From the NCBI RefSeq assembly GCF_002994745.2, contig NC_037090.1, forward strand, positions 14,558,001 through 14,622,000: a stretch of 64,000 nucleotides of DNA. The letters are read 5' to 3'. Positions 1 through 64,000 of this stretch are shown in pieces. Source of the stretch: Rosa chinensis (lineage: Eukaryota > Streptophyta > Magnoliopsida > Rosales > Rosaceae). The notes under the pieces were generated by a model, which saw nothing but the letters and a program-made list of their open reading frames with translations, did not search any database and was not told the DNA's origin. Position 1 is the stretch's first letter; each line of letters starts with the position of its first letter. Made by a program: the position numbers and the translations under genes.

Positions 1-504
1 GCTATATAAAGAATGCAACTGAATGGAGCGTGATGAAACATTGGTCCGTAAGGCATGGAAATGAAGATCCTTAATGAGTGAGTAGCTCTAAGGCATGAGT
101 AGACGTCTCATCATGTGTGAATGTGAGGTTCCTTGATAAGTTCTCCGAGCTGATGTGGAGCATGTTCCCATGTGTTCGCTCCTGATCGGTTGTTCAGCTT
201 GGGCAGGAGTATCCACGAGCACAGATGAGCCTGTTTCCAAACTTTAGCCAAGTAACTCAAAGAACAATGGCATCCTTACGTACTCCCAACTCTAGTGGTT
301 CTCAGCTTGGCTGGCACTGAAGAGACCAACACCATCTGAGACTAAAATTTGAAAGTTCAATTCAACAGAGACATAATGGAAATTTATTTTCAAAACTGGA
401 AAACCTTGAACACTAGCTTGGACTACCTACCATAAAAGTTCAATTCAACACTTCTTATTGTTTCTTTCCATCCCATATTATGATCATCCAAAGGTCTCAG
501 ATTA

Positions 505-815
505 GATGGCTAATAGTTGCTTTGTACAAACCAAATCCCCAATATTGCAAATAAAGGGAGCAAATCTTGGCTTGCTGCACAAGGATAGGAAGAGTTGGTA
601 TACACATTCACGGATATATTTACAAAGAGTGCAACACCAAACAGAGGGTTATACCCGTATTATGAAAGCCATTAGCAGTTCTCAATTCAGCTCCTTCCAA
701 GCTAGTAGCCTAGTAATGAATTTAAAAGGGTTTAGGAAAACAGAGTTAGCCCAATAATCATACACCACCACTTTGGAGGACAATTCGGAGGCACAAACTG
801 AAAGCTTTGTTTGCC
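505..815. repeat. Diverged direct duplication, copy A
   Basis: Shares several collinear blocks with 1850-2085: GGATA-GAAGAGTTGGT, AAAACAGAGTTGGCC-type and TTTGGAGGACAATTC followed by a ggaacaaactgaaag-like end. The copies are about 1.3 kb apart and clearly diverged by substitutions and small indels. No terminal inverted repeats were found, so this looks like a local tandem duplication rather than an element. Confidence 0.6.
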
Positions 816-1779
816 GACAGGAAACCTGTGGTGAGCCGGCGAGTCATTAAGTCATAGATTTTCTCACAGTATATGCTTTCCACTAAAACTTTTGACTCTG
901 CCTTACGTGAGGTCTTTAATTTTTCGGAGGAAAAGATCTATAACAAAGAATCTATTGAATGCAATAGAAACTTCACTAAGTTCGTGCAGTAAGTTGATAA
1001 GAACTTAATGTAGGTTTTAATTTTTACTTAGCTTTAAGTATAAACAGAGAGGAATTTATGTTCCTGAACAATTGGACAGCAAAGCAATGAGAACCAGCAA
1101 CAATTTCTTTTCTTCCACATATGAATAAATCCTATATAGCTGTTAAAGAGATAGTACAGAATTAAGTCAATTAACAAATAGTTTGAAAAGCTTACCATGC
1201 CTTGGTGCAGAACTTCATGAAGTTAAGGATTGCTTGGTGCTTATAACATAAATGGATGCAAGTAACCCTCCTCAGGAACAGACCTTTGTTTCAGTGAACT
1301 AATCAATGCAAGAGAAAGAAGAAGAAAAAGAAAAACAAATTTTATCTAATTGATGCCTCATATGACAAGCGACAGGGATCTGCATAAACTTCTGAAACTG
1401 AACAAGGCATCTTCACGACTTAGATGTCTTAAGAATGAGAAGTAACTTATAACTTACAGACAGCTGTAAAAGCTCTTTCGAAATTCACCTCTGAATTTTT
1501 TTTTTTTTGGCTCTGAGAATGCTTTGGCCTTCACCAATTGACTGCTTATGGGTACATGACATCCATAATCTCAAATACAACAGAGCATCTGGCAAGGAAC
1601 AAACCCAAAGGTTAATAAAATTTCGGCATTTTTTTTGAAGTTTCACAAACAGAAAAGGAGGATTGTTACTCTTGAAATCCTAAGACAAAGAAGACAAAGA
1701 AAGCTATCTGCTTCATCAATTAGATAGTTTCTGTCATCCATCAGACACATTGTTGCTAAGCAAAGTTGTCCCATTTGAT

Positions 1780-1819
1780 GGCTCTGTTGTACTAAAATTG
1801 CTTTTAGTACAACAGAGCC
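1780..1819. repeat. Perfect 18-bp inverted repeat, 4-nt loop
   Basis: The arms 1780-1797 (ggctctgttgtactaaaa) and 1802-1819 are exact reverse complements, separated by TTGC. In RNA either strand would fold into an uninterrupted 18-bp stem. No flanking target duplication was noticed. It could be a palindromic remnant of a small element or a hairpin-forming sequence. Confidence 0.85.
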
Positions 1820-1849
1820 AAAAATGATGAAAACCTAGTCCCCCAAATC

Positions 1850-2085
1850 CTGCTACAAAGGGCTAGGATAAGAAGAGTTGGTTTACATATTCAGTTCTAT
1901 CTGGACAAATAGAGCAACACATAAGAAGGGTCAGAAGCGTCCACCTGTACGCTGCAATATGTTGAGAGATTTTCCATGCAACAGCTTCCATGGTAACAAT
2001 GATTTCTCTATGGAAAACAGAGTTGGCCAAATAAAGTTACACCACTGGTTTGGAGGACAATTCAGAGGAACAAACTGAAAGATTT
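1850..2085. repeat. Diverged direct duplication, copy B
   Basis: Second copy of the segment at 505-815, same orientation. Weak similarity may run on past 2085: a block about cttcaccaagttg near 2280 matches cttcactaagttc near 970. The true duplicated unit may therefore be longer than the part I can align by eye. Confidence 0.55.
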
Positions 2086-2762
2086 TTCTGATGAAAGGGA
2101 ACCTTGGGATATGGCACGAGAGGCCTACTAGTTTAGCTGACTCAACTACTACTCATCTGGTGTTTCAGAAAGCCTGCAAATCAAACAAGTCCCATTCTTG
2201 GATGACGCTGTAGTAATATGGAAAACTATCCCAACCCTACTCTATTGCTTTCAAGTAATAATGTTGAATAGCAAAGACTTCACCAAGTTGTAGGAAATCT
2301 GTATCTTCTTCCTATAGTCTCAATCCCCAATAACAAAGACCTAAACTATTCTACAAACTTCACCTGGTAATAAATTTTTCCAGGGAAATTAACACTATTG
2401 TAGGCATGTATTCATGTTCTATGACTTCTATCAATGCTCGATACTTATGCTATACATTCTCCAGTCAGTTTAAGTGTCCGCAAACATGCATGTAGAAGTG
2501 TTTAAATATTTCTTTATAGGAATAGGTAAATAACAATCATGTAAGGGGAATAATGGATCAGCAGAAGTACCAGGACTCAGTTTGCACAACAGCTATTCCT
2601 CTAATTTAGCAAAAACCTCTAGAAATTGTTTGACAAAAACAAACTAGATTCCCCTGCAGAAACAACATACTGAATGGATTCATTTATACATTTTGCTCTT
2701 AATATAGTGACTACATAGATATAGAAAAGACAGAGAAATAGATAAAGAGATTAACTTACTTT

Positions 2763-3540
2763 TTCGCGCACTTCAGCAACTCTATTGGATCTCCTGCAAA
2801 CCTAAATGGGAAGGAAAATAAATGAGTCCAATAGGTTATCAAACTCAGCATAATAAATGCATAGCAAGAAGGAAATGTAGAAACACTGCCTCACTCTGTA
2901 CCTTAAATTTGTCTTTATTGTAGGATTGTGCAAATCAAACTACAAGGCCTTAAGTATATCAGCCTCCATTTACACACCCTTTTAAATCACAAGAAGTATC
3001 AATCAGTTATGCACTACATTATAGAACCGTGGGAGAAATGGAAAAAACTTACTAAGATGAGAAATGAAATTTGAAACTCACCTCTTCCTTGGAGCACGTT
3101 TATCTGTTATTTAACAAAACTCTTCAACATGTGGAGGTGTGATCTCCTCATACTTCCTATTAACCACAAAGACGAAAGGATTATCAGCAAGATCCATATT
3201 AGTTCAACAACTACAGCTAAACCCTCCCAATTTTCATTGATATGGGACTTACGAGGCAACCAGCAGCATTGAAGAAACACCAAGTAACTGAAGCATTTTC
3301 GGATTGAGAGCATTCAAAGATAGGAACCTATCAACATACGGAACAGTCAGGTAGAGTATCAGAGAGGCACTTGTATTTCTCTGCAACTTCCACCAACCAA
3401 CCAATCTTCATATTAGCATTAATATCCTTCTGAGCCTTTGCCAAGTAATCAGGAAAGTGAAGGGTTTGAACAACATACCTTATTTGCCTTGATGCCAGCA
3501 CTGTAAGGAGTTTATTGTACTCTGCGTTGGTCAATTCTCG
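2763..3540 (-). pseudogene. Cyclin A (A3-like) pseudogene with introns
   Basis: Four exon remnants of the cyclin box can be read on the minus strand. 3333-3540 carries QKDINANM and WLVEVAEKYK. About 3252-3345, in a shifted frame, carries YVDRFLSLN, NPKMLQLLGVSSMLL and then a GTAAGT donor. 3070-3152 begins after TTAATAG with KYEEITPPHVEEFC and ends GAAGAG before GTGAGT. About 2903-2975 carries MEADILKAL and NPTIKT; a short RVAE block lies at 2763-2801. Damage: a frameshift at DTL/YLTV, a stop replacing the Tyr after FC, a frameshift after ITD, and two stops around MEADILKAL. The segment normally reading RGxLVDW is reduced. A-type cyclins activate CDKs in S/G2, but this copy cannot encode one. 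Retained introns show it came from genomic DNA, not a retrotransposed mRNA. A3 rather than A1/A2 is a judgement from memory. Confidence 0.85.
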
Positions 3541-3968
3541 ATTATTATATCTCCAACTAATAGAAAAAGAGGTTTGGTCAGTGCTAGATTAAAACAAGAA
3601 ATGGGGATTTTCACAGCAACAAATATACAGATGAACTTAAAATTAGAAGAGAATAGAAGAATCAAATGGCCCAATTTAACAACAAGTTATAGTAATGGAT
3701 GAAAAACAGAGTCTTACTCCTGATGAATGGAACATGACGAATCTTAGGCCACTCTGGGCCGCTCTCCTCCCTGCATCTTTCTTCTAGAAGGCGACAGCAG
3801 CGGATGTATATCTCGTTCAATTTGGTGAGGCGTTGCATAGCTTGCACAGAAGGTAGATACATTAGACGGTGGCAAAGCACAACAGTCAGGTCCTCAAGAG
3901 ATGCAAGGTTTCCCAACCATTCTGGAATAGCCTCCACTCCCCTGAAGGCCTCTATTTTCAGATGTCTT
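3541..3968 (-). other. Frameshifted NLR C-terminal tail and possible 3' intron
   Basis: Below the frameshift at 3969-3972, the minus strand stays open in the next frame from 3968 and reads LRR-like residues (EAIPEWLGNLASLEDL, then YLPSVQAMQRL, ending near KIRHVPFIR). This is the expected end of an RGA-type LRR. A GTAAG donor sits at about 3718 and a TTTTTCTATTAG acceptor just above 3557. Splicing them would add about eight residues and then a stop. The tail is not translated in frame from the sequence as given. Confidence 0.6.
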
Positions 3969-6470
3969 AAAAGAAGGCAAGTGTTGAATTTGTTCAGGGA
4001 GAGACTTGAGCTTAGGCCACCCACGGATGGTTAATGATTCAAGCTGTGGTATGGCCTGAAAAGCTGGGAATGCATCGAGCTCCTCGCAGAAACGACCAAT
4101 TGTCAATTCCTTCAAACGGGTGAGGCTGCAGGAGGACTGTGACGATGCTGCTATCCCATCCGGTAGACATGTTAATTTACGACAGGAAAAAATCTCCAAG
4201 CTGCGGAGGGATGTGAGCTTGTCTGAACTCGGAATAGTCTCTAGATTATTGCAAGCCCATATCGTCAATGTTTGAAGAGAGACAAGGGTTTTAAGAAAGG
4301 CACTAAATTCTGGCCCAAATTCTGCACTTTCGTAGCGCTGGATTCTCAATTGACGGAGTGACGTGAAGCCTCCTCGTGAAATTGGAAGAGAGTCTAGATT
4401 ACTCACACACAACTCTTGGAGGGATGTACTCAGACTTCCGATTGAAATGGACGGTACCTTAGGGCACTTTGATATTGTCAAACTCCGAATAGAGGTACAG
4501 AATTCCAGCCCACCCGGTAGGCTTGATAATTCGGGACACTCGTATATAGTTAATTCACCAAGAGATGGGAGGCCTTGTGAAAATGGGATGGAAGTTATTT
4601 TATAGCAGTAGCACACCCTCAATGTTTCAAGGGATGTGAGACCACCGTGTGTAGCATCTGGGATGTACTCTAAATTGTCACAATACCACAACCTCAGCCT
4701 TTTAAGAGAAGGTGTGAGCATCCCATCAGGTAAATATCTCAAATTCTCACAAGAACGTATTAGCATATATGAAAGAGATGCGCAGCAGTACTCAGATCCT
4801 TGTGATTGGGGAGAAATACAAATTAACTCCGAACACTGCTGCATATTCAAAACTGCAAGATTCTTGTTGTTTTCTAACATCCCTTCCGGCAGACAAGTAA
4901 GTCCCCCCACATCCTGTAAGCTGAGATAAGTGAGAGTGGTGAGTTGATTGCTTAGAATACTTGCTATTGGCATGCCTCCGCTATTCATGAATTCTATCAC
5001 CACCTTCTTGAGAGATGGAAAATGACTGGGAGCACTTATCAGTTGTTCACAGTGAATCAAGGTCAGCTCCTCAAGGCAAGGAAACACCACCCTACTTCCT
5101 CTCTCTGTTGGCGCTTCCATCCATTCAATCAGGTTCCGTGCCTCCTCAATGTGCAATGTTTTCAAAGCAGGGAACAAAGGCCGTGCCTCCTTACTTGATC
5201 CATTTCCACAATTAACATGATTATCACCATAAAACTCGGATCCTATACGAGTTAGCTTCTCCACTCTCTTAATCTTAACATAACTAAGACTGGGTAAATG
5301 CCCAAGTACTGGGACTCCTTCACATTTGTTGCAGCCCAATAATTCAATCTCTTTCAAATTGTTCGCTAGCAATAACCATGATGGAAATTTAGTACCCCTG
5401 AATTCATGAATCTCCAAAAATTCCAAATTAGGATGTGGTTGGAGGCCTTCTAGTACATCATCGTCATTCTCCACATTGTGGCTTGGGCCTTCTTGTACTT
5501 CATCGTCATTCTCTACAGTGTGGCTTGGCCCACTGAGCTTCCATCCAAGGATTAACTTGCATATGTGTTTCTTCTCTACTAAGTTTGCTTTCTGCGCTTC
5601 TTCTTCATCTCCTACATTTTCCAGTCCATAAATAGACAAGATGTTGTGTAAGTGGTTTAAACCACTCAATTCCTCAATTCTCGGACCTGTCTCTTTACCC
5701 ACCTTGAGAAAAGGTAATGACCGGAGATTAGTGAACCGTCCCAATATCCCACCTGAAACTTTCATATATCTACCAAAATAAATGTGTCGCATGTTGATCA
5801 AATTTGCAATTTCCCCTGGAAGCTCTTCAAGGTGATAAGGTATTTTCAGTGTCTGCAGATTATAAAGCTTCCCAATAGATTTGGGAAGTGATTTCATTCT
5901 TGTTTTCAATACATTCAAATACCTCAAGTGTTTCAACCTTCCAATAGAATCCGGCAACACCTCAATATTTGCCTTGTATAAGTTTAAGACACGTAAGGAA
6001 TTTAACTTAAGTAAGTTGCTGATCCCAAGGTCTTCTCCATTTGAAAAAAGTGAGCGTGAGTTCTCTGATTTTGATGCACGTTCTGCAAGATCATGCACAA
6101 GATCGTGCATCTTACATTTGGTAACAGTACCTTTGTAATCCTTTGTAACGTCTTGAAAAAAAGACTTCGCCAATAGGATTTTAAAATATTCATTACCTCT
6201 CTCCTCCATCTCTAAGTTTTTGTCAGAACAAGGGTGAAGCAATCCTTGAGCCATCCAAAGTTGGATCAAGTCATCCTTTTCAATATCAAAATCCTTGCAG
6301 AACATCGAGCAATATGCAAAACATTGTTTCAATGATGGAGGTTTCAATTCATCAAAACTCAACTTCAAAACAGAAAAAATTCTCTTTTCTACTTCTGGTG
6401 AATCCCATATTTTACTGTTCACAATTGGCCATTCATCACTTGTTTTAGAGCGTAGCATGTCTCCCAAAAC
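3894..6470 (-). CDS. NLR exon 2: end of NB-ARC plus LRR domain (truncated)
   Basis: Continues the NB-ARC domain of the exon at 11913-13052. The acceptor CTAATAATAG lies directly above 6470, and the join completes the GLPL block as CGGVPLMAK-VLGDMLRSK in frame. It then carries the RNBS-D block (LKQCFAYCSMF), the MHD motif (KMHDLVHDLA) and about 20 leucine-rich repeats of the LxxLxxLxx(C/N)xxLxxLP type to the end. LRRs of CC-NLRs usually sense a pathogen effector or guard a host protein and act inside the cell. One extra base in the A-run 3969-3972 (minus strand TCTTTTAAG) moves the frame after IQHLPSF. It adds 22 unrelated residues before a TGA at 3894 and loses roughly 80 residues of the last repeats. 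This may be a true mutation or an assembly error. Otherwise the exon is open for over 850 codons, so the gene was under constraint recently. Confidence 0.9.
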   Translation of the reverse strand, partial: VLGDMLRSKTSDEWPIVNSKIWDSPEVEKRIFSVLKLSFDELKPPSLKQCFAYCSMFCKDFDIEKDDLIQLWMAQGLLHPCSDKNLEMEERGNEYFKILLAKSFFQDVTKDYKGTVTKCKMHDLVHDLAERASKSENSRSLFSNGEDLGISNLLKLNSLRVLNLYKANIEVLPDSIGRLKHLRYLNVLKTRMKSLPKSIGKLYNLQTLKIPYHLEELPGEIANLINMRHIYFGRYMKVSGGILGRFTNLRSLPFLKVGKETGPRIEELSGLNHLHNILSIYGLENVGDEEEAQKANLVEKKHICKLILGWKLSGPSHTVENDDEVQEGPSHNVENDDDVLEGLQPHPNLEFLEIHEFRGTKFPSWLLLANNLKEIELLGCNKCEGVPVLGHLPSLSYVKIKRVEKLTRIGSEFYGDNHVNCGNGSSKEARPLFPALKTLHIEEARNLIEWMEAPTERGSRVVFPCLEELTLIHCEQLISAPSHFPSLKKVVIEFMNSGGMPIASILSNQLTTLTYLSLQDVGGLTCLPEGMLENNKNLAVLNMQQCSELICISPQSQGSEYCCASLSYMLIRSCENLRYLPDGMLTPSLKRLRLWYCDNLEYIPDATHGGLTSLETLRVCYCYKITSIPFSQGLPSLGELTIYECPELSSLPGGLEFCTSIRSLTISKCPKVPSISIGSLSTSLQELCVSNLDSLPISRGGFTSLRQLRIQRYESAEFGPEFSAFLKTLVSLQTLTIWACNNLETIPSSDKLTSLRSLEIFSCRKLTCLPDGIAASSQSSCSLTRLKELTIGRFCEELDAFPAFQAIPQLESLTIRGWPKLKSLPEQIQHLPSFKTSENRGLQGSGGYSRMVGKPCIS

Positions 6471-6574
6471 CTATTATTAGTTGGTCATGTATTAGATTTA
6501 TATTAAATAGTAGCTTGAATACGATAATAGCTACTTAACATACACTATGTGCACAAAAATTGACTTTCCTATAA

Positions 6575-6869
6575 GAGCAACTCCAACAGCTTCCCTATAA
6601 TTTTTGTATTATAGAGAAGCAAAAGTCAAACATTTAGCCTATTTTTCTTCTCCAACTCCAACAGATTCCCTAGTTTACAGCAATCTATAAAATCTCCATA
6701 TTCTTCTTTAAAATTTTGGAGTTTGCTGTAAATATAGGGAATTTGGTTTTCTCTCTCCTCACTTTCCCTAAAATAGAGATAATTATAGGGAATCTGTTGG
6801 AGCAAAAGAGGCTTATTTTTCCCTAAAGTAGAGAAAAATCAAATTATAGGGAAGCTGTTGGAGTTGCTC
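6575..6869. mobile_element. Tourist-like (PIF/Harbinger) MITE, 295 bp
   Basis: Terminal inverted repeats begin GAGCAACTCCAACAGCTTCC at the left and mirror it at the right (ending GGAGTTGCTC). They extend into an AT-rich TATAATTT/AAATTATA continuation. The element is flanked by TAA at 6572-6574 and 6870-6872, the 3-bp TWA-type duplication expected of Harbinger elements. An internal second copy of the CTCCAACAGATTCCCTA motif gives a nested hairpin. It has no coding capacity and would depend on a transposase elsewhere. Confidence 0.9.
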
Positions 6870-7112
6870 TAAATAAAAAAAGAAGACGGTGAAACTCTTT
6901 TCTCTTATACTTGCTCTAATCAAGCAAGATTTTCTATTGGACCACCTTAATCTATATGATAATAACTAAAAAAAATCAAAAAAGAAAAAGCAAAATAAAG
7001 AAGTGTTACTGTTTAAACAAGTTGAACACTTGAAAAATATGTCAGCATATACTTTCCACAAAGGACCAACTAGCTAGCATCTGAACAAGTTCAGATTGAA
7101 TCTCAAAGTTGT

Positions 7113-7935
7113 GTGTTATGTGTTGACAATGATGAAACAATACTACATTTGTGTAGAGACTATGCTTACTCGACGAAAGTCATTGTTTCCAATTTAATAT
7201 TGAGGCAGACTTGCTTTACCTCGGCAACATATGATATGACTGCTTTGGCTTGGCTTAACTACCACTCTACAAAGGTTAGATTTCTCAGTCTTAATTTTAT
7301 TGCTATGGAGTGCGTTGAAGGAGAGAAATTGTAGAGTTTGGGATGGAAAGACTACGAATGCTTGTGATGTGGTGTTAATGGCCACTTCCAGACTTAAGGA
7401 TTATACTTTTCATAACCTAAAGAGGGTGGAAGGTGCAAGGCAGAACCAAATATATAGTAACAGAATGGAGGTGCCCTCCGAGTGGATGTGTAAAAATAAA
7501 TGTGGATGGTGCATACAACTCGCAGATGAAAACAGAGGGCACCAGATTGGTGCTCAGGGATGCTTATGGACATTTGTTAACTGCAATTGGTGGACCACTC
7601 GTTGGTTTATTGTCAGCAAAGCACAACGAGCTATTTGCTTGTAAAAGTGCAGTCGAGTTTATCATAGAACAAGTTGTTTAGTCTGTGATTTTGAGACTGA
7701 TTCATTTGTTGTGCAACAATAATTAACCATTGCGGGGGATCCAACTATTCTTTGTTGTGACGTGTTTATGATGATTTAATGGTGCAATTGGCTGACTTGC
7801 CTACTGTACACATTACTCATGTAGTCATGTCAATAGAAAAGGCAACATGGTAGCGCATTTGGTGGCCGCTCAAGCTAGTACTTTAGGACAATCTTTGGCT
7901 TTCAATTCTATCGAATTTTGTATTTCTCAATAGCT
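7113..7935 (+). pseudogene. LINE 3' end: zinc-binding RT tail and RNase H-like domain
   Basis: Degenerate coding DNA, readable in two or three frames. First comes a zf-RVT-like stretch (DNDETILHLCRD, then LWSALKERNCRVWDGK at about 7300). Then comes an RNase H-like domain: GCVKINVDGAYN at about 7485, GTRLVLRDAYG, and AKHNELFACKSAVEF to about 7665. A C-terminal KGNMVAHLVAAQA block lies near 7840, beyond stops and frameshifts. AATAAA lies just downstream at about 7944. This order (reverse transcriptase tail then RNase H) is that of plant L1-type non-LTR elements. The RT itself is missing, as in a piece left after deletion. Confidence 0.8.
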
Positions 7936-8469
7936 TTACTTCAATAAAATGTTGACCTCATTCACCTCAAAATAAAATAAAATAAAGAGAGAAGTGTTAC
8001 TGTATAAAATAAATAGAAAAAAAAAGGGATGGTCTGTGGTCTAAATGAGTCCTAATATTATATTAAAGTTTATATTTTGGTTATTTCAGTTTGACTTTAT
8101 TTTATTAAATACTATAATTAGTTTACATCAGTGATGATTGGCTTTTATGTTGCAAGATCAGTAACTATTGGTTCATCTTTGAGAAATTGTGAGGAACAAG
8201 TGAACCTTAGCCATAAGTATTAAATTAGATTAAATACTTGTTACTCCCTGTACTTTGCTCCGAAAAACAGTTCAGTCCCTCACCTTTTAAATTAAACAAT
8301 TTAGTCCTTATTCTCTATAATTCTCACACAACAGGTCCCAGAGTGACCATTATACCCCTCACTTCCTTTTATATATATATATTTTTATTTTTCTCTTTTT
8401 TTATTTCAATTTTTCCTGCCTCTCCCCCCCCCCCCCCAAAAAAAAATCGTCTCTGACCTCGAGTTCATC

Positions 8470-8800
8470 CACATTAATGGCGACCCATTTTCTGGTCAGG
8501 GTTTAGGGTTGATCGGACCCCCACCTCTCTGACCTGAAATCTTTGATAGCAGAGCTCAAAAACAGTGACATAAAAGCAATTCGACGACTCCAAGCTTGGA
8601 GTCAAGGGCTTCGTCGACTCAGGTCTCTCCTCTATCCCCCGAATCTTTATCCACCCACTCGTAACATCACACCAATTCCAGCCCACAACCCGACCCAACG
8701 CCCAACCAATCCCTAACATCAACCTCTCCAACCTCCACTATGATCGCCGCTCCGCTGTTGTCGACCCATTTAATTTTAACCACCACAGAGTGTTAGATTT
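8470..8800. other. Unrecognised interior of MULE-1, left part
   Basis: GC-richer than the TIRs and compositionally like genic DNA. Frames on both strands are open for 60-85 codons. I could not assign them to a family. This may be a second captured piece, from the same or a different gene as the AP2/ERF fragment. Confidence 0.35.
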
Positions 8801-8824
8801 GAACAATTCAAGATCCAAGTAGGT

Positions 8825-9109
8825 TCAGCCAACACTGGACACAACAAACGACATCCCCGCCACTTCCTTGCTCTTCACGACGTCGTTTAGGACGCCGTTG
8901 TGGAGAAACTCAACTAGACGGCTGGAGTGGGAGGCCCACTGGGCAGAGGAGATGTTAAGGTTGAGGGAGAGATATCCTCTGGTCAACGGTGTCAGGAAGT
9001 TGGTCTTGGCCTTGTTGCCGCAGAGAGACTTGGCGGCACCGTCATAGGTGAGAGCTGCCTCCTCCGGCATGTCGAATGTGCCACACCTTCGTCTTCTTCC
9101 ACGGTCCAT
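8825..9109 (-). pseudogene. Captured AP2/ERF-domain fragment in MULE-1
   Basis: The open frame reads [20 protein letters not shown] followed closely by GNKAKTNF, the second half of an AP2/ERF DNA-binding domain (family pattern G-T-F/Y-D-T-x-E-E-A-A-x-A-Y-D-x-A-A then G-x-K-A-K-T/V-N-F). The first half of the domain, with the RGVRxRPWG block, is replaced by MDRGRRRRC, so the fragment cannot form a complete domain. The sequence after NF is not recognised. It starts close to the inner edge of the right TIR and is likely transcribable only from a TIR or a nearby promoter. Confidence 0.65.
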
Positions 9110-9983
9110 CCCATAGATTTGTTTTTCTTTCTTTGAATTGTACTAATTGAATTGAGAAATATGAATTAGGGGTTTTGTTTTTAGGGAGAGAGAGAGAGAG
9201 AGAGAGGTAGGAAAAATTGAAATAAAAAAGAGAAAAATAAAAATATATATAAAAAAAGGAAGTGAGGGGTATAATGGTCACTCTGAGACCTGTTGTGTGA
9301 GAATTAGAGAGAATAATGACTAAATTGTTTAATTTAAAAGGTGAGGAACTGAACTGTTTTTCGGAGCAAAGTATAGGGAGTAACAAGTATTTAGTCCTAT
9401 TAAATTCAAATGTTGAAATTAAAACAACTTAATACTAAATTTATTCTCAACTGTGAGATTCATTTGTCAATTACAGTTTCTAAAAATTGTTCTTTAGATA
9501 AGCAACTCTGTTGCTATTTATATGATCTTTGCACATTCTAGATTTATTACACAGTAACAAGGAACTTCAAGTTATTAGGTTGTGGCAGTATATGTATTTT
9601 TTCTAGTTTTGAAAGGGATTAAATATTGTTTACTCCATATACTAATAATGTTTCATCGTTTCAGTCCTCGACCTTTGAATTTCACCTAAAAAGTCTCTGA
9701 ACTCTCAATTTCCTCCCAATTCGTCCCTGCAGTCAATTTTCCGTCAATTTCTACATTAAGTTGCTGACGTGGCAGCCATTTTATGTCGAAATGTCTATTT
9801 TACCCACAGCTAAAAAAATTTCTGTTTTATTTTTATTTTTCTCTTTACTTCCTCTTCCATTCTCTCGCACTCTCTCACCTCCCAAACAACACCACCACCA
9901 CCACCTCTTCCTCCTCTTTCACCTCCCAAACACCACCTCTTCCTCCTCTCCTCTCTCACCTCCCAAACACCACCAAACACCAA

Positions 9984-10555
9984 TCAATCTTCTTCACCAT
10001 CATACTGAACCGATTGCTGGAACTCGGCATCCATCAGAACCCCATCCATAACATGCACAAGACTCCCCTTCCTCCGCAGATCAACTCTCTCCGATCGAAC
10101 CCCATTGACAACCAGCCTTCCATCTTCATCATTCGTTATGTATAGCACAAACCCCGATATCAAACCATACGGAACTCCTTCCCAAACGCCACCGTTTCGG
10201 AACCAATACTCCGCCGCACGGCTGAGAAGCCCAACACTCTAGAAACCATTGCATATGTATCATTCATCTTCTCCCCAACAAAACTATCAGTCGGGTCCAG
10301 TCTCAGGTCCCGCTTGAAAGCTTTCTCCGATGGGATAAAGACCGTGAAAGCTAGATCTTCCGGCAACATTTTGATCATCATCTCCCCAAACTTTCCGATC
10401 AGTAACTTGTTATCACTGTGGGAATGATAAGTGGTGGCTGTTGTGGTTGGATCTGGAAGACGTAGCATTGTGAGCGCGAGTATTACAAAGCTGCAAACCA
10501 ATACCAACCCCAATACGAACGCGATTGGATTCCTCAAAACCAGGCTTCTGCTCAT
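9984..10555 (-). pseudogene. Captured FAS1-domain membrane protein gene in MULE-2
   Basis: Start at 10555. Residues 10-32 form one hydrophobic segment (FVLGLVLVCSFVILALTML) suited to a signal anchor. A FAS1 domain follows, with IGKFGEMMIKML, LAFTVFIPSEKAF (the conserved TVFxPS/TxxAF block) and MVSRVLGFSAV. After about 10172 the frame shifts: the -1/+2 frame carries SGFVLYITNDEDGRLVVNG and VHVMDGVLMDAEF (the second FAS1 block) to a TGA at 9984. One indel therefore breaks what is otherwise a whole small protein of about 190 residues. FAS1 proteins act in adhesion and cell-wall or membrane contexts. Family identity rests on motifs only. Confidence 0.75.
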
Positions 10556-11030
10556 CGTCGTTGACGATCCAGTACGGTCACTTAGCTGACGGCGTGGACT
10601 TCGACAGGTGGAGGTGGAGAAAGCGTTTGATCTGGGTTGAAATGGAGTTGATGAGGTTGAGTCCAGGAGCTTCTAACTCCAAGAGAGACTGCGAGTTTAG
10701 AGCTGGTAAGTTTCATGGAATAGGGAACAACTACGATTCGGTCGCGGCGGAGCCTGACCGACTTGACCTCGGACCGGAACTGAGGCTATGGGAGGCCAAA
10801 CAAGGAAGCCGCCATTTGTTTTTGATCAGAGCAATGACGGGGGCTCTAGGGCTATGGTGGTGGAGGAGAGGATTCTTGGGTCTGGGTGGATTAAGATTGG
10901 GTCAGATTGATCGACCCCGATCAGACACATATACTGGATTCTTTATTGGCGGCGATGACAAGCACGAAGTGTGCTCGTTAGATGCAGATGACTTGGGTGG
11001 CTGGCTTAGCCATGGCAGATTGGGGTGATG
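10556..11030. other. Unrecognised GC-rich interior of MULE-2
   Basis: A + strand frame is open from 10525 to 11028 (167 codons), overlapping the 5' end of the FAS1 gene on the other strand. It is rich in Gly, Arg and Trp with no known motif, so it is probably a shadow of captured 5' flank or of a second captured fragment. No function is proposed. Confidence 0.3.
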
Positions 11031-11912
11031 GCGGAGATAAAAAGAAGAGGTAAAAAGAAAAAGAAAAAAAAAAGGAGAGAAAAGAAAAAAATAAATTAAA
11101 AAAGAGTAAATAAGGGTATAATAGACATTTTAGCTTGAAATTAATGCCACGTCAGCAAAGTAACGGGGTATTTGACTGAAAATTGACGGCAGGGACTAAT
11201 TGGGAGGAAATCGGGAGTTTAGGGACTTTTTAGGTGAAATTCGAACGTCAGGGACTGAAACGACGAAACCCTATAAGTATAGGGAGTAAACAGTAATTAA
11301 CTCTTTTGAAATGGTTTCATTTTTAGGTTTTTGGTAAGTCTAATCTCTTGAGCTACTTTTTTTTTTTTTTTTTGGGAAAAGTCTTGAACTAGGGTTTGGA
11401 GTCTTTATTTTGTGTCATTGTTATGTTGTATCATTAGAGGTTATTACCTTGTATTCTAGGTGTTTTCTTGTAGTTAGTGTGTTGGTGAGCTACTCTTACA
11501 CGTGGTTTGACTGTTTTAGGACACTATGGAGAATATAATAATGTTTTTCTTAATTTTGACTACAAGGATGTATCATGGCTCTCAAAATTAGTGGTTTGTT
11601 AGTAGTGCCTAAGAATTGCCAGTTATTATGGCTAGAGTTTCTGTGTTATTGGTTCATGATGATTGTAGCCATTAGTTTCACAGAGATATAAGTAGTTCCT
11701 CTCTTCCATTTGATGTTAATGAGAATATACCTAATTACTTATAGTGACATAGAGTGCTATTATATTACGCAACTTACACCCACTAAGTAGTAGATGTTAT
11801 GATATTTTGAAATCTCTTTTCTAACAACGCAAAGGACATAGGATAACTTATAATTTACTGATGAAAATTAGATTTCCAATTAAGAATAACAATGAATATA
11901 TAATTAACATAC

Positions 11913-13052
11913 CTTTGCCATTAATGGTACACCTCCGCACTTCTTAGCAATCTCTTTACCAGTTGTCTCCTGCTCTTTGGACAGAGGAGCACTCCCAACT
12001 GAAACTGCTTTATCCTTCATTATGAGCCAACATTCCACATCTGATAGTTTTCTTAAATCACACCTAGGAAGGGTCTCCATGACTTTTGCAACTTTGTCAC
12101 TACGGGTAGTGACAATGATGCTGCTTCCTTGAGTATCTTTAACAGTTAACAAACAACTTCTCAGCTCTTTCCATTTCTCAGGATCTTCGCTCCAAACATC
12201 ATCGAGCACTAAAAGGTATCTTTTCTTTTCCAGGTTTTCTCGAATGCATTTACAAATTGCATCCTTGCTATGAATTGTGGCTTTCTCTAGTTCTAGAGAT
12301 TCCACAATTCCCCTTAAAATCGTCTTGACTTCGAAAGGGGTGGATACACACACCCATATTTTTTCATGGAAGTGTCTATCAATGTCAGATTCATGATAGA
12401 TTAATTTAGCCAAAGTTGTCTTACCTAGACCTGGCATTCCCACAATAGCCAGAACCGGAAGATGATTTTCTTCATTATTGTCTGACTTGATCAAGGTTTT
12501 GACTATATCTGACACGACCTCCTCCCTTCCAATGATGAGCTTCTCATCGATATCAAAGCTGGAGACGGTTTCCCTATCAAGCACTTCAACATCTTGAGAG
12601 GTTGCATTAGATAATGTCCTAGCAACCAACCCAATTTGGCCAGCTGCCTCATTGTTCAAATTCACCAAAGATTTGTTGATCTTTTTAATTTGATGTGCCA
12701 TTTTAAAGCGAAATGCAATGGGATTGTTGTGTGAGAAGAAAATTTTCACCTTTTTCTTCCTCTGGTTAAGGAGTTCTACTTTGCGTCGGAGAACTTCATA
12801 CCCAATTTCATCCAAGACATCATCGGCTTCTTGAGCTATGTCTTCAAGATCCTTCACCCACAATTCCACAGCCTCCCCCCGAACTTGTGAATGGTCAACA
12901 TCTCTTAGCATAGCTTGTATCTTGAGGAACGAGTCACGGAGTTGGGCTAGATCTCCTTTGAAACCCAATACGAGAGTAAATTCTTGAGCAGCAAGCAAAG
13001 TCACCTTGGTCAGTATTCCCTCGGCAGCAAAAGTGAGCAGAAATTCTGCCAT
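11913..13052 (-). CDS. NLR exon 1: coiled coil and NB-ARC domain
   Basis: Starts with MAEFLLTFAAEGIL, the usual start of RGA-type CC-NLRs. Residues 1-130 form an Rx-type coiled coil with the EDVID-like block QEADDVLDE. The NB-ARC core follows: P-loop GMPGLGKTT at about residue 205, RNBS-A (KIWVCVSTPF), kinase-2 LLVLDDVW, RNBS-B SSIIVTTR, and GLPL-like CGGVPLMAK at the exon end. The donor AAG-GTATGT makes the join to 6470 in frame. The protein would bind ADP/ATP as a switch and trigger defence and cell death, probably through CC-driven oligomer formation. All nucleotide-binding motifs are intact; the only clear lesion is in the LRR exon. Closest named relatives are probably RGA2/RGA4-like proteins, but I give no gene symbol. 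Confidence 0.93.
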
Positions 13053-13776
13053 AGCTTTCAGAACTCACGGCAAATTAAGCAAAGAAAGGTTTAGGTAGTT
13101 GAGAAAACCAGAGGTTGATCACGAGATTGAAGACGCAGAGTCAAGCTGTACATATATTTTGAAGCCAATTATACACATACTAAAGCTGTTAGTGCAGTAC
13201 TGTTCATTGAAAATACGGTTTTACCCCCAACTTTTGACTGAAATTACAATCCTACTTTTTTTTTTTTTTTACAGTTCTGCCATATCCTTTCAGGTTTTTT
13301 ATTTTTATTTTTTTTTAATGGGAGAACAATTCTGTTTTTGTATTTGTAAATTTCTACAAATCATGAATTTTTTTTTTAAAAATCTCATTTGTTGCTAATC
13401 TATTATTAAAACAAAGCAAATCATATTTTAAATAGCGCTGATTTTTTTGAATTACGAGTATTTATCTATTACATATGAAATTTGAAAAAAAAAAACAGCA
13501 GCATTGATCGGGTCAATTTGCTAGTTCCTTATCTTGATTATGGATGTGAATTTCGCCACACGTCATACCATAAATGGCATAATATGCTATCTAAATTATG
13601 GATTTGATTTCTGTCGACCGAGTGCCCATGACTTTTCTTGACTTCTTCTTTGTCAAAAACGGAGGCCATGACTTTACCATTACCATGGCCTACACTACTG
13701 GTCTATTGTCATAACAGCTGACATTTGGCACGCCCCTCCAATCATAGTTAGAGAGCCCAATTAGAGCATGTCCACC
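13053..13776. other. NLR 5' flank, AT-rich, no gene
   Basis: Contains the putative promoter and leader of the minus-strand NLR. A TATA-like AATATATGTA sits near 13150 on the minus strand, but position and strength are uncertain. T-runs lie at 13257-13270 and 13299-13316. The part 13522-13702 resembles 30169-30300 (see repeat entries). Confidence 0.4.
13522..13702. repeat. Dispersed repeat, copy 1
   Basis: Blocks such as TGGATGTGAATTT, GCTATCTAAATTAT, GATTTGATT and ACCATTACCATG recur in the same order at 30169-30300. The copies differ by indels (for example an extra ~25 bp here). The unit has no visible terminal repeats. It may be part of an NLR upstream region copied elsewhere, or an unclassified repeat. 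Confidence 0.55.
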
Positions 13777-14010
13777 GGTTCCTCCTTGACCAGCCAAAAC
13801 ATGGATTTGGTGAGGTGGTGACCCTCAAACACCAAATTGAAGCTTCCATCGGTTCCTCCTTGACCAACCAAAACATGGATTTGGTGAGGTGGTGACCCTT
13901 AAACACTTCCATCGGTTCCTCCTTGACCAACCAAAACATGGATTTGGTGAGGTGGTGACCCTCAAACACCAAATTGAAGCTTCCATCGGTTTCTCCTTGA
14001 CCATCTAAAA
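13777..14010. repeat. Tandem repeat, 74-bp unit, about 3.2 copies
   Basis: GGTTCCTCCTTGACC starts at 13777, 13851, 13915 and (variant GGTTTCTCC) 13988. Units are 74, 63-64 and 74 bp; the shorter one lacks ACCAAATTGAAGC. A core about AAACATGGATTTGGTGAGG is present in three units. It begins with TTAGAGCATGTCCACCGG, which resembles the end of a hAT/Harbinger MITE, but no matching right end was found. Confidence 0.8.
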
Positions 14011-14296
14011 TTGAGATTTTCTTGACCCAGTCCAAGAAATAGGGCAAGGGGTTGACATAATTCTTGCCCAGTTAAAGAAGCTGCCAGCTCGGCCTAAGAA
14101 GCAACGTGGGTGGCGTAAACCGAAGGGGTACAGAGGCTGAATGCTGCAGACGCGCGTGAGTAGCCCTTTTTTTTGTCTCGTAGTGTTGGATTGCTTCACG
14201 CGTGCAGCAGACGCCGTTTTTGTTGCATAGCGCCGGTGGGAGGGACAGCCGCAGGGACGTGGCAGTCAGTTGTTGGGCGGTTTGGAATTTTAAAAC

Positions 14297-14790
14297 TGTA
14301 CTTACATAAGCATTTGCCAAACATAATTAGCTATAATGAGCCACGCTCATGCTACCACCGATGGTACCGATTACCGCCAACGGTGTGACCTACGGACACA
14401 CCACCAAGCAGGCTACCGCCTGAGCCCTGGCTCACCCTCAGATCACCTCGGACGTGCCGCGCCAAGATGGTACCAGAAGCTGGGAACTGAAGCATATCAG
14501 TCCGACATCGAAAACATGAGAGAAGTCAGCTTCCTCCCAACATATAAAAGGTCAACCCCTCTCTCCTCATTGATTACGCAATAACTGCTTTACCTACTGT
14601 TGTTATGCCAATATGCATCAACTAACTTAGGCATCGAAGAAGAGAAGACCGCCCAATGCGGTCTCCCCTCTGACGCTCTTTGTGTGTCACTTGGCAGATA
14701 ACATAAGTCATTTATACCTTCAAGCAGTGGTCCGCCCACCGGACCAGCATTAAAAGACTTGGGCTACCGCCCAAATCTGAAGCATTAACA
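14297..14790 (+). repeat. 5' LTR of Tat element 1
   Basis: Begins TGTAC and ends TTAACA, matching in outline the 516-bp LTR of Tat element 2. Shared blocks include CATAATTAGCTATA, CGCGCCAAGATGG, CATCGAAAAC, TAACTTAGGCATCG and CCGCCCACCGGA. A TATA box TATAAAAG lies at 14543-14550, followed by CTCTCTCCTCATT. A tRNA primer site starts 2 nt after the LTR (GGCGCCGTCTTTGGGAA at 14793-14809). The flank left of the LTR is AAAAC; no partner duplication can be checked because the 3' LTR is missing. Confidence 0.85.
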
Positions 14791-14842
14791 TTGGCGCCGT
14801 CTTTGGGAATCCTTGAACAAAAGGCCACCCCACCACAACCAC

Positions 14843-16600
14843 CATGACTAACTGTAGAGGGGGAAACGCTGAGGAGCTGGCGGATCACTCCGCTGACCCC
14901 CATCCCACCAATCCCGCGACTAACATTAACCCAGCGGTTAACGTTAACTGAGCACTATTCAACACTCCAGTCAACCCCGGTGTGGAACCGCCAGTAGCGC
15001 AGCAAGTCCCGCCCACCCACACAACGGCGGAGGTGCGACCTGGCAGCAGCCGCCTCCCTGGTCAGGACCTCACCTCTATGTATGAGTTGGCACTGGTGGA
15101 TCTCCACAAGGCTAACAAAGAACGTGAACAGGAGGGTAGGGAGAAAGCAAAGGCCCAAAACCAGGTAGCCACACTAATGTCAAAGTTCGACGAACTTACG
15201 AGAGCGCTGGAGGCAAACGCCAACCCAACACAAAGCGAGCAATCGCAAAACACAAGTCGCAGTCAACCTAACACTGGCGGATTGGTGCCCTTACCAGTCA
15301 TACAGATGCAAGTACTGCTAAACTCACCAGGGCTATTGGGAATGGGCCCACCTCCCCAACCCCGCCTAATGCTGGAACAGGAAGCGGAGTCACAGCCGCA
15401 CACCAGAGGCTCGACAGCCAGGGCCAGGACCGAAGGTAATCCTCTGGTACCCAGGAGGGAGTTAACTCAGCGGAGTCTCCGAGCAGGGACCGCCGGTGAT
15501 GTAACCATTCTAATCCTTGAGAGAATGCAGCAATTATAGCAAAGGCTAATCCGGGTGGAGGCAGGTGCCCCAGCGCGAACTCCAAACCCACTCTTCGAGT
15601 CCAGACTAGGGCCATTCACAGCCAAGATCCTGCAGGCCGTCAGACCAGCATATGCGAAGACGCCAAAGATGTCACATTACAACGGCATGACTGATCCCTT
15701 CATCCACATGGACACCTTCAAAAAAGTCACCAACAACAAGGGATTTGATGACGCCACCCTCTGTCATTTGTTTAGCGAAATGCTCGACAATGAGGTAATG
15801 AACTGGTTCTTTGAGTGCCCACTTGGATCCATCGACTCCTTCAATGCACTATCGAACGCTTTCCTCTCTAGGTTCATCCTGCTGGCCGCCGGACACCACA
15901 ACACAACTCAACTATTCAACGTCAAGCATTGGACCGAGGAAACATTGAAGGCATTTGTCACCAAGTGGTGGGTGGCAGCATCTCAGTGTCGAGATTTGGA
16001 TAAAACAATGGCATTGGCCCTTCAAGCAAGGACTACTCAAGGGGCCATTTCTCTACCACCTCAATTACAACCACCCAAATGCCGCATATGACCACGTCAT
16101 GAGTGAGGCCGTCATCCATGCACAAGCAGAGTTCATCACATATGGAGAAACCCCACCATCACCGCCAGCACCGGCAAAGTCAACTCAACCCTCCTCCAGC
16201 CATCAGGAAACCGCCAACAAGTCTGCCACCCCACCATCAATTGACAAAAAGAGAGAGTGGCAACAAGGCAACTATTAGAGCAAGCGGCAAAGGGATCAAC
16301 ATTACAAGGGTAACCGCCCATCCCAGACGGATAACCGTAGCAAGCAGACGGAGTCCTCTCAACGGTACGCAGTGTTTAAAGTCCTCACGGCCTCATATGT
16401 AGAAATATACGACCAGTGCAAGGATCAAATTCCGCCGCCACCCACAAGAAAATACCCAAGGGTGGGAAAACCCAGGAACACTGGCAAGTGGTGAAAATAC
16501 CACGAGGACAGCGATCACAACACCAATAACTGCAATGCTCTCAAAACAGCTGTTAAGACTTTAAACCGTAACGGCAAAATGGAACAATTCAAGGTGCGCT
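14843..16600 (+). pseudogene. gag of Tat element 1
   Basis: Starts MTNCRGGNAEE at 14843, aligned with the start of the element 2 gag. A charged coiled-coil part follows (NKEREQEGREKAKAQNQ, about 15110-15170). The capsid-like core lies at 15670-16000 (MSHYNGMTDPFIHMDTFKK, then NWFFECPLGS). The linker towards the protease follows. Stops at about 14949 and 15537 and a frameshift near 16020 mean it cannot give an intact polyprotein. It would have formed the particle core. Confidence 0.85.
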
Positions 16601-16609
16601 AACCGCCAC

Positions 16610-17360
16610 ATGTCGTCTCTAATATTGAGCCACTGCGCCACATCAACACCATTGACGGCGGTGCTCCAATTACCAACATGTCTCACAGGGCAAGAAAGCG
16701 TTATGCACGCGCCAACCACCCCAAAGAAGTTTGCAACATTCGCTATGAGAGATCCGCTAAACTCCCAAGGTCTGGTTGGGAGCCCATTACCTTCTCAAAG
16801 GAAGAGGAGCGCGGAGTGCATCTCCCCCATGACGACCCATTCCTGATCGACGCTATACTCAACAAATGGTCAGTGGGAAAGGTCCTTGTTGACAGCGGAT
16901 CCGCCGTTAATGTCATATTTAATGGTTGCTACAACCAACTCCAGCGGAATAGAAAATTGCTCCAGGATCACGAGCCCCTGCTCAGCTTCTTCTGCGATGT
17001 CACACAGCCGCTGAGTTCTGATTACATGCACCTGGTAATCGACACCAGCCCATGTACGGCGGAGGTTCATACGGAGTTCATCGTTGTCGACTGCTTCAGT
17101 TCGTACAACACCATCATTGGTCAACCGACACTTAACAAACTCAAGTGCATCATTGCCGGTTATATGCTCCTCATGAAATTCCCCACACCCAACGACAAAG
17201 GCTGTGTGAGAGAAAGCCAGAAGCTAGCATGAGAATGCTACTCAACGACTGTGGCTCGATCAGCGCGCCGACACGAGATCCTCACTGTAGGAAACCATGC
17301 ACCAGCGGCCAATATCTTCGAGGATCCTAGGGATGACGAGGAAAAATAAGTGAGAAAGGA
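16610..17360 (+). pseudogene. Protease region of Tat element 1
   Basis: Reads NMSHRARKRYARANHP, then the aspartic protease centre LVDSGSAVNVIF (16888-16923) and NTIIGQPTLNKLK (about 17107-17145, the second conserved block). A stop lies at 17230 and another at about 17347. The catalytic D-S-G is preserved, but the reading frame to RT is closed. It matches the element 2 protease closely. Confidence 0.85.
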
Positions 17361-17381
17361 GCCTGTCAACTAAAAAAATCC

Positions 17382-18290
17382 TTGAGGGTTATCAGCATCT
17401 CCGACGAGCACCCTGAGCGGACAGTCGGCATCGGCGCTCAGTTGGCCCCAAAGGTAGAGGCTGAACTCACACAGTTTCTACGTGATAACGCCGCTGTCTT
17501 TGCATGGTCCTATGCTGACATGCCCAACATCTCCCCTGAGATCATTACACACAAGCTGAGCATCAAACCATCCTCCTACCCGGTCAAGCAGAGGCGGAGG
17601 GCCTTCGATGAGGAAAGATACCACGCTATCGGGGAAGAGGTCTCCAAGCTCCATAACATTGGGTTCATCCGCTAGGTCAATTATCCTCGGTGGATTTCCA
17701 ACCTGGTAATGGTCAAGAAACCTAGCGGAAAGTGGCGGATGTGAGTTGATTACAAGGCCCTTAACAAGGCATGCCTAAAGGATAGCTTCCTGCTACCCCG
17801 CATTGATCAACTGATCGATGCAACCGCTGGCCATGAATTGCTCAGCATGATCGACACCTTCTCCGGCTATAATCAGATCAAGATGCACCCCGGCGACCAA
17901 GAATGTACCACCTTCACCACCGACAAGGGTCTATACTGTTACAATGTCATGCCCTTCAGTTTGAAGAACGCCGGTGCAACCTATCAGCGGCTGATGAACG
18001 CCATGTTCGCCGAGCATCTCGGCAAAATCATTGAGGTCTATGTGGATGACATGTTAGTCAAAAGCATCAAGGCCAGTGGACACGTGGCAAACCTCAGAAT
18101 CATATTCGCCATTCTCTTGGCCTATGGCATGCTCCTCAACCTAGAAAAATGTTTCTTTGGCGTCACCGCAAGCAAATTTCTGGGCTACATAGTCAGTGAG
18201 CGGGGAATAGAGGCCAACCCTGACAAGGTGCAGGCCATCCTCAACCTAAAGACGCCAGAATGGAAGGTGCATGTTCAAAGCCTACAATGA
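17382..18290 (+). pseudogene. Reverse transcriptase of Tat element 1
   Basis: Reads FAWSYADMPNISPEI, then the entry region and palm. The catalytic YVDDMLVKS lies at 18040-18066. In-frame stops at 17674 (where element 2 has Gln) and 17743, plus LQ-stop at about 18288, inactivate it. The catalytic YxDD box itself is intact. It sits upstream of RNase H as in all Ty3/gypsy elements. Confidence 0.88.
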
Positions 18291-18299
18291 AAACTGACC

Positions 18300-19340
18300 G
18301 CCCTTTCTCGGTTTATATCCAGACTCACCGACAAATGCCTCACATTTTTTAAGCTGTTGAAAAGGACCCACAAGAAGGTAATCGACTGGACCCCAGATTG
18401 TGAGGCGGCATTCCAGGGCTTGCGAGATTACTTGGCGGCAGTGCCACTTCTTTCCATCCCTATTCAGGGGGAAATACTGTACATATATCTGGCGGTATCA
18501 CCAACGGCGGTGAGCTGTGCCATTGTACGAAGAGGGAACTATGAGGAGCTCCCAGTCTTCTACGCCGGCAGAGGTATGAACGGGGTGGAGACAAGGTATC
18601 CCCCACTAGAGAAGCTCGCCCTCGCACTCATTGTCTCTGCCCGACGGCTCCGCCAATACTTCCAGGCCCACACAATACATGTCCTAACAAATCAACTGCT
18701 GAAACAGGTAATGCAAAACCCTGAACATTCTGGCGGCCTCAGCAAATGGGCCATCGAACTCAGCGAGTTCGATATTGACTACAAGCCAAGGACTGCCATA
18801 AAAGGCCAGGCAGTAGCAGACTTCATCGTTGAGCTCACCGAGCGGCACGAAGAACCCAACTCAAGTCGAGTGGCCAACACAGAAATGATAGCCACTGAAG
18901 AACCAGCCCCCCAGTAGCAGTTAGACTGGAACCTCCACGTAGACGGCTCCACTTGTGCCAAGGCTTGCGGCGTAGGAGTCATCTTGACAGGACCAGGAGG
19001 GTTAAATGTGGAATACGCGCTAAAGTTCAATTTCAAAGCCTCAAATAACATGGCGGAGTATGAAGCCCTCATTGTTGGCTTACTCGTCGCCATCAACTCG
19101 GGGGCTGATAGCGTCAACATATTCAGCGACTCTCAGCTAGTCGTCAACCAAGTTAATGATGCATTCCAAGCCAAGGACAAGCAGTTAGCGGCATACCTGG
19201 GGTACGTCAGGACACTCCTAAAAAAGTTCAAATTTCACACCATTACACAGATCTCCAGGGAAAAGAATGCCAAGGCTGACTCCCTGGCAAGGCTAGCAAC
19301 CTCCCAACCACACCAAAGTCCAGCGGACACAAGGGTGTAG
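18300..19340 (+). pseudogene. RNase H and second (archaeal-like) RNase H of Tat element 1
   Basis: The first RNase H spans about 18357-18850 (LYIYLAVSPTAVSC, FYAGRGMNGVETRYPPLEKL, NQLLKQVMQNPEHSG). After a stop at 18916 the second RNase H follows: WNLHVDGS, then NNMAEYEALIVGLL, SDSQLVVNQVN and REKNAKADSLARLAT to about 19310. This D-E-D-D order is that of the extra RNase H found in Tat elements. It would remove RNA during reverse transcription. Confidence 0.85.
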
Positions 19341-20373
19341 TGCCTTGACAAACCAAGCATCACCAAAACCCTGGCGGAAATTTTCAACATTAAGGTCAAT
19401 CCCAGCTGGATGGATGAAATCATAGAATACAAGCGCAACGACACACTGCCAACGGATAAGGTCGAGGCACGACAACTCAAGTGGAGGGCAGTCCACTACA
19501 ACATCTAGAACGACAAGCTGTACCGCCAAGGGTTCACCCACCCCAACCTTCGGTGTCTGACCCTAGAAAAGAGGAAGGTTGTTCTTACCATGATACACGC
19601 TAGGGAATGTGAAAACCATTCTGGCGCCAGATCACTGGCCAATCGCACAATGCGATAAGGCTACTTCTGGCCCACACTTGGAGATGACGCTCGGAAGATT
19701 TCCAGGTCTGGCTACAAGTGTCAACAATATGCTGATCTTCCCCACGCCCCGGCGGAACCCCTCTCCATCCTCATTGCTCTATGGATTCACTCCACGTGGT
19801 GCCTGGACCTACTTGGCAAATTCCCAACTGCCAAGGGCTAGTTCAAATACATCACTGTCGCCATCGACTATAACAGCAAATGGATAGAGGCGGAACCGCT
19901 GACGGTAATAACCACAGCCAAGGTAACTCGCTTCCTCTGGAAGAACATATACTACTGCTACGACGTCCCCCACACAATCATCACAGATAACGGCACGCAA
20001 TTCAACAACAAGGAACTCATATCTTTCACCGCCAACCTGGGCACCAAGATGAGCTTTGCGTCTGTCGCCCATCCCCAAAACCAATGGCCAAGTCGAAGCA
20101 GCAAACAAGATAATCAAGAAGCTGCTAAAAAAGAAACTCGACGACGCCAAGGGTTTATGGGCGGAAAAGCTCCCGGAAGTTCTGTGGCCCATCCGGACTA
20201 CCCCAACTTCCGCTAAAGGCGAAACACCATTATGTATGATGTTCGGAACAAAGGCCGTCCTACCAATCGAGGTCACCCAACCAACCGCCAGGGTCGAGGG
20301 CTACTGCTCCGAGACCAACGGCGAAGGCGTCAACCTTGACAAGGACCTCATTGAGGAAAAAAGCCACAAAGCC
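19341..20373 (+). pseudogene. Integrase of Tat element 1, part before CACTA-1
   Basis: The zinc-binding part has NHSGARSLANRTMR and GYKCQQYAD; element 2 has C-H-K-C here, so one metal ligand Cys is replaced by Gly. The catalytic core has AIDYNSKW, then ITDNGTQF and, after a frameshift near 20080, GQVEAANK (the D, D, E residues). Further stops lie at about 19337, 19507 and 19840. It is cut at 20373 by CACTA-1. Confidence 0.85.
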
Positions 20374-20389
20374 CACTACTACAAAAAGT

Positions 20390-20910
20390 TAATCACACAA
20401 CACCAATCACACAACGGAACAGAAATCATCTGTTGTGTGTTTAAGTAAAGTCTATTGTACAACGGTATTTGTGATGTTCTGTTGTGTGAATGTCAACAAA
20501 ATGATAACTTTTTTATCATAACTACATTGCACAACGGAATTAAGTATCTTCCGTTGTTTGAGTCTTAGAAAATTTAGCGGCAGTTTTCCCTCCACTCTGG
20601 AGTCTTGGTTGCCTCTTGAAATCTGAAATTTGGGCTACTAGACACAACGGTGCTTAAGATTTCCGTTGTGTGATTGAAAACTAGGCGCCAAATTTTGCGG
20701 AAGCTTACTTGAATGTCGCAATCTGTCGCAATCTGTAGAAATTAGACAACAGATTTAAGCTATTCTGTTGTGTGAAGAAGGAACATAAGCGGCAACATTT
20801 TGAGCCAAAATGTTGTAGGCGGCATGTTTCCCTCCATATTTCCAAATTTTGATTTTATGTAGTGCACTCATACAACGGATGGTGAGCTTTCTGTTGTGGG
20901 AGTGACTTTG
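20390..20910. repeat. Left subterminal repeats of CACTA-1
   Basis: Paired motifs such as CACAACGG...CCGTTGTGTG recur at about 20397-20445, 20455-20485, 20525-20560, 20640-20675, 20745-20780 and 20870-20905. Each pair can fold into a small hairpin. Spacing is irregular. Confidence 0.8.
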
Positions 20911-21175
20911 AGAATTTTTTTAAGTTTAATTGTCATGCCACATCGTGTCTAAAAGAAAGAAGCAAAACAAAATCTCTCAAACCCTCTCGACCCTCTCGAC
21001 CCTTTCTCTCGACACACACACTGTCAACCCTCAGAATAGCCTCTCGACCTAAATTATCTTCGTAACTGTTCCTCATATTCACCAACTCCACCCCCAATTC
21101 TCTGCAGCTCTCCTTTGATCTACTCTTATCCTTGAAACCCTAGCTATTTCACTTATTAGGTCTCGCTCTTCATCT

Positions 21176-22041
21176 TTGATTGAAATTGATCTCGTTGGTT
21201 GGACGACATCAACGAGAGAAAAAGAGAGAGAAGTCATGAACACGATGCAGTACACGGAGGGTGAGCACCACCGGCACCACCGCAGTCGAGGCATCGGCAT
21301 CCTCCACTCCAACACCGCCAAGGTCAGATCCATCAAGGCCCGCAGCGTCCCCCTCCTCTCCGCCCCCGTCTTCATGTCCCCCGGAGACCGCATCCACAAC
21401 GATGACGTTTTCGACTACGACGTCAATCCCTACGTCCTCGTCACCTGGTCTGGCGCCCCCAGCTCCAAGATTTTGGGCTACATGGCGAGCCGCGATTGGG
21501 TGAAGCTGGCGGACAAGGAGGTCAAGATTTACGATTACATGATCAGCTGTAAGGACATGGTTTTTCCTTGGAGCTCCGATTTGGGGAAGATTGAGGAGTT
21601 CATGGCGGAGAAAGTCCGTGACGTGGCAGCAATGGTGAGGGACGACGAGGTTGTCGATGTTGTGGAGAAGGAGGACGTGGAGCGGATCAAGGGGTACCCG
21701 AAGTTGGGGGTAGGGTCGGTTGGCCCGACGGGTCGTGGAAGGTCGGGGCGGCGATAAGGATGAGGGAGTCGGATAAGGAGAGATTAGAGGAGTTGGTGAA
21801 GGCTGGGATTGATGTGGTGGTGTTGGATAGCTCACAGGGGAACTCCATTTATCAGATTGAGTTGATCAAGTACATCAAGAAAATGTACTCAGATTTGGAT
21901 GTGGTTTGTGGGAATGTGTTGACTGTGAGTCAGGCGCAGAATTTGATTCAGGCTGGTGTTGATGGGTTGAGGGTTGGGATGGGGTCTGGCTCCATTTGTA
22001 CTACTCAAGAGGTTTGGGTCGGCGGCAGGGGACAGGTATAA
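21176..22041 (+). pseudogene. Captured IMP dehydrogenase fragment in CACTA-1
   Basis: Inosine-5'-monophosphate dehydrogenase makes XMP in guanine nucleotide synthesis. Readable blocks: PYVLVTWSGAPSSKILGY and DWVKLADKEVKIYDYM (CBS-domain side), [49 protein letters not shown], and the catalytic-Cys loop [13 protein letters not shown]. One missing G near 21727-21728 shifts the frame after VGSVGP; it stops at 21755 and resumes at about 21760. The fragment ends RGQ followed by GTATAA, which looks like a splice donor, so intron sequence was probably captured too. The N-terminal part is shortened. It cannot encode a complete enzyme. Confidence 0.88.
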
Positions 22042-22899
22042 AGATGCATTCTTTTTGTTCAAGTATTGGTTTTGAGATGTGTAGAGTTTGATTAGACTGT
22101 TCAGATTATTAGTGGATGAACATTGGACTGAGGACTTGTCGAATTGATGGCATTTTCGCTCATTGGTGCTTGCTTTACTCTCTTGCTATGATATTAATGC
22201 CAGCAAAGAATCTAAACAATAATTTTTGGTGGTATGGTTGAAGAGTAAACTTTGAATCTTTTCTCTACTTTTTCTTGTATACAAGATTAGTCTTTTTATC
22301 GTACAGCTGCTGAATATGTCTACTCTTAAGTATGAACCAAAAGGTAAGGAATATGCTCTGCCTCTACCTTGAGAAAGTTGAATGCATTTTTGTTTTCCTA
22401 AAGATGGCTGAGGTACTTATATCAGCTCGTATTTCCTTTTGGCTTATATGTTCGATCTTATTATTAGATTAGCTATCTTAATTTGATATACAGTTTCATA
22501 ACCATGTCGTATGAAATTTGGTATAATTATTTTTCTTGTCTTGGCTCATTTTGGCTTTTCAAGTTTAGCTGTTTGTTTGCTTTTCGGTTTCATCTTGCTC
22601 TGTTTGTTTGCAAGTTGATATTCTTCTTAACTAGTTATGAAGCAGAATGCAATTTGTATACTAGTTTCATTAGCTATGTTGCAATTTGTGAAATAGAATA
22701 TAGTTTGTTTATCAATTCATGTACTGGAATTTTCATTGTTCACTGGCCAAAGTCTAATTTGTCACTTAATCTTTCCTCTTTTTGTACAGGCTATATATAG
22801 TGATTATGTAGTGAGGTTTACTTTCTTATTAGACGCAATGACAACACCATTGTTGTAGACTTTTAAGCTTAGAAAGGCAAAAATTTCTGTTGTAAGTCT

Positions 22900-23770
22900 T
22901 CTCTGTTGAGCTTGCAACCGACCGTCATGGCTGTTGTGTGCTTCAAAAATGTCTTAGTCATTCTGATGGTGAGCAAAGAGACCGATTGATCTGCAAGATC
23001 ACTTCCAATGCACTAATCCTTTCCCAAGATCCATTTGGGTACTCTTCTTTGCCCTTTTCTTTTCACCGTACATCCTTGATATCATGTGTTTTTTAATCAT
23101 ATACTATAGATGGTAATGCCTTATGTTTGATTGATAATGAGCCCGTGTTACACTGTTGATTATCAGTTCGTATTTGCAAATGAGCATCCGAACTCTCTAT
23201 TTGGAATTCAAGTTTGAACTAATAATTCTGAACTTTGGAATGTCATTTTTCATTTTGCAGGAACTATGTCGTGCAATTCGTCTTTGAGCTTCAGCTTCCG
23301 TGGGCGACAGTAGACATTCTTGAGCAGTTGGAGGGTAATTATGGGGATTTGTCTGTGGAGAAGTATAGCAGTAATGTGGTTGAAAAAAGCCTGAAATACG
23401 CAGGTGAAGAGCGCCGTGCTCGCATTATTCAGGAACTGATAGGGAATATGCGATTGGACCAAATCATGCAAGACCCTTATGGCAATTATGTTATCCAAGC
23501 AGCACTCAGTCAATCAAAGGTCAGTAAATGCATTACAAGTCTATGTTATTTGTATTTGTTACACTGCAGTTGTTATATCTCAGATTTGTGAGTGCATAGA
23601 ACATGTTTAATTGCAAGCTTCTTGTGTTAAAATAATGAGTTGTTGTATGGTGTTATGAGCAGGGAACACTTCATTCTAAACTGGTAGAAGCAATAAAACC
23701 TCATATGCCAGTTCTCCGGACCAGTCCCTATGGGAAGAAAATCCTCTCTACCAATATTTTGATGAAATAA
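22900..23770 (+). pseudogene. Captured Pumilio-repeat gene fragment, three exons
   Basis: Exon 1 ends at 23038 (RHGCCVLQKCL, DRLICKITSNAL, SQDPFG then GT). Exon 2 is 23261-23519 (NYVVQFVFEL, GNYGDLSVEKYSSNVVEK, DPYGNYVIQAAL). Exon 3 is 23663-23770 (GTLHSKLVEAIKPHMPVL, SPYGKKIL, then stop). All joins use GT-AG and keep frame. The exons cover about four C-terminal Pumilio repeats, each with the S/N-x-x-x-E type RNA-contact pattern. Pumilio proteins bind 3' UTRs and repress translation. The retained introns show capture from genomic DNA. Whether it is expressed from CACTA-1 is unknown. Confidence 0.88.
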
Positions 23771-24507
23771 TCTCTTTTATTGGTATGACCACAATATCTT
23801 CTCCCTTGACTTATTTCTGAGCTTTCTTGGCAACCCAGCTGATGCTTTTCTTTCTGCCAATGTAGGTTTAATTGTTCAAGAGAATTCGATTGCATTTTAA
23901 TCCTTGAGAGTGAAATTTCAGATTGCATTTTCAACAATGTTGCTATGGATGAGCGGTTTAAGGAGGAAAGTGAATATTGTAAGTGTCATTTCCACTTACA
24001 GTTAGCATATGAACCAGTTATGACTTCAGTAGCTTTTAAGTTTCAACTATAGCAGTTGTTTCAATTAAGTCTGAACAATTTTGATCAAGACACATCAATG
24101 TGAGATGTACGCATGTAGGAAAGGGTTTGGATGAGCATGTCCAAATTGATTTGATAGTAAACTAATTATTGTAGAGTTAGAATCAGTTACAATTGAATCT
24201 TTTGATACAGAAGCAGTATTAGATCTCTATTGGGAATTGCATTGTGCTCATTGTACCCTTGTTCTTTATTTGGTATGGTAGAATCACAAAGATATTTCAA
24301 TCTTTCAGGTTTTTCTTTTGGGACACCATATGATTGAGTAGAGATATTACTGTGTTTTTATCCGCCTTAGTTTTAGTCAGTTGTTTCCAATTTAATTCAT
24401 GTAATCATTACATCTTGTGTTTTATCTGTTCAAAGATACTATCATTTTTGCTTGCATTTTTTTTCTTCCAAACTGCTAGTATTTCATGGTTTGATAGATT
24501 TGAATTG

Positions 24508-24600
24508 TTGCAGCGGCCATTTTATGAGCGGTGGAAGATGCTTGAGAAAGAGGTCATAGAGCCTCGGAGTTACAAGTTTGTTGTCAAGTATATAATGTTC
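24508..24600 (+). pseudogene. Possible mRNA-capping enzyme fragment in CACTA-1
   Basis: A short run PFYERWKMLEKEVIEPR (about 24517-24567) resembles the linker before the nucleotidyltransferase core of plant mRNA-capping enzyme, followed by unrelated residues. The match rests on one motif recalled from memory, so it could belong to another protein. Confidence 0.4.
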
Positions 24601-24811
24601 GGATTCATTAACATTATATACTTGATGAGCATAGAACCTGTCACTCAGCAAACGAAGGATGTAATCTTCTGTCATTCTTGTAATAACAGTTATGCTATGA
24701 GCTAACGCTGCTACTAATTCTAGATGTTACTCTTGATGAGTTATTTTTTATGCTAAAGGATTTCGTAAGTCGTTAGGACTTAGAACTGTATTTATAGTGT
24801 TTTCTTGTTCC

Positions 24812-24985
24812 TTTGTGGGAGGTCATGGTGGCAGTGATGGATTGCATGGCTATGTTCCTTCACTTGACCATGTTGTTGCTGATACTGTAAGTTCAATAGG
24901 GGGATTTCTTGGAAAAGATTAGATTACAGAACCCTGGAGCACCGTGCTTCCTCTTTGGTCACTCAACTGGAGGAGCTGTGGTTTT
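24812..24985 (+). pseudogene. Captured monoacylglycerol lipase-like fragment in CACTA-1
   Basis: Reads GGHGGSDGLHGYVPSLDHVV, then after a short in-frame stretch or reduced intron FLGK, and in the next readable block NPGAPCFLFGHSTGGAVVLK. GHSTG is the nucleophile elbow of the alpha/beta hydrolase fold. This pattern is that of plant monoacylglycerol lipase / caffeoylshikimate esterase-like enzymes. Only about 55 residues remain, with a stop just after FLGKD, so the piece is inactive. Confidence 0.8.
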
Positions 24986-25254
24986 AAAGCAATGTGCTGC
25001 ATGTGTAGTACTAATATATTATATATATATATATATATATTAATCTTTTTGTTAAGATCTGATGAACAAGAGATTTCTTTTTGGTATTGATAAGTACCTG
25101 TTAAACTTTTTGCGGCAAAGTTATATTTTGCTACATAAATAGGTGGGAGATTTGATTCAAGGGGGCACTGCTTTGAAAAGGATACATATTGAAAGCATGA
25201 TTGAGGCTTTACTAGATGTTTAATTACGTTACTATAAATGTTGTATCGGTACAA

Positions 25255-25690
25255 AGTTCACTGGTCAGTTCGGAGATTTAATTGCTGTAAGTACTATTTC
25301 CAGATAAATGTTTATCGATTTCCAAGTATAAAGGTCTTTTCCTGTAGGAAGATGAAAGTTATGTTAAGCTGATGTGATTGATTTGCTTCTTTTTTTGTGT
25401 ACTCAGGATTTAGCCCTTGATGCCACTAGAATAGTTGGAGTGGACCTCGGCTAGGGTTTACGAGAAGTGGATATTAAAAAGTACATCAAGGTTGAGAAGG
25501 TTCCTGGTGGCCATTTGGAAGATTCAGTGGTTCTGAAAGGAGTAATGATTAACAAAGATGTCATTGCTCCTGGAAAAATGAGAAGAAAGATTGTCAATCC
25601 GCGGATCATGCTTCTTGATTGTCCTCTTGAGTATAAGAAAGGCGAGAACCAAACAAATGCTGAAGCAAAAGAGCTCATCTATTGAAGGTA
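25255..25690 (+). pseudogene. Captured chaperonin CCT-gamma (TCP-1 gamma) fragment
   Basis: A first small exon reads TKFTGQFGDLIA before GTAAGT at about 25287. The next exon, after a CTCAG acceptor near 25406, reads DLALDATRIVGVDLG, a stop in place of Gln, GLREVDIKKYIKVEKVPGG, then VVLKGVMINKDVIAPGKM, KIVNPRIMLLDCPLEYKKGE and NQTNAE. This is the apical-domain border of the CCT3/gamma subunit of the cytosolic folding chamber. Sequence is well preserved apart from the TAG at about 25453 and loss of frame after NQTNAEAKEL. Confidence 0.88.
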
Positions 25691-25934
25691 TAGAAAAGGT
25701 AAAGCTCTTTCCTCACCCCAAAGTCTTGTATATTTGTATAAGTGAATCAAAATTCTGGAAATTGGTAATCTAAACACTAGGGAAATTGGTAATCTGAACA
25801 CTGGAAATTGGTACTTCAACTTCACTGCACATTCAAATGTAAGTATGTTCTTTCATTTATATTGATAGAACTGTAAGTTTGGATTTGGAAGTATTGATTT
25901 TCATTATCAAGCTTGAAACTTTAGTGGTATATCC

Positions 25935-26123
25935 TCATGTGGTCTGGTGACAGAAATGACCTGTACAGTTTGTTGTTTGCAAGTAAGAGAGCTGAAATAA
26001 GCGAAAGGCTACCCTGCATTGAGAATGAGTGCTCGACCCATCACTTAAAGATCTTGCAGGAGAGTTGGAAGGAGCCATCAAATTGGTTGAACGAAAGCAT
26101 TTTGTTAAGTTATGCTGATACAT
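25935..26123 (+). other. Unidentified possibly captured fragment in CACTA-1
   Basis: Open on both strands for about 60-85 codons. The third + frame reads KDLAGELEGAIKLVERKHF, which looks like an amphipathic helix of a real protein. I could not place it in a family. It lies between the CCT fragment and the right subterminal repeats. Confidence 0.3.
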
Positions 26124-26399
26124 ATATTCACATGCAGCAACTGCATATGTGCATGTTTTATATTGTATCAGCTTTTGCTCTTTTTAATTGTTAGCTAGAA
26201 TGCAGCAGCCATCAAGCTAGCTAGAATGCTTTCTTTTTTTGTTACATGGTATAGATGAATGTATGGATGATTGATAAATACTAGCTCTTTTGGTACATGC
26301 TTGAATTAGAGTACTTCAGTACTTAATATATAGAGCATTATTTTTGTGCAAATATTCCAGCTAAATAATCGATAATGAACGAACAATAGTAAATTAAAT

Positions 26400-26990
26400 T
26401 ACGTTGTATGAATACGCATGTCGTCAATCACACAACAAACCACTTATAATCACACAATAGTATCTATAAAATTATGTCGTCACATTAGTACTCACACAAC
26501 AGAATAAATGGGTATCAGTTGTCCAATGTTAAATCACACAACGGTATAGAAACAATGTGTTGTATGACTTGTGAAGAATTCAACACTGAGCCTCACACAT
26601 ACAACAGTTACTTATGATACCTGTTGTGTGAAGGAACAACCAACAACAGTCGCCATATATTTCTGTTGTATGATAAGTTAACCAACAACAGCGTGTACTT
26701 ACTTCTGTTGTCTGAGTGTTATTTTTCTGTTGTGTGAGAAGTTAACCAACAACAGCATGTGCTTACTTCTGTTGTCTGATCACCATCGAAAATGCGCCGC
26801 ATCCAATTTTTGGCATTGGCATGCGCAGAATTGGTGCAACGGTTATAAGCAATGCGTTGTGTCTATGATATTCAGATAACGGTGTTTCACCGTTGCGTGA
26901 GTGTGCTCATCACACAACATCGAGATAGACGACAGACATGGTCCACATCACACAACAGATTTCCACCGTTGTGTGATGCAGTTTTTGTAG
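26400..26990. repeat. Right subterminal repeats of CACTA-1
   Basis: At least ten motifs of the form CACACAACAG / CTGTTGTGTG, several paired as hairpins (for example around 26600-26640, 26660-26700 and 26715-26780). The 26690-26785 part contains a near-exact local duplication, AACCAACAACAGC(G/A)TGT. Same motif class as the left end. Confidence 0.8.
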
Positions 26991-26998
26991 TAGTGGCC

Positions 26999-27253
26999 CA
27001 TCTACACAATTTGCAAAACAAACAACGAGTGTCGCGTTTTTACAACGCTAGGGTCAAAGCCCGGAATCTCCAACTGGGGGACTGGGTGATGAAAGAGGTA
27101 ATTCCGCCACCAACGGCACTCCGCCCAACTTGGGAAGGACCATACAAAATTGTAGAAGTCGTTAGCCCCGACACCTTCTACTTAATGGACAAGGATGACA
27201 TCACAACGACCCACCCTTGGAATACCGAACACCTTCGGTACTATTACAAATAG
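26999..27253 (+). pseudogene. Integrase C-terminus of Tat element 1, after CACTA-1
   Basis: Resumes HNLQNKQRVSRFYNARVK exactly after the target duplication, then LQLGDWVMKEVIPPP, RPTWEGPYKIVEV and NTEHLRYYYK with a stop at 27251. It matches element 2 at 42180-42490 almost residue for residue. This part binds DNA and chromatin. Confidence 0.9.
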
Positions 27254-27720
27254 TTGTGCCTCTACCCAAGAGCATCTTGACTTAGCTAAATTTTTGTTCA
27301 ATATTTAGCTAAGGGAAGCTACCCAACGGGTACAACCCCGCTTTTGTAAACGCTGATCTATCAGCTATCAATGAAACGAGGAATTATTCAAACCATTGTC
27401 TCTAAGCCCAAGCACAAGAATTAACTGGCAACGGCAAAAATATTTGGCTAACCACGTCCGCTACATCGTGCACTTGGAACAATTTTAATTCCCTTAATGT
27501 TTAGTTGATTAACAAAAGCCCAAGTCAGAACTCTAGCGGTACAAGCGCATGCATAAATAATTTCACTAGCAATCACATTTGCAAAAGGTTCAAACAAAAT
27601 ACTTCATATATAAAGGGTCAGGACTCCCGGCCCAAAAATATTGTCAAGTACATACACAAAAGGCCTCAGCGGCACAAAAAAAAAAAAAAAAGCCTCAGGG
27701 GCATCACAAAAGTACAGCAG
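27254..27720 (+). other. 3' non-coding region of Tat element 1
   Basis: Collinear with 41760-42180 of element 2 on the other strand: shared TCTTGACTTAGCTAAATTT, AGGGAAGCTACCCAACGGG and AATGAAACGAGGAATTATT. An A-run sits at 27677-27692. Confidence 0.75.
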
Positions 27721-27723
27721 CCT

Positions 27724-28548
27724 TCACAGGTTCTCCGTAGCCGCGACAACATCCTCACCCGCCGGTGGCGGCTGTGGCTTGACCAGGCGGATCGTCTGAT
27801 CGAACCCACGAGCAGTAGGGCTCGACATCACCATAGTACCATCAGCTCGAGTGTGGGCGGCCATGAAGTCTGCGCGGGAAATCTCGGACTGAGTAGAAGG
27901 TGGAGTCCACTGGGAGTCGCCCGCCAGACGTCTATCACTTTCCCCGCTACTAGAGCGAGCCCCGCCCGCTTGACCCACGCCAGACCCTCCTACTGGCACT
28001 GGCGGCCACCACGACGTCCCCACAGGCTGCGAAGCCTTAACCCAGTCGATGGCGCCTTTCTACTTCAGCAGGTCCAGATTGGCTGTGGCACCAGCCTTCG
28101 CCACCTCAGTCAGGGCTTGCTTGTAAGTGGCGGACTGCTTGAACGCCTCCACGACGGTGGTCTCGACACGACCAAGTTCAGCCTGCAGCCGGGCGACCTT
28201 ATCTTCCAATTTCTTCAGCTCTGAGCCCTTAGCGGTAGACTCCTGCTGAAGGATCTCAACCTTCTTATCCTTCACCGCCACTTGATCCTTCAGCAGAGCG
28301 ACTTCCCTCTCCAAGCAAGATATTTAGTCATTCCGCTCAGTGTGCTGGTCGATGGCCACCTTCAGCTTGCCGCAGGCGTCCAGGGCATCACACTCCGCCT
28401 TGGTCAGGCGACACTCAACGTCCACCAGCTTACCCTTGGCATCTACCAGCTCCCCCTGGAGACCCTTAATCTCATCCCTTAGTTGCCGCTCCACCCGAGG
28501 CTGGCTCGACGCCGCAAGGAAAAGTTCTTGACTGATTCCATATAGGCC
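27724..28548 (-). pseudogene. Antisense ORF of Tat element 1, C-terminal half
   Basis: Aligns with the last exon of the antisense gene of element 2: SSQPRVERQLRDEIKGLQGE, a coiled coil (LTKAECDALDACGKLK; then KDKKVEILQQES and KKLEDKVARLQAEL), EAFKQSATYKQALTEVAKAG and the end SRADFMAAHTRADGT. A stop near 28322 and a frameshift near 28040 break it. The N-terminal half is missing because element similarity ends at 28548. Confidence 0.8.
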
Positions 28549-30168
28549 TCTAAATAGGCCATAAAGCTTGAATGCCACAATCTGAATTGCTTTTGTCATG
28601 AATTGACGCTTTCTTTGCCAACTTTATTGCCCTCCGTGTATCTGATGTCTGGTATGCAGTGAATTGGCAAAACTTGGGTAGGTTGTAGGAGATCAGAACT
28701 TTAGCGTGCCCCCCATGCGAAAGAGACTGCTTTAATCGCGAATAAGGATCCTTCTCTTCCTTGGTGGTAGCTTCGCCATGTGTATAGCAGCAAGTATCTG
28801 CCTTATTTGCTGGCTCTCTGTTGAGAATGCGATTGCTGCAAAAGAAGCCCAACTCGATGAACCTTTGGCTGCTTCTGAAGAAATGGGCCATAACCTGGCC
28901 AGTGTCAGAGAACGGGCCATTCAGGCCGAAGCTGGTGCCATTGCGGCAAACCTCCTTATGGAGGAACTTTGCTTGAAATTGAGCTTCACGGGCCAATCTC
29001 TGTAGGCTTCCTCGAAAACTGTTCGGTCTCCTCACGTGCTATTAATCCTCTAATAATAGCTAACTCCTCGAAAACCGCTCCTTATATGCTACTAGTCCCT
29101 TTTTTTCCCGAGATTTGGAATCACTAATCTCGATTTACTGACATTGGTTTGACTCTTTAACCATCCATCCAAGGGTGGGGATTTGCCTGAAGTCCCTATA
29201 AATAGTTGTATTTTAGGCAGGGAATACTCATAACAAATCTTCTGAAATATTCAAGAAATGGCCTTTCAGGCCTTGCTTCTCTTTCTCCTTCTTCACAAAT
29301 CTTCTCCTCATGAAATGGCCTTTAACCTCTAAATTGTAGGCTTTATGGCGTAATCTCATGCCTAGGTTAGGCCTTATGGCGTAATCTCAGGCAACCCTTT
29401 GTTTCGGCCTTCTGGAAGTTTAGATGGAAAATGCCAGGCTTCAGATTGGTTTAGAAACACGAGGAGGCTCAAAGTGTGGGATCTTTGGGTATGCGAGATC
29501 ATCTTTGTTAGGATCCCCCACTTGGAGCAAATCGGGGAAGGGATGAAAGCCACTTTGAGGCCAAAGACCCTTCCTTGAATCCCTTTCTTCTGGAGTCGGA
29601 CCAGACCGACTCCTCCAGATTAGAAGGGATTTGGTGGTCACCCTCTACTCATGCTCTCTCTTCTGAACATTGACAGAATCTTGGAAGGAGAGCATGGATT
29701 TGCTGAAGTAATGGGTATGAGCCACCTCATGGCCGTTCCCACACTTCATGCTAAGAGAATGGTGGCTGCCAAGGGTGAAGAGGGCGCAGAGACTCAAGCC
29801 GATATTCAGTTCCTTCACTCTCTGCCCCTCCCGTAGATAATGGTGCGGCTCAACCCGACGTTGGATTCCATAGCTGCTTCCACTTGAGGGGGCTTGGAGG
29901 CTCAATTTTCTTTCACTGGAGTCTCCCCTTCTCATGGATAATGGCGTTGGCCAAGCCTATGTTGTATTCCTCTGCCACTTCCATGTAAAGGGGGGGCGGG
30001 GGCTCCGTTCCTCCTCTTTTTTCTTCCCTGAAGTCTGCCCCTCCTTGGGATAATGGCGTGGCTCAAACCAATGTTTGGTTCCTCAACTACTTCCATTTGA
30101 AGAAAGATTCAGAAGATATCCGAAGGACAATGATAAAGCTAGGAGCCGTACACATCATGCTGAACCCA
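28549..30168. other. Unclassified insertion or junction DNA
   Basis: Replaces the rest of Tat element 1. A + strand stretch at 28815-28960 reads like a coiled coil (AAKEAQLDEPLAASEEMG, SVRERAIQAEAGAIAANL). A TATAAATAG box at 29198-29206 is followed by a short leader and a repeated GGCGTAATCTCA block (29343-29390). I cannot name an element type and see no clear terminal repeats. It may be part of a non-autonomous retroelement. Confidence 0.4.
29826..30115. repeat. Tandem repeat, three units of about 101-112 bp
   Basis: ATAATGGnGnGGCTCAA-like blocks occur at 29837, 29938 and 30050, each followed by TTGG/TTGTATTCC, a CTACTTCCA-like block and a purine-rich GAGGGGG-type end. Units differ by many substitutions, so the repeat is old. 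Confidence 0.65.
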
Positions 30169-30300
30169 ATTCCTTATCATGGATTTGGATGTGAATTTGT
30201 CCATACGCTATCTAAATTATAGATTTGATTAGGCCAAGTTCATAAATGCTGAGACCATGATAGCACCCATCACCATTACCATGCCCTCCACTATCGGTAG
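30169..30300. repeat. Dispersed repeat, copy 2
   Basis: Partner of 13522-13702, same orientation: TGGATGTGAATTTG, ATACGCTATCTAAATTATAG, ATTTGATT and CACCATTACCATG in the same order. It lies between the unclassified stretch and CACTA-3. Confidence 0.55.
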
Positions 30301-30571
30301 TGAAAGCAAAGAGATGCCCTCTGATTTTTGTATCAAATAGTCTTTGTCATACAAGAAAAGAAAAATAATTGAGATATGCTTTTGCTTTTTGCAGAATGCA
30401 TCTTCTTGGTTAATAATAAAAGAAAATGATAGACCAACAGAATCAATGCAATCATGACTCTGGGCCCTCAAACTTTGAGCTGTAGTTGTACCTAACCTTG
30501 ATCAACTTACTCCTTTGATAAAGATGCAGACAATGACATTGGAAGAGATGAGGAACTGTCTTATATGGTAA

Positions 30572-35228
<4,657 letters not shown>

Positions 35229-35231
35229 TAA

Positions 35232-35491
35232 CAAACTTGATCAACTCATACAGTTGTTCTCATCACAAAAAAAAACTCATACAGTTGTCAAGCAAATCAT
35301 CCTTCCGTTTTGGGCTTTTGGCTATTGTGCCCAATTTGTTTTCACTAGGTTTTCAAAATTAACAAATTTTCAAGTATTCTTATCTACCAATATATTCTAG
35401 CGAGATTTCCTCTCGAACCCTAGCGACTCTCTCCTAAACCCTAGTTCCCTAGTTGGCGTCTCAGCCACTCTCGACTCTTCTTCATTGCTCC
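35232..35491. other. Leader of LINE remnant
   Basis: AT-rich at first, then CT-rich with ACCCTAGCGACTCTCTC and AAACCCTAGTTCC, which resembles the 5' UTR of plant L1-type elements. No gene. Confidence 0.4.
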
Positions 35492-36658
35492 ATGGCCTCA
35501 ATCGATGTCGTCATTGCCAGCTTTGCGGCCTCTCTGGCGTTGGCTGAAGGGGGTAAAGCCCCAGATCTGGGAAAACTTGGATGAGGTCTGGTTCAGAGAT
35601 CTGCTCAATCTTTTCTCCTCAGAAAACCACTCACCAGCAAACCGGTGGATTCCAACGCTTTCAAATCTTAGTTTTTCTGGACTTGGATGGTGGAGAAGGA
35701 ATTCTGGATCCAAGAAAAGGCAGACAACAGGTTCTTGTTCTCTTTCGAGTTGGCCAGGGATAGGAACAAGGTGCTTAGGGGCGGGGTATGGTCCTATGAT
35801 CGGGCTCCATTATGTCTGGAGGAGTATGATGGCGTCACCCCCATTGCTGACGTCCCCCTGAAGCATGTAAGGATATAGGTTAGAGTTTCGGGTATCCCTC
35901 CCCTCTACGAGGAACCTGACAATCTCATTCTCATCGGCAACCTTTTGGGAGGCTATCTAGATTATGGTAATTAAGAGAGAATTTCACAAAGGAGTTGTGC
36001 GTATCTTATTCTCTCATAACATTTCCAAACCGATTCTACTCGAGCGTAGGGTTTTCCTGGCTCCAGGTGTAGAACCTATTCTACAGTTCCAGTTTGAGCA
36101 TCTTAAGGGTATCTGCCCTCAGTGTGGCATGTTAACTCATTCTAGGGCGAAGTGTGAGGAGCCTGTTGCTCTCTCCGATCCTAGGACTTTGAATTTGGTG
36201 TCGGACCCTCCACCTCTAGTGGTGCTTTTGCTTTCTCTGCCTAGATCTCCCGCGATCTTCCTAGGCCTTCTTCTTCCCTGCTGAAAAAGAAGAAGCCAGT
36301 TATTCGCCTACTAGAACGATCTTCGACCGAACCTGCACCTTCTGACGATACCGTGACTAACACGTTAGGTTTGGAAGGTATGGAACATTAGGCTGCATTG
36401 CCAGACGAGGTGATCTCAGTGGACCCTTCTGGTTCAGGAACTAATGATCTCCAACATGCCTTTATTATGCAAGATGGGCAGCAGCATATTGTGACCTATA
36501 AGAAAATAGGTCGACAATAGGTAACTGAACCTTCTCCTAAGAAATTTGAAACTATCTTGGGAGGCAAGCTTCTCACTCTGCAAGCAGAAGCTCTTGGTTT
36601 GGCTGAAGCTGAGGATGATGTTGCGCTTGTGACATTTAAGAAGAGATTGGGTAGACCG
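35492..36658 (+). pseudogene. LINE ORF1 (DUF4283 / zinc-knuckle type), truncated
   Basis: Starts MASIDVVIASFAASLALAEG. A DUF4283-like part follows (FLFSFELARDRNKVLRGG and the APL.LEEYDG block, about 35715-35840). Next come VSGIPPLYEEPDN, KPILLERRVF and the zinc knuckle CPQCGMLTHSRAKCE at 36114-36158. At least five stops or frameshifts are present. It is cut at 36658 by the LTR of Tat element 2, and no continuation is found on the other side of that element. ORF1 proteins coat LINE RNA. Confidence 0.8.
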
Positions 36659-37174
36659 TGTTAATGTCTAAAAGTCTGGCGGTAGCTGGACCTTAGTTAA
36701 CGCTGATCCGGTGGGCGGATCGGTACTTGTGTTGTTCTCGAAGCTCCCGCTACCTGTCAAATAAAATACAATGGGCGTCAGAGGGAGACCGCGCCGGGCG
36801 GTCTTCAACTCTCCGATGCCTAAGTTAGTCGATGTATTTACGTTGACAAAGTAACAGTAGGTAAGTATTGAATGCGTAATTAATGAGGAGAGAGGAGAGA
36901 ACCTTTTATAGGTGAGTAAGAGGTTGATCTTCTCTTAGTTTTCGATGTGGGACTGACATGCTTCAGTTCCCAGTTTCAGAACCTTCTGATGCCATCTTGG
37001 AGTGGGGCGTGGCGGCGCGTCGGCGGCGATCTGGAGGTGGTCCGACTCCGAGGTTGTAGCCCGCCTGGCGGTGTGTCTGCATGTCATTCCTTTGGCTGGA
37101 ATTGGTACCTTTGGCGGTACAATGAGCATGGCCCATTATAGCTAATTATGCTTGCAAATGTACATGCATGTACA
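36659..37174 (-). repeat. 3' LTR of Tat element 2
   Basis: On + it reads TGTTAATGTC...CATGTACA, so on the element strand it starts TGTACATG and ends TTAACA. 516 bp. Bordered internally by a purine-rich tract (on the minus strand GGGGACTTGGGGGACT). Confidence 0.93.
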
Positions 37175-37719
37175 AGTCCCCCAAGTCCCCAGTCAAGGAG
37201 GGCAATCTTGGTTGGGGAGTTGTTCGGCGGTTTGAAGCGTTTTCCTCCGCTAGACTTGCAAGAGCATAATTAGGGTCAGTGCGTTGTCAACCGTTGGTTT
37301 TACTGAGCAAACGCTTTATACCCTTTCGGGTGGGCCCCTGCTAGGCCCCCCAGGGAGTCCCCCACTCCCCGGCGAAGATAGACCTTCGGATGGTCCGTAA
37401 ATTGTTTGTTGAGGAGGATCTGCACGGAGCAGAGGGTGTTGGGTAGCGAGCCCAATGTTTAGCACCCAAATGACGGGGGTCAACGTGCTTGATCAGGGCC
37501 GTCGTAGACTGTTGACCAGTCCCCGTGTCCCGTAGGGACAGTCTGACGGTAACGCCGCGTGGCGATCGTTGTCAGAGTGAGGTGTGACCTCGGGATTTCG
37601 GCGTTTGGCGGATATCCCCCCGCTGGATGCAGCAGGAAGCAGCGTCAGGTAGACATGGCTGGCGGTATTTTGCTGAACGATATTGCGTTTGAACAAAGCA
37701 TGCCGTTTGCAAGATGAAA

Positions 37720-38340
37720 ATGGGGTTCCGCCAGAGGTGTATAGCGGAAGAAACCCCGCTTGCAGGATAGTGAGGGAAAGGTTCTGCTGGAGGGGTTTAG
37801 CTCAGCGGAGACTCCGTCACTTGGAGGGTGCCAAGGGAGAAGTTCCACTGGTGGGGTTTCGCTCAGCAGAGACTTCGTCCTTGGAGGGTGCCAAGGGAGA
37901 AGTTCCGCTGGCGGGGTTTCGCTCAGCGGAGACTTCGTCCTTGGGGGGTGCCAAGGGAGAAGTTCCGGGTTTCGCTCAGCAGAGACTTCGTCCTTGGAGG
38001 GTGCCAAGGGAGAAGTTCCGCTGGCGGGGTTTCGCTCAGCGGAGACTTCGTCACTTGGAGGGTGCCAAGGGAGAAGTTCCGCTGGCGGGGTTTCGCTTAG
38101 TGCAGACTTCGTCCTTGGAGGGTGCCAAGGGAGAAGTTCCGCTGGCGGGGTTTCGCTCAGTGGAGACTTCGTCACTTGGAGGGTGCCAAGGGAGAAGTTC
38201 CGCTGGCGGGGTTTCGCTCAGCGGAGACTAAGCACTTGGAGGGTGCCAAGGGAGAAGTTTCGCTCGCGGGGTTTCACTCAGCGGAGACTTCGTCACTTGG
38301 AGGGTGCCAAGGGAGAAGTTCCGCTGGCGGGGTTTACGTT
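37720..38340. repeat. 60-bp tandem array in 3' region of Tat element 2
   Basis: Nine copies of GGGTGCCAAGGGAGAAG occur between about 37825 and 38310, spaced 60-61 bp apart; one unit is shortened by about 8 bp. Each unit also holds GGGGTTTCGCTCAGCGGAGA. Units are highly alike, so recent unequal exchange is likely. Long open frames here are products of the repeat, not genes. Tat/Ogre elements are known for variable tandem repeats between their genes and the 3' LTR, which can seed satellites. Confidence 0.92.
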
Positions 38341-38592
38341 ATCTCAGTGGTTACTTCCGTCAGACGCTTCGTCTGGTGGTGGCTGACACGTGTCCAACCC
38401 GCAGGGGGTTAGCGTGCGGAGGCTTGTCCCCTAAACCTGGCCGTCTTCTCGCCATAAATGACAGTAATTATGGATTTCGTAACCGAAGCAACGCCTCGGT
38501 TAATCTGGGTAGTAAGTGGAGGTCTGTGACACGTGTACGGCTGTCGTGTGATGTCGTTTTTTAGCGGACGGCGGAGAGCGCGTTGATGTTGA

Positions 38593-38600
38593 CATAAAAG
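38593..38600 (+). promoter_or_regulatory. TATA-like box of the antisense gene
   Basis: CATAAAAG followed by a G-run and, about 30-40 bp on, a leader-like CTTCACATCCACAATCG. It is placed so that transcription would run into the antisense gene, opposite to gag-pol. Core promoter only; no distal sites identified. Confidence 0.45.
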
Positions 38601-39117
38601 GGGGGGAACCCAGCTAGATTCGACACTTTGGTAAAATCTTCACATCCACAATCGTATTCTCCTCGCTCTGCCTGTCCGAGACTGAAGAAAGAAGTTGCCG
38701 GAGCTTTGAGATACCGTTCCCGGAAAAACGACTACCGCACCCCTCTAAAATTTCTATTCACCATCGTATCGTAGGCTTCACCACCGAGGTTGGTATCTGG
38801 ATTCTATTTTTCCTGTTTCATTGGATCTGCTATTTTCTGGGTTTTGTTATTCTTGCCTTTCTGGGATGATTTCTGTTTTTCTTTGGCGTGTCCTGAGGTG
38901 TAGAATGATATATTGGGGGGGGGGGGGGGGTCTGGATTATGGTGTTTGGCAAGGAGTTAGTGTTTTGGGATTTGTTAGATAGTTGAATCTGGGTTGAGTG
39001 TGCTTGTTCGTATTTTGGCATTTTATGGGTTTTGTTCTTGATGCCTTTGCCTATGACTGATGTAAGAGTAGGCTAGATATGTGTTGGTGCTAACTGGTGT
39101 GGGTTTTAGGGTTTGGG

Positions 39118-41762
39118 ATGGCTAATGTTATAGAGATTTCGAGCAGTGAGGATTCCGGGTTTGACGTGTCGATCAGCGCGGCGGATAGTATTTTTATTGA
39201 TTCGTTGCGTCCGTCTGCCCATGTAGGAACCTCACTGCCAGAACCGCTACAGACCATCCCCTGGGAAGTAGCTATGGGTCGGGGTTCGCGTCCAGAGAGC
39301 TCTAGGGCGGGTGAGGCCGCTGCTGCCAAAGCTAGGCGCGATGAGCGTTTAGCGAGCAATAGTGCTGCTAGCGGCTCCGCTGGGGAAGAAGAAGCAGCGG
39401 GGCAGAATGCTGAGTCGGCGTGGTTCCTCTCGGATGGCACCTTCGTCGACGAGGCAGGAGGGCGGATGAACGCCGCCGCTATTAACCGAATGAAGCAGAC
39501 GTTCCGGTTGCCGGGCTCGGTGAAGCTGCGCCCGCCGACAGCGGATGAGAAGGCTTCGATTCTCCCGGCGGGATTTGCTGCCGTTCATGGGGCGATATTC
39601 CGCCAAGGAGTGACACTCCCGCTGGTGCCAAATCTCCAAATCCTGGTGTCAGATTTTCCCCAACATGTGGCGGTTGATGTTGGCCATGAACTCACTTTGG
39701 CGGTTGTCCGGGTGCGAGGGGCCTACTGTGGCGGAAGTGCTTCACTTCTACGAGTTGGTGTACGTGAAGCGCCGAAGTTGCAGAGGGCAAGTGAACTTGA
39801 GCCGCCGGCAGGGAGCGCCCAAGCTGATCGAGAATTTAAGGGACTCAATGTCCTACTGGCGGGGACCTTCTGCGTCGCCACAGAGGGTTGGGAGTATCAT
39901 GCCAGGTCGAACGAGGGAGGGCCGACATTTAGGATCAAGTCGGAGTTCCAACCCATTCGAGGTTGGTAACCGGTTTCCGCTGAACGTAGTTGGCAGGTTT
40001 ACGCATTTGCACTTGTACTCTCACTAACGATTACTGTTTTTATGCAGCGGGACTGCGGTACACGCTAACGCGCGAAGAAGAGTGTCTTATAGCGAGGATC
40101 AGAGGTTGCTGGCGGAACCGTAACTTGCTGGATTTCCGACTTCTGACTGGTTGGGAGTTGCTGGTCGACCAGTGGCTAATGCGCTCCATTGGTGAGAAAT
40201 CTCCGCCATGTTTTTTTTTTTTTTAGCAAGCGATCCGGACTGATTGGTGGTTGTTGTTTTTTTTTTTTTTAGAAACTCCGCCGGGCAACAAATCGAGTCG
40301 CGACGCTTTTGAAAAAGCAATGGACCGCGCGGAGATAGACAACTTTCTGGAGGCCATGTACCCCGAGGGGCTGGCGGCCCAGCAGACGCTGGTGAACCCC
40401 GAGACGCTGGCCCTGAGCCAGTCCGAGGTTCCGGTGGTGCTGCCAATGCCGCACCAGTCCCATCTCGGTGAGGATGGTCTGCCGGTGGTGCAGGAGGGGA
40501 CTCAAGCTGCCGGCGGGGAAAGGGGAAGAGCTACAGCTGGGCAGCAGAAGGAGCGGATGCCTGGCCACAGGCGTGGCCCTCAAAAGAGTGTCACTGTGCT
40601 AAGGGAGGAACCGCCGGTGAGGGTGACGAGGACCACTGCTGGGAGTCAACGGGCGTTGGAGAGAAAACGCCGGCAGGATGATTCTCCCACTGAGGAAGAG
40701 AGAGAGGAGGTGGAGGTGATCGGGGCCCGCCGACAGAAGAAGGCCCGACGAGCTCCTTCGAAAACAGTTGCGGTGGAGGGAGAGGCGCCCGCCGTTAGTG
40801 AGCTGGACTCGTTTGCCGAGTATGCGGCGTTCATGACAGATGGTGAGCGGGAGTTCCTGTTCCATCTATGCGAACAGCTGGGGTTCGGAGGTCTGGCGGG
40901 TATCTCGCGCCCCACGGCAATTGACCAATCGCCCTTCAGCTCGGCGTTTGGTCAAATATCGGCGGGACTGCATGATATGTTCATGGCGGCGTCGAAGCAG
41001 CCCCTGATTGAGGGGGAACTCAGGGAGGAAATTCAAGGTCTCCAGAGGGAGTTGGTGGAGGCGAAGGAGAAACTGGCGGAGGCAGAGCGGCGGCTGGCCA
41101 AGGCGGAATGTGACTACGCGGACGTCCGCGGTAAGCTCAACGTGGCCATCACGAGGGACTTGGAGAGGAATGAATGCGTCTCCAAGTTGGAGCAGGAGAT
41201 CGCCCTGCTACAGGAGCGGGTAGCCTCCAAGGATAAAAAGCTTATTATTGTGCAGCGGGAGTCCGCCGCCAGAATGACGAAGTGAAGAGGCTGGAGGGTG
41301 AGGTTACCCGCCTGAGGGATGAAGAGAATACCGCTGCGGCCGCCGCTGTTGAGGCGTTCAAGCAGTCGGCGGAGTTTAAGAAGGCGATGACCGAGTCGGC
41401 GAAGGCCGGGGCCCAAGCAAACATAGATATGCTGAAGAAGAAGGGCGCCATCGACTTCGCCAAAGCGTCCCAGCCTGCCGTGCCGCCGGCTGAGAGTATC
41501 CGGCCGGAGACAGAAGTGCCTGCCCCCACTGGAGGTGCCCACTCAGGCAGCGGAGAAAGTGGCGCACATCCGGCAGAAGGGTCCCAGCAAACTCCCCTCG
41601 CTACCCCATCGGAGGTGTCACGTGCTGGATTTCTGGCGGCGCACACCCGGGCGGATGGCACTATAGAGACCCCTAGCCCGACAGCGCGAGGGTCTGATCA
41701 AGCGAGTCGATCGATTGTGCCGCCGCCTGCTGAAGCTGAAGATGTCGAAGGCCACCCCTGAA
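39118..41762 (+). CDS. Spliced antisense gene of Tat element 2
   Basis: Opposite to gag-pol. Exon A is 39118-39961, starting MANVIEISSSEDSGF. Exon B is 40048-40191 (TLTREEECLIARIRG). Exon C starts at 40273 (ETPPGNKSSRDAFEKAM). Introns of 86 and 81 bp have GT-AG ends, and both joins keep frame. A 5' UTR intron ending GGTTTTAG at 39109 is likely. Exon A carries a gypsy-type transposon domain (FRQGVTLPLVPNLQILV; in a neighbouring frame EVLHFYELVYVKRR), so one pair of compensating indels is possible. Exon C has a proline/charged linker and then a long coiled coil (about 41010-41270). A one-base shift near 41270 moves the frame to KRLEGEVTRLRDEE, ending at 41760. AATAAA lies at 41853. Such extra antisense ORFs are known in Tat elements; their role is unknown. 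Confidence 0.75.
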
Positions 41763-41852
41763 GGCAGCTGGGATCGCCAGAGATTTTCCTACTCTTCTTT
41801 TTTTTTGTAGCCGCTGAGGCATAATCAGTTTGTAATGAACGTTGCGAAATGA

Positions 41853-41858
41853 AATAAA
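41853..41858 (+). terminator. Poly(A) signal of the antisense gene
   Basis: AATAAA about 90 bp after the stop codon region, within GAAATGAAATAAAGTTTT. Suitable position for 3' end formation on the + strand. Confidence 0.55.
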
Positions 41859-42179
41859 GTTTTAAATTGGCTTGCTACGATGTGTTTGTAGTGCTAGTAC
41901 TTTGAGTTATATTTTTTCTTTTGTCTATCAATGAAACATTAAAGGAATTAAGATTGGTCCAAGTGCACCACGTAGCGGACGAGGTCCGCTGACGATTGCT
42001 GGCGTTGCCAGTTGCCCTCAGTGCTAGACTTGGTGACAATGGTTAGAATAATTCCTCGTTTCATTGATAGCTGATTGATCAGTGTACAAAAGTGGGGTAG
42101 TACCCGTTGGGTAGCTTCCCTTAGCTAAATATTGAACAAAAATTTAGCTAAGTCAAGATGCTCGTGGGTAGCGGTCTGA

Positions 42180-43067
42180 CTATTTGTAGTAATACCGAAG
42201 GTGTTCGGTATTCCAAGGGTGGGTTGATGTAACGCCGTCCTTGTCCATTAAATAAAAGGTGCCTGGGCTAACGACTTCCACAATTTTGTATGGGCCTTCC
42301 CAAGTTGGGCGGAGTTTTGTTGGTGGCGGAATGACTTCCTTCATTACCCAGTCCCCCAGTTGGAGGTTCCGGGCCTTGACCCTTGCGTTGTAGAAACGCG
42401 ATACCCGTTGTTTGTTTTGCAAGTTGTGCAGATGGGCCTTGTGTCTTTTTTCTTCTAGGAGGTCCCTGTCCAAGCTGATGTCGTCGCTGTTGGTCTCTGG
42501 GCAGTAGCCTTCGATCCTAGCGGTAGGTTGAGTTACTTCAATAGGTAGGACAGCCTCTGTGCCGAATATCATACAAAAAGGAGTCTAGCCGGTGGCGGTA
42601 GTTGGAGTTGTCCAGATGGCCCATAGGACTTCTGGAAGCTTTTCCGCCCACAAACCCTTGGCGTCGTCGAGCTTCTTTTTGAGCAGCTTCTTGATTATTT
42701 TGTTTGCTGCTTCGACCTGGCCGTTTGTTTGGGGATGGGCGACGGATGCAAAACTTAACTTGGTGCCCAAGTTGGCGGTGAACGATATGAGTTCCCTATT
42801 GTTGAACTGTGTGCCGTTGTCTGTAATGATTATGTGGGGGACACCATAGCGGCAGTAGATATTCTTCTAGAGAAATCGAATGACCTTGGCGGTAGTGATT
42901 GCCGTCAGTGGCTCCGCCTCTACCCACTTGCTGTTGTAATCGATGGCAACAATGATGTATTTGAACTGGCCCTTGGCGGTTTGGAACTTTCCCATCAAAT
43001 CAAGGCCCCACGTGGAGTGGATCCATGGGCCGATGATGATTGACAGCGGCTCCGCCGGTGCATGTGG
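42180..43067 (-). pseudogene. Integrase core and C-terminus of Tat element 2
   Basis: After CACTA-2 the minus strand resumes HAPAEPLSIIIGPWIHSTW, then AIDYNSKWVEAEPL (first D), GQVEAANK (E) and LQLGDWVMKEVIPPP with HLRYYYK at the end (stop at 42180). A stop interrupts at about 42869 and another at about 42585 (TATGCTAG context), so even without CACTA-2 the frame is not intact. Close match to element 1. Confidence 0.88.
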
Positions 43068-43079
43068 CACTACAAAAAA

Positions 43080-43620
43080 GTCGTTTTTTTGCGACGTTAA
43101 GAACACGTCGTAAAAGAGTCCAAAAGTGTCGCAAAAGGTTATTTGCGACGGGGAAAGAAACGTCGTTAAAAAGCGCGTCGCAAATAATCCAGCACTTTTT
43201 GCGACATGTAACTCGCGTCGCTAATAAGTATTTGCGACGGTTGACTCTACGTCGGTAAAAAACTCGTCGAATTTACTTTTTTTTTTGCGACACCTTTTTG
43301 CTACGCGATTGTCTGTCGCAAAATACATATGCGACATGTTTTTGGCACGCTACGGTGCATCACAAAAGATATTTGCTACGGTCTTTTGCTACGTGAAAGT
43401 CTGTCGCAAAAGATATTTGCGACGCTTTTTTGCCACACGAAGATCTGTCGCAAAAAAACTTTTTGCGACGCCATATAAATGTCGTTAAAAATCTAATTTT
43501 TGGCGACGACTTTTTGTCACGAATGTTTTCATGTTGCAAATAGTTTAGGCGATACTTATTACCGACAAATATAAATGTCGTAAATAGTCTTTGCGACACT
43601 GGTTATTATAATTTTCCCGT
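43080..43620. repeat. Left subterminal repeats of CACTA-2
   Basis: At least 15 copies of TTTGCGAC(G/A) or TCGCAAA, in both directions, often spaced 25-35 bp apart, with CGTCG(C/T) variants. These are presumed transposase-binding sites. Open frames across this stretch are rich in RRSVAK-like repeats and are not genes. Confidence 0.88.
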
Positions 43621-44051
43621 CGAAAATTTTAATTAATTTTTTGTAACCAAAATAAACTTTAAGATTCATCGCAGTTGAAATGATACGAAAGAGTAATATA
43701 TATAATAATTGTATAACAAATGCATGCCTTGAGTCATACAAACTAAAATGTCGCTGCGAATACAGTAGTAGTCAAAATATTAAACTAAATAATCGAGTTT
43801 AGAGTAGCATGCTAATTGTTAAATTTATTGACATCTTGTACTTCCAGCATCAACACCTAGATATTTCTCCAACCTAGAAAAAAAGAGAAGAAAACCCATT
43901 GATCAATATACGCAGCCAAATAATAAAATTATTTTTGTTATAATGATGAATTCGTTTATTTTCAACCTTATAGTTTATCATGTAGTTGTGTTTGTAGACG
44001 AAGATAATTGTCGCTGCCCTTCCAAATTCAATTGACGATGCCCATCGGTAT

Positions 44052-44913
44052 CTATATTACGCCTAAGTTGTTGTGAACTTGAGGAATCATGAATCTATGA
44101 AAATCAATAGAGATGAAAGCTATAAGTAAAAATAAATAAATGACAAAGCTAAACAAAAACAAAAAATTAAAATAAAAACATACCTGTTCACTTGTACTTC
44201 CACTTGGGTTTACTTGGATACCAACATGAGCCATCAAAAGATTGAGACGATTCGATACATCATCGTACTTTAATTTCATGTCTCCCAATTGAGATTCATG
44301 GCTCAATTTAAGATCATCTAGCTTTGTTTGATAGTTTTTTTCCATTTCCTCATATTTTCTTTCCATTTCCTCAATTGTCCTTTTCTCATTAGTCTCATAA
44401 GCTTTGGAATTACCAGACACTTGAGATGGAGTTACACCTGTTCCATACATGCGAACACGTCCATGTGCATCTTCTCCCATCACTTTAGTGAATACCTCTT
44501 CACGAAAAGTATCATCTTGTTCATCTTCTGGCCTCTCTTCCAAATATTCATTGAATTGACTCTACAAAACCAGGATTTGCAGTGGGAATCCCAATCGCCT
44601 CATTAATCATGCCAAACATATCATCCATGATGATCGAATCAGAGTTAACCCCACTACCTTGGTATGGAGCTGCAGGTCCGGAAGGTTCACCATGTTTATC
44701 CCATATTCTATACATTTCCCAAAATCCGTCTACCAGTATATCCTCTCTTGCTTCCTCCCTAGACTTAAAATAGCGATTCCGACATAGCTTACAAGGACAC
44801 TTTATCCTTGTTGGATCAACGCTGTTGGCGAATGCAAACTCCAAAAAACTATCAACTCCATCTTCATATTTATGCCAGTCCGTTTCTCGTATATCAATCC
44901 AACTCTTATCCAT
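44052..44913 (-). pseudogene. CACTA transposase remnant: N-terminal domain joined to C-terminal domain
   Basis: 44548-44913 reads MDKSWIDIRETDWHKYEDGV, then FLEFAFANS and CPCKLCRNRYF: the transposase-associated domain at the start of En/Spm-type transposases. After a stop, the next frame (44052-44552) reads GEDAHGRVRMYGTGVTPSQV and a coiled coil: the plant En/Spm-type C-terminal domain. The catalytic core between them is missing, so a deletion joined the two ends near 44550. Long A/T-rich introns upstream (donor-like CTATG-GTGAGT near 47215) fit a multi-exon 5' UTR. Confidence 0.85.
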
Positions 44914-47600
44914 GTTTATTCTCCTACTAGTTATCCAAAATATATATATATATATATATATATTAAGTGTATGTATAAATATATGTGTATATATATATGT
45001 AGATTTAAAAAACTATCTATCAAACTGGGCATATAAGTTAATTTTATCTCTTGTAATCAATAAGGCCGACTAATACTCATTAATAATTTATGTAACATGC
45101 TTTATACACACACACACATAGAGATATAAGCATTGTAATTTACTGCACACAACCCTAAGAAAATTCTTACTGTAGGAACTAAATTATGTTTAAATTGCAT
45201 TGGAAAAACAGAGAATTTTGTACATGAAATAGAAAATATACTTACGATTTTCTCCAAAGAGAATGCTACACCTTCCTTGTTAGTCTTGCAAATGTTCCAA
45301 GTACAATATGAATCCTAGACATGTAATTATATTAGTATACGCAAAGTAAAATACACAAACAATTACAATGTGTAGCATGAAAATAAAATGCAGCAAAATG
45401 TAGAAACAACAAGCATATGGAACAACTAAACTACTGACCTTTTTTCATTTTTTTTTTCTTTCAAGAATTGCTCTGTGGTTCAATTTTAATGTTATTGTCA
45501 ATGGACTTTAGATCCCATATCAGTTTATTATAAGCAAGCAATGGTCAAGTTCCTGATCACCTGTTCTTAAACTAAACTACTGACTTATTTGGAAGTGTTA
45601 TATGGTAATACTCAAGCTTTGCTTGATTAAGAATAAGGAAGCATCTAAGCCAAACAAGACAAAGAACAATTTGAAAGAAGTGGAAAAAAAAAAAAACAGA
45701 GATCAGATAAAGAACGTCTATGTTATGTTTATATATATATGTATATTTTTTTGACCACCAAAGCAGAGCAGCATATCATATTAAAAAAACAACAAACAAT
45801 GTTATCATATCATTAGGAAAAAAAAAAACTATTAAGAATACCTATCCAAGACCAATCCCAGGAATAATTAGCGATGATAATAGTGCATCAAAGTTGTAAC
45901 TTTTCTTCTTCACCTAAAAGACCAAAACAAAAATAAAAGAGCTAGATGAATACAACATACTGTGAGATACCAGATGATGACCATTATATAGAAAACTAGC
46001 TGCAATTGTTCTTCATATATACAACATAGATCAGCTAGATTAATGCAACAACTTATCAATGGTTATTAACAAAACAACTATACAAGAAGACAGAACATAG
46101 CAAAAACAAAAATACAAAAACAAAAAAAAACAAAAAAAAGAAGAACAGGGGAAACATAACTACGTAGGGGAACTTGGACTGAACCAATATCAGAATGTAC
46201 AGAAATTTCAACTGTAGGGGAACTTGGCTACGTTGAACTTCTCTGCTTATACTAAAAAAATTACTCCTTCAGGAAGACTCGGTTGTGTTGGGGTATCATT
46301 CAATCTTACTGATTATTCTATATACATTTTATGAGAATAGAAAATATTTTTTTGATTAATTGAAGAGCTCATGAGAACAAGTTTGATTAAAAAAAGCTCA
46401 TATCCGTCATCATCCATAGTATCGTCTATATATATAACAGGGCATTTGCCTATCATAAACTGAAAATGATACGTACGTATATGACCCTCAAAAACAAAAG
46501 AATAGTATGCTCTTATAAACTTATAATAAAGGTTAAATTACCTTATGAGTTGTGATTTTATTAGGTTTTGATACGATCAAGGTTCTCCCTCTTATAGGAA
46601 AATAAAACTCTCTTTCTTTCTCTCTCTCTCAAACCTAAACACCCTAAAACCAGATAATGAAGCATAACTAATAATAAGAAAAAAAAGAGCAAAAACAATA
46701 ACAAAGCTCTCAAATTAGGTCTTCTTGTAGCTCATAGATGATGGTATTAAGTACTAGAAAATACTAGCACACAGGAAAGTATATGTTAAATTTTTCTCAA
46801 CATTGACACAAAAGATTATGCAAAAACCTACAAGAACAAACTCAAGCTGGCCTCAAATCCGAGGGAACAAAGCTATAAATATTGTCAAGACACCAGAACA
46901 CTAAAACCAACATGCAGTGTAACATAAACACATTCAGCAATCCCCTTCAAATCGAGAAATAACTTAAATTTTCCGAAATCAAAGATATAGGACTTGATTT
47001 TCTATACATGGAGACTCAGAAGCTATAACCTTTAGGTAGCAATCTCAATTACAGCTGAGCCAAAGCTCTTGGCACTAAAATTTCTTCGCATAATTACACA
47101 AACACAAAACTGAATGTCTTCAACAAAGATGAATCACAACCTTCCCCTTTCATAGACGACTCACTAACTAAACCCTCATCAATTCACAATAGAGGAATCA
47201 CAAAAAGAAGACTCACCATAGAAAACAAAAAAAGCGATATATATATTGAATGACAGTACCTGACTGAGGCGAACAGAAATCACTAATTTAGGGCAGTGAT
47301 AGAGAGACCTGAAAGAAAAGGGGGAAATTAGGGTATAACGAGCAATAATCCTACAATCAATTTAAACCTCCAAAAACGCAATAAAAAACCTTGCTTGATT
47401 CTGTAGTCGTGATAGCAATTGAGGCCGAATTGTTAAGAACTAGCTTTGAGCGAGAGATCGAGCGAGAGAAAGAGAGAGACAGAGTTCCGCCGTCTAGCTA
47501 TAGGAGACGGGATAGGAACTGATTTAGAGATCGAGTCTTGACGCGCGTCTAGCTATAGGAGATTTAGATCGATGTTCAGTTTTTTTTTTTTTTTTTTTTA
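44914..47600 (-). other. Non-coding 5' region of CACTA-2 transposase gene
   Basis: AT-rich with microsatellites (TA at 44939-44963, CA near 45109) and A/T runs. Splice-like sites on the minus strand near 47310 and 47215 and a GA-rich stretch (47450-47480) suggest leader exons. A repeated GTCTAGCTATAGGAGA occurs at 47490 and 47547. No other gene. Confidence 0.5.
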
Positions 47601-47805
47601 TTACGACGGGTTTTGAGTTATGTCGCAAAACCCTCCTTACTTTCTACCTATTTACGACAGTGTATGCGACGGCATTTAATGAAGGATGCAAATATATTGG
47701 CGCCAACTTTGGGCGCTTAATTCCGCCTAAAATTAAAGACTTTTGCGACGGCCGCGTCTCGTGTCTCAAATAAGTGTCGCAAATAAGCCTTTTCTTGTAG
47801 TGTGG

Positions 47806-49080
47806 GAGATCTGCAAACTGCTGGCATTTGTGGCAAGACCTCGAAGTCCGCCGGGCGTCATCACCAAGTGTGGGCCAGAAGTAGCCCTGTCGCATTGTGC
47901 GGTTGGCCAAGGATCTGGCGCCCGAGTGGTTTCCACATTCTCCGCCGTGGATTTCCGCTAGGACGATCTTTCCCTCCTCTGGGGTTAGACAGCGGAGGTT
48001 GGGATGGGTGAATCCCTGGCGGTAAAGCTTGCCAAACTGGATGTTATAGCGGGTTGCTCTCCGCTTGAGCTGTCTTGCTTGGACCTTATCTTCTGGCAAT
48101 GTGCCGCTGCGCTTATACGCAATGATCTCGTCCATCCAGCTGGGGTTGGCTTGGATGTTGAAGATCTCTGCCAGGGTCTTTGTGATGCTTGGCTTGTCAA
48201 AGTACTCCACCCTTGTGTCCGCTGGACTCTGATGTGGCTGGGCGGTTGCAAGTCTCGCCAGTGAATCAGCCCTGGCGTTCTTTTCCCTGGGGATTTGTGT
48301 GATGGTGTGAAATTTGAACTTTTTTAACAATGTTTTGACGTACCCCAAATATGCCGCTAACTGTTGGTCCTTGGCTTGGAAGCTGTCGTTGACCTGGTTA
48401 ACGACTAATTGAGAGTCGCTGAATATGTTGACGCTGTCAGCCCCTGAGTCAATGGCGAGGAGTAGACCGGCGATGAGTGCCTTGTACTCCGCCATGTTGT
48501 TTAAAGCCTTGAAGTTGAATTTCAACGCGTATTCTGCACTCAGTCCCCTGGGTCCTGTTAAGATGATTCTGGCGCCGCTGGCCTTGACGCTGGCGGAGCC
48601 GTCCACATGTAGGTTCCAATCTGACTGTAGGGGATTTAGCTCCTCACTGGTTACTATTTCTGTGCCGTGCTCTGTTTCCGTACCGGGTTCCGGCTGACGC
48701 TTGGTGAGTTCAGCGATGAAGTCCGCCACTGCCTGGCCTTTCATGGCGGTTCTCGGTTTGTACTCTATGTCGAATTCGCTGAGCTCAATGGCCCACTTGC
48801 TGAGGCGCCCCGAGTGTTCAGGGTTCTGCATTACTTGCCTCAGCGGCTGATTGGTTAGCACCTGGATCGTGTGAGCCTGGAAGTATTGCCGGAGGCGTCT
48901 GGCGGCAATGATAAGTGCGAGGGCCAACTGCTCTAAGGGAGGATATCTTGTTTCTGCTCCGTTCATGCCCCTGCCGGCGTAGAACACTGGGAGCTCATCT
49001 TGGCCTTCTCGCCTGACAATGGCGCAACTTACCGCCGATGCCGATACCCCTAGGTATATGAATAGTGTTTCTCCTTGCAT
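47806..49080 (-). pseudogene. RNase H, second RNase H and integrase zinc domain of Tat element 2
   Basis: Reads LFIYLGVSASAVSC, FYAGRGMNGAETRYPPLEQL (first RNase H); then WNLHVDGSASVKAS, NNMAEYKALIAGLLLAIDS, SDSQLVVNQVN and REKNARADSLARLAT (second RNase H, all four acidic positions present). Next comes the integrase zinc domain with GGECGNHSGARSLANR and SCHKCQQFADLPH. CACTA-2 begins right after. This frame is open for about 425 codons, the best-preserved part of pol. Confidence 0.92.
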
Positions 49081-49260
49081 AGGGACAGAAAGGAGAGGGA
49101 CTGCCGCTAGGTATTCCTTTAGACCCTGGAATGCCGCCTGACACTCTGGGTTCCAGTCGATGACCTTCTTGTGAGTTGTTTTGAGGAGTTTGAAGAATGG
49201 GGCACACTTATCAGTGAGTCGAGAGATGAATCGAGAAAGGGCGGTTAACTTGCCCTGGAG

Positions 49261-50060
49261 TCACTGGACGTCTACCTTATACTTGGGGTCCGCCAGGTTA
49301 AGGATGGCCTGTACCTTATCTGGGTTAGCCTCGATACCTCGCTCGCTGACGATGTAACCCAGAAACTTGCTAGCGGTGACTGCAAAGAAACATTTTTCTG
49401 GGTTGAGGCGCATACCATAGGCCAGGAGGATGTCTACTATGATCCTAAGGTTTGCCACATGTCCACTGGCCTTTATGCTCTTAACTAGCATGTCGTCCAC
49501 GTAGACCTCGATGATCTTTCCCAGATGCTCAGCGAACATGGCATTCATCAACCGCTGGTAAACTGCACCGGCGTTCTTCAAACCGAAAGGCATGACATTG
49601 TAGCAGTAGAGACCTTTGTCTGTGGTGAAGGTGGTGCATTCCTGGTCGCTGGGGTGCATCTTGATCTGATTGTATCCGGAGAAAGCGTCCATCATGCTGA
49701 GGAGCTCATGCCCGGCAGTTGAATCGACTAGCTGATCGATACGAGGTAGCGGGAAACTATCCTTTGGGCATGCCTTGTTGAGATTTTTGAAGTCGATGCA
49801 CATCCGCCACTTGCCGCTGGGTTTTTTTACCATTACCAAATTTGAGATCCACTGGGGATAGACGACTTGGCGGATGAATCCAATGTTCTGTAGTTTGGCG
49901 ACCTCCTCTCCGATTGCCCGATATTTTTCCTCATCAAAGGCCCTCCGCTTCTGCTTGATGGGATAGAAGGAGGGTTTGATGGTTAGCTTATGAGTGATAA
50001 CCTCAGGGGAGATATCTGGCATGTCCGCGTAGGACCATGCAAAAACGGCGGCGTTATCAC
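49261..50060 (-). pseudogene. Reverse transcriptase of Tat element 2
   Basis: Reads FAWSYADMPDISPEV (in the frame entered near 50060), WISNLVMVKKPSGKWRMC, DFKNLNKACPKDSFPLP, DAFSGYNQIKMHP, FTTDKGLYCYNVMPFGLKNA and the active site YVDDMLVKS. It ends VDVQ and a TGA at about 49260, where element 1 has Ser. One stop and one upstream frameshift separate it from its neighbours; the domain itself is intact. Confidence 0.92.
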
Positions 50061-50977
50061 GTAGGAATTGAGTAAGCCTCCACGTCTGGATCTAACTGGG
50101 CGCCCATGAGGACTGTCCGCTCAGGGTGTTTGTCTGAGATGCAGACAACCTTCAATGACGTGTCCGGATTGACCGGCTCCTTCTTTACATATTTCTCCTC
50201 CTCATCCCTAGGATCCTCAAAGATGTTTGGTGGCGGTGCCTCGTTACCCACCGTCAGAATTTCATGGCGGCGCGCTGCTTGCGCTATAGTCGTTGAATAA
50301 CATTCTCGTGCCAGCTGCTGGCTTCCCCTCACACAGCCTGTGCCGTTGGGCGTGGGGAACTTCATGAGAAGCATGTACCCAGCAATGATGCACTTGAGCT
50401 TATTAAGCACTGGTCGACCAATGATGGCGTTGTACGAACTGAAACAGTCGACAATAATGAATTCCTTATGTACCTCCGCCATGCATGGACTAGTGCCAAT
50501 AACCAGTCGCATGTAATCCGACCCCAGCGGCTGTGTGACGTCACCGGAGAAGCTGAGTAGTGGCTCGTGATCTTGGAGTAGTTTTTTGTTCCGCTTGAGA
50601 TGGTCGTAGCAACCGCTGAAGATGACGTTGACAGCGGACCCGCTATCCACCAAGATTCTCCCCATCGAGAATTTGCCGAGAATGGCATCGACCAAGAATG
50701 GGTCATCATGGGGTAAATGCACTCCGCGCTCCTCCTCCTCTGAGAAGGTAATAGGTTCCCAACCTGATCTCGGGAGTTTGACGGATCTTTCGTAGCGGAT
50801 GTTGCAAACTTCCTTCGGATGATTGGCGCGTGCATAGCGCTTTCGTGCCCTGTGAGACATGTTGGTGATTGGAGCACCACCCTCGATGGTGTTGATGCGA
50901 CCCAAGGTCTCGACGTTGGCAATTACTGGTGGTGGTTGGCGCACCCTGAACTGTTCCAACTTGCCGTCACGGTACAA
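50057..50977 (-). pseudogene. Protease region of Tat element 2
   Basis: Linker with a zinc-knuckle-like tract upstream, then NMSHRARKRYARANHP and KEVCNIRYERSVKLP. The protease centre follows: ILVDSGSAVNVIFSGC and FSSYNAIIGRPVLNKLK. It ends in an acidic linker (DPRDEEEKYVKKEP). A frameshift near 50065 (EAYSIPT then stop) breaks the link to RT. Confidence 0.9.
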
Positions 50978-51280
50978 AGTCTTAACAGCCGTTTTGAGAG
51001 CATTGCAGCTGTTGGTATTGTGGCCGCTGTCCTCGTGGTATTTGCACCACTTGCCAGTGTTCCTGGGTTTGCCCGTTTTTGGGTACTTTGGAGGGGGTGG
51101 TGGTGGGATTTGATCCTTGCACTAATTGTAGATGTCCTCATACGAGGCCGTCAGAACCGTGAATACCGTATACCGCTGCGAGGATTCTGCCAACTTGTTG
51201 CGGTTATCCCCCTGGGTTGGGCAGTTTCCCCTGTTGTAATGCTGGTCCTTCTGCCGCTTGTTCTGGTGGTGGCCTTGCTG

Positions 51281-52622
51281 CTACTCCCTTTTCTTGTCAG
51301 TTGGTGGTGCTGAGGGGGTCTTGTTAGCGGTTTCCTGGTGACTGGAGGATGGCTGTGGTGACTTTGTTGGAGTTACTGGTGGTGGTGGGGTTTCTCCATA
51401 TGTGATGAATTCCGCCTGGGCGTGAATGACCGCCTCACTCATGACGTGGTCATACGTCGCATTGGGATGACTGTAGTTGAGGTGATAGAGGAATGGTCCC
51501 TTGAGGAGTCCCTTCCTGAAGGCCGCTGATGCCATCGTTTTGTCTAGGTCACGGCACTGAGACGCTGCCGCTCGCCACCTTGTGACGAAGGCCTTCAGTG
51601 ATTCGTCCTTTCCCTGCTTGACGCTGAAAAGCTGACTTGTGTTGTGATGACCGGCGGACAATAAGATGAACTGGGAGAGGAAAGCATGTGATAGTGCATG
51701 GAACGAGCTGACAGACCCCGGCGGGCACTCAAAGAACCAGTTCATTGCCTCGCCATCCAATGTTTCGCTGAACAAGTGGCATAAGGTGGCATCGTCGAAC
51801 CCCTTGTTGTTGGTGACTTTCTTGAAGGTGTCCATGTGGACGAAGGGATCAGACGTTCCGCCGTAATGCGACATCTTTGGGGTTTTTGCATATGCCGGTC
51901 TGACAGCCTGCAGGATTACAGCGGTGAAGGGCCAGGTCTGGAAGCGAAGAGCGGATTCTGAGTTGGCGCTGGGACGCCCGACTCCGCCCGGATCAACCTC
52001 TGCTCCAGTTGGTGCATTCTTTCCAACATTTGGGCAGTTGCATCGCCGACGGAATCAGCCTGGATGACCTGCGCCTTGGCACAGGCGGACTGCCTTCAGT
52101 CCTCATCCTAGCCTCCGAGCAGTTGGTGTGCGGGAGTGATTCTGCCTCCTGCTCTATCATTAGTTGGGGTATGGGCGGTGGTCCCCTTCCCAGCAACTCA
52201 GGTGGGTTCAGTGGTACCTGCGTCTGCACTACCGGCCCTGGTACCAATGTGCCGGTGCCGGGTCGACTACGCCTGGTGCTACGTGACTGCTCGCTCTGTG
52301 CTGGGCGGTCGGTGGCCTCTAGCGTCTTCTTTAGTTCCTCAAAACTTGTCATGAGTGTAGCCACCTGTTTTTGGGCCTCAGCCTTTTCCTTGCGCTCCTT
52401 CTCACGTTCTTTGTTTGCCTTATGAAGATTCGCCAATGCTAGCTCGTACATAGTGACGAGATCTTGGCCTGGCGGGCGGCTGCTGCTTGGATTTGCCTCA
52501 CCTCCTGGGTTGGCCGGGGTTGTAAATAGTGCGCGGTTAACGCCCACCGCTGGGTCGGAGGGTTGGGGGATGGCGGGATGTTCTGCCTGCTCTTCAGCGT
52601 TTCCCCCGCTACCGTTAGTCAT
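51281..52622 (-). pseudogene. gag of Tat element 2
   Basis: Start MTNGSGGNAEEQAEHP at 52622. Coiled coil NKEREKERKEKAEAQKQ, then a Pro/Gln-rich linker. A frameshift near 52030 separates the capsid-like part (51281-51874: MSHYGGTSDPFVHMDTFKK, NWFFECPPGS, RDLDKTMASAAFRKGLLKG). Aligns over its length with element 1. It forms the particle shell. Confidence 0.9.
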
Positions 52623-52649
52623 GGTGATTGTAGTGGGATGGCCTTTTGT

Positions 52650-52675
52650 TCAAGGGTTCCCACAGACGGCGCAAA
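52650..52675 (-). promoter_or_regulatory. Primer binding site of Tat element 2
   Basis: Directly after the 5' LTR the minus strand reads TTTGCGCCGTCTGTGGGAA. The equivalent site in element 1 is TTGGCGCCGTCTTTGGGAA, so one G is missing here. The cognate tRNA was not assigned. Confidence 0.7.
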
Positions 52676-53191
52676 TGTTAATGTCTAAAAGTCCGGCGGT
52701 AGCTGGACCTTAGTTAACGCTGATCCGGTGGGCGGATAGGTACTTGTGTTGTTCTCGAAGCTCCCGCTACCTGTCAAATAAAATACAATGGGCGTCAGAG
52801 GGAGACCGCGCCGGGCCGTCTTCAACTCTCCGATGCCTAAGTTAGTCAATGTATTTACGTTGACAAAGTAACAGTAGGTAAGTATTGAATGCGTAATTAA
52901 TGAGGAGAGAGGAGAGAACCTTTTATAGGTGAGGAAGAGGTTGATCTTCTCTTAGTTTTCGATGTGGGACTGACCTGCTTCAATTCCCAGTTTCAGAAGC
53001 TTCTGATGCCATCTTGGCGCGGCGCGTGGCGGCGCGTCGGCGGCGATCTGGAGGTGGTCCGACGCCGAGGTTGTAGCCCGCCTGGCGGTGTGTCTGCATG
53101 TCATTCCTTTGGATGGAATTAGTACCTTTGGCGGTACAATGAGCATGGCCCACTATAGCTAATTATGCTTGCAAATGTACATGTATGTACA
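52676..53191 (-). repeat. 5' LTR of Tat element 2
   Basis: 516 bp, about 97% like the 3' LTR by eye (16 differences counted). The minus-strand TATA box CCTATAAAAGG lies at 52919-52929, with a CT-rich leader downstream and a GGTCTCCCTCTGACG block shared with element 1. Its outer edge meets the Ogre-like element. Confidence 0.93.
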
Positions 53192-54135
53192 TATTCAAAG
53201 GGATGCGCCAATCCACATCAATGGGCTCCAAAGTCGCTACTGACGTGATGTCTGGAGGATCTTTTCTCACCATCCAAGAAGGAAGCGTTCGACGCTCTAC
53301 TTTCAAGATTCTCTCGCACACGCCATATCACAGCGTTACCCCTATTGCCAGTTGGGCCAACTTATTTGCGACAAAATTTCGTTAGAGGAATGTGCTCAAG
53401 ATCCACGTTATCAAACTGGTCCAACAGTTCTAGTGTCCTGTTTAAATAAGGGACCAACGTGAAGCTAACGCATCTGAACTTTTCGCGCAGTTGATTGATG
53501 ACCAGGAGAGAATCCCCAAGTATTTGTACGTCTATGACTCCCATTTCCCGCAGTGCTTCTAGGCCTATGATTAAGGCCTCATATTCAACCTGGTTGTTGG
53601 TACATTGAAACTTTAACTAGAATGAGTACGAAAAGTGATCTCCAGCCGAATTCTCCAGTGCGATTCCTGCTCCGGCCATGGTATCTGTTCGGGAACCATC
53701 AAAGTACAATACCCACAGTTGTAACATGACCGCTGCCTGGCCATCGGTGAAAGGTTCGGAGCAATGTATATGACATGCCTGTCCCCATAAATTTGCTACG
53801 ACCTCTAGCTCACAAAGCTCTTGAGCGTCTAGCATGGGATGATATGCTAAAAAATCTGAGATGGCTTGACCCTTCACAGCTGTTTGAGGCACATATTGTA
53901 AAGAAAATTCTGAAAGATCCAAGTTCCATTTGCCAATTCGGCCCCTAAGAATGGGCCGCGATAACATATATTTGACTAGATCGGTCTGAGCGATTATGCA
54001 TGTAGTAAATGACAACATGTAGTGGCACAGCTTACATGCAGAGAAGTATAACATTAAACATAGCTTTTCCATTGGTGTGTACTTGGTTTCGCAATCTGTT
54101 AATGTTCTGCTAAGGTAGAAGATTTCATGCTCCAC
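53192..54135 (-). pseudogene. RNase H and second RNase H of Tat element 3
   Basis: First RNase H: EIFYLSRTLTDCETKYTPME, LCHYMLSFTTCI, VKYMLSRPILRGRIGKW and PQTAVKGQAISDFLAYHP. Second RNase H: WVLYFDGSRTDTMAGAGIA, a stop region, then DVQILGDSLLVINQL and, in a shifted frame, NKLAQLAIGV. It ends with RTLPSWMVRKDPP and LEPIDVDWRIPL at 53192. At least three stops lie between 53360 and 53620. Confidence 0.85.
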
Positions 54136-54429
54136 TCCCGCTTCGTCGTTTTGTCACTTTTGTGCCAGCAGGCTGCCTATTGAAGCTTCCGCCGCTGAGA
54201 TGTAAAGTTTGAGCAGTTGATTTGGTTTCGGAGGAACGAGAACTGGTGGATTGGTTAGGTAGGCCTTTATTCTATCGAAGGCTTCTTGATGCTTCACTTC
54301 CCACACAAATTATGTTTGTCCTTGCAGCTTTAGTAGAGCAGAAAAAGGCTGAATCTTGCCAGCGGAATTGGAAATAAACCGTCGTAGGAAATTGATTTTT
54401 CCCAACAACCTTTGCAGCTCCTTCTTTGT

Positions 54430-55362
54430 TCACGGCGGCGAGGCATTGATAACTGCTTTAGCTTTATCTTCTGATACCTCAATGCCTCTCTGATGTATAA
54501 TGAATCCAAAAAAATCACTTGCTTGAACCCCAAACACACATTTCGCAGGGTTCATCTTTAGCTTGTGACGCCTCATATGTTCGAAAACTTTTCGCAAATC
54601 CGCAATATGATTACACCGCTGCCTGGATTTAATGACTAAATCATCTATATAAACCTCTAGAATCTTCCCTAAGATGTCATGGAAGATTAGGTTCATTGCT
54701 CGTTGGTACGTGGCTTCCGCGTTCTTCAAACCAAAAGGCATGACCACGTATTCGAAAACTCCAGCGAAACCTGGGCATCTAAAAGCAGTTTTGTGTCTAT
54801 CTTCTTCCGCCACTGGAATCTGATGGTAACCGGTAGTTCTGTCCATAAAGGAGAGAAGTTCATGACCAAGTACTGCGTCCACCAACATGTCCGCTACCTA
54901 CATGGGGTAAACGTCTTTGGGAGTGGCCTTATTGAGATCGCGGTAGTCGACGCACACCCTTATTTTGCCATTCTTCTTTCGAACTGGAACAACATTGGAT
55001 AACCACTGATTATACTTGGCTACCCTGATGATTCCTGACTTATGCATCTTCTCGACTTCCTCCTTTAGCAACACCTATGTTTCTGAGTTCATTCGCGTGG
55101 ACTCCTGCTTCACCGGATTTTGATCTGGGATAGTCGGCAGTTTATGGTAGACCAAGTTAGGAGATAATTCGGGCATATCTTCATATTTCTTTGCGAAACA
55201 ATCCTTATATTCTCTCAATAAATTGATGAGCCCCTGTTTTTCATAAGGTTCTAATTTTGCGCTTATTGCCACTTCCATTGGCTTCGCCTCACTGCCAAAA
55301 TTTACCTTTTCTGTAGGATCTCTAACCTTTGGCGGTGTATCATCTAATGCTGCTAGATCCAA
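54430..55362 (-). pseudogene. Reverse transcriptase of Tat element 3
   Basis: Upstream part (55075-55362) reads PYEKQGLINLLREYKDCFA and YEDMPELSPNLVYHKLP. The palm reads LGHELLSFMDRTTGYHQIP, FEYVVMPFGLKNAEATYQRA and the catalytic YIDDLVIKS at about 54630. Stops lie at about 54899 and 55075. The sequence between (near 54960) fits the conserved VRVDYRDLNKATPK-type block only in broken form. Confidence 0.88.
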
Positions 55363-55525
55363 TCGGATAGGCTCTCTTCTTCCTCCTCTTGATCGGAGAA
55401 TTCTTCGTCGATGTATTCCAATGTTGCTACTTGTGCATAGGCCTCTTTTTTGATCAAATATGAAGACAATCTATCATACAAAGAATGAAAGGCTGCCACC
55501 TCTTCCTCCATGAGGTCATGATCCA

Positions 55526-56413
55526 TTAATTAACACTTGGAGATGGCACCGCATGTCCAGGCCTTTCGAGGTGGTTTTTTGTCACCGCGAGCCCCCATTG
55601 TGCCAATTCAGAGCCCGTCACCCCTGTGGGGCGGCCCTTATCATCAATACCAATGACCTGTAAAGGAGAGATTGGTTCTAGGTAGTACCTTGCGTCCACG
55701 TAGCTCGCGGACACCAAAAAAGGTCGCGGGTCTGCTTTGACAATTTTTGCCTTGTCCGCGACTCTATCCCATATGATCAGCTCCTGATGAAGGGTGGATG
55801 GGACACAATAACTCCGGTGGATCCAGTCGTGGCCCAGAATTGCTCTATATGCCGCATAGCAATCTGTAACAAAGAAAGCGTAAACCCCTTCTGCTGGACC
55901 CACCTTGACTTGTAGGAAAATCAAACCCAATGTTTTGGTTACAGTCCCCGTGAAGTTCTTTAGAGTCAGGGACATGGATTGGATCTTCTCTTTCTTGATC
56001 CCTAGCAGCTGCATGGTTCTGGTAGTCAAGACGTTGACTGCGGCGCCTGTGTCTACCATGATCTTGCCAACCTTGACGCCGTTCACATCGGTGGTGATAT
56101 ACAATGGCCTCATGTGTTGCGCCATTGCTAGCGTTGGCTTGCTGAAACCCATATCCTGAACCCTCACATTGGTGTCTGCAGCCTTTGCTGCTTCCACCTC
56201 CTTCGGCATGGGTTTCTTAGCGAGAGATGACGCTGCTGATGTGATCTCGACCGTTTGTTTGTCCAATGATTTATCATCCTCTGCTTGGCATTCCTGAGCT
56301 GCCACTGGCAAGGCATACTTTGATGATAGGACATACACCATGTTACATGTAATGTCCAACGTGTCTGCTTCTTCTGATTCCACTACGGGAGAGCTCAGGT
56401 TAACTTCTGCCAC
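55526..56413 (-). pseudogene. Protease region of Tat element 3
   Basis: Open for 295 codons. The protease centre MVDTGAAVNVLTTRTMQLLG lies near the middle, with AAYRAILGHDWIHRSYCVPS as the second block. The D-T-G catalytic triad is intact. The C-terminal part contains QWGLAVTKNHLERPGHAVP and then a stop. Confidence 0.88.
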
Positions 56414-57147
56414 GAACTTGTTGCGACGTAAGCGGCCAGTGATCCTTCTTGGATCATGGCTTGCTCTTGCTGATCTGCTACGAAGGGATATTCCCTCTTC
56501 AGTGGTCCCTGCTTCGCTGATGAAGCTTCTTTGGATTTCGCAACCACTATGCTTTGAACTTTCTTAGGCCTCCACTGCACAGTCGCAGACCGATTGTCTT
56601 TGCCCCCCAGCCTATCAAAGATTGAAGGCTCGCTATTTCTTCCTTTGTGAGATAGTCTCAGCCAAACATTGACTTTACGAGCTGGCGGTGGTTCTCGCCT
56701 CACAGAAACTAGGGACCTCTCCTGAACGCTGCTCTTGGGGACACGTGGCTTTCGCTCTTCGTGTGATACTTTGGGCTGCTGTTTCTGAACTCGCGGGGAA
56801 ACGAATCTCTTAGAGGCCAGTGCCTCCAATTGTCTCTGATACTCTTCTGGAGATTTCAGTAATTGCGATGGTCTTATCAGTCCTTGATCTAGCGCTTCCA
56901 AGGTTCTCTTTACTTCTCCAAACCTCCGCTGGAGTTTTCTCTTCCTTGAAGAGCTCATCTCCACCGCCTTGGCCTTCTTCTGTGTATACCATCTCCCTTC
57001 TTTGATGGAGGATGTCGACACCGGCAGAATGTAAGGTCTGGTTAAAACCTCTTGCCGCTTATCCGCCTGTCCTACATCCCTCGCGGCTTTCAACTTTTTG
57101 AATAAGTTTGAGTCCCTTGGAGAAGGAGTTTCTGAACCACTGTGCAC
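56395..57147 (-). pseudogene. gag-protease linker of Tat element 3
   Basis: Open frame of 250 codons, basic, rich in Lys, Arg, Ser and Pro (RKRKLQRRFGEVKRTLEALD, SPEEYQRQLEALASKRF). No enzyme motif. It lies between the gag zinc knuckle and the protease and is therefore taken as a variable linker. Confidence 0.7.
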
Positions 57148-57505
57148 TCTTGGGCTGCATGGTTGGAAGTTTCTAGAAGATGATACTAACCTTATTGGCG
57201 GTAGAGATCCAAAGCGGACAGTCTGGGATGTTTCCTCATGCGGCGCTTGAGTGTCACATTCTTCCTTGCACCGCGAGCATATGACAATGGGTAAACGAGT
57301 CTTGGATTCCCGCGGCTTTGTCTCCAGCCCTTTTCAAATCCTTAGCAGCGTGGTCTGGACTTTGATTCTACTGATCTTTTGCACCCCATGCCACATCCAC
57401 CATGTTGATGCCAGTATCTGGGAAGGGATCTAGGTCCACCAACGCTGCTGCTGCTGTTGTTGGCGCCTCTACTTGCAAACTACCGTTATTTAACTAGATT
57501 TGGAT

Positions 57506-59562
57506 CTAATCCTTCAACTTAACACAATCGGCTGTATTATGATTCCACATATTATGGAGTTTGCAGTATTTCTTCCCCCTTAGCTGCTCTGGTTTGGGAA
57601 ATGGGCCGAAGTCGGTTTTCACCATCTTCGCGGCGATCATTTCATCCAAGATTTCACGCGCTTTGTTCACGTCGTAAGTATAACTCGCGAACTCTGGTTT
57701 GGTGAAAACCACCGACTTGAGCTTCACCGGCTCTTTGCACAGCTTCAGTTGCTTTAGCGTTGAAGCCTTCTTTCTAGTGAGTTCCAGCGCTGCTACTTCT
57801 TCTTCTTCTGACTCCTCAGCTTCTGCCGCGCTAGTTTCCTCACCCCTAAAGTAAGGGTCATAGGAACTTGAGTGTTGGCTCAACGCCGCCACTGTCCTAT
57901 GCTTCCCAGGCATGTATGTTCCTTTGGAGGAGTTCCTCATGGAGTCCATTTCCCTAAGCAGATGCGCAAAACTTCCCATCTCTGTGATTAATTCTCCTAT
58001 AGAGTTGAACGTACAGCCATGTTGCTTTTTACACTGGCGAGGTTCTAAGCCCTTGATTGCCAATTTCACTAACTCTTTTTCCTGTGAAACCATGTTCAGC
58101 TTCCCTTTTTGGATCTGGAAGCGTTGGTGACATGCGACGGCGGATTCAGTTGGCTACTGAGCCATCTAAGTGAGCGAAGCTAGATTTACCTCTGGTTCGA
58201 TGGTCCCGAAAGTTTCTCTGAACAGCTTCTCCATTGCTGGCCAGTCCGCGATAGACCCTGGCTGCAATCTGGTGTACCAGGTGAAGGCGGTCCCTGACAA
58301 AGAAGTCACGAATATCTTGTACTTCAAGATGTCATCGTTCTGGTGTTGGCCACATTGTACCCTAAACCTTATCAGATACGTCGCGGCACTTTCGACATCT
58401 TTTCTTGAGAAGGTAGAGAACGTGATAGTTTTGTACCCTCTGGGGTAAGGAGCTTGCAAGATATGTGGTGGGAAAGGACCCTGATAGGTCTTTCCAAGTT
58501 GGGCCTTTGATTCGCGGCCCTAATCATCTCCTCTACCTCTTCTCTCCTTATGCACCCGGGATCCGGGGGCGGAGGAGGAACGTGGTATATTGTTTCACCA
58601 ACTGGCCGGATCAAGGGTGGCTCCTGTGATGTTTAACCAGTCCACGATATACCGCCTACATGAGCTGTCTTGGGTTGGGTTGCCGTCTGCAACGTAAGTC
58701 TTGCTGTTGTTTGACTCTTAGAGGTCGCGGTGACCTTCGCTGAACTTTCAGCCTGGTCAACCCCTAGAGATTCTTCGAATACGCACTCGTATCCATCGAT
58801 GTCGTATTGGGGAGCTATGACAGGCTCAAGGTCAATTCCCCTGGCGCTATTTAAAGTCCTGCTTTTTTGCGTGACCGGTAGTGCCTTATCGACTTTTTCA
58901 CCGATCGTCAGAGTATTTGCCTTACTCCTGGCCGACGTGGTGGTTGTAGCAGGAATGTGGGTTGCCGCGCCGCTATAGATGACTTTGTCTCTAGCATTTG
59001 GTGGTACATACTTGCTAGATATGGGGGACTGACCTAGAGAGCTCAGAATGGCGCTAGGATCTCCTAGTGTTTTATGTAGAACCTCTCTGGCCTGATCGAG
59101 GTCAGCCTTCTGCATGGCCACCTGGGTCGCGACGTTGGATCTTTCTTTGCAAATCGTAGCGACTTCTGAAGCGATGTGTTTGCTTGCGGCCAACAGCTCT
59201 TCGTGGTTCTTGTGCATTTTTTGGTTCATGTCATCCAATTGCCCTTGTGTTTGTTGTGCCCCTAGCTCAAGCCTCTTAACCGAGATCATGAACTCATCAA
59301 GCCGTTAGCGGTCCTCCACAAGGGCTTTTTCCATCTTCTCATGGTATGCGGCAGAATTCTGTTGAAGGATATTAAGCCGCTCTTCTATGGTCGCATTCTC
59401 TGGAACGGGAATAGGCACAAAGTCAATAGATGTAACCACTCTCACAGCTACCTGGGTAATGCTAGACTCATCGCCAGCCTCATTAGGCTGGGTGGCGGGA
59501 ACTTTCTCGCCTTCAGTAGTAGGCTGTCGATTTCCTCCTTGCTCGGTTGTCATCTCGGTCAA
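57506..59562 (-). pseudogene. gag of Tat element 3
   Basis: Starts MTEMTTEQGGNRQPTTEGEK at 59562. A coiled coil follows (NATIEERLNILQQNSAAYHE; ELGAQQTQGQLDDMNQKMH), then a Pro-rich linker. The capsid part reads DILKYKIFVTSLSGTAFTWY and WPAMEKLFRETFG (58166-58459). A variant zinc knuckle KYCKLHNMWNHNTADCVK lies at about 57515-57570 (C-x2-H-x4-H-x4-C). Stops at 59304, 58632 and near 58160 break it. Confidence 0.85.
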
Positions 59563-59734
59563 TGGCGGATTGAGGGAAAATCTCTGGATTACCAGTTCTT
59601 CAGAAAGACCACGATAGTCTGCACGCGAGTGCGGTCTGTAACTAAAGGTCTTATATTTCGGGCAGTTAACATAAACCTTTTGATAAGGGTTTGCGCTTGA
59701 CTTCCCAATGGTTGCGATCGTGAAGAAACGCTAT

Positions 59735-59767
59735 GCAGTAGGTCCAATTGGGCATGCCAAAATGTTT
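59735..59767 (-). promoter_or_regulatory. Primer binding site region of Tat element 3
   Basis: The minus strand reads CCAAACA, then TTTTGGCATGCCCAATTGG, close to the TTTGGCACGCCCAGTGGGA leader seen next to the LTR of Ogre-group elements. It places the LTR end at about 59768. Confidence 0.6.
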
Positions 59768-60900
59768 GGCTCATGTTTTGTTGCAACTGGTCAACAGTCT
59801 CTTTTCTGCGTTGGCGTGGCAGCACCGTTTGGGTGCGGTCGTCGGGGGTGTCCCTTGACTTAACTTCTTTCGAGCGATTGTGGACGAGGAGAGCACCAAC
59901 CTCGTCGCAGGATTCTTTGTGCCTCGTGGTGAGGACTTTTGCTAAGCTTCTTCAAAATCACACAATCAATACTCGACGACGTAGATCGAGCATAGTGAAA
60001 ATCACTGGGAAGTGGGGAGAACTTGCTAAAGCGTGACTTTAGCTTGGCTGGTTTGCGAGGGCGTTACCCTTGCTTGGCTGGTTTGCGAGGGCGTTACCCT
60101 TGCTTGGCTGGTTCTGTAACCGTTGTGGTCAAGGTACTACAGTCGACTCCCGATGAGACTAGGACCGAAGCACGTTGACAGAGGGTTTGGTGGCACTGAC
60201 AGTCGGCTCCTGAGGATTCTGGGACTGGAGTGTGGTCACCGGTAAGAGAAGGAGAGGGGTTTCTCTGGAGAGGCTTGGATAATCGTAGAGATTAATTGAT
60301 GAATTGTGTGTCTTATTACTTCGTCGTAGCCTCTATATATAGGCTACCAGGCCATAGTGGTTGGCCTTAAACAAATCATGATGGGTTTTCCATTTAAGCA
60401 CTAATGGAACCATGATAGGTTTTCTAATTAAGCACTAATGGATTTGTTAGGTTTTCCAATTAAGCACTCATGGAATCATGATAGGTTTTCCAATTAAGCA
60501 CTAAATGGAATCATGATAGGTTTTCCAATTAAGCACTCATGGAATCATGATAGGTTTTCCCTATTGGCCACTAATGGAACCATGATAGGTTTTCCAATTA
60601 AGCACTCATGGAATCATGATAGGTTTTCCAATTAAGCACTAAATGGAATCATGATAGGTTTTCCAATTAAGCACTCATGGAATCATGATAGGTTTTTCCT
60701 ATTGGCCACCACGAAATGTAGTTGAATGTTTCCCCACGTGCATGTAATATTCCTTAATTGAATGGAGTATGAATATTCGCATGGGCGTGCCTTTTGCAGC
60801 TTGCATAATCTTCCATAATTCTGCAGGTAGGCTTTATTTAGCCTCTAAATAATATATTTCGAATTTGTTGACAATATATAGCTTGAGCTATTGACATTGG
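59768..60900 (-). repeat. 5' LTR of Tat element 3 (outer boundary uncertain)
   Basis: Contains, in minus-strand order, a tandem array (60375-60715), a TATA box CTATATATAG at 60333-60342, a transcribed part, a second short tandem repeat at 60045-60117 (36-bp unit with CTTGGCTGGTTTGCGAGG, two full copies and a partial) and the LTR end next to the primer site. No second copy in the window, so the outer end near 60900 is a guess. Confidence 0.6.
60375..60715. repeat. 34-bp tandem array with four-unit higher-order pattern
   Basis: Ten units built on ATGATAGGTTTTCCAATTAAG. Units 3-6 and 7-10 repeat the same series: ending CACTCATGG, CACTAAATGG, CACTCATGG, then the variant CCTATTGGCCAC. This gives a higher-order period of about 136 bp. 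Position upstream of the TATA box fits U3 enhancer-like repeats. Confidence 0.88.
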
Positions 60901-60981
60901 CTCAATTTCTCCAAGACACGCATTGTCAGGCCAAAATGCTCATTTTGAATTCAAACGCCCACTCCAGTTCTCTGAGCATTT

Positions 60982-61363
60982 TTGGAGATTGAGGACAAAT
61001 CATACATGCGGGACAATTGTCCAGAACTTAACTTCCCCACGCCAAATCTGCCAAAGTTTGGGTGCAGAAGTGTTACCTCTTGTGAGGCAATTGTGAATAA
61101 TCTTGAGAAGGTTTTCTCAATCGAACATGGTCTTTGCTACCTTTGTCTCATGCTTTGGAAGCGTAGCTAGTACTTCAGGGAAGCAATTGAGTTCTAATAT
61201 GCTAGATGCATTTGACGGTTCAGTTGTGATTCCAAAAGGACACGTAAACTTTACTACACTTGAGCAGGATGCTCTCCGGAAACAGGCGTGTGACCAAGAA
61301 GAAATGAACCTGCTAAAAGATAGAGGGAAGGGGATAGTTAATCAGGCATACCAAAGCTCCTAA
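60982..61363 (+). other. Unrecognised coding-like fragment
   Basis: Two overlapping frames (60982-61170 and 61103-61363) with balanced composition: NFPTPNLPKFGCRSVTSCEA, then in the other frame NMLDAFDGSVVIPKGHVNF and RKQACDQEEMNLLKDRGKG. They could be one exon broken by an indel near 61110-61160. No family recognised. No clear splice sites checked. Confidence 0.35.
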
Positions 61364-61379
61364 AATGAAAAACAACGTA

Positions 61380-61915
61380 CAGTCAGTAAATAAAAATGAA
61401 TAAATCATTAACCAAATAGAAAGAATTGTGTACATAACACGTAAGTATGATCAGATGGAGATTGTTGATAAGACTTTAAAGTTGGAATTATTTTACATCT
61501 GGCTAACCGCAACAAGCAAGAGAAAACTGACAACGGCATTGTGTAGACACATGAGGGTACAGATGGTTCAAAGCCGAAATTTGTTATATTGATATAGAAT
61601 ATGTTTGAACACCAAGAAAACACTAAAATGACCAAAGCTGTGTATTATCTTCAAAGAAATAAGCAAAAAAAAAAAAAAAGCATAATGAGGGAAGGTATCA
61701 GCTGAAGTTTTACTACCCCAGTCTCTGCAAACAGTTGTTCTCCAGTACGTTGAGTGACATAAGTTCAAGTAATTCCGTAGCCACCTCTTATTCTTGATGC
61801 GTCCAATATATAGCTTCAATTAATTGTCCATCAACCACATCCCTTAGCGTGCTAATGAAAAAGAAGTATTGTCAATTTCGCTGGATTCGAACAAAAGGGA
61901 CGACGATAAACAAAT
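61380..61915. other. AT-rich spacer, nothing seen
   Basis: No coding signal, no tandem structure beyond an A-run at 61664-61678. Confidence 0.5.
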
Positions 61916-62095
61916 TTAGGCTTAGTTTGGGATTGATTCCTGGAGTGCTTTTGGGATTGCTTCTGCTTTTGGGCCAAGAGCATGGTGTTTGGTAAAATCT
62001 TTGAAAGCTGCTTTTAGTTGGAATTGCTTCTCTGTAAAGCCGAAATTGAGAAGCTACAATTTGTAGCTTTTAAAAACTGCTTTGGGAAAACACGG
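61916..62095. mobile_element. Possible hAT-like MITE fragment
   Basis: TTAGGCTTAGTTTGGGATTG followed by TGTTTGGTAAAATCTTTGAAAG and CTGCTTTTAGTTGGAATTGC, typical of small hAT-type elements common in eudicots. A short palindrome AAGCTACAATTTGTAGCTT lies inside (62050-62068). Only one end is recognisable. Confidence 0.4.
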
Positions 62096-62607
62096 AGGAG
62101 CTCTCCACTGTTGTTTAATGAAATTGAACTTCCTACCAATTCTGTCCTCCTCATCTCTCTTTGCCGTCATTATCATTATCATTCCACATCTCCTCCTTCC
62201 TCTTCTTCGGTGCCTGGTTCTCCATCCTCTTCTCTCATATCACCTTCTTCTTCAGCTCGTCGCTGTTGACGTCCTTCAATTCCTGGATTCTCGCCAGCCT
62301 CGCCTCCTTCCTCTGCGTAGACTTTGGGTCTTCTGGGTTATGCTTCTTCTCTGCAGATAGTTAAAGTCCCTGAATTCGATTCAGATAAAACTCCTAGTCT
62401 CCAACCCATGTGGGTCTTCTTCCTCACCAGCTATTAATACCCAATTCCAGTCATTTTTTTCTCTCTATGTTGATTTTCAATCAAAGCTCTCAACTTTGAA
62501 ACCAGCTATTAGTTCCCAATTGTCATCATTTTTCTTCTCTGTTGTTTTTCAATCCAAAGTTTCAGTCTTTAAATCAAAGCTCGCAACTTTGAACCAAAAC
62601 CCACATC

Positions 62608-62804
62608 ATGTCTATTGCTTTGGACAGAAATGGGAATAGTGGGAATGGTATGATCCCACGGTCCGGGAGGTTCATCCATGGGATGCCTTGTATTTCGATC
62701 TACGACACAAAAGGGTTTGATCAGGATCGTCGTTTGGAGTTGGAGGAGGACTCTAGTAGCTCGAGGTCCTCGTCGGTTGGTAATAACAGTGACGAGTCTA
62801 ATGG
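62608..62804 (+). CDS. OXS3-like protein, first exon
   Basis: Starts MSIALDRNGNSGNGM after a CT-rich leader (62150-62600). It contains SGRFIHGMPCISIYDTKGF and a serine-rich SSRSSSVGNNSDESNG end, resembling plant OXIDATIVE STRESS 3-like proteins with their SSSIGxNSD motif. These are small nuclear proteins linked to stress tolerance. ATGG at 62801-62804 is followed by GTAATC, a usable donor. Without splicing the frame ends at 62808. No second exon was found before 64000, so the gene either continues outside or is a fragment. The same leader also holds other open frames that I reject. Confidence 0.55.
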
Positions 62805-63320
62805 GTAATCTTGAGATAGGGGTAATCTTGATTCCTCAGTACAGACAGTACTCTCTTTTTCGATTTTTTGGTGATATTGTTTGAAGCTATACATATCAAA
62901 TGTTTGTCAAATTGCCTAGCTTAGCATGCATGAACTTCCCCAGTCTGGTTTCTTTCTCTTTGTATTTTAATTTGATTCCTTTTTTGAACTATGAAATCGT
63001 CTGCTTTGGTTGTGAAGATTATTCCCAGCATTTTCAATTGATTGGAGCCATTACTTTCTTATTGTTCCTCTGATCGAGTTCTTGAATCAATATGTATTTA
63101 TATTTTCTGCACTATTTGCTTGGATATATTGTGGTTTTCTGCTTCCTTGTGCTGACACATGCACAAAACTCACACACAAAAAACATGAATATTGGAATAC
63201 ATATTTTGTTTTTGTACAATAATGATGAATGTACTCTGTATTGTATTCTATTAGAAAGAGGGCATATGTTATTTGGTTATTTGGTTTGGCATCTTTCAAG
63301 CTCTTATGTCGTAATTCAAT
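62805..63320 (+). other. Possible intron or 3' flank of the OXS3-like exon
   Basis: AT-rich, T-rich on the + strand as in plant introns. No coding signal. Confidence 0.35.
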
Positions 63321-63324
63321 TGGT

Positions 63325-63575
63325 TATTTCTAAGGTTGCCTTTTCCCAATCTATTCTCAGCGTCCTTATTTCATCCTCTTTAGATGCTATGGTATTTTTC
63401 AGTGTCCTATTTTCCTGAATCATGCCTTGTAATTTTTCATCAAGTTCAAACTGAAGGGTAGCAACCTCTTCCTGTAAATGTAGAATTGTCTTGCCATCTC
63501 CATCTCAACCATGTTCACCAGCTCACTTGATGCAGTTTTATTGAGTTTTAATCCATCTATAAAGATTGGTTTAGT
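63325..63575 (-). pseudogene. KIN-12-like kinesin coiled-coil fragment
   Basis: The minus strand reads DGLKLNKTASSELVNMVEME, then after an indel near 63500 TILHLQEEVATLQFELDEKL, GMIQENRTLKNTIASKEDEI and LRIDWEKATLEITN, closing with TGA at about 63325. The L-x-x-L heptads and the DWEKATLELT-type block are those of the C-terminal stalk of plant KIN-12 (phragmoplast) kinesins, from memory. At least one indel, so a gene fragment. The motor domain is not in the window. Confidence 0.55.
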
Positions 63576-64000
63576 TTGTGAACAGGTCTAATCATTACAC
63601 TAGTCTGAGGTCTGGATCCTCCCTGTATATGTTATAGATCAAGTGCCTTTTATGTGTGGTGAAAGCTGGTCCAATAGGCTACCGCCTTACAATTCTCTTC
63701 CCTTTCTTTTCAAAGCGCTGTATAATTTCGGTATTAAAATTTTGGTTTATGATTATGAAGTACTAGCTTGCGGTTGAATCTTAAAATTGAATTGGCACAA
63801 ATTTGATTTGGTCTCTGGTTCTGTTTCCATGCTTTGAAAGAAATATTCCAGTCTTATCGACTTTCTTTGCTTTTCCTGATCAGTATTGTTCTATTTTGTG
63901 TTATAGGTTAAGAAAGACTCATCATACTTGATAAACTATAGAGATGTCTATTTGTTACCTAAGTTCTTTATGCTTTGATTATACATTTGTTATGAAGAAT
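63576..64000. other. AT-rich end of window, nothing seen
   Basis: No gene, RNA or repeat recognised. Could belong to an intron of either neighbouring fragment. Confidence 0.45.

Follow-up and report, generated by a model that had tools for sequence, protein, structure and literature searches.

A non-autonomous CACTA element carrying fragments of several host genes in Rosa chinensis

The element, its ends and its insertion site

A non-autonomous CACTA element of 6622 bp occupies positions 20374..26995 (+ strand) of the window, that is, the whole 64,000-nt stretch of Rosa chinensis DNA analysed here, where it separates the integrase core of a gypsy retrotransposon from the C-terminal part of the integrase. 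The element is bounded by an exact 14-bp terminal inverted repeat (TIR), CACTACTACAAAAA, at 20374..20387 (+ strand) and 26982..26995 (- strand); allowing up to one mismatch, this sequence was found only twice in the whole window, at the two element ends, with 0.01 matches expected, and the inverted repeat extends to 28 bp, of which 25 are identical. A target site duplication (TSD), GCC, is present at 20371..20373 and 26996..26998. The left subterminal region (20388..20930) contains six ACAAC-N-GTTGT units and the right one (26395..26981) eight matches, two of them overlapping, as compared with none in 52.3 kb of control sequence when the same pattern search was applied, and a single interior unit was detected at 22841-22856, between the IMP dehydrogenase (IMPDH) and Pumilio fragments. 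CACTA-type TIRs, a 3-bp TSD and subterminal repeats that occur both as direct and as inverted copies place the element in the CACTA (En/Spm) superfamily.

The gypsy integrase region is split by the element, with an rve match (1.9e-10) in the left flank and a weak SH3_11 match (0.0005) in the right flank. The empty site is represented by another gypsy copy in the same window, located on the - strand at about 42.4 kb, which has one GCC; when the element flanks were joined via one GCC and compared with it, 86% identity was obtained over 798 bp with a gap-free junction. This gap-free match assigns the two ends to a single inserted element and rules out their origin from two different elements, a finding that the earlier note had named as a refutation of its reading. 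The note's observation of a single CACTA element with exact ends and a GCC duplication was confirmed. No long terminal repeat pair of the host gypsy, usable for dating, was seen in the window, which holds one copy of the element. The 28-bp end pattern had no match in the viral and prokaryote collections (viral_contigs and genome_contigs), and no mention of CACTACTACAAAAA was found in the literature searched. A second, related CACTA element with TSD TAA lies 3.6 kb away, at 30572-35228.

Host gene fragments within the element

Pfam transposase models were searched against 30 open frames inside the element, some short frames being left out, and none of the 30 matched, in line with the absence of transposase reported earlier. 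Fragments of IMPDH, Pumilio-12, mRNA capping enzyme, monoacylglycerol lipase and CCT-gamma were identified, so that the four or five genes proposed before become at least five, with the capping enzyme, whose match is weak, among them. All five are on the + strand, as had been stated; a common orientation would arise by chance with a probability of 1 in 16, which is weak on its own. A total of 1797 of the 6622 bp was assigned to exons, including 39 bp tentatively and 48 bp by position, so that the larger part of the interior is unassigned. Weak Pfam scores were considered unreliable alone here, as an antisense frame reached 1.7e-4 to DUF3519, and this match was taken as chance together with the weak antisense matches to MJ1010-like (0.0077) and EF1G (0.018).

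The IMPDH fragment (21290..22035, + strand) covers model positions of about 57-313 of 450 and is followed by GT at 22036; its profile scores were 7.4e-35 in Pfam and, for its two halves, 6.6e-12 and 1.2e-43 with NCBIfam TIGR01302. The stretch upstream of the homology (20931..21289, + strand) is unassigned but appears 5'-UTR-like by eye, and position 21236 marks the start of the first long ATG frame. The fragment is frameshifted near 21730, and the longest frame among the ATGs at 20901-21760, with 173 codons, ends at a stop at 21757, after the frameshift.

The Pumilio fragment is of the Pumilio-12 type, which refines the earlier label, and is read as three exon pieces on the + strand with two introns bordered by GT-AG, as had been noted. 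Exon pieces 1 and 2 lie at 22905..23038 and 23261..23519, and the last exon (23663..23770) contains the C-terminus and a stop placed as at the end of the Rosa sericea protein; the introns measure 222 bp (23039..23260) and 143 bp (23520..23662). The fragment reads cleanly, keeps its own stop and is identical to the Rosa sericea protein at 161 of 165 residues, with PF00806 scores of 3.7e-17 and 6.1e-14. Frameshift-tolerant alignment found no Pumilio homology upstream of 22905, and no relative of the Pumilio piece was found in the viral contigs.

The capping enzyme exon piece, RPFYERWKMLEKEVIEPR (24514..24567, + strand), lies directly 3' of TTGCAG and reads cleanly over only 18 residues. Its match is weak (33 bits, E 0.02), and the 120 matches listed of 129 all carry PF01331; against the Rosa chinensis enzyme 21 residues align, of which the first 18 are identical and the last three are not. 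A perfect 16-bp inverted repeat with a 10-nt loop (24584..24625) starts 17 nt downstream of the point where the capping enzyme piece breaks off. The segments 25925-26194 and 26029-26115, considered as a possible further gene, gave no better-than-chance match in Pfam or PDB and are left unassigned; they shared a query with the capping piece, and the listed 120 of its 129 matches all carry the capping domain.

Monoacylglycerol lipase is represented by two exon pieces recognized by protein match (24821..24886 and 24900..24989, + strand), separated by 13 nt, GTAAGTTCAATAG (24887..24899, + strand), the skipping of which restores the frame and which may be an intron remnant. The lipase pieces agree with Rosa rugosa at 51 of 52 residues (110 bits, 1.1e-26 against 5.8 billion proteins), and the Pfam score alone, 0.0017, was under the cut-off.

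The CCT-gamma fragment (+ strand) comprises a first piece at 25239..25286, too short for its own search, which we take from its position to be a CCT-gamma exon, a GT-AG intron of 120 bp (25287..25406) and a second piece at 25407..25659, in which an in-frame TAG occurs at 25452-25454. The CCT-gamma scores were 2e-25 in PDB and 5.4e-35 with TIGR02344, as against 6.9e-11 for the next family. The adjoining LKQKSSSIEGIEK (25660..25698, + strand), joined out of frame and followed by GT, may be the end of a later CCT-gamma exon; a PDB search with this piece was negative.

Frameshift-tolerant alignment against Rosa proteins gave scores of 423, 237 and 112 for Pumilio, lipase and capping enzyme, respectively, the shuffled-protein maxima being 43, 41 and 48 (six shuffles each) and the best reverse-strand scores 40, 39 and 49. 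This comparison covers these three genes; the 120 listed matches of the query that included IMPDH and CCT are all Pumilio proteins. For three of the five genes a full-length protein is available from Rosa. Host coding DNA is carried and no transposase model was matched in the 30 scanned frames, as in a Pack-CACTA, and we regard it as very probable that the element is a Pack-CACTA with fragments of at least five unrelated host genes, most of them frame-broken passengers.

Capture, gathering and possible transcripts

Capture of the fragments from genomic DNA, proposed earlier from the Pumilio exons, is supported, because canonical introns remain between exon pairs not only of Pumilio (two) but also of CCT (one). 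The interior holds genomic DNA, with introns as well as exons, from no fewer than five host genes unrelated to one another. The element has kept its TIRs and subterminal units, which a CACTA transposase presumably requires, and would depend for its movement on a transposase supplied from another source. It evidently entered the gypsy retrotransposon as one unit, creating the GCC duplication.

The pieces may have been gathered by fusion of neighbouring CACTA elements with loss of inner ends, or by copying during error-prone break repair. Fusion, in which smaller CACTA elements that either lay next to a gene piece or contained one merged and the outer ends were used, as set out in section 9 of PMC8903248, is given nearly an even chance. 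CACTA insertions cluster here, as the related element at 30572-35228 illustrates, an interior ACAAC-N-GTTGT unit is present, and windows with at least four subterminal 9-mers are somewhat commoner inside the element (29/179) than in the control (156/1733; overlapping windows). However, 49 of 500 resamples yield the interior unit by chance, the closest approach to an end sequence within the element differs at three of 14 positions, and the top 9-mer count per window is lower inside (8) than in the control (11); relics of inner CACTA ends were not significant in the end-like match, 9-mer and resampling tests. Repair synthesis, in which a break inside the element was followed by template switching that copied other genes into the gap, stands likewise a little short of even. 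It is suggested by the 16-bp fold-back beside the capping break, none as long being obtained in 100 resamples, and by two features that resemble repair deletions, the putative 13-nt intron remnant in the lipase and a CCT junction that may lie at a shared CTGAA; but a longer, 19-bp fold-back at 1779-1820, outside the element, indicates that such structures are non-specific, and the CCT join depends on the tentatively identified motif. That the fragments represent an ordinary cluster of genes, or an artefact of assembly, between two unrelated CACTA ends has a practically negligible probability; nothing was found in its favour, and it is contradicted in that the empty site has one GCC and the matched pieces are only parts of much larger proteins.

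The earlier note had further proposed that one transcript could join exons of different genes into new chimeric RNAs. A chimeric RNA is possible, and the fragments might be spliced together if transcribed; the part concerning new products is weakened. Given the IMPDH frameshift, the TAG in CCT and the 13 extra nucleotides in the lipase, early stops are probably to be expected in an RNA that reads through the fragments, and an IMPDH-led chimeric protein appears unlikely. A functional chimeric gene, whose transcription would begin in the 5' region of IMPDH and whose RNA would be spliced from fragment to fragment, would find agreement in the common strand, in canonical splice signals at several borders and in soybean Tgm-Express1, which does so at the RNA level (PMC1947982); yet the IMPDH frame ends at 21757, CCT contains its TAG, the lipase contains its putative intron stub, Pumilio brings its own stop and the host site is a retrotransposon rather than a gene intron, and we judge it very improbable. 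It is highly improbable that transcription of the element provides one RNA, or one source of small RNAs, with simultaneous matches to five housekeeping genes (those for purine synthesis, mRNA capping, Pumilio, lipase and chaperonin); if this were true, a single transposon could modulate a number of essential rose genes in trans.

Known relatives and meaning

Gene-shuffling elements of such kind are already known from soybean, maize and Arabidopsis. Tgm-Express1 of the soybean wp allele, described in 2007, is a CACTA element of similar size (5.7 kb) that carries exonic and intronic fragments from five host genes unrelated to one another and gives rise to chimeric spliced RNAs (PMC1947982), and the joining of exons is its published behaviour, not a new prediction. 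Its genes differ from those of the rose element; it is located within the intron of a gene that is expressed, and cloning has recovered its chimeric RNAs, whereas the rose element sits in a retrotransposon and its chimeric RNAs are hypothetical. Pack-CACTA and other Pack-TYPE transposons, as presented in PMC8903248, are similarly TIR elements without transposase that carry coding DNA from several loci; the rose element differs in its rosaceous host and in the single copy seen, within the window. The CACTA elements of Chenopodium share subterminal repeats and host gene fragments with it, but the examples taken from PMC8978399 have domains related to transposase and each a fragment of one gene only (Neprosin, AP2), as against none and at least five genes here. 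A literature search combining CACTA with the names of the genes captured here, judged by titles and the beginnings of abstracts, yielded no paper on such an element.

The rose case leaves the knowledge about such elements unchanged; what it contributes is a Pack-CACTA of a rosaceous plant that combines pieces of several genes and whose empty-site control is present in the same 64 kb. Since proteins of present-day Rosa match the Pumilio, lipase and capping pieces almost perfectly, the parents and other copies should be findable, and from these the order of capture and the formation of the junctions could be read directly.

Insertion of the element into a gypsy retrotransposon

The CACTA element occupies positions 20374-26995 (6622 bp) and has identical terminal ends of 14 bp, a longer inverted repeat with 25 of 28 bases identical and GCC flanking it at each end, in agreement with the exact ends and GCC duplication of the earlier note. 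A gypsy retrotransposon is split by it, with the reverse transcriptase of the interrupted copy upstream (2.6e-26), an integrase core domain to the left (1.9e-10) and a weak integrase C-terminal match, below the cut-off, to the right (0.0005). A second gypsy copy in the window, on the minus strand, is without the insertion, and over 798 bp the joined flanks align with it at 86% identity across this empty site, where GCC occurs once. Both ends therefore represent one insertion, which answers the objection that they might come from two different elements. In agreement with the earlier note, none of the 30 frames of the element that were scanned with Pfam gave a transposase match.

At 36659-53191 the minus strand carries a gypsy element with a reverse transcriptase (4.6e-34) and two 516-bp direct repeats (96.9% identical) resembling long terminal repeats; long plus-strand open frames lie between these repeats at 39-41 kb. 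Tandem arrays were found at 37773-38335 (units of about 60 bp, about 90% identity, long open frames on both strands) and 60374-60709 (units of about 34 bp, copies up to 92% identical), and NBS-LRR disease resistance gene frames on the minus strand at 3662-13064, including NB-ARC (1.4e-41, 11907-13064) and leucine-rich repeats (8.5e-55, 3897-6470).

Gene fragments within the element

Five gene fragments were identified inside the element, every one on the plus strand, including all four that the earlier note had named besides a possible capping enzyme. The IMP dehydrogenase (IMPDH) fragment (21290-22035) consists of two halves in different frames, which matched NCBIfam TIGR01302 at 6.6e-12 and 1.2e-43, respectively; IMPDH 2 was the top PDB match of the first half (6.6e-6), whose frame stops at 21757, and the 3' border GGACAG|GTATAA may be a native splice donor. 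The Pumilio fragment (22905-23770), assigned to the Pumilio-12 type from how the listed matches are named, has the three exon pieces and GT-AG introns (222 and 143 bp) noted previously, and its stop codon coincides with the end of the Rosa protein. The mRNA capping enzyme fragment (24514-24567) lies immediately 3' of TTGCAG; its Pfam score (0.0016, below cut-off) is inadequate alone because a different family was hit at 1.7e-4 by an antisense frame, and its identity rests on a protein search, in which other plants outscored Rosa chinensis, and on 18 residues identical to the Rosa chinensis enzyme. An alignment score of 112 likewise bears out what had been only a possible piece: six shuffles reached no more than 48, and the reverse strand scored at most 49. 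The two pieces of the monoacylglycerol lipase fragment (24821-24989) are separated by GTAAGTTCAATAG (13 nt), the omission of which leaves the match unbroken, and which is read as an intron almost wholly deleted. The main CCT-gamma piece (25407-25659) matched the gamma family profile at 5.4e-35 (next family, 6.9e-11), contains an in-frame TAG, and is preceded on its 5' side by a 48-bp piece and then a GT-AG intron of 120 bp. The following 39 bp on the plus strand (25660-25698), with LKQKSSSIEGIEK in another frame and then GT, resemble a later CCT-gamma exon; a PDB search with them gave no match, and they are treated as a lead. Assigned exon totals 1797 of 6622 bp, these 39 bp included, and the remainder comprises introns, subterminal DNA and stretches without assignment.

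Comparison with Rosa proteins covered three of the five fragments (Pumilio, lipase and capping enzyme); in a joint query that included IMPDH and CCT, the best 120 of 4462 matches were all Pumilio proteins. The first match of the Pumilio piece was Rosa sericea (161/165 identical residues, against 156/165 each for Fragaria x ananassa and Argentina anserina, 150/165 for Prunus yedoensis and 113/159 for Arabidopsis lyrata), and that of the lipase piece was Rosa rugosa (51/52, against 50/52 for Rubus and Fragaria and 48/52 for Malus). By these residue counts, both fragments are closer to Rosa than to its relatives. Taken together, the Pumilio, lipase and capping enzyme pieces indicate Rosa, or a plant close to it, as the probable origin of the window.

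Subterminal arrays and possible routes of capture

Units of the form ACAAC...GTTGT gave six matches in 557 bp at the left end and eight (two overlapping) in 601 bp at the right end, against one in the 5464-bp interior and none in a control of three window stretches (52,302 bp in total), from which a second CACTA element was excluded; control resampling gave a mean of 1.1. The arrays at both ends are real, and the inner unit is not significant and lies within chance expectation, since 49 of 500 resampled interiors equalled it. The second CACTA element (30572-35228, 4657 bp, TAA at each side) has four such matches, a left side with arrayed 43-bp units as well as a 129-bp tandem repeat, and a right end 87% identical over 30 bp to the left end of the first element; no Pfam match below E 0.025 was found in 10 frames scanned.

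Two routes of capture are possible. Fusion of neighbouring CACTA insertions is described for Pack-TYPE elements in PMC8903248, and the presence of the second CACTA element 3.6 kb away fits it; however, relics of inner ends do not reach significance. The sequence in the element that comes nearest to an end has three mismatches, and although 29 of the 179 windows inside share at least four 9-mers with subterminal DNA, as do 156 of 1733 outside, the highest single 9-mer windows fall outside the element. Repair copying is consistent with a 16-bp fold-back that adjoins the break in the capping fragment and was matched in 0 of 100 resamples, but a fold-back of 19 bp also occurs elsewhere in the window, at 1779-1820, where perfectly inverted 19-bp arms enclose a loop of 4 nt.

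Possible chimeric products and mobility

Among ATGs at 20901-21760, the longest frame (173 codons) stops at 21757 inside IMPDH; later exons would therefore come after an early stop, and a chimeric protein from the 5' end of the element is unlikely. The element is of a known kind, and no earlier description of this particular one was found in the open-access papers searched, as judged by listings. According to PMC1947982, Tgm-Express1, a soybean CACTA element, carries five fragments in 5.7 kb, compared with five in 6622 bp here, and spliced chimeric RNAs can arise with such an element in an expressed gene; Tgm-Express1 sits in an expressed gene, whereas the rose element sits in a retrotransposon. 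The ends, GCC duplication, empty site, five gene pieces and retained introns are shown, and we infer the route and order of fragment capture and the supply of transposase in trans. The best-supported reading is a non-autonomous Pack-CACTA element, presumably moved by a transposase from elsewhere, which would mobilise it in trans.
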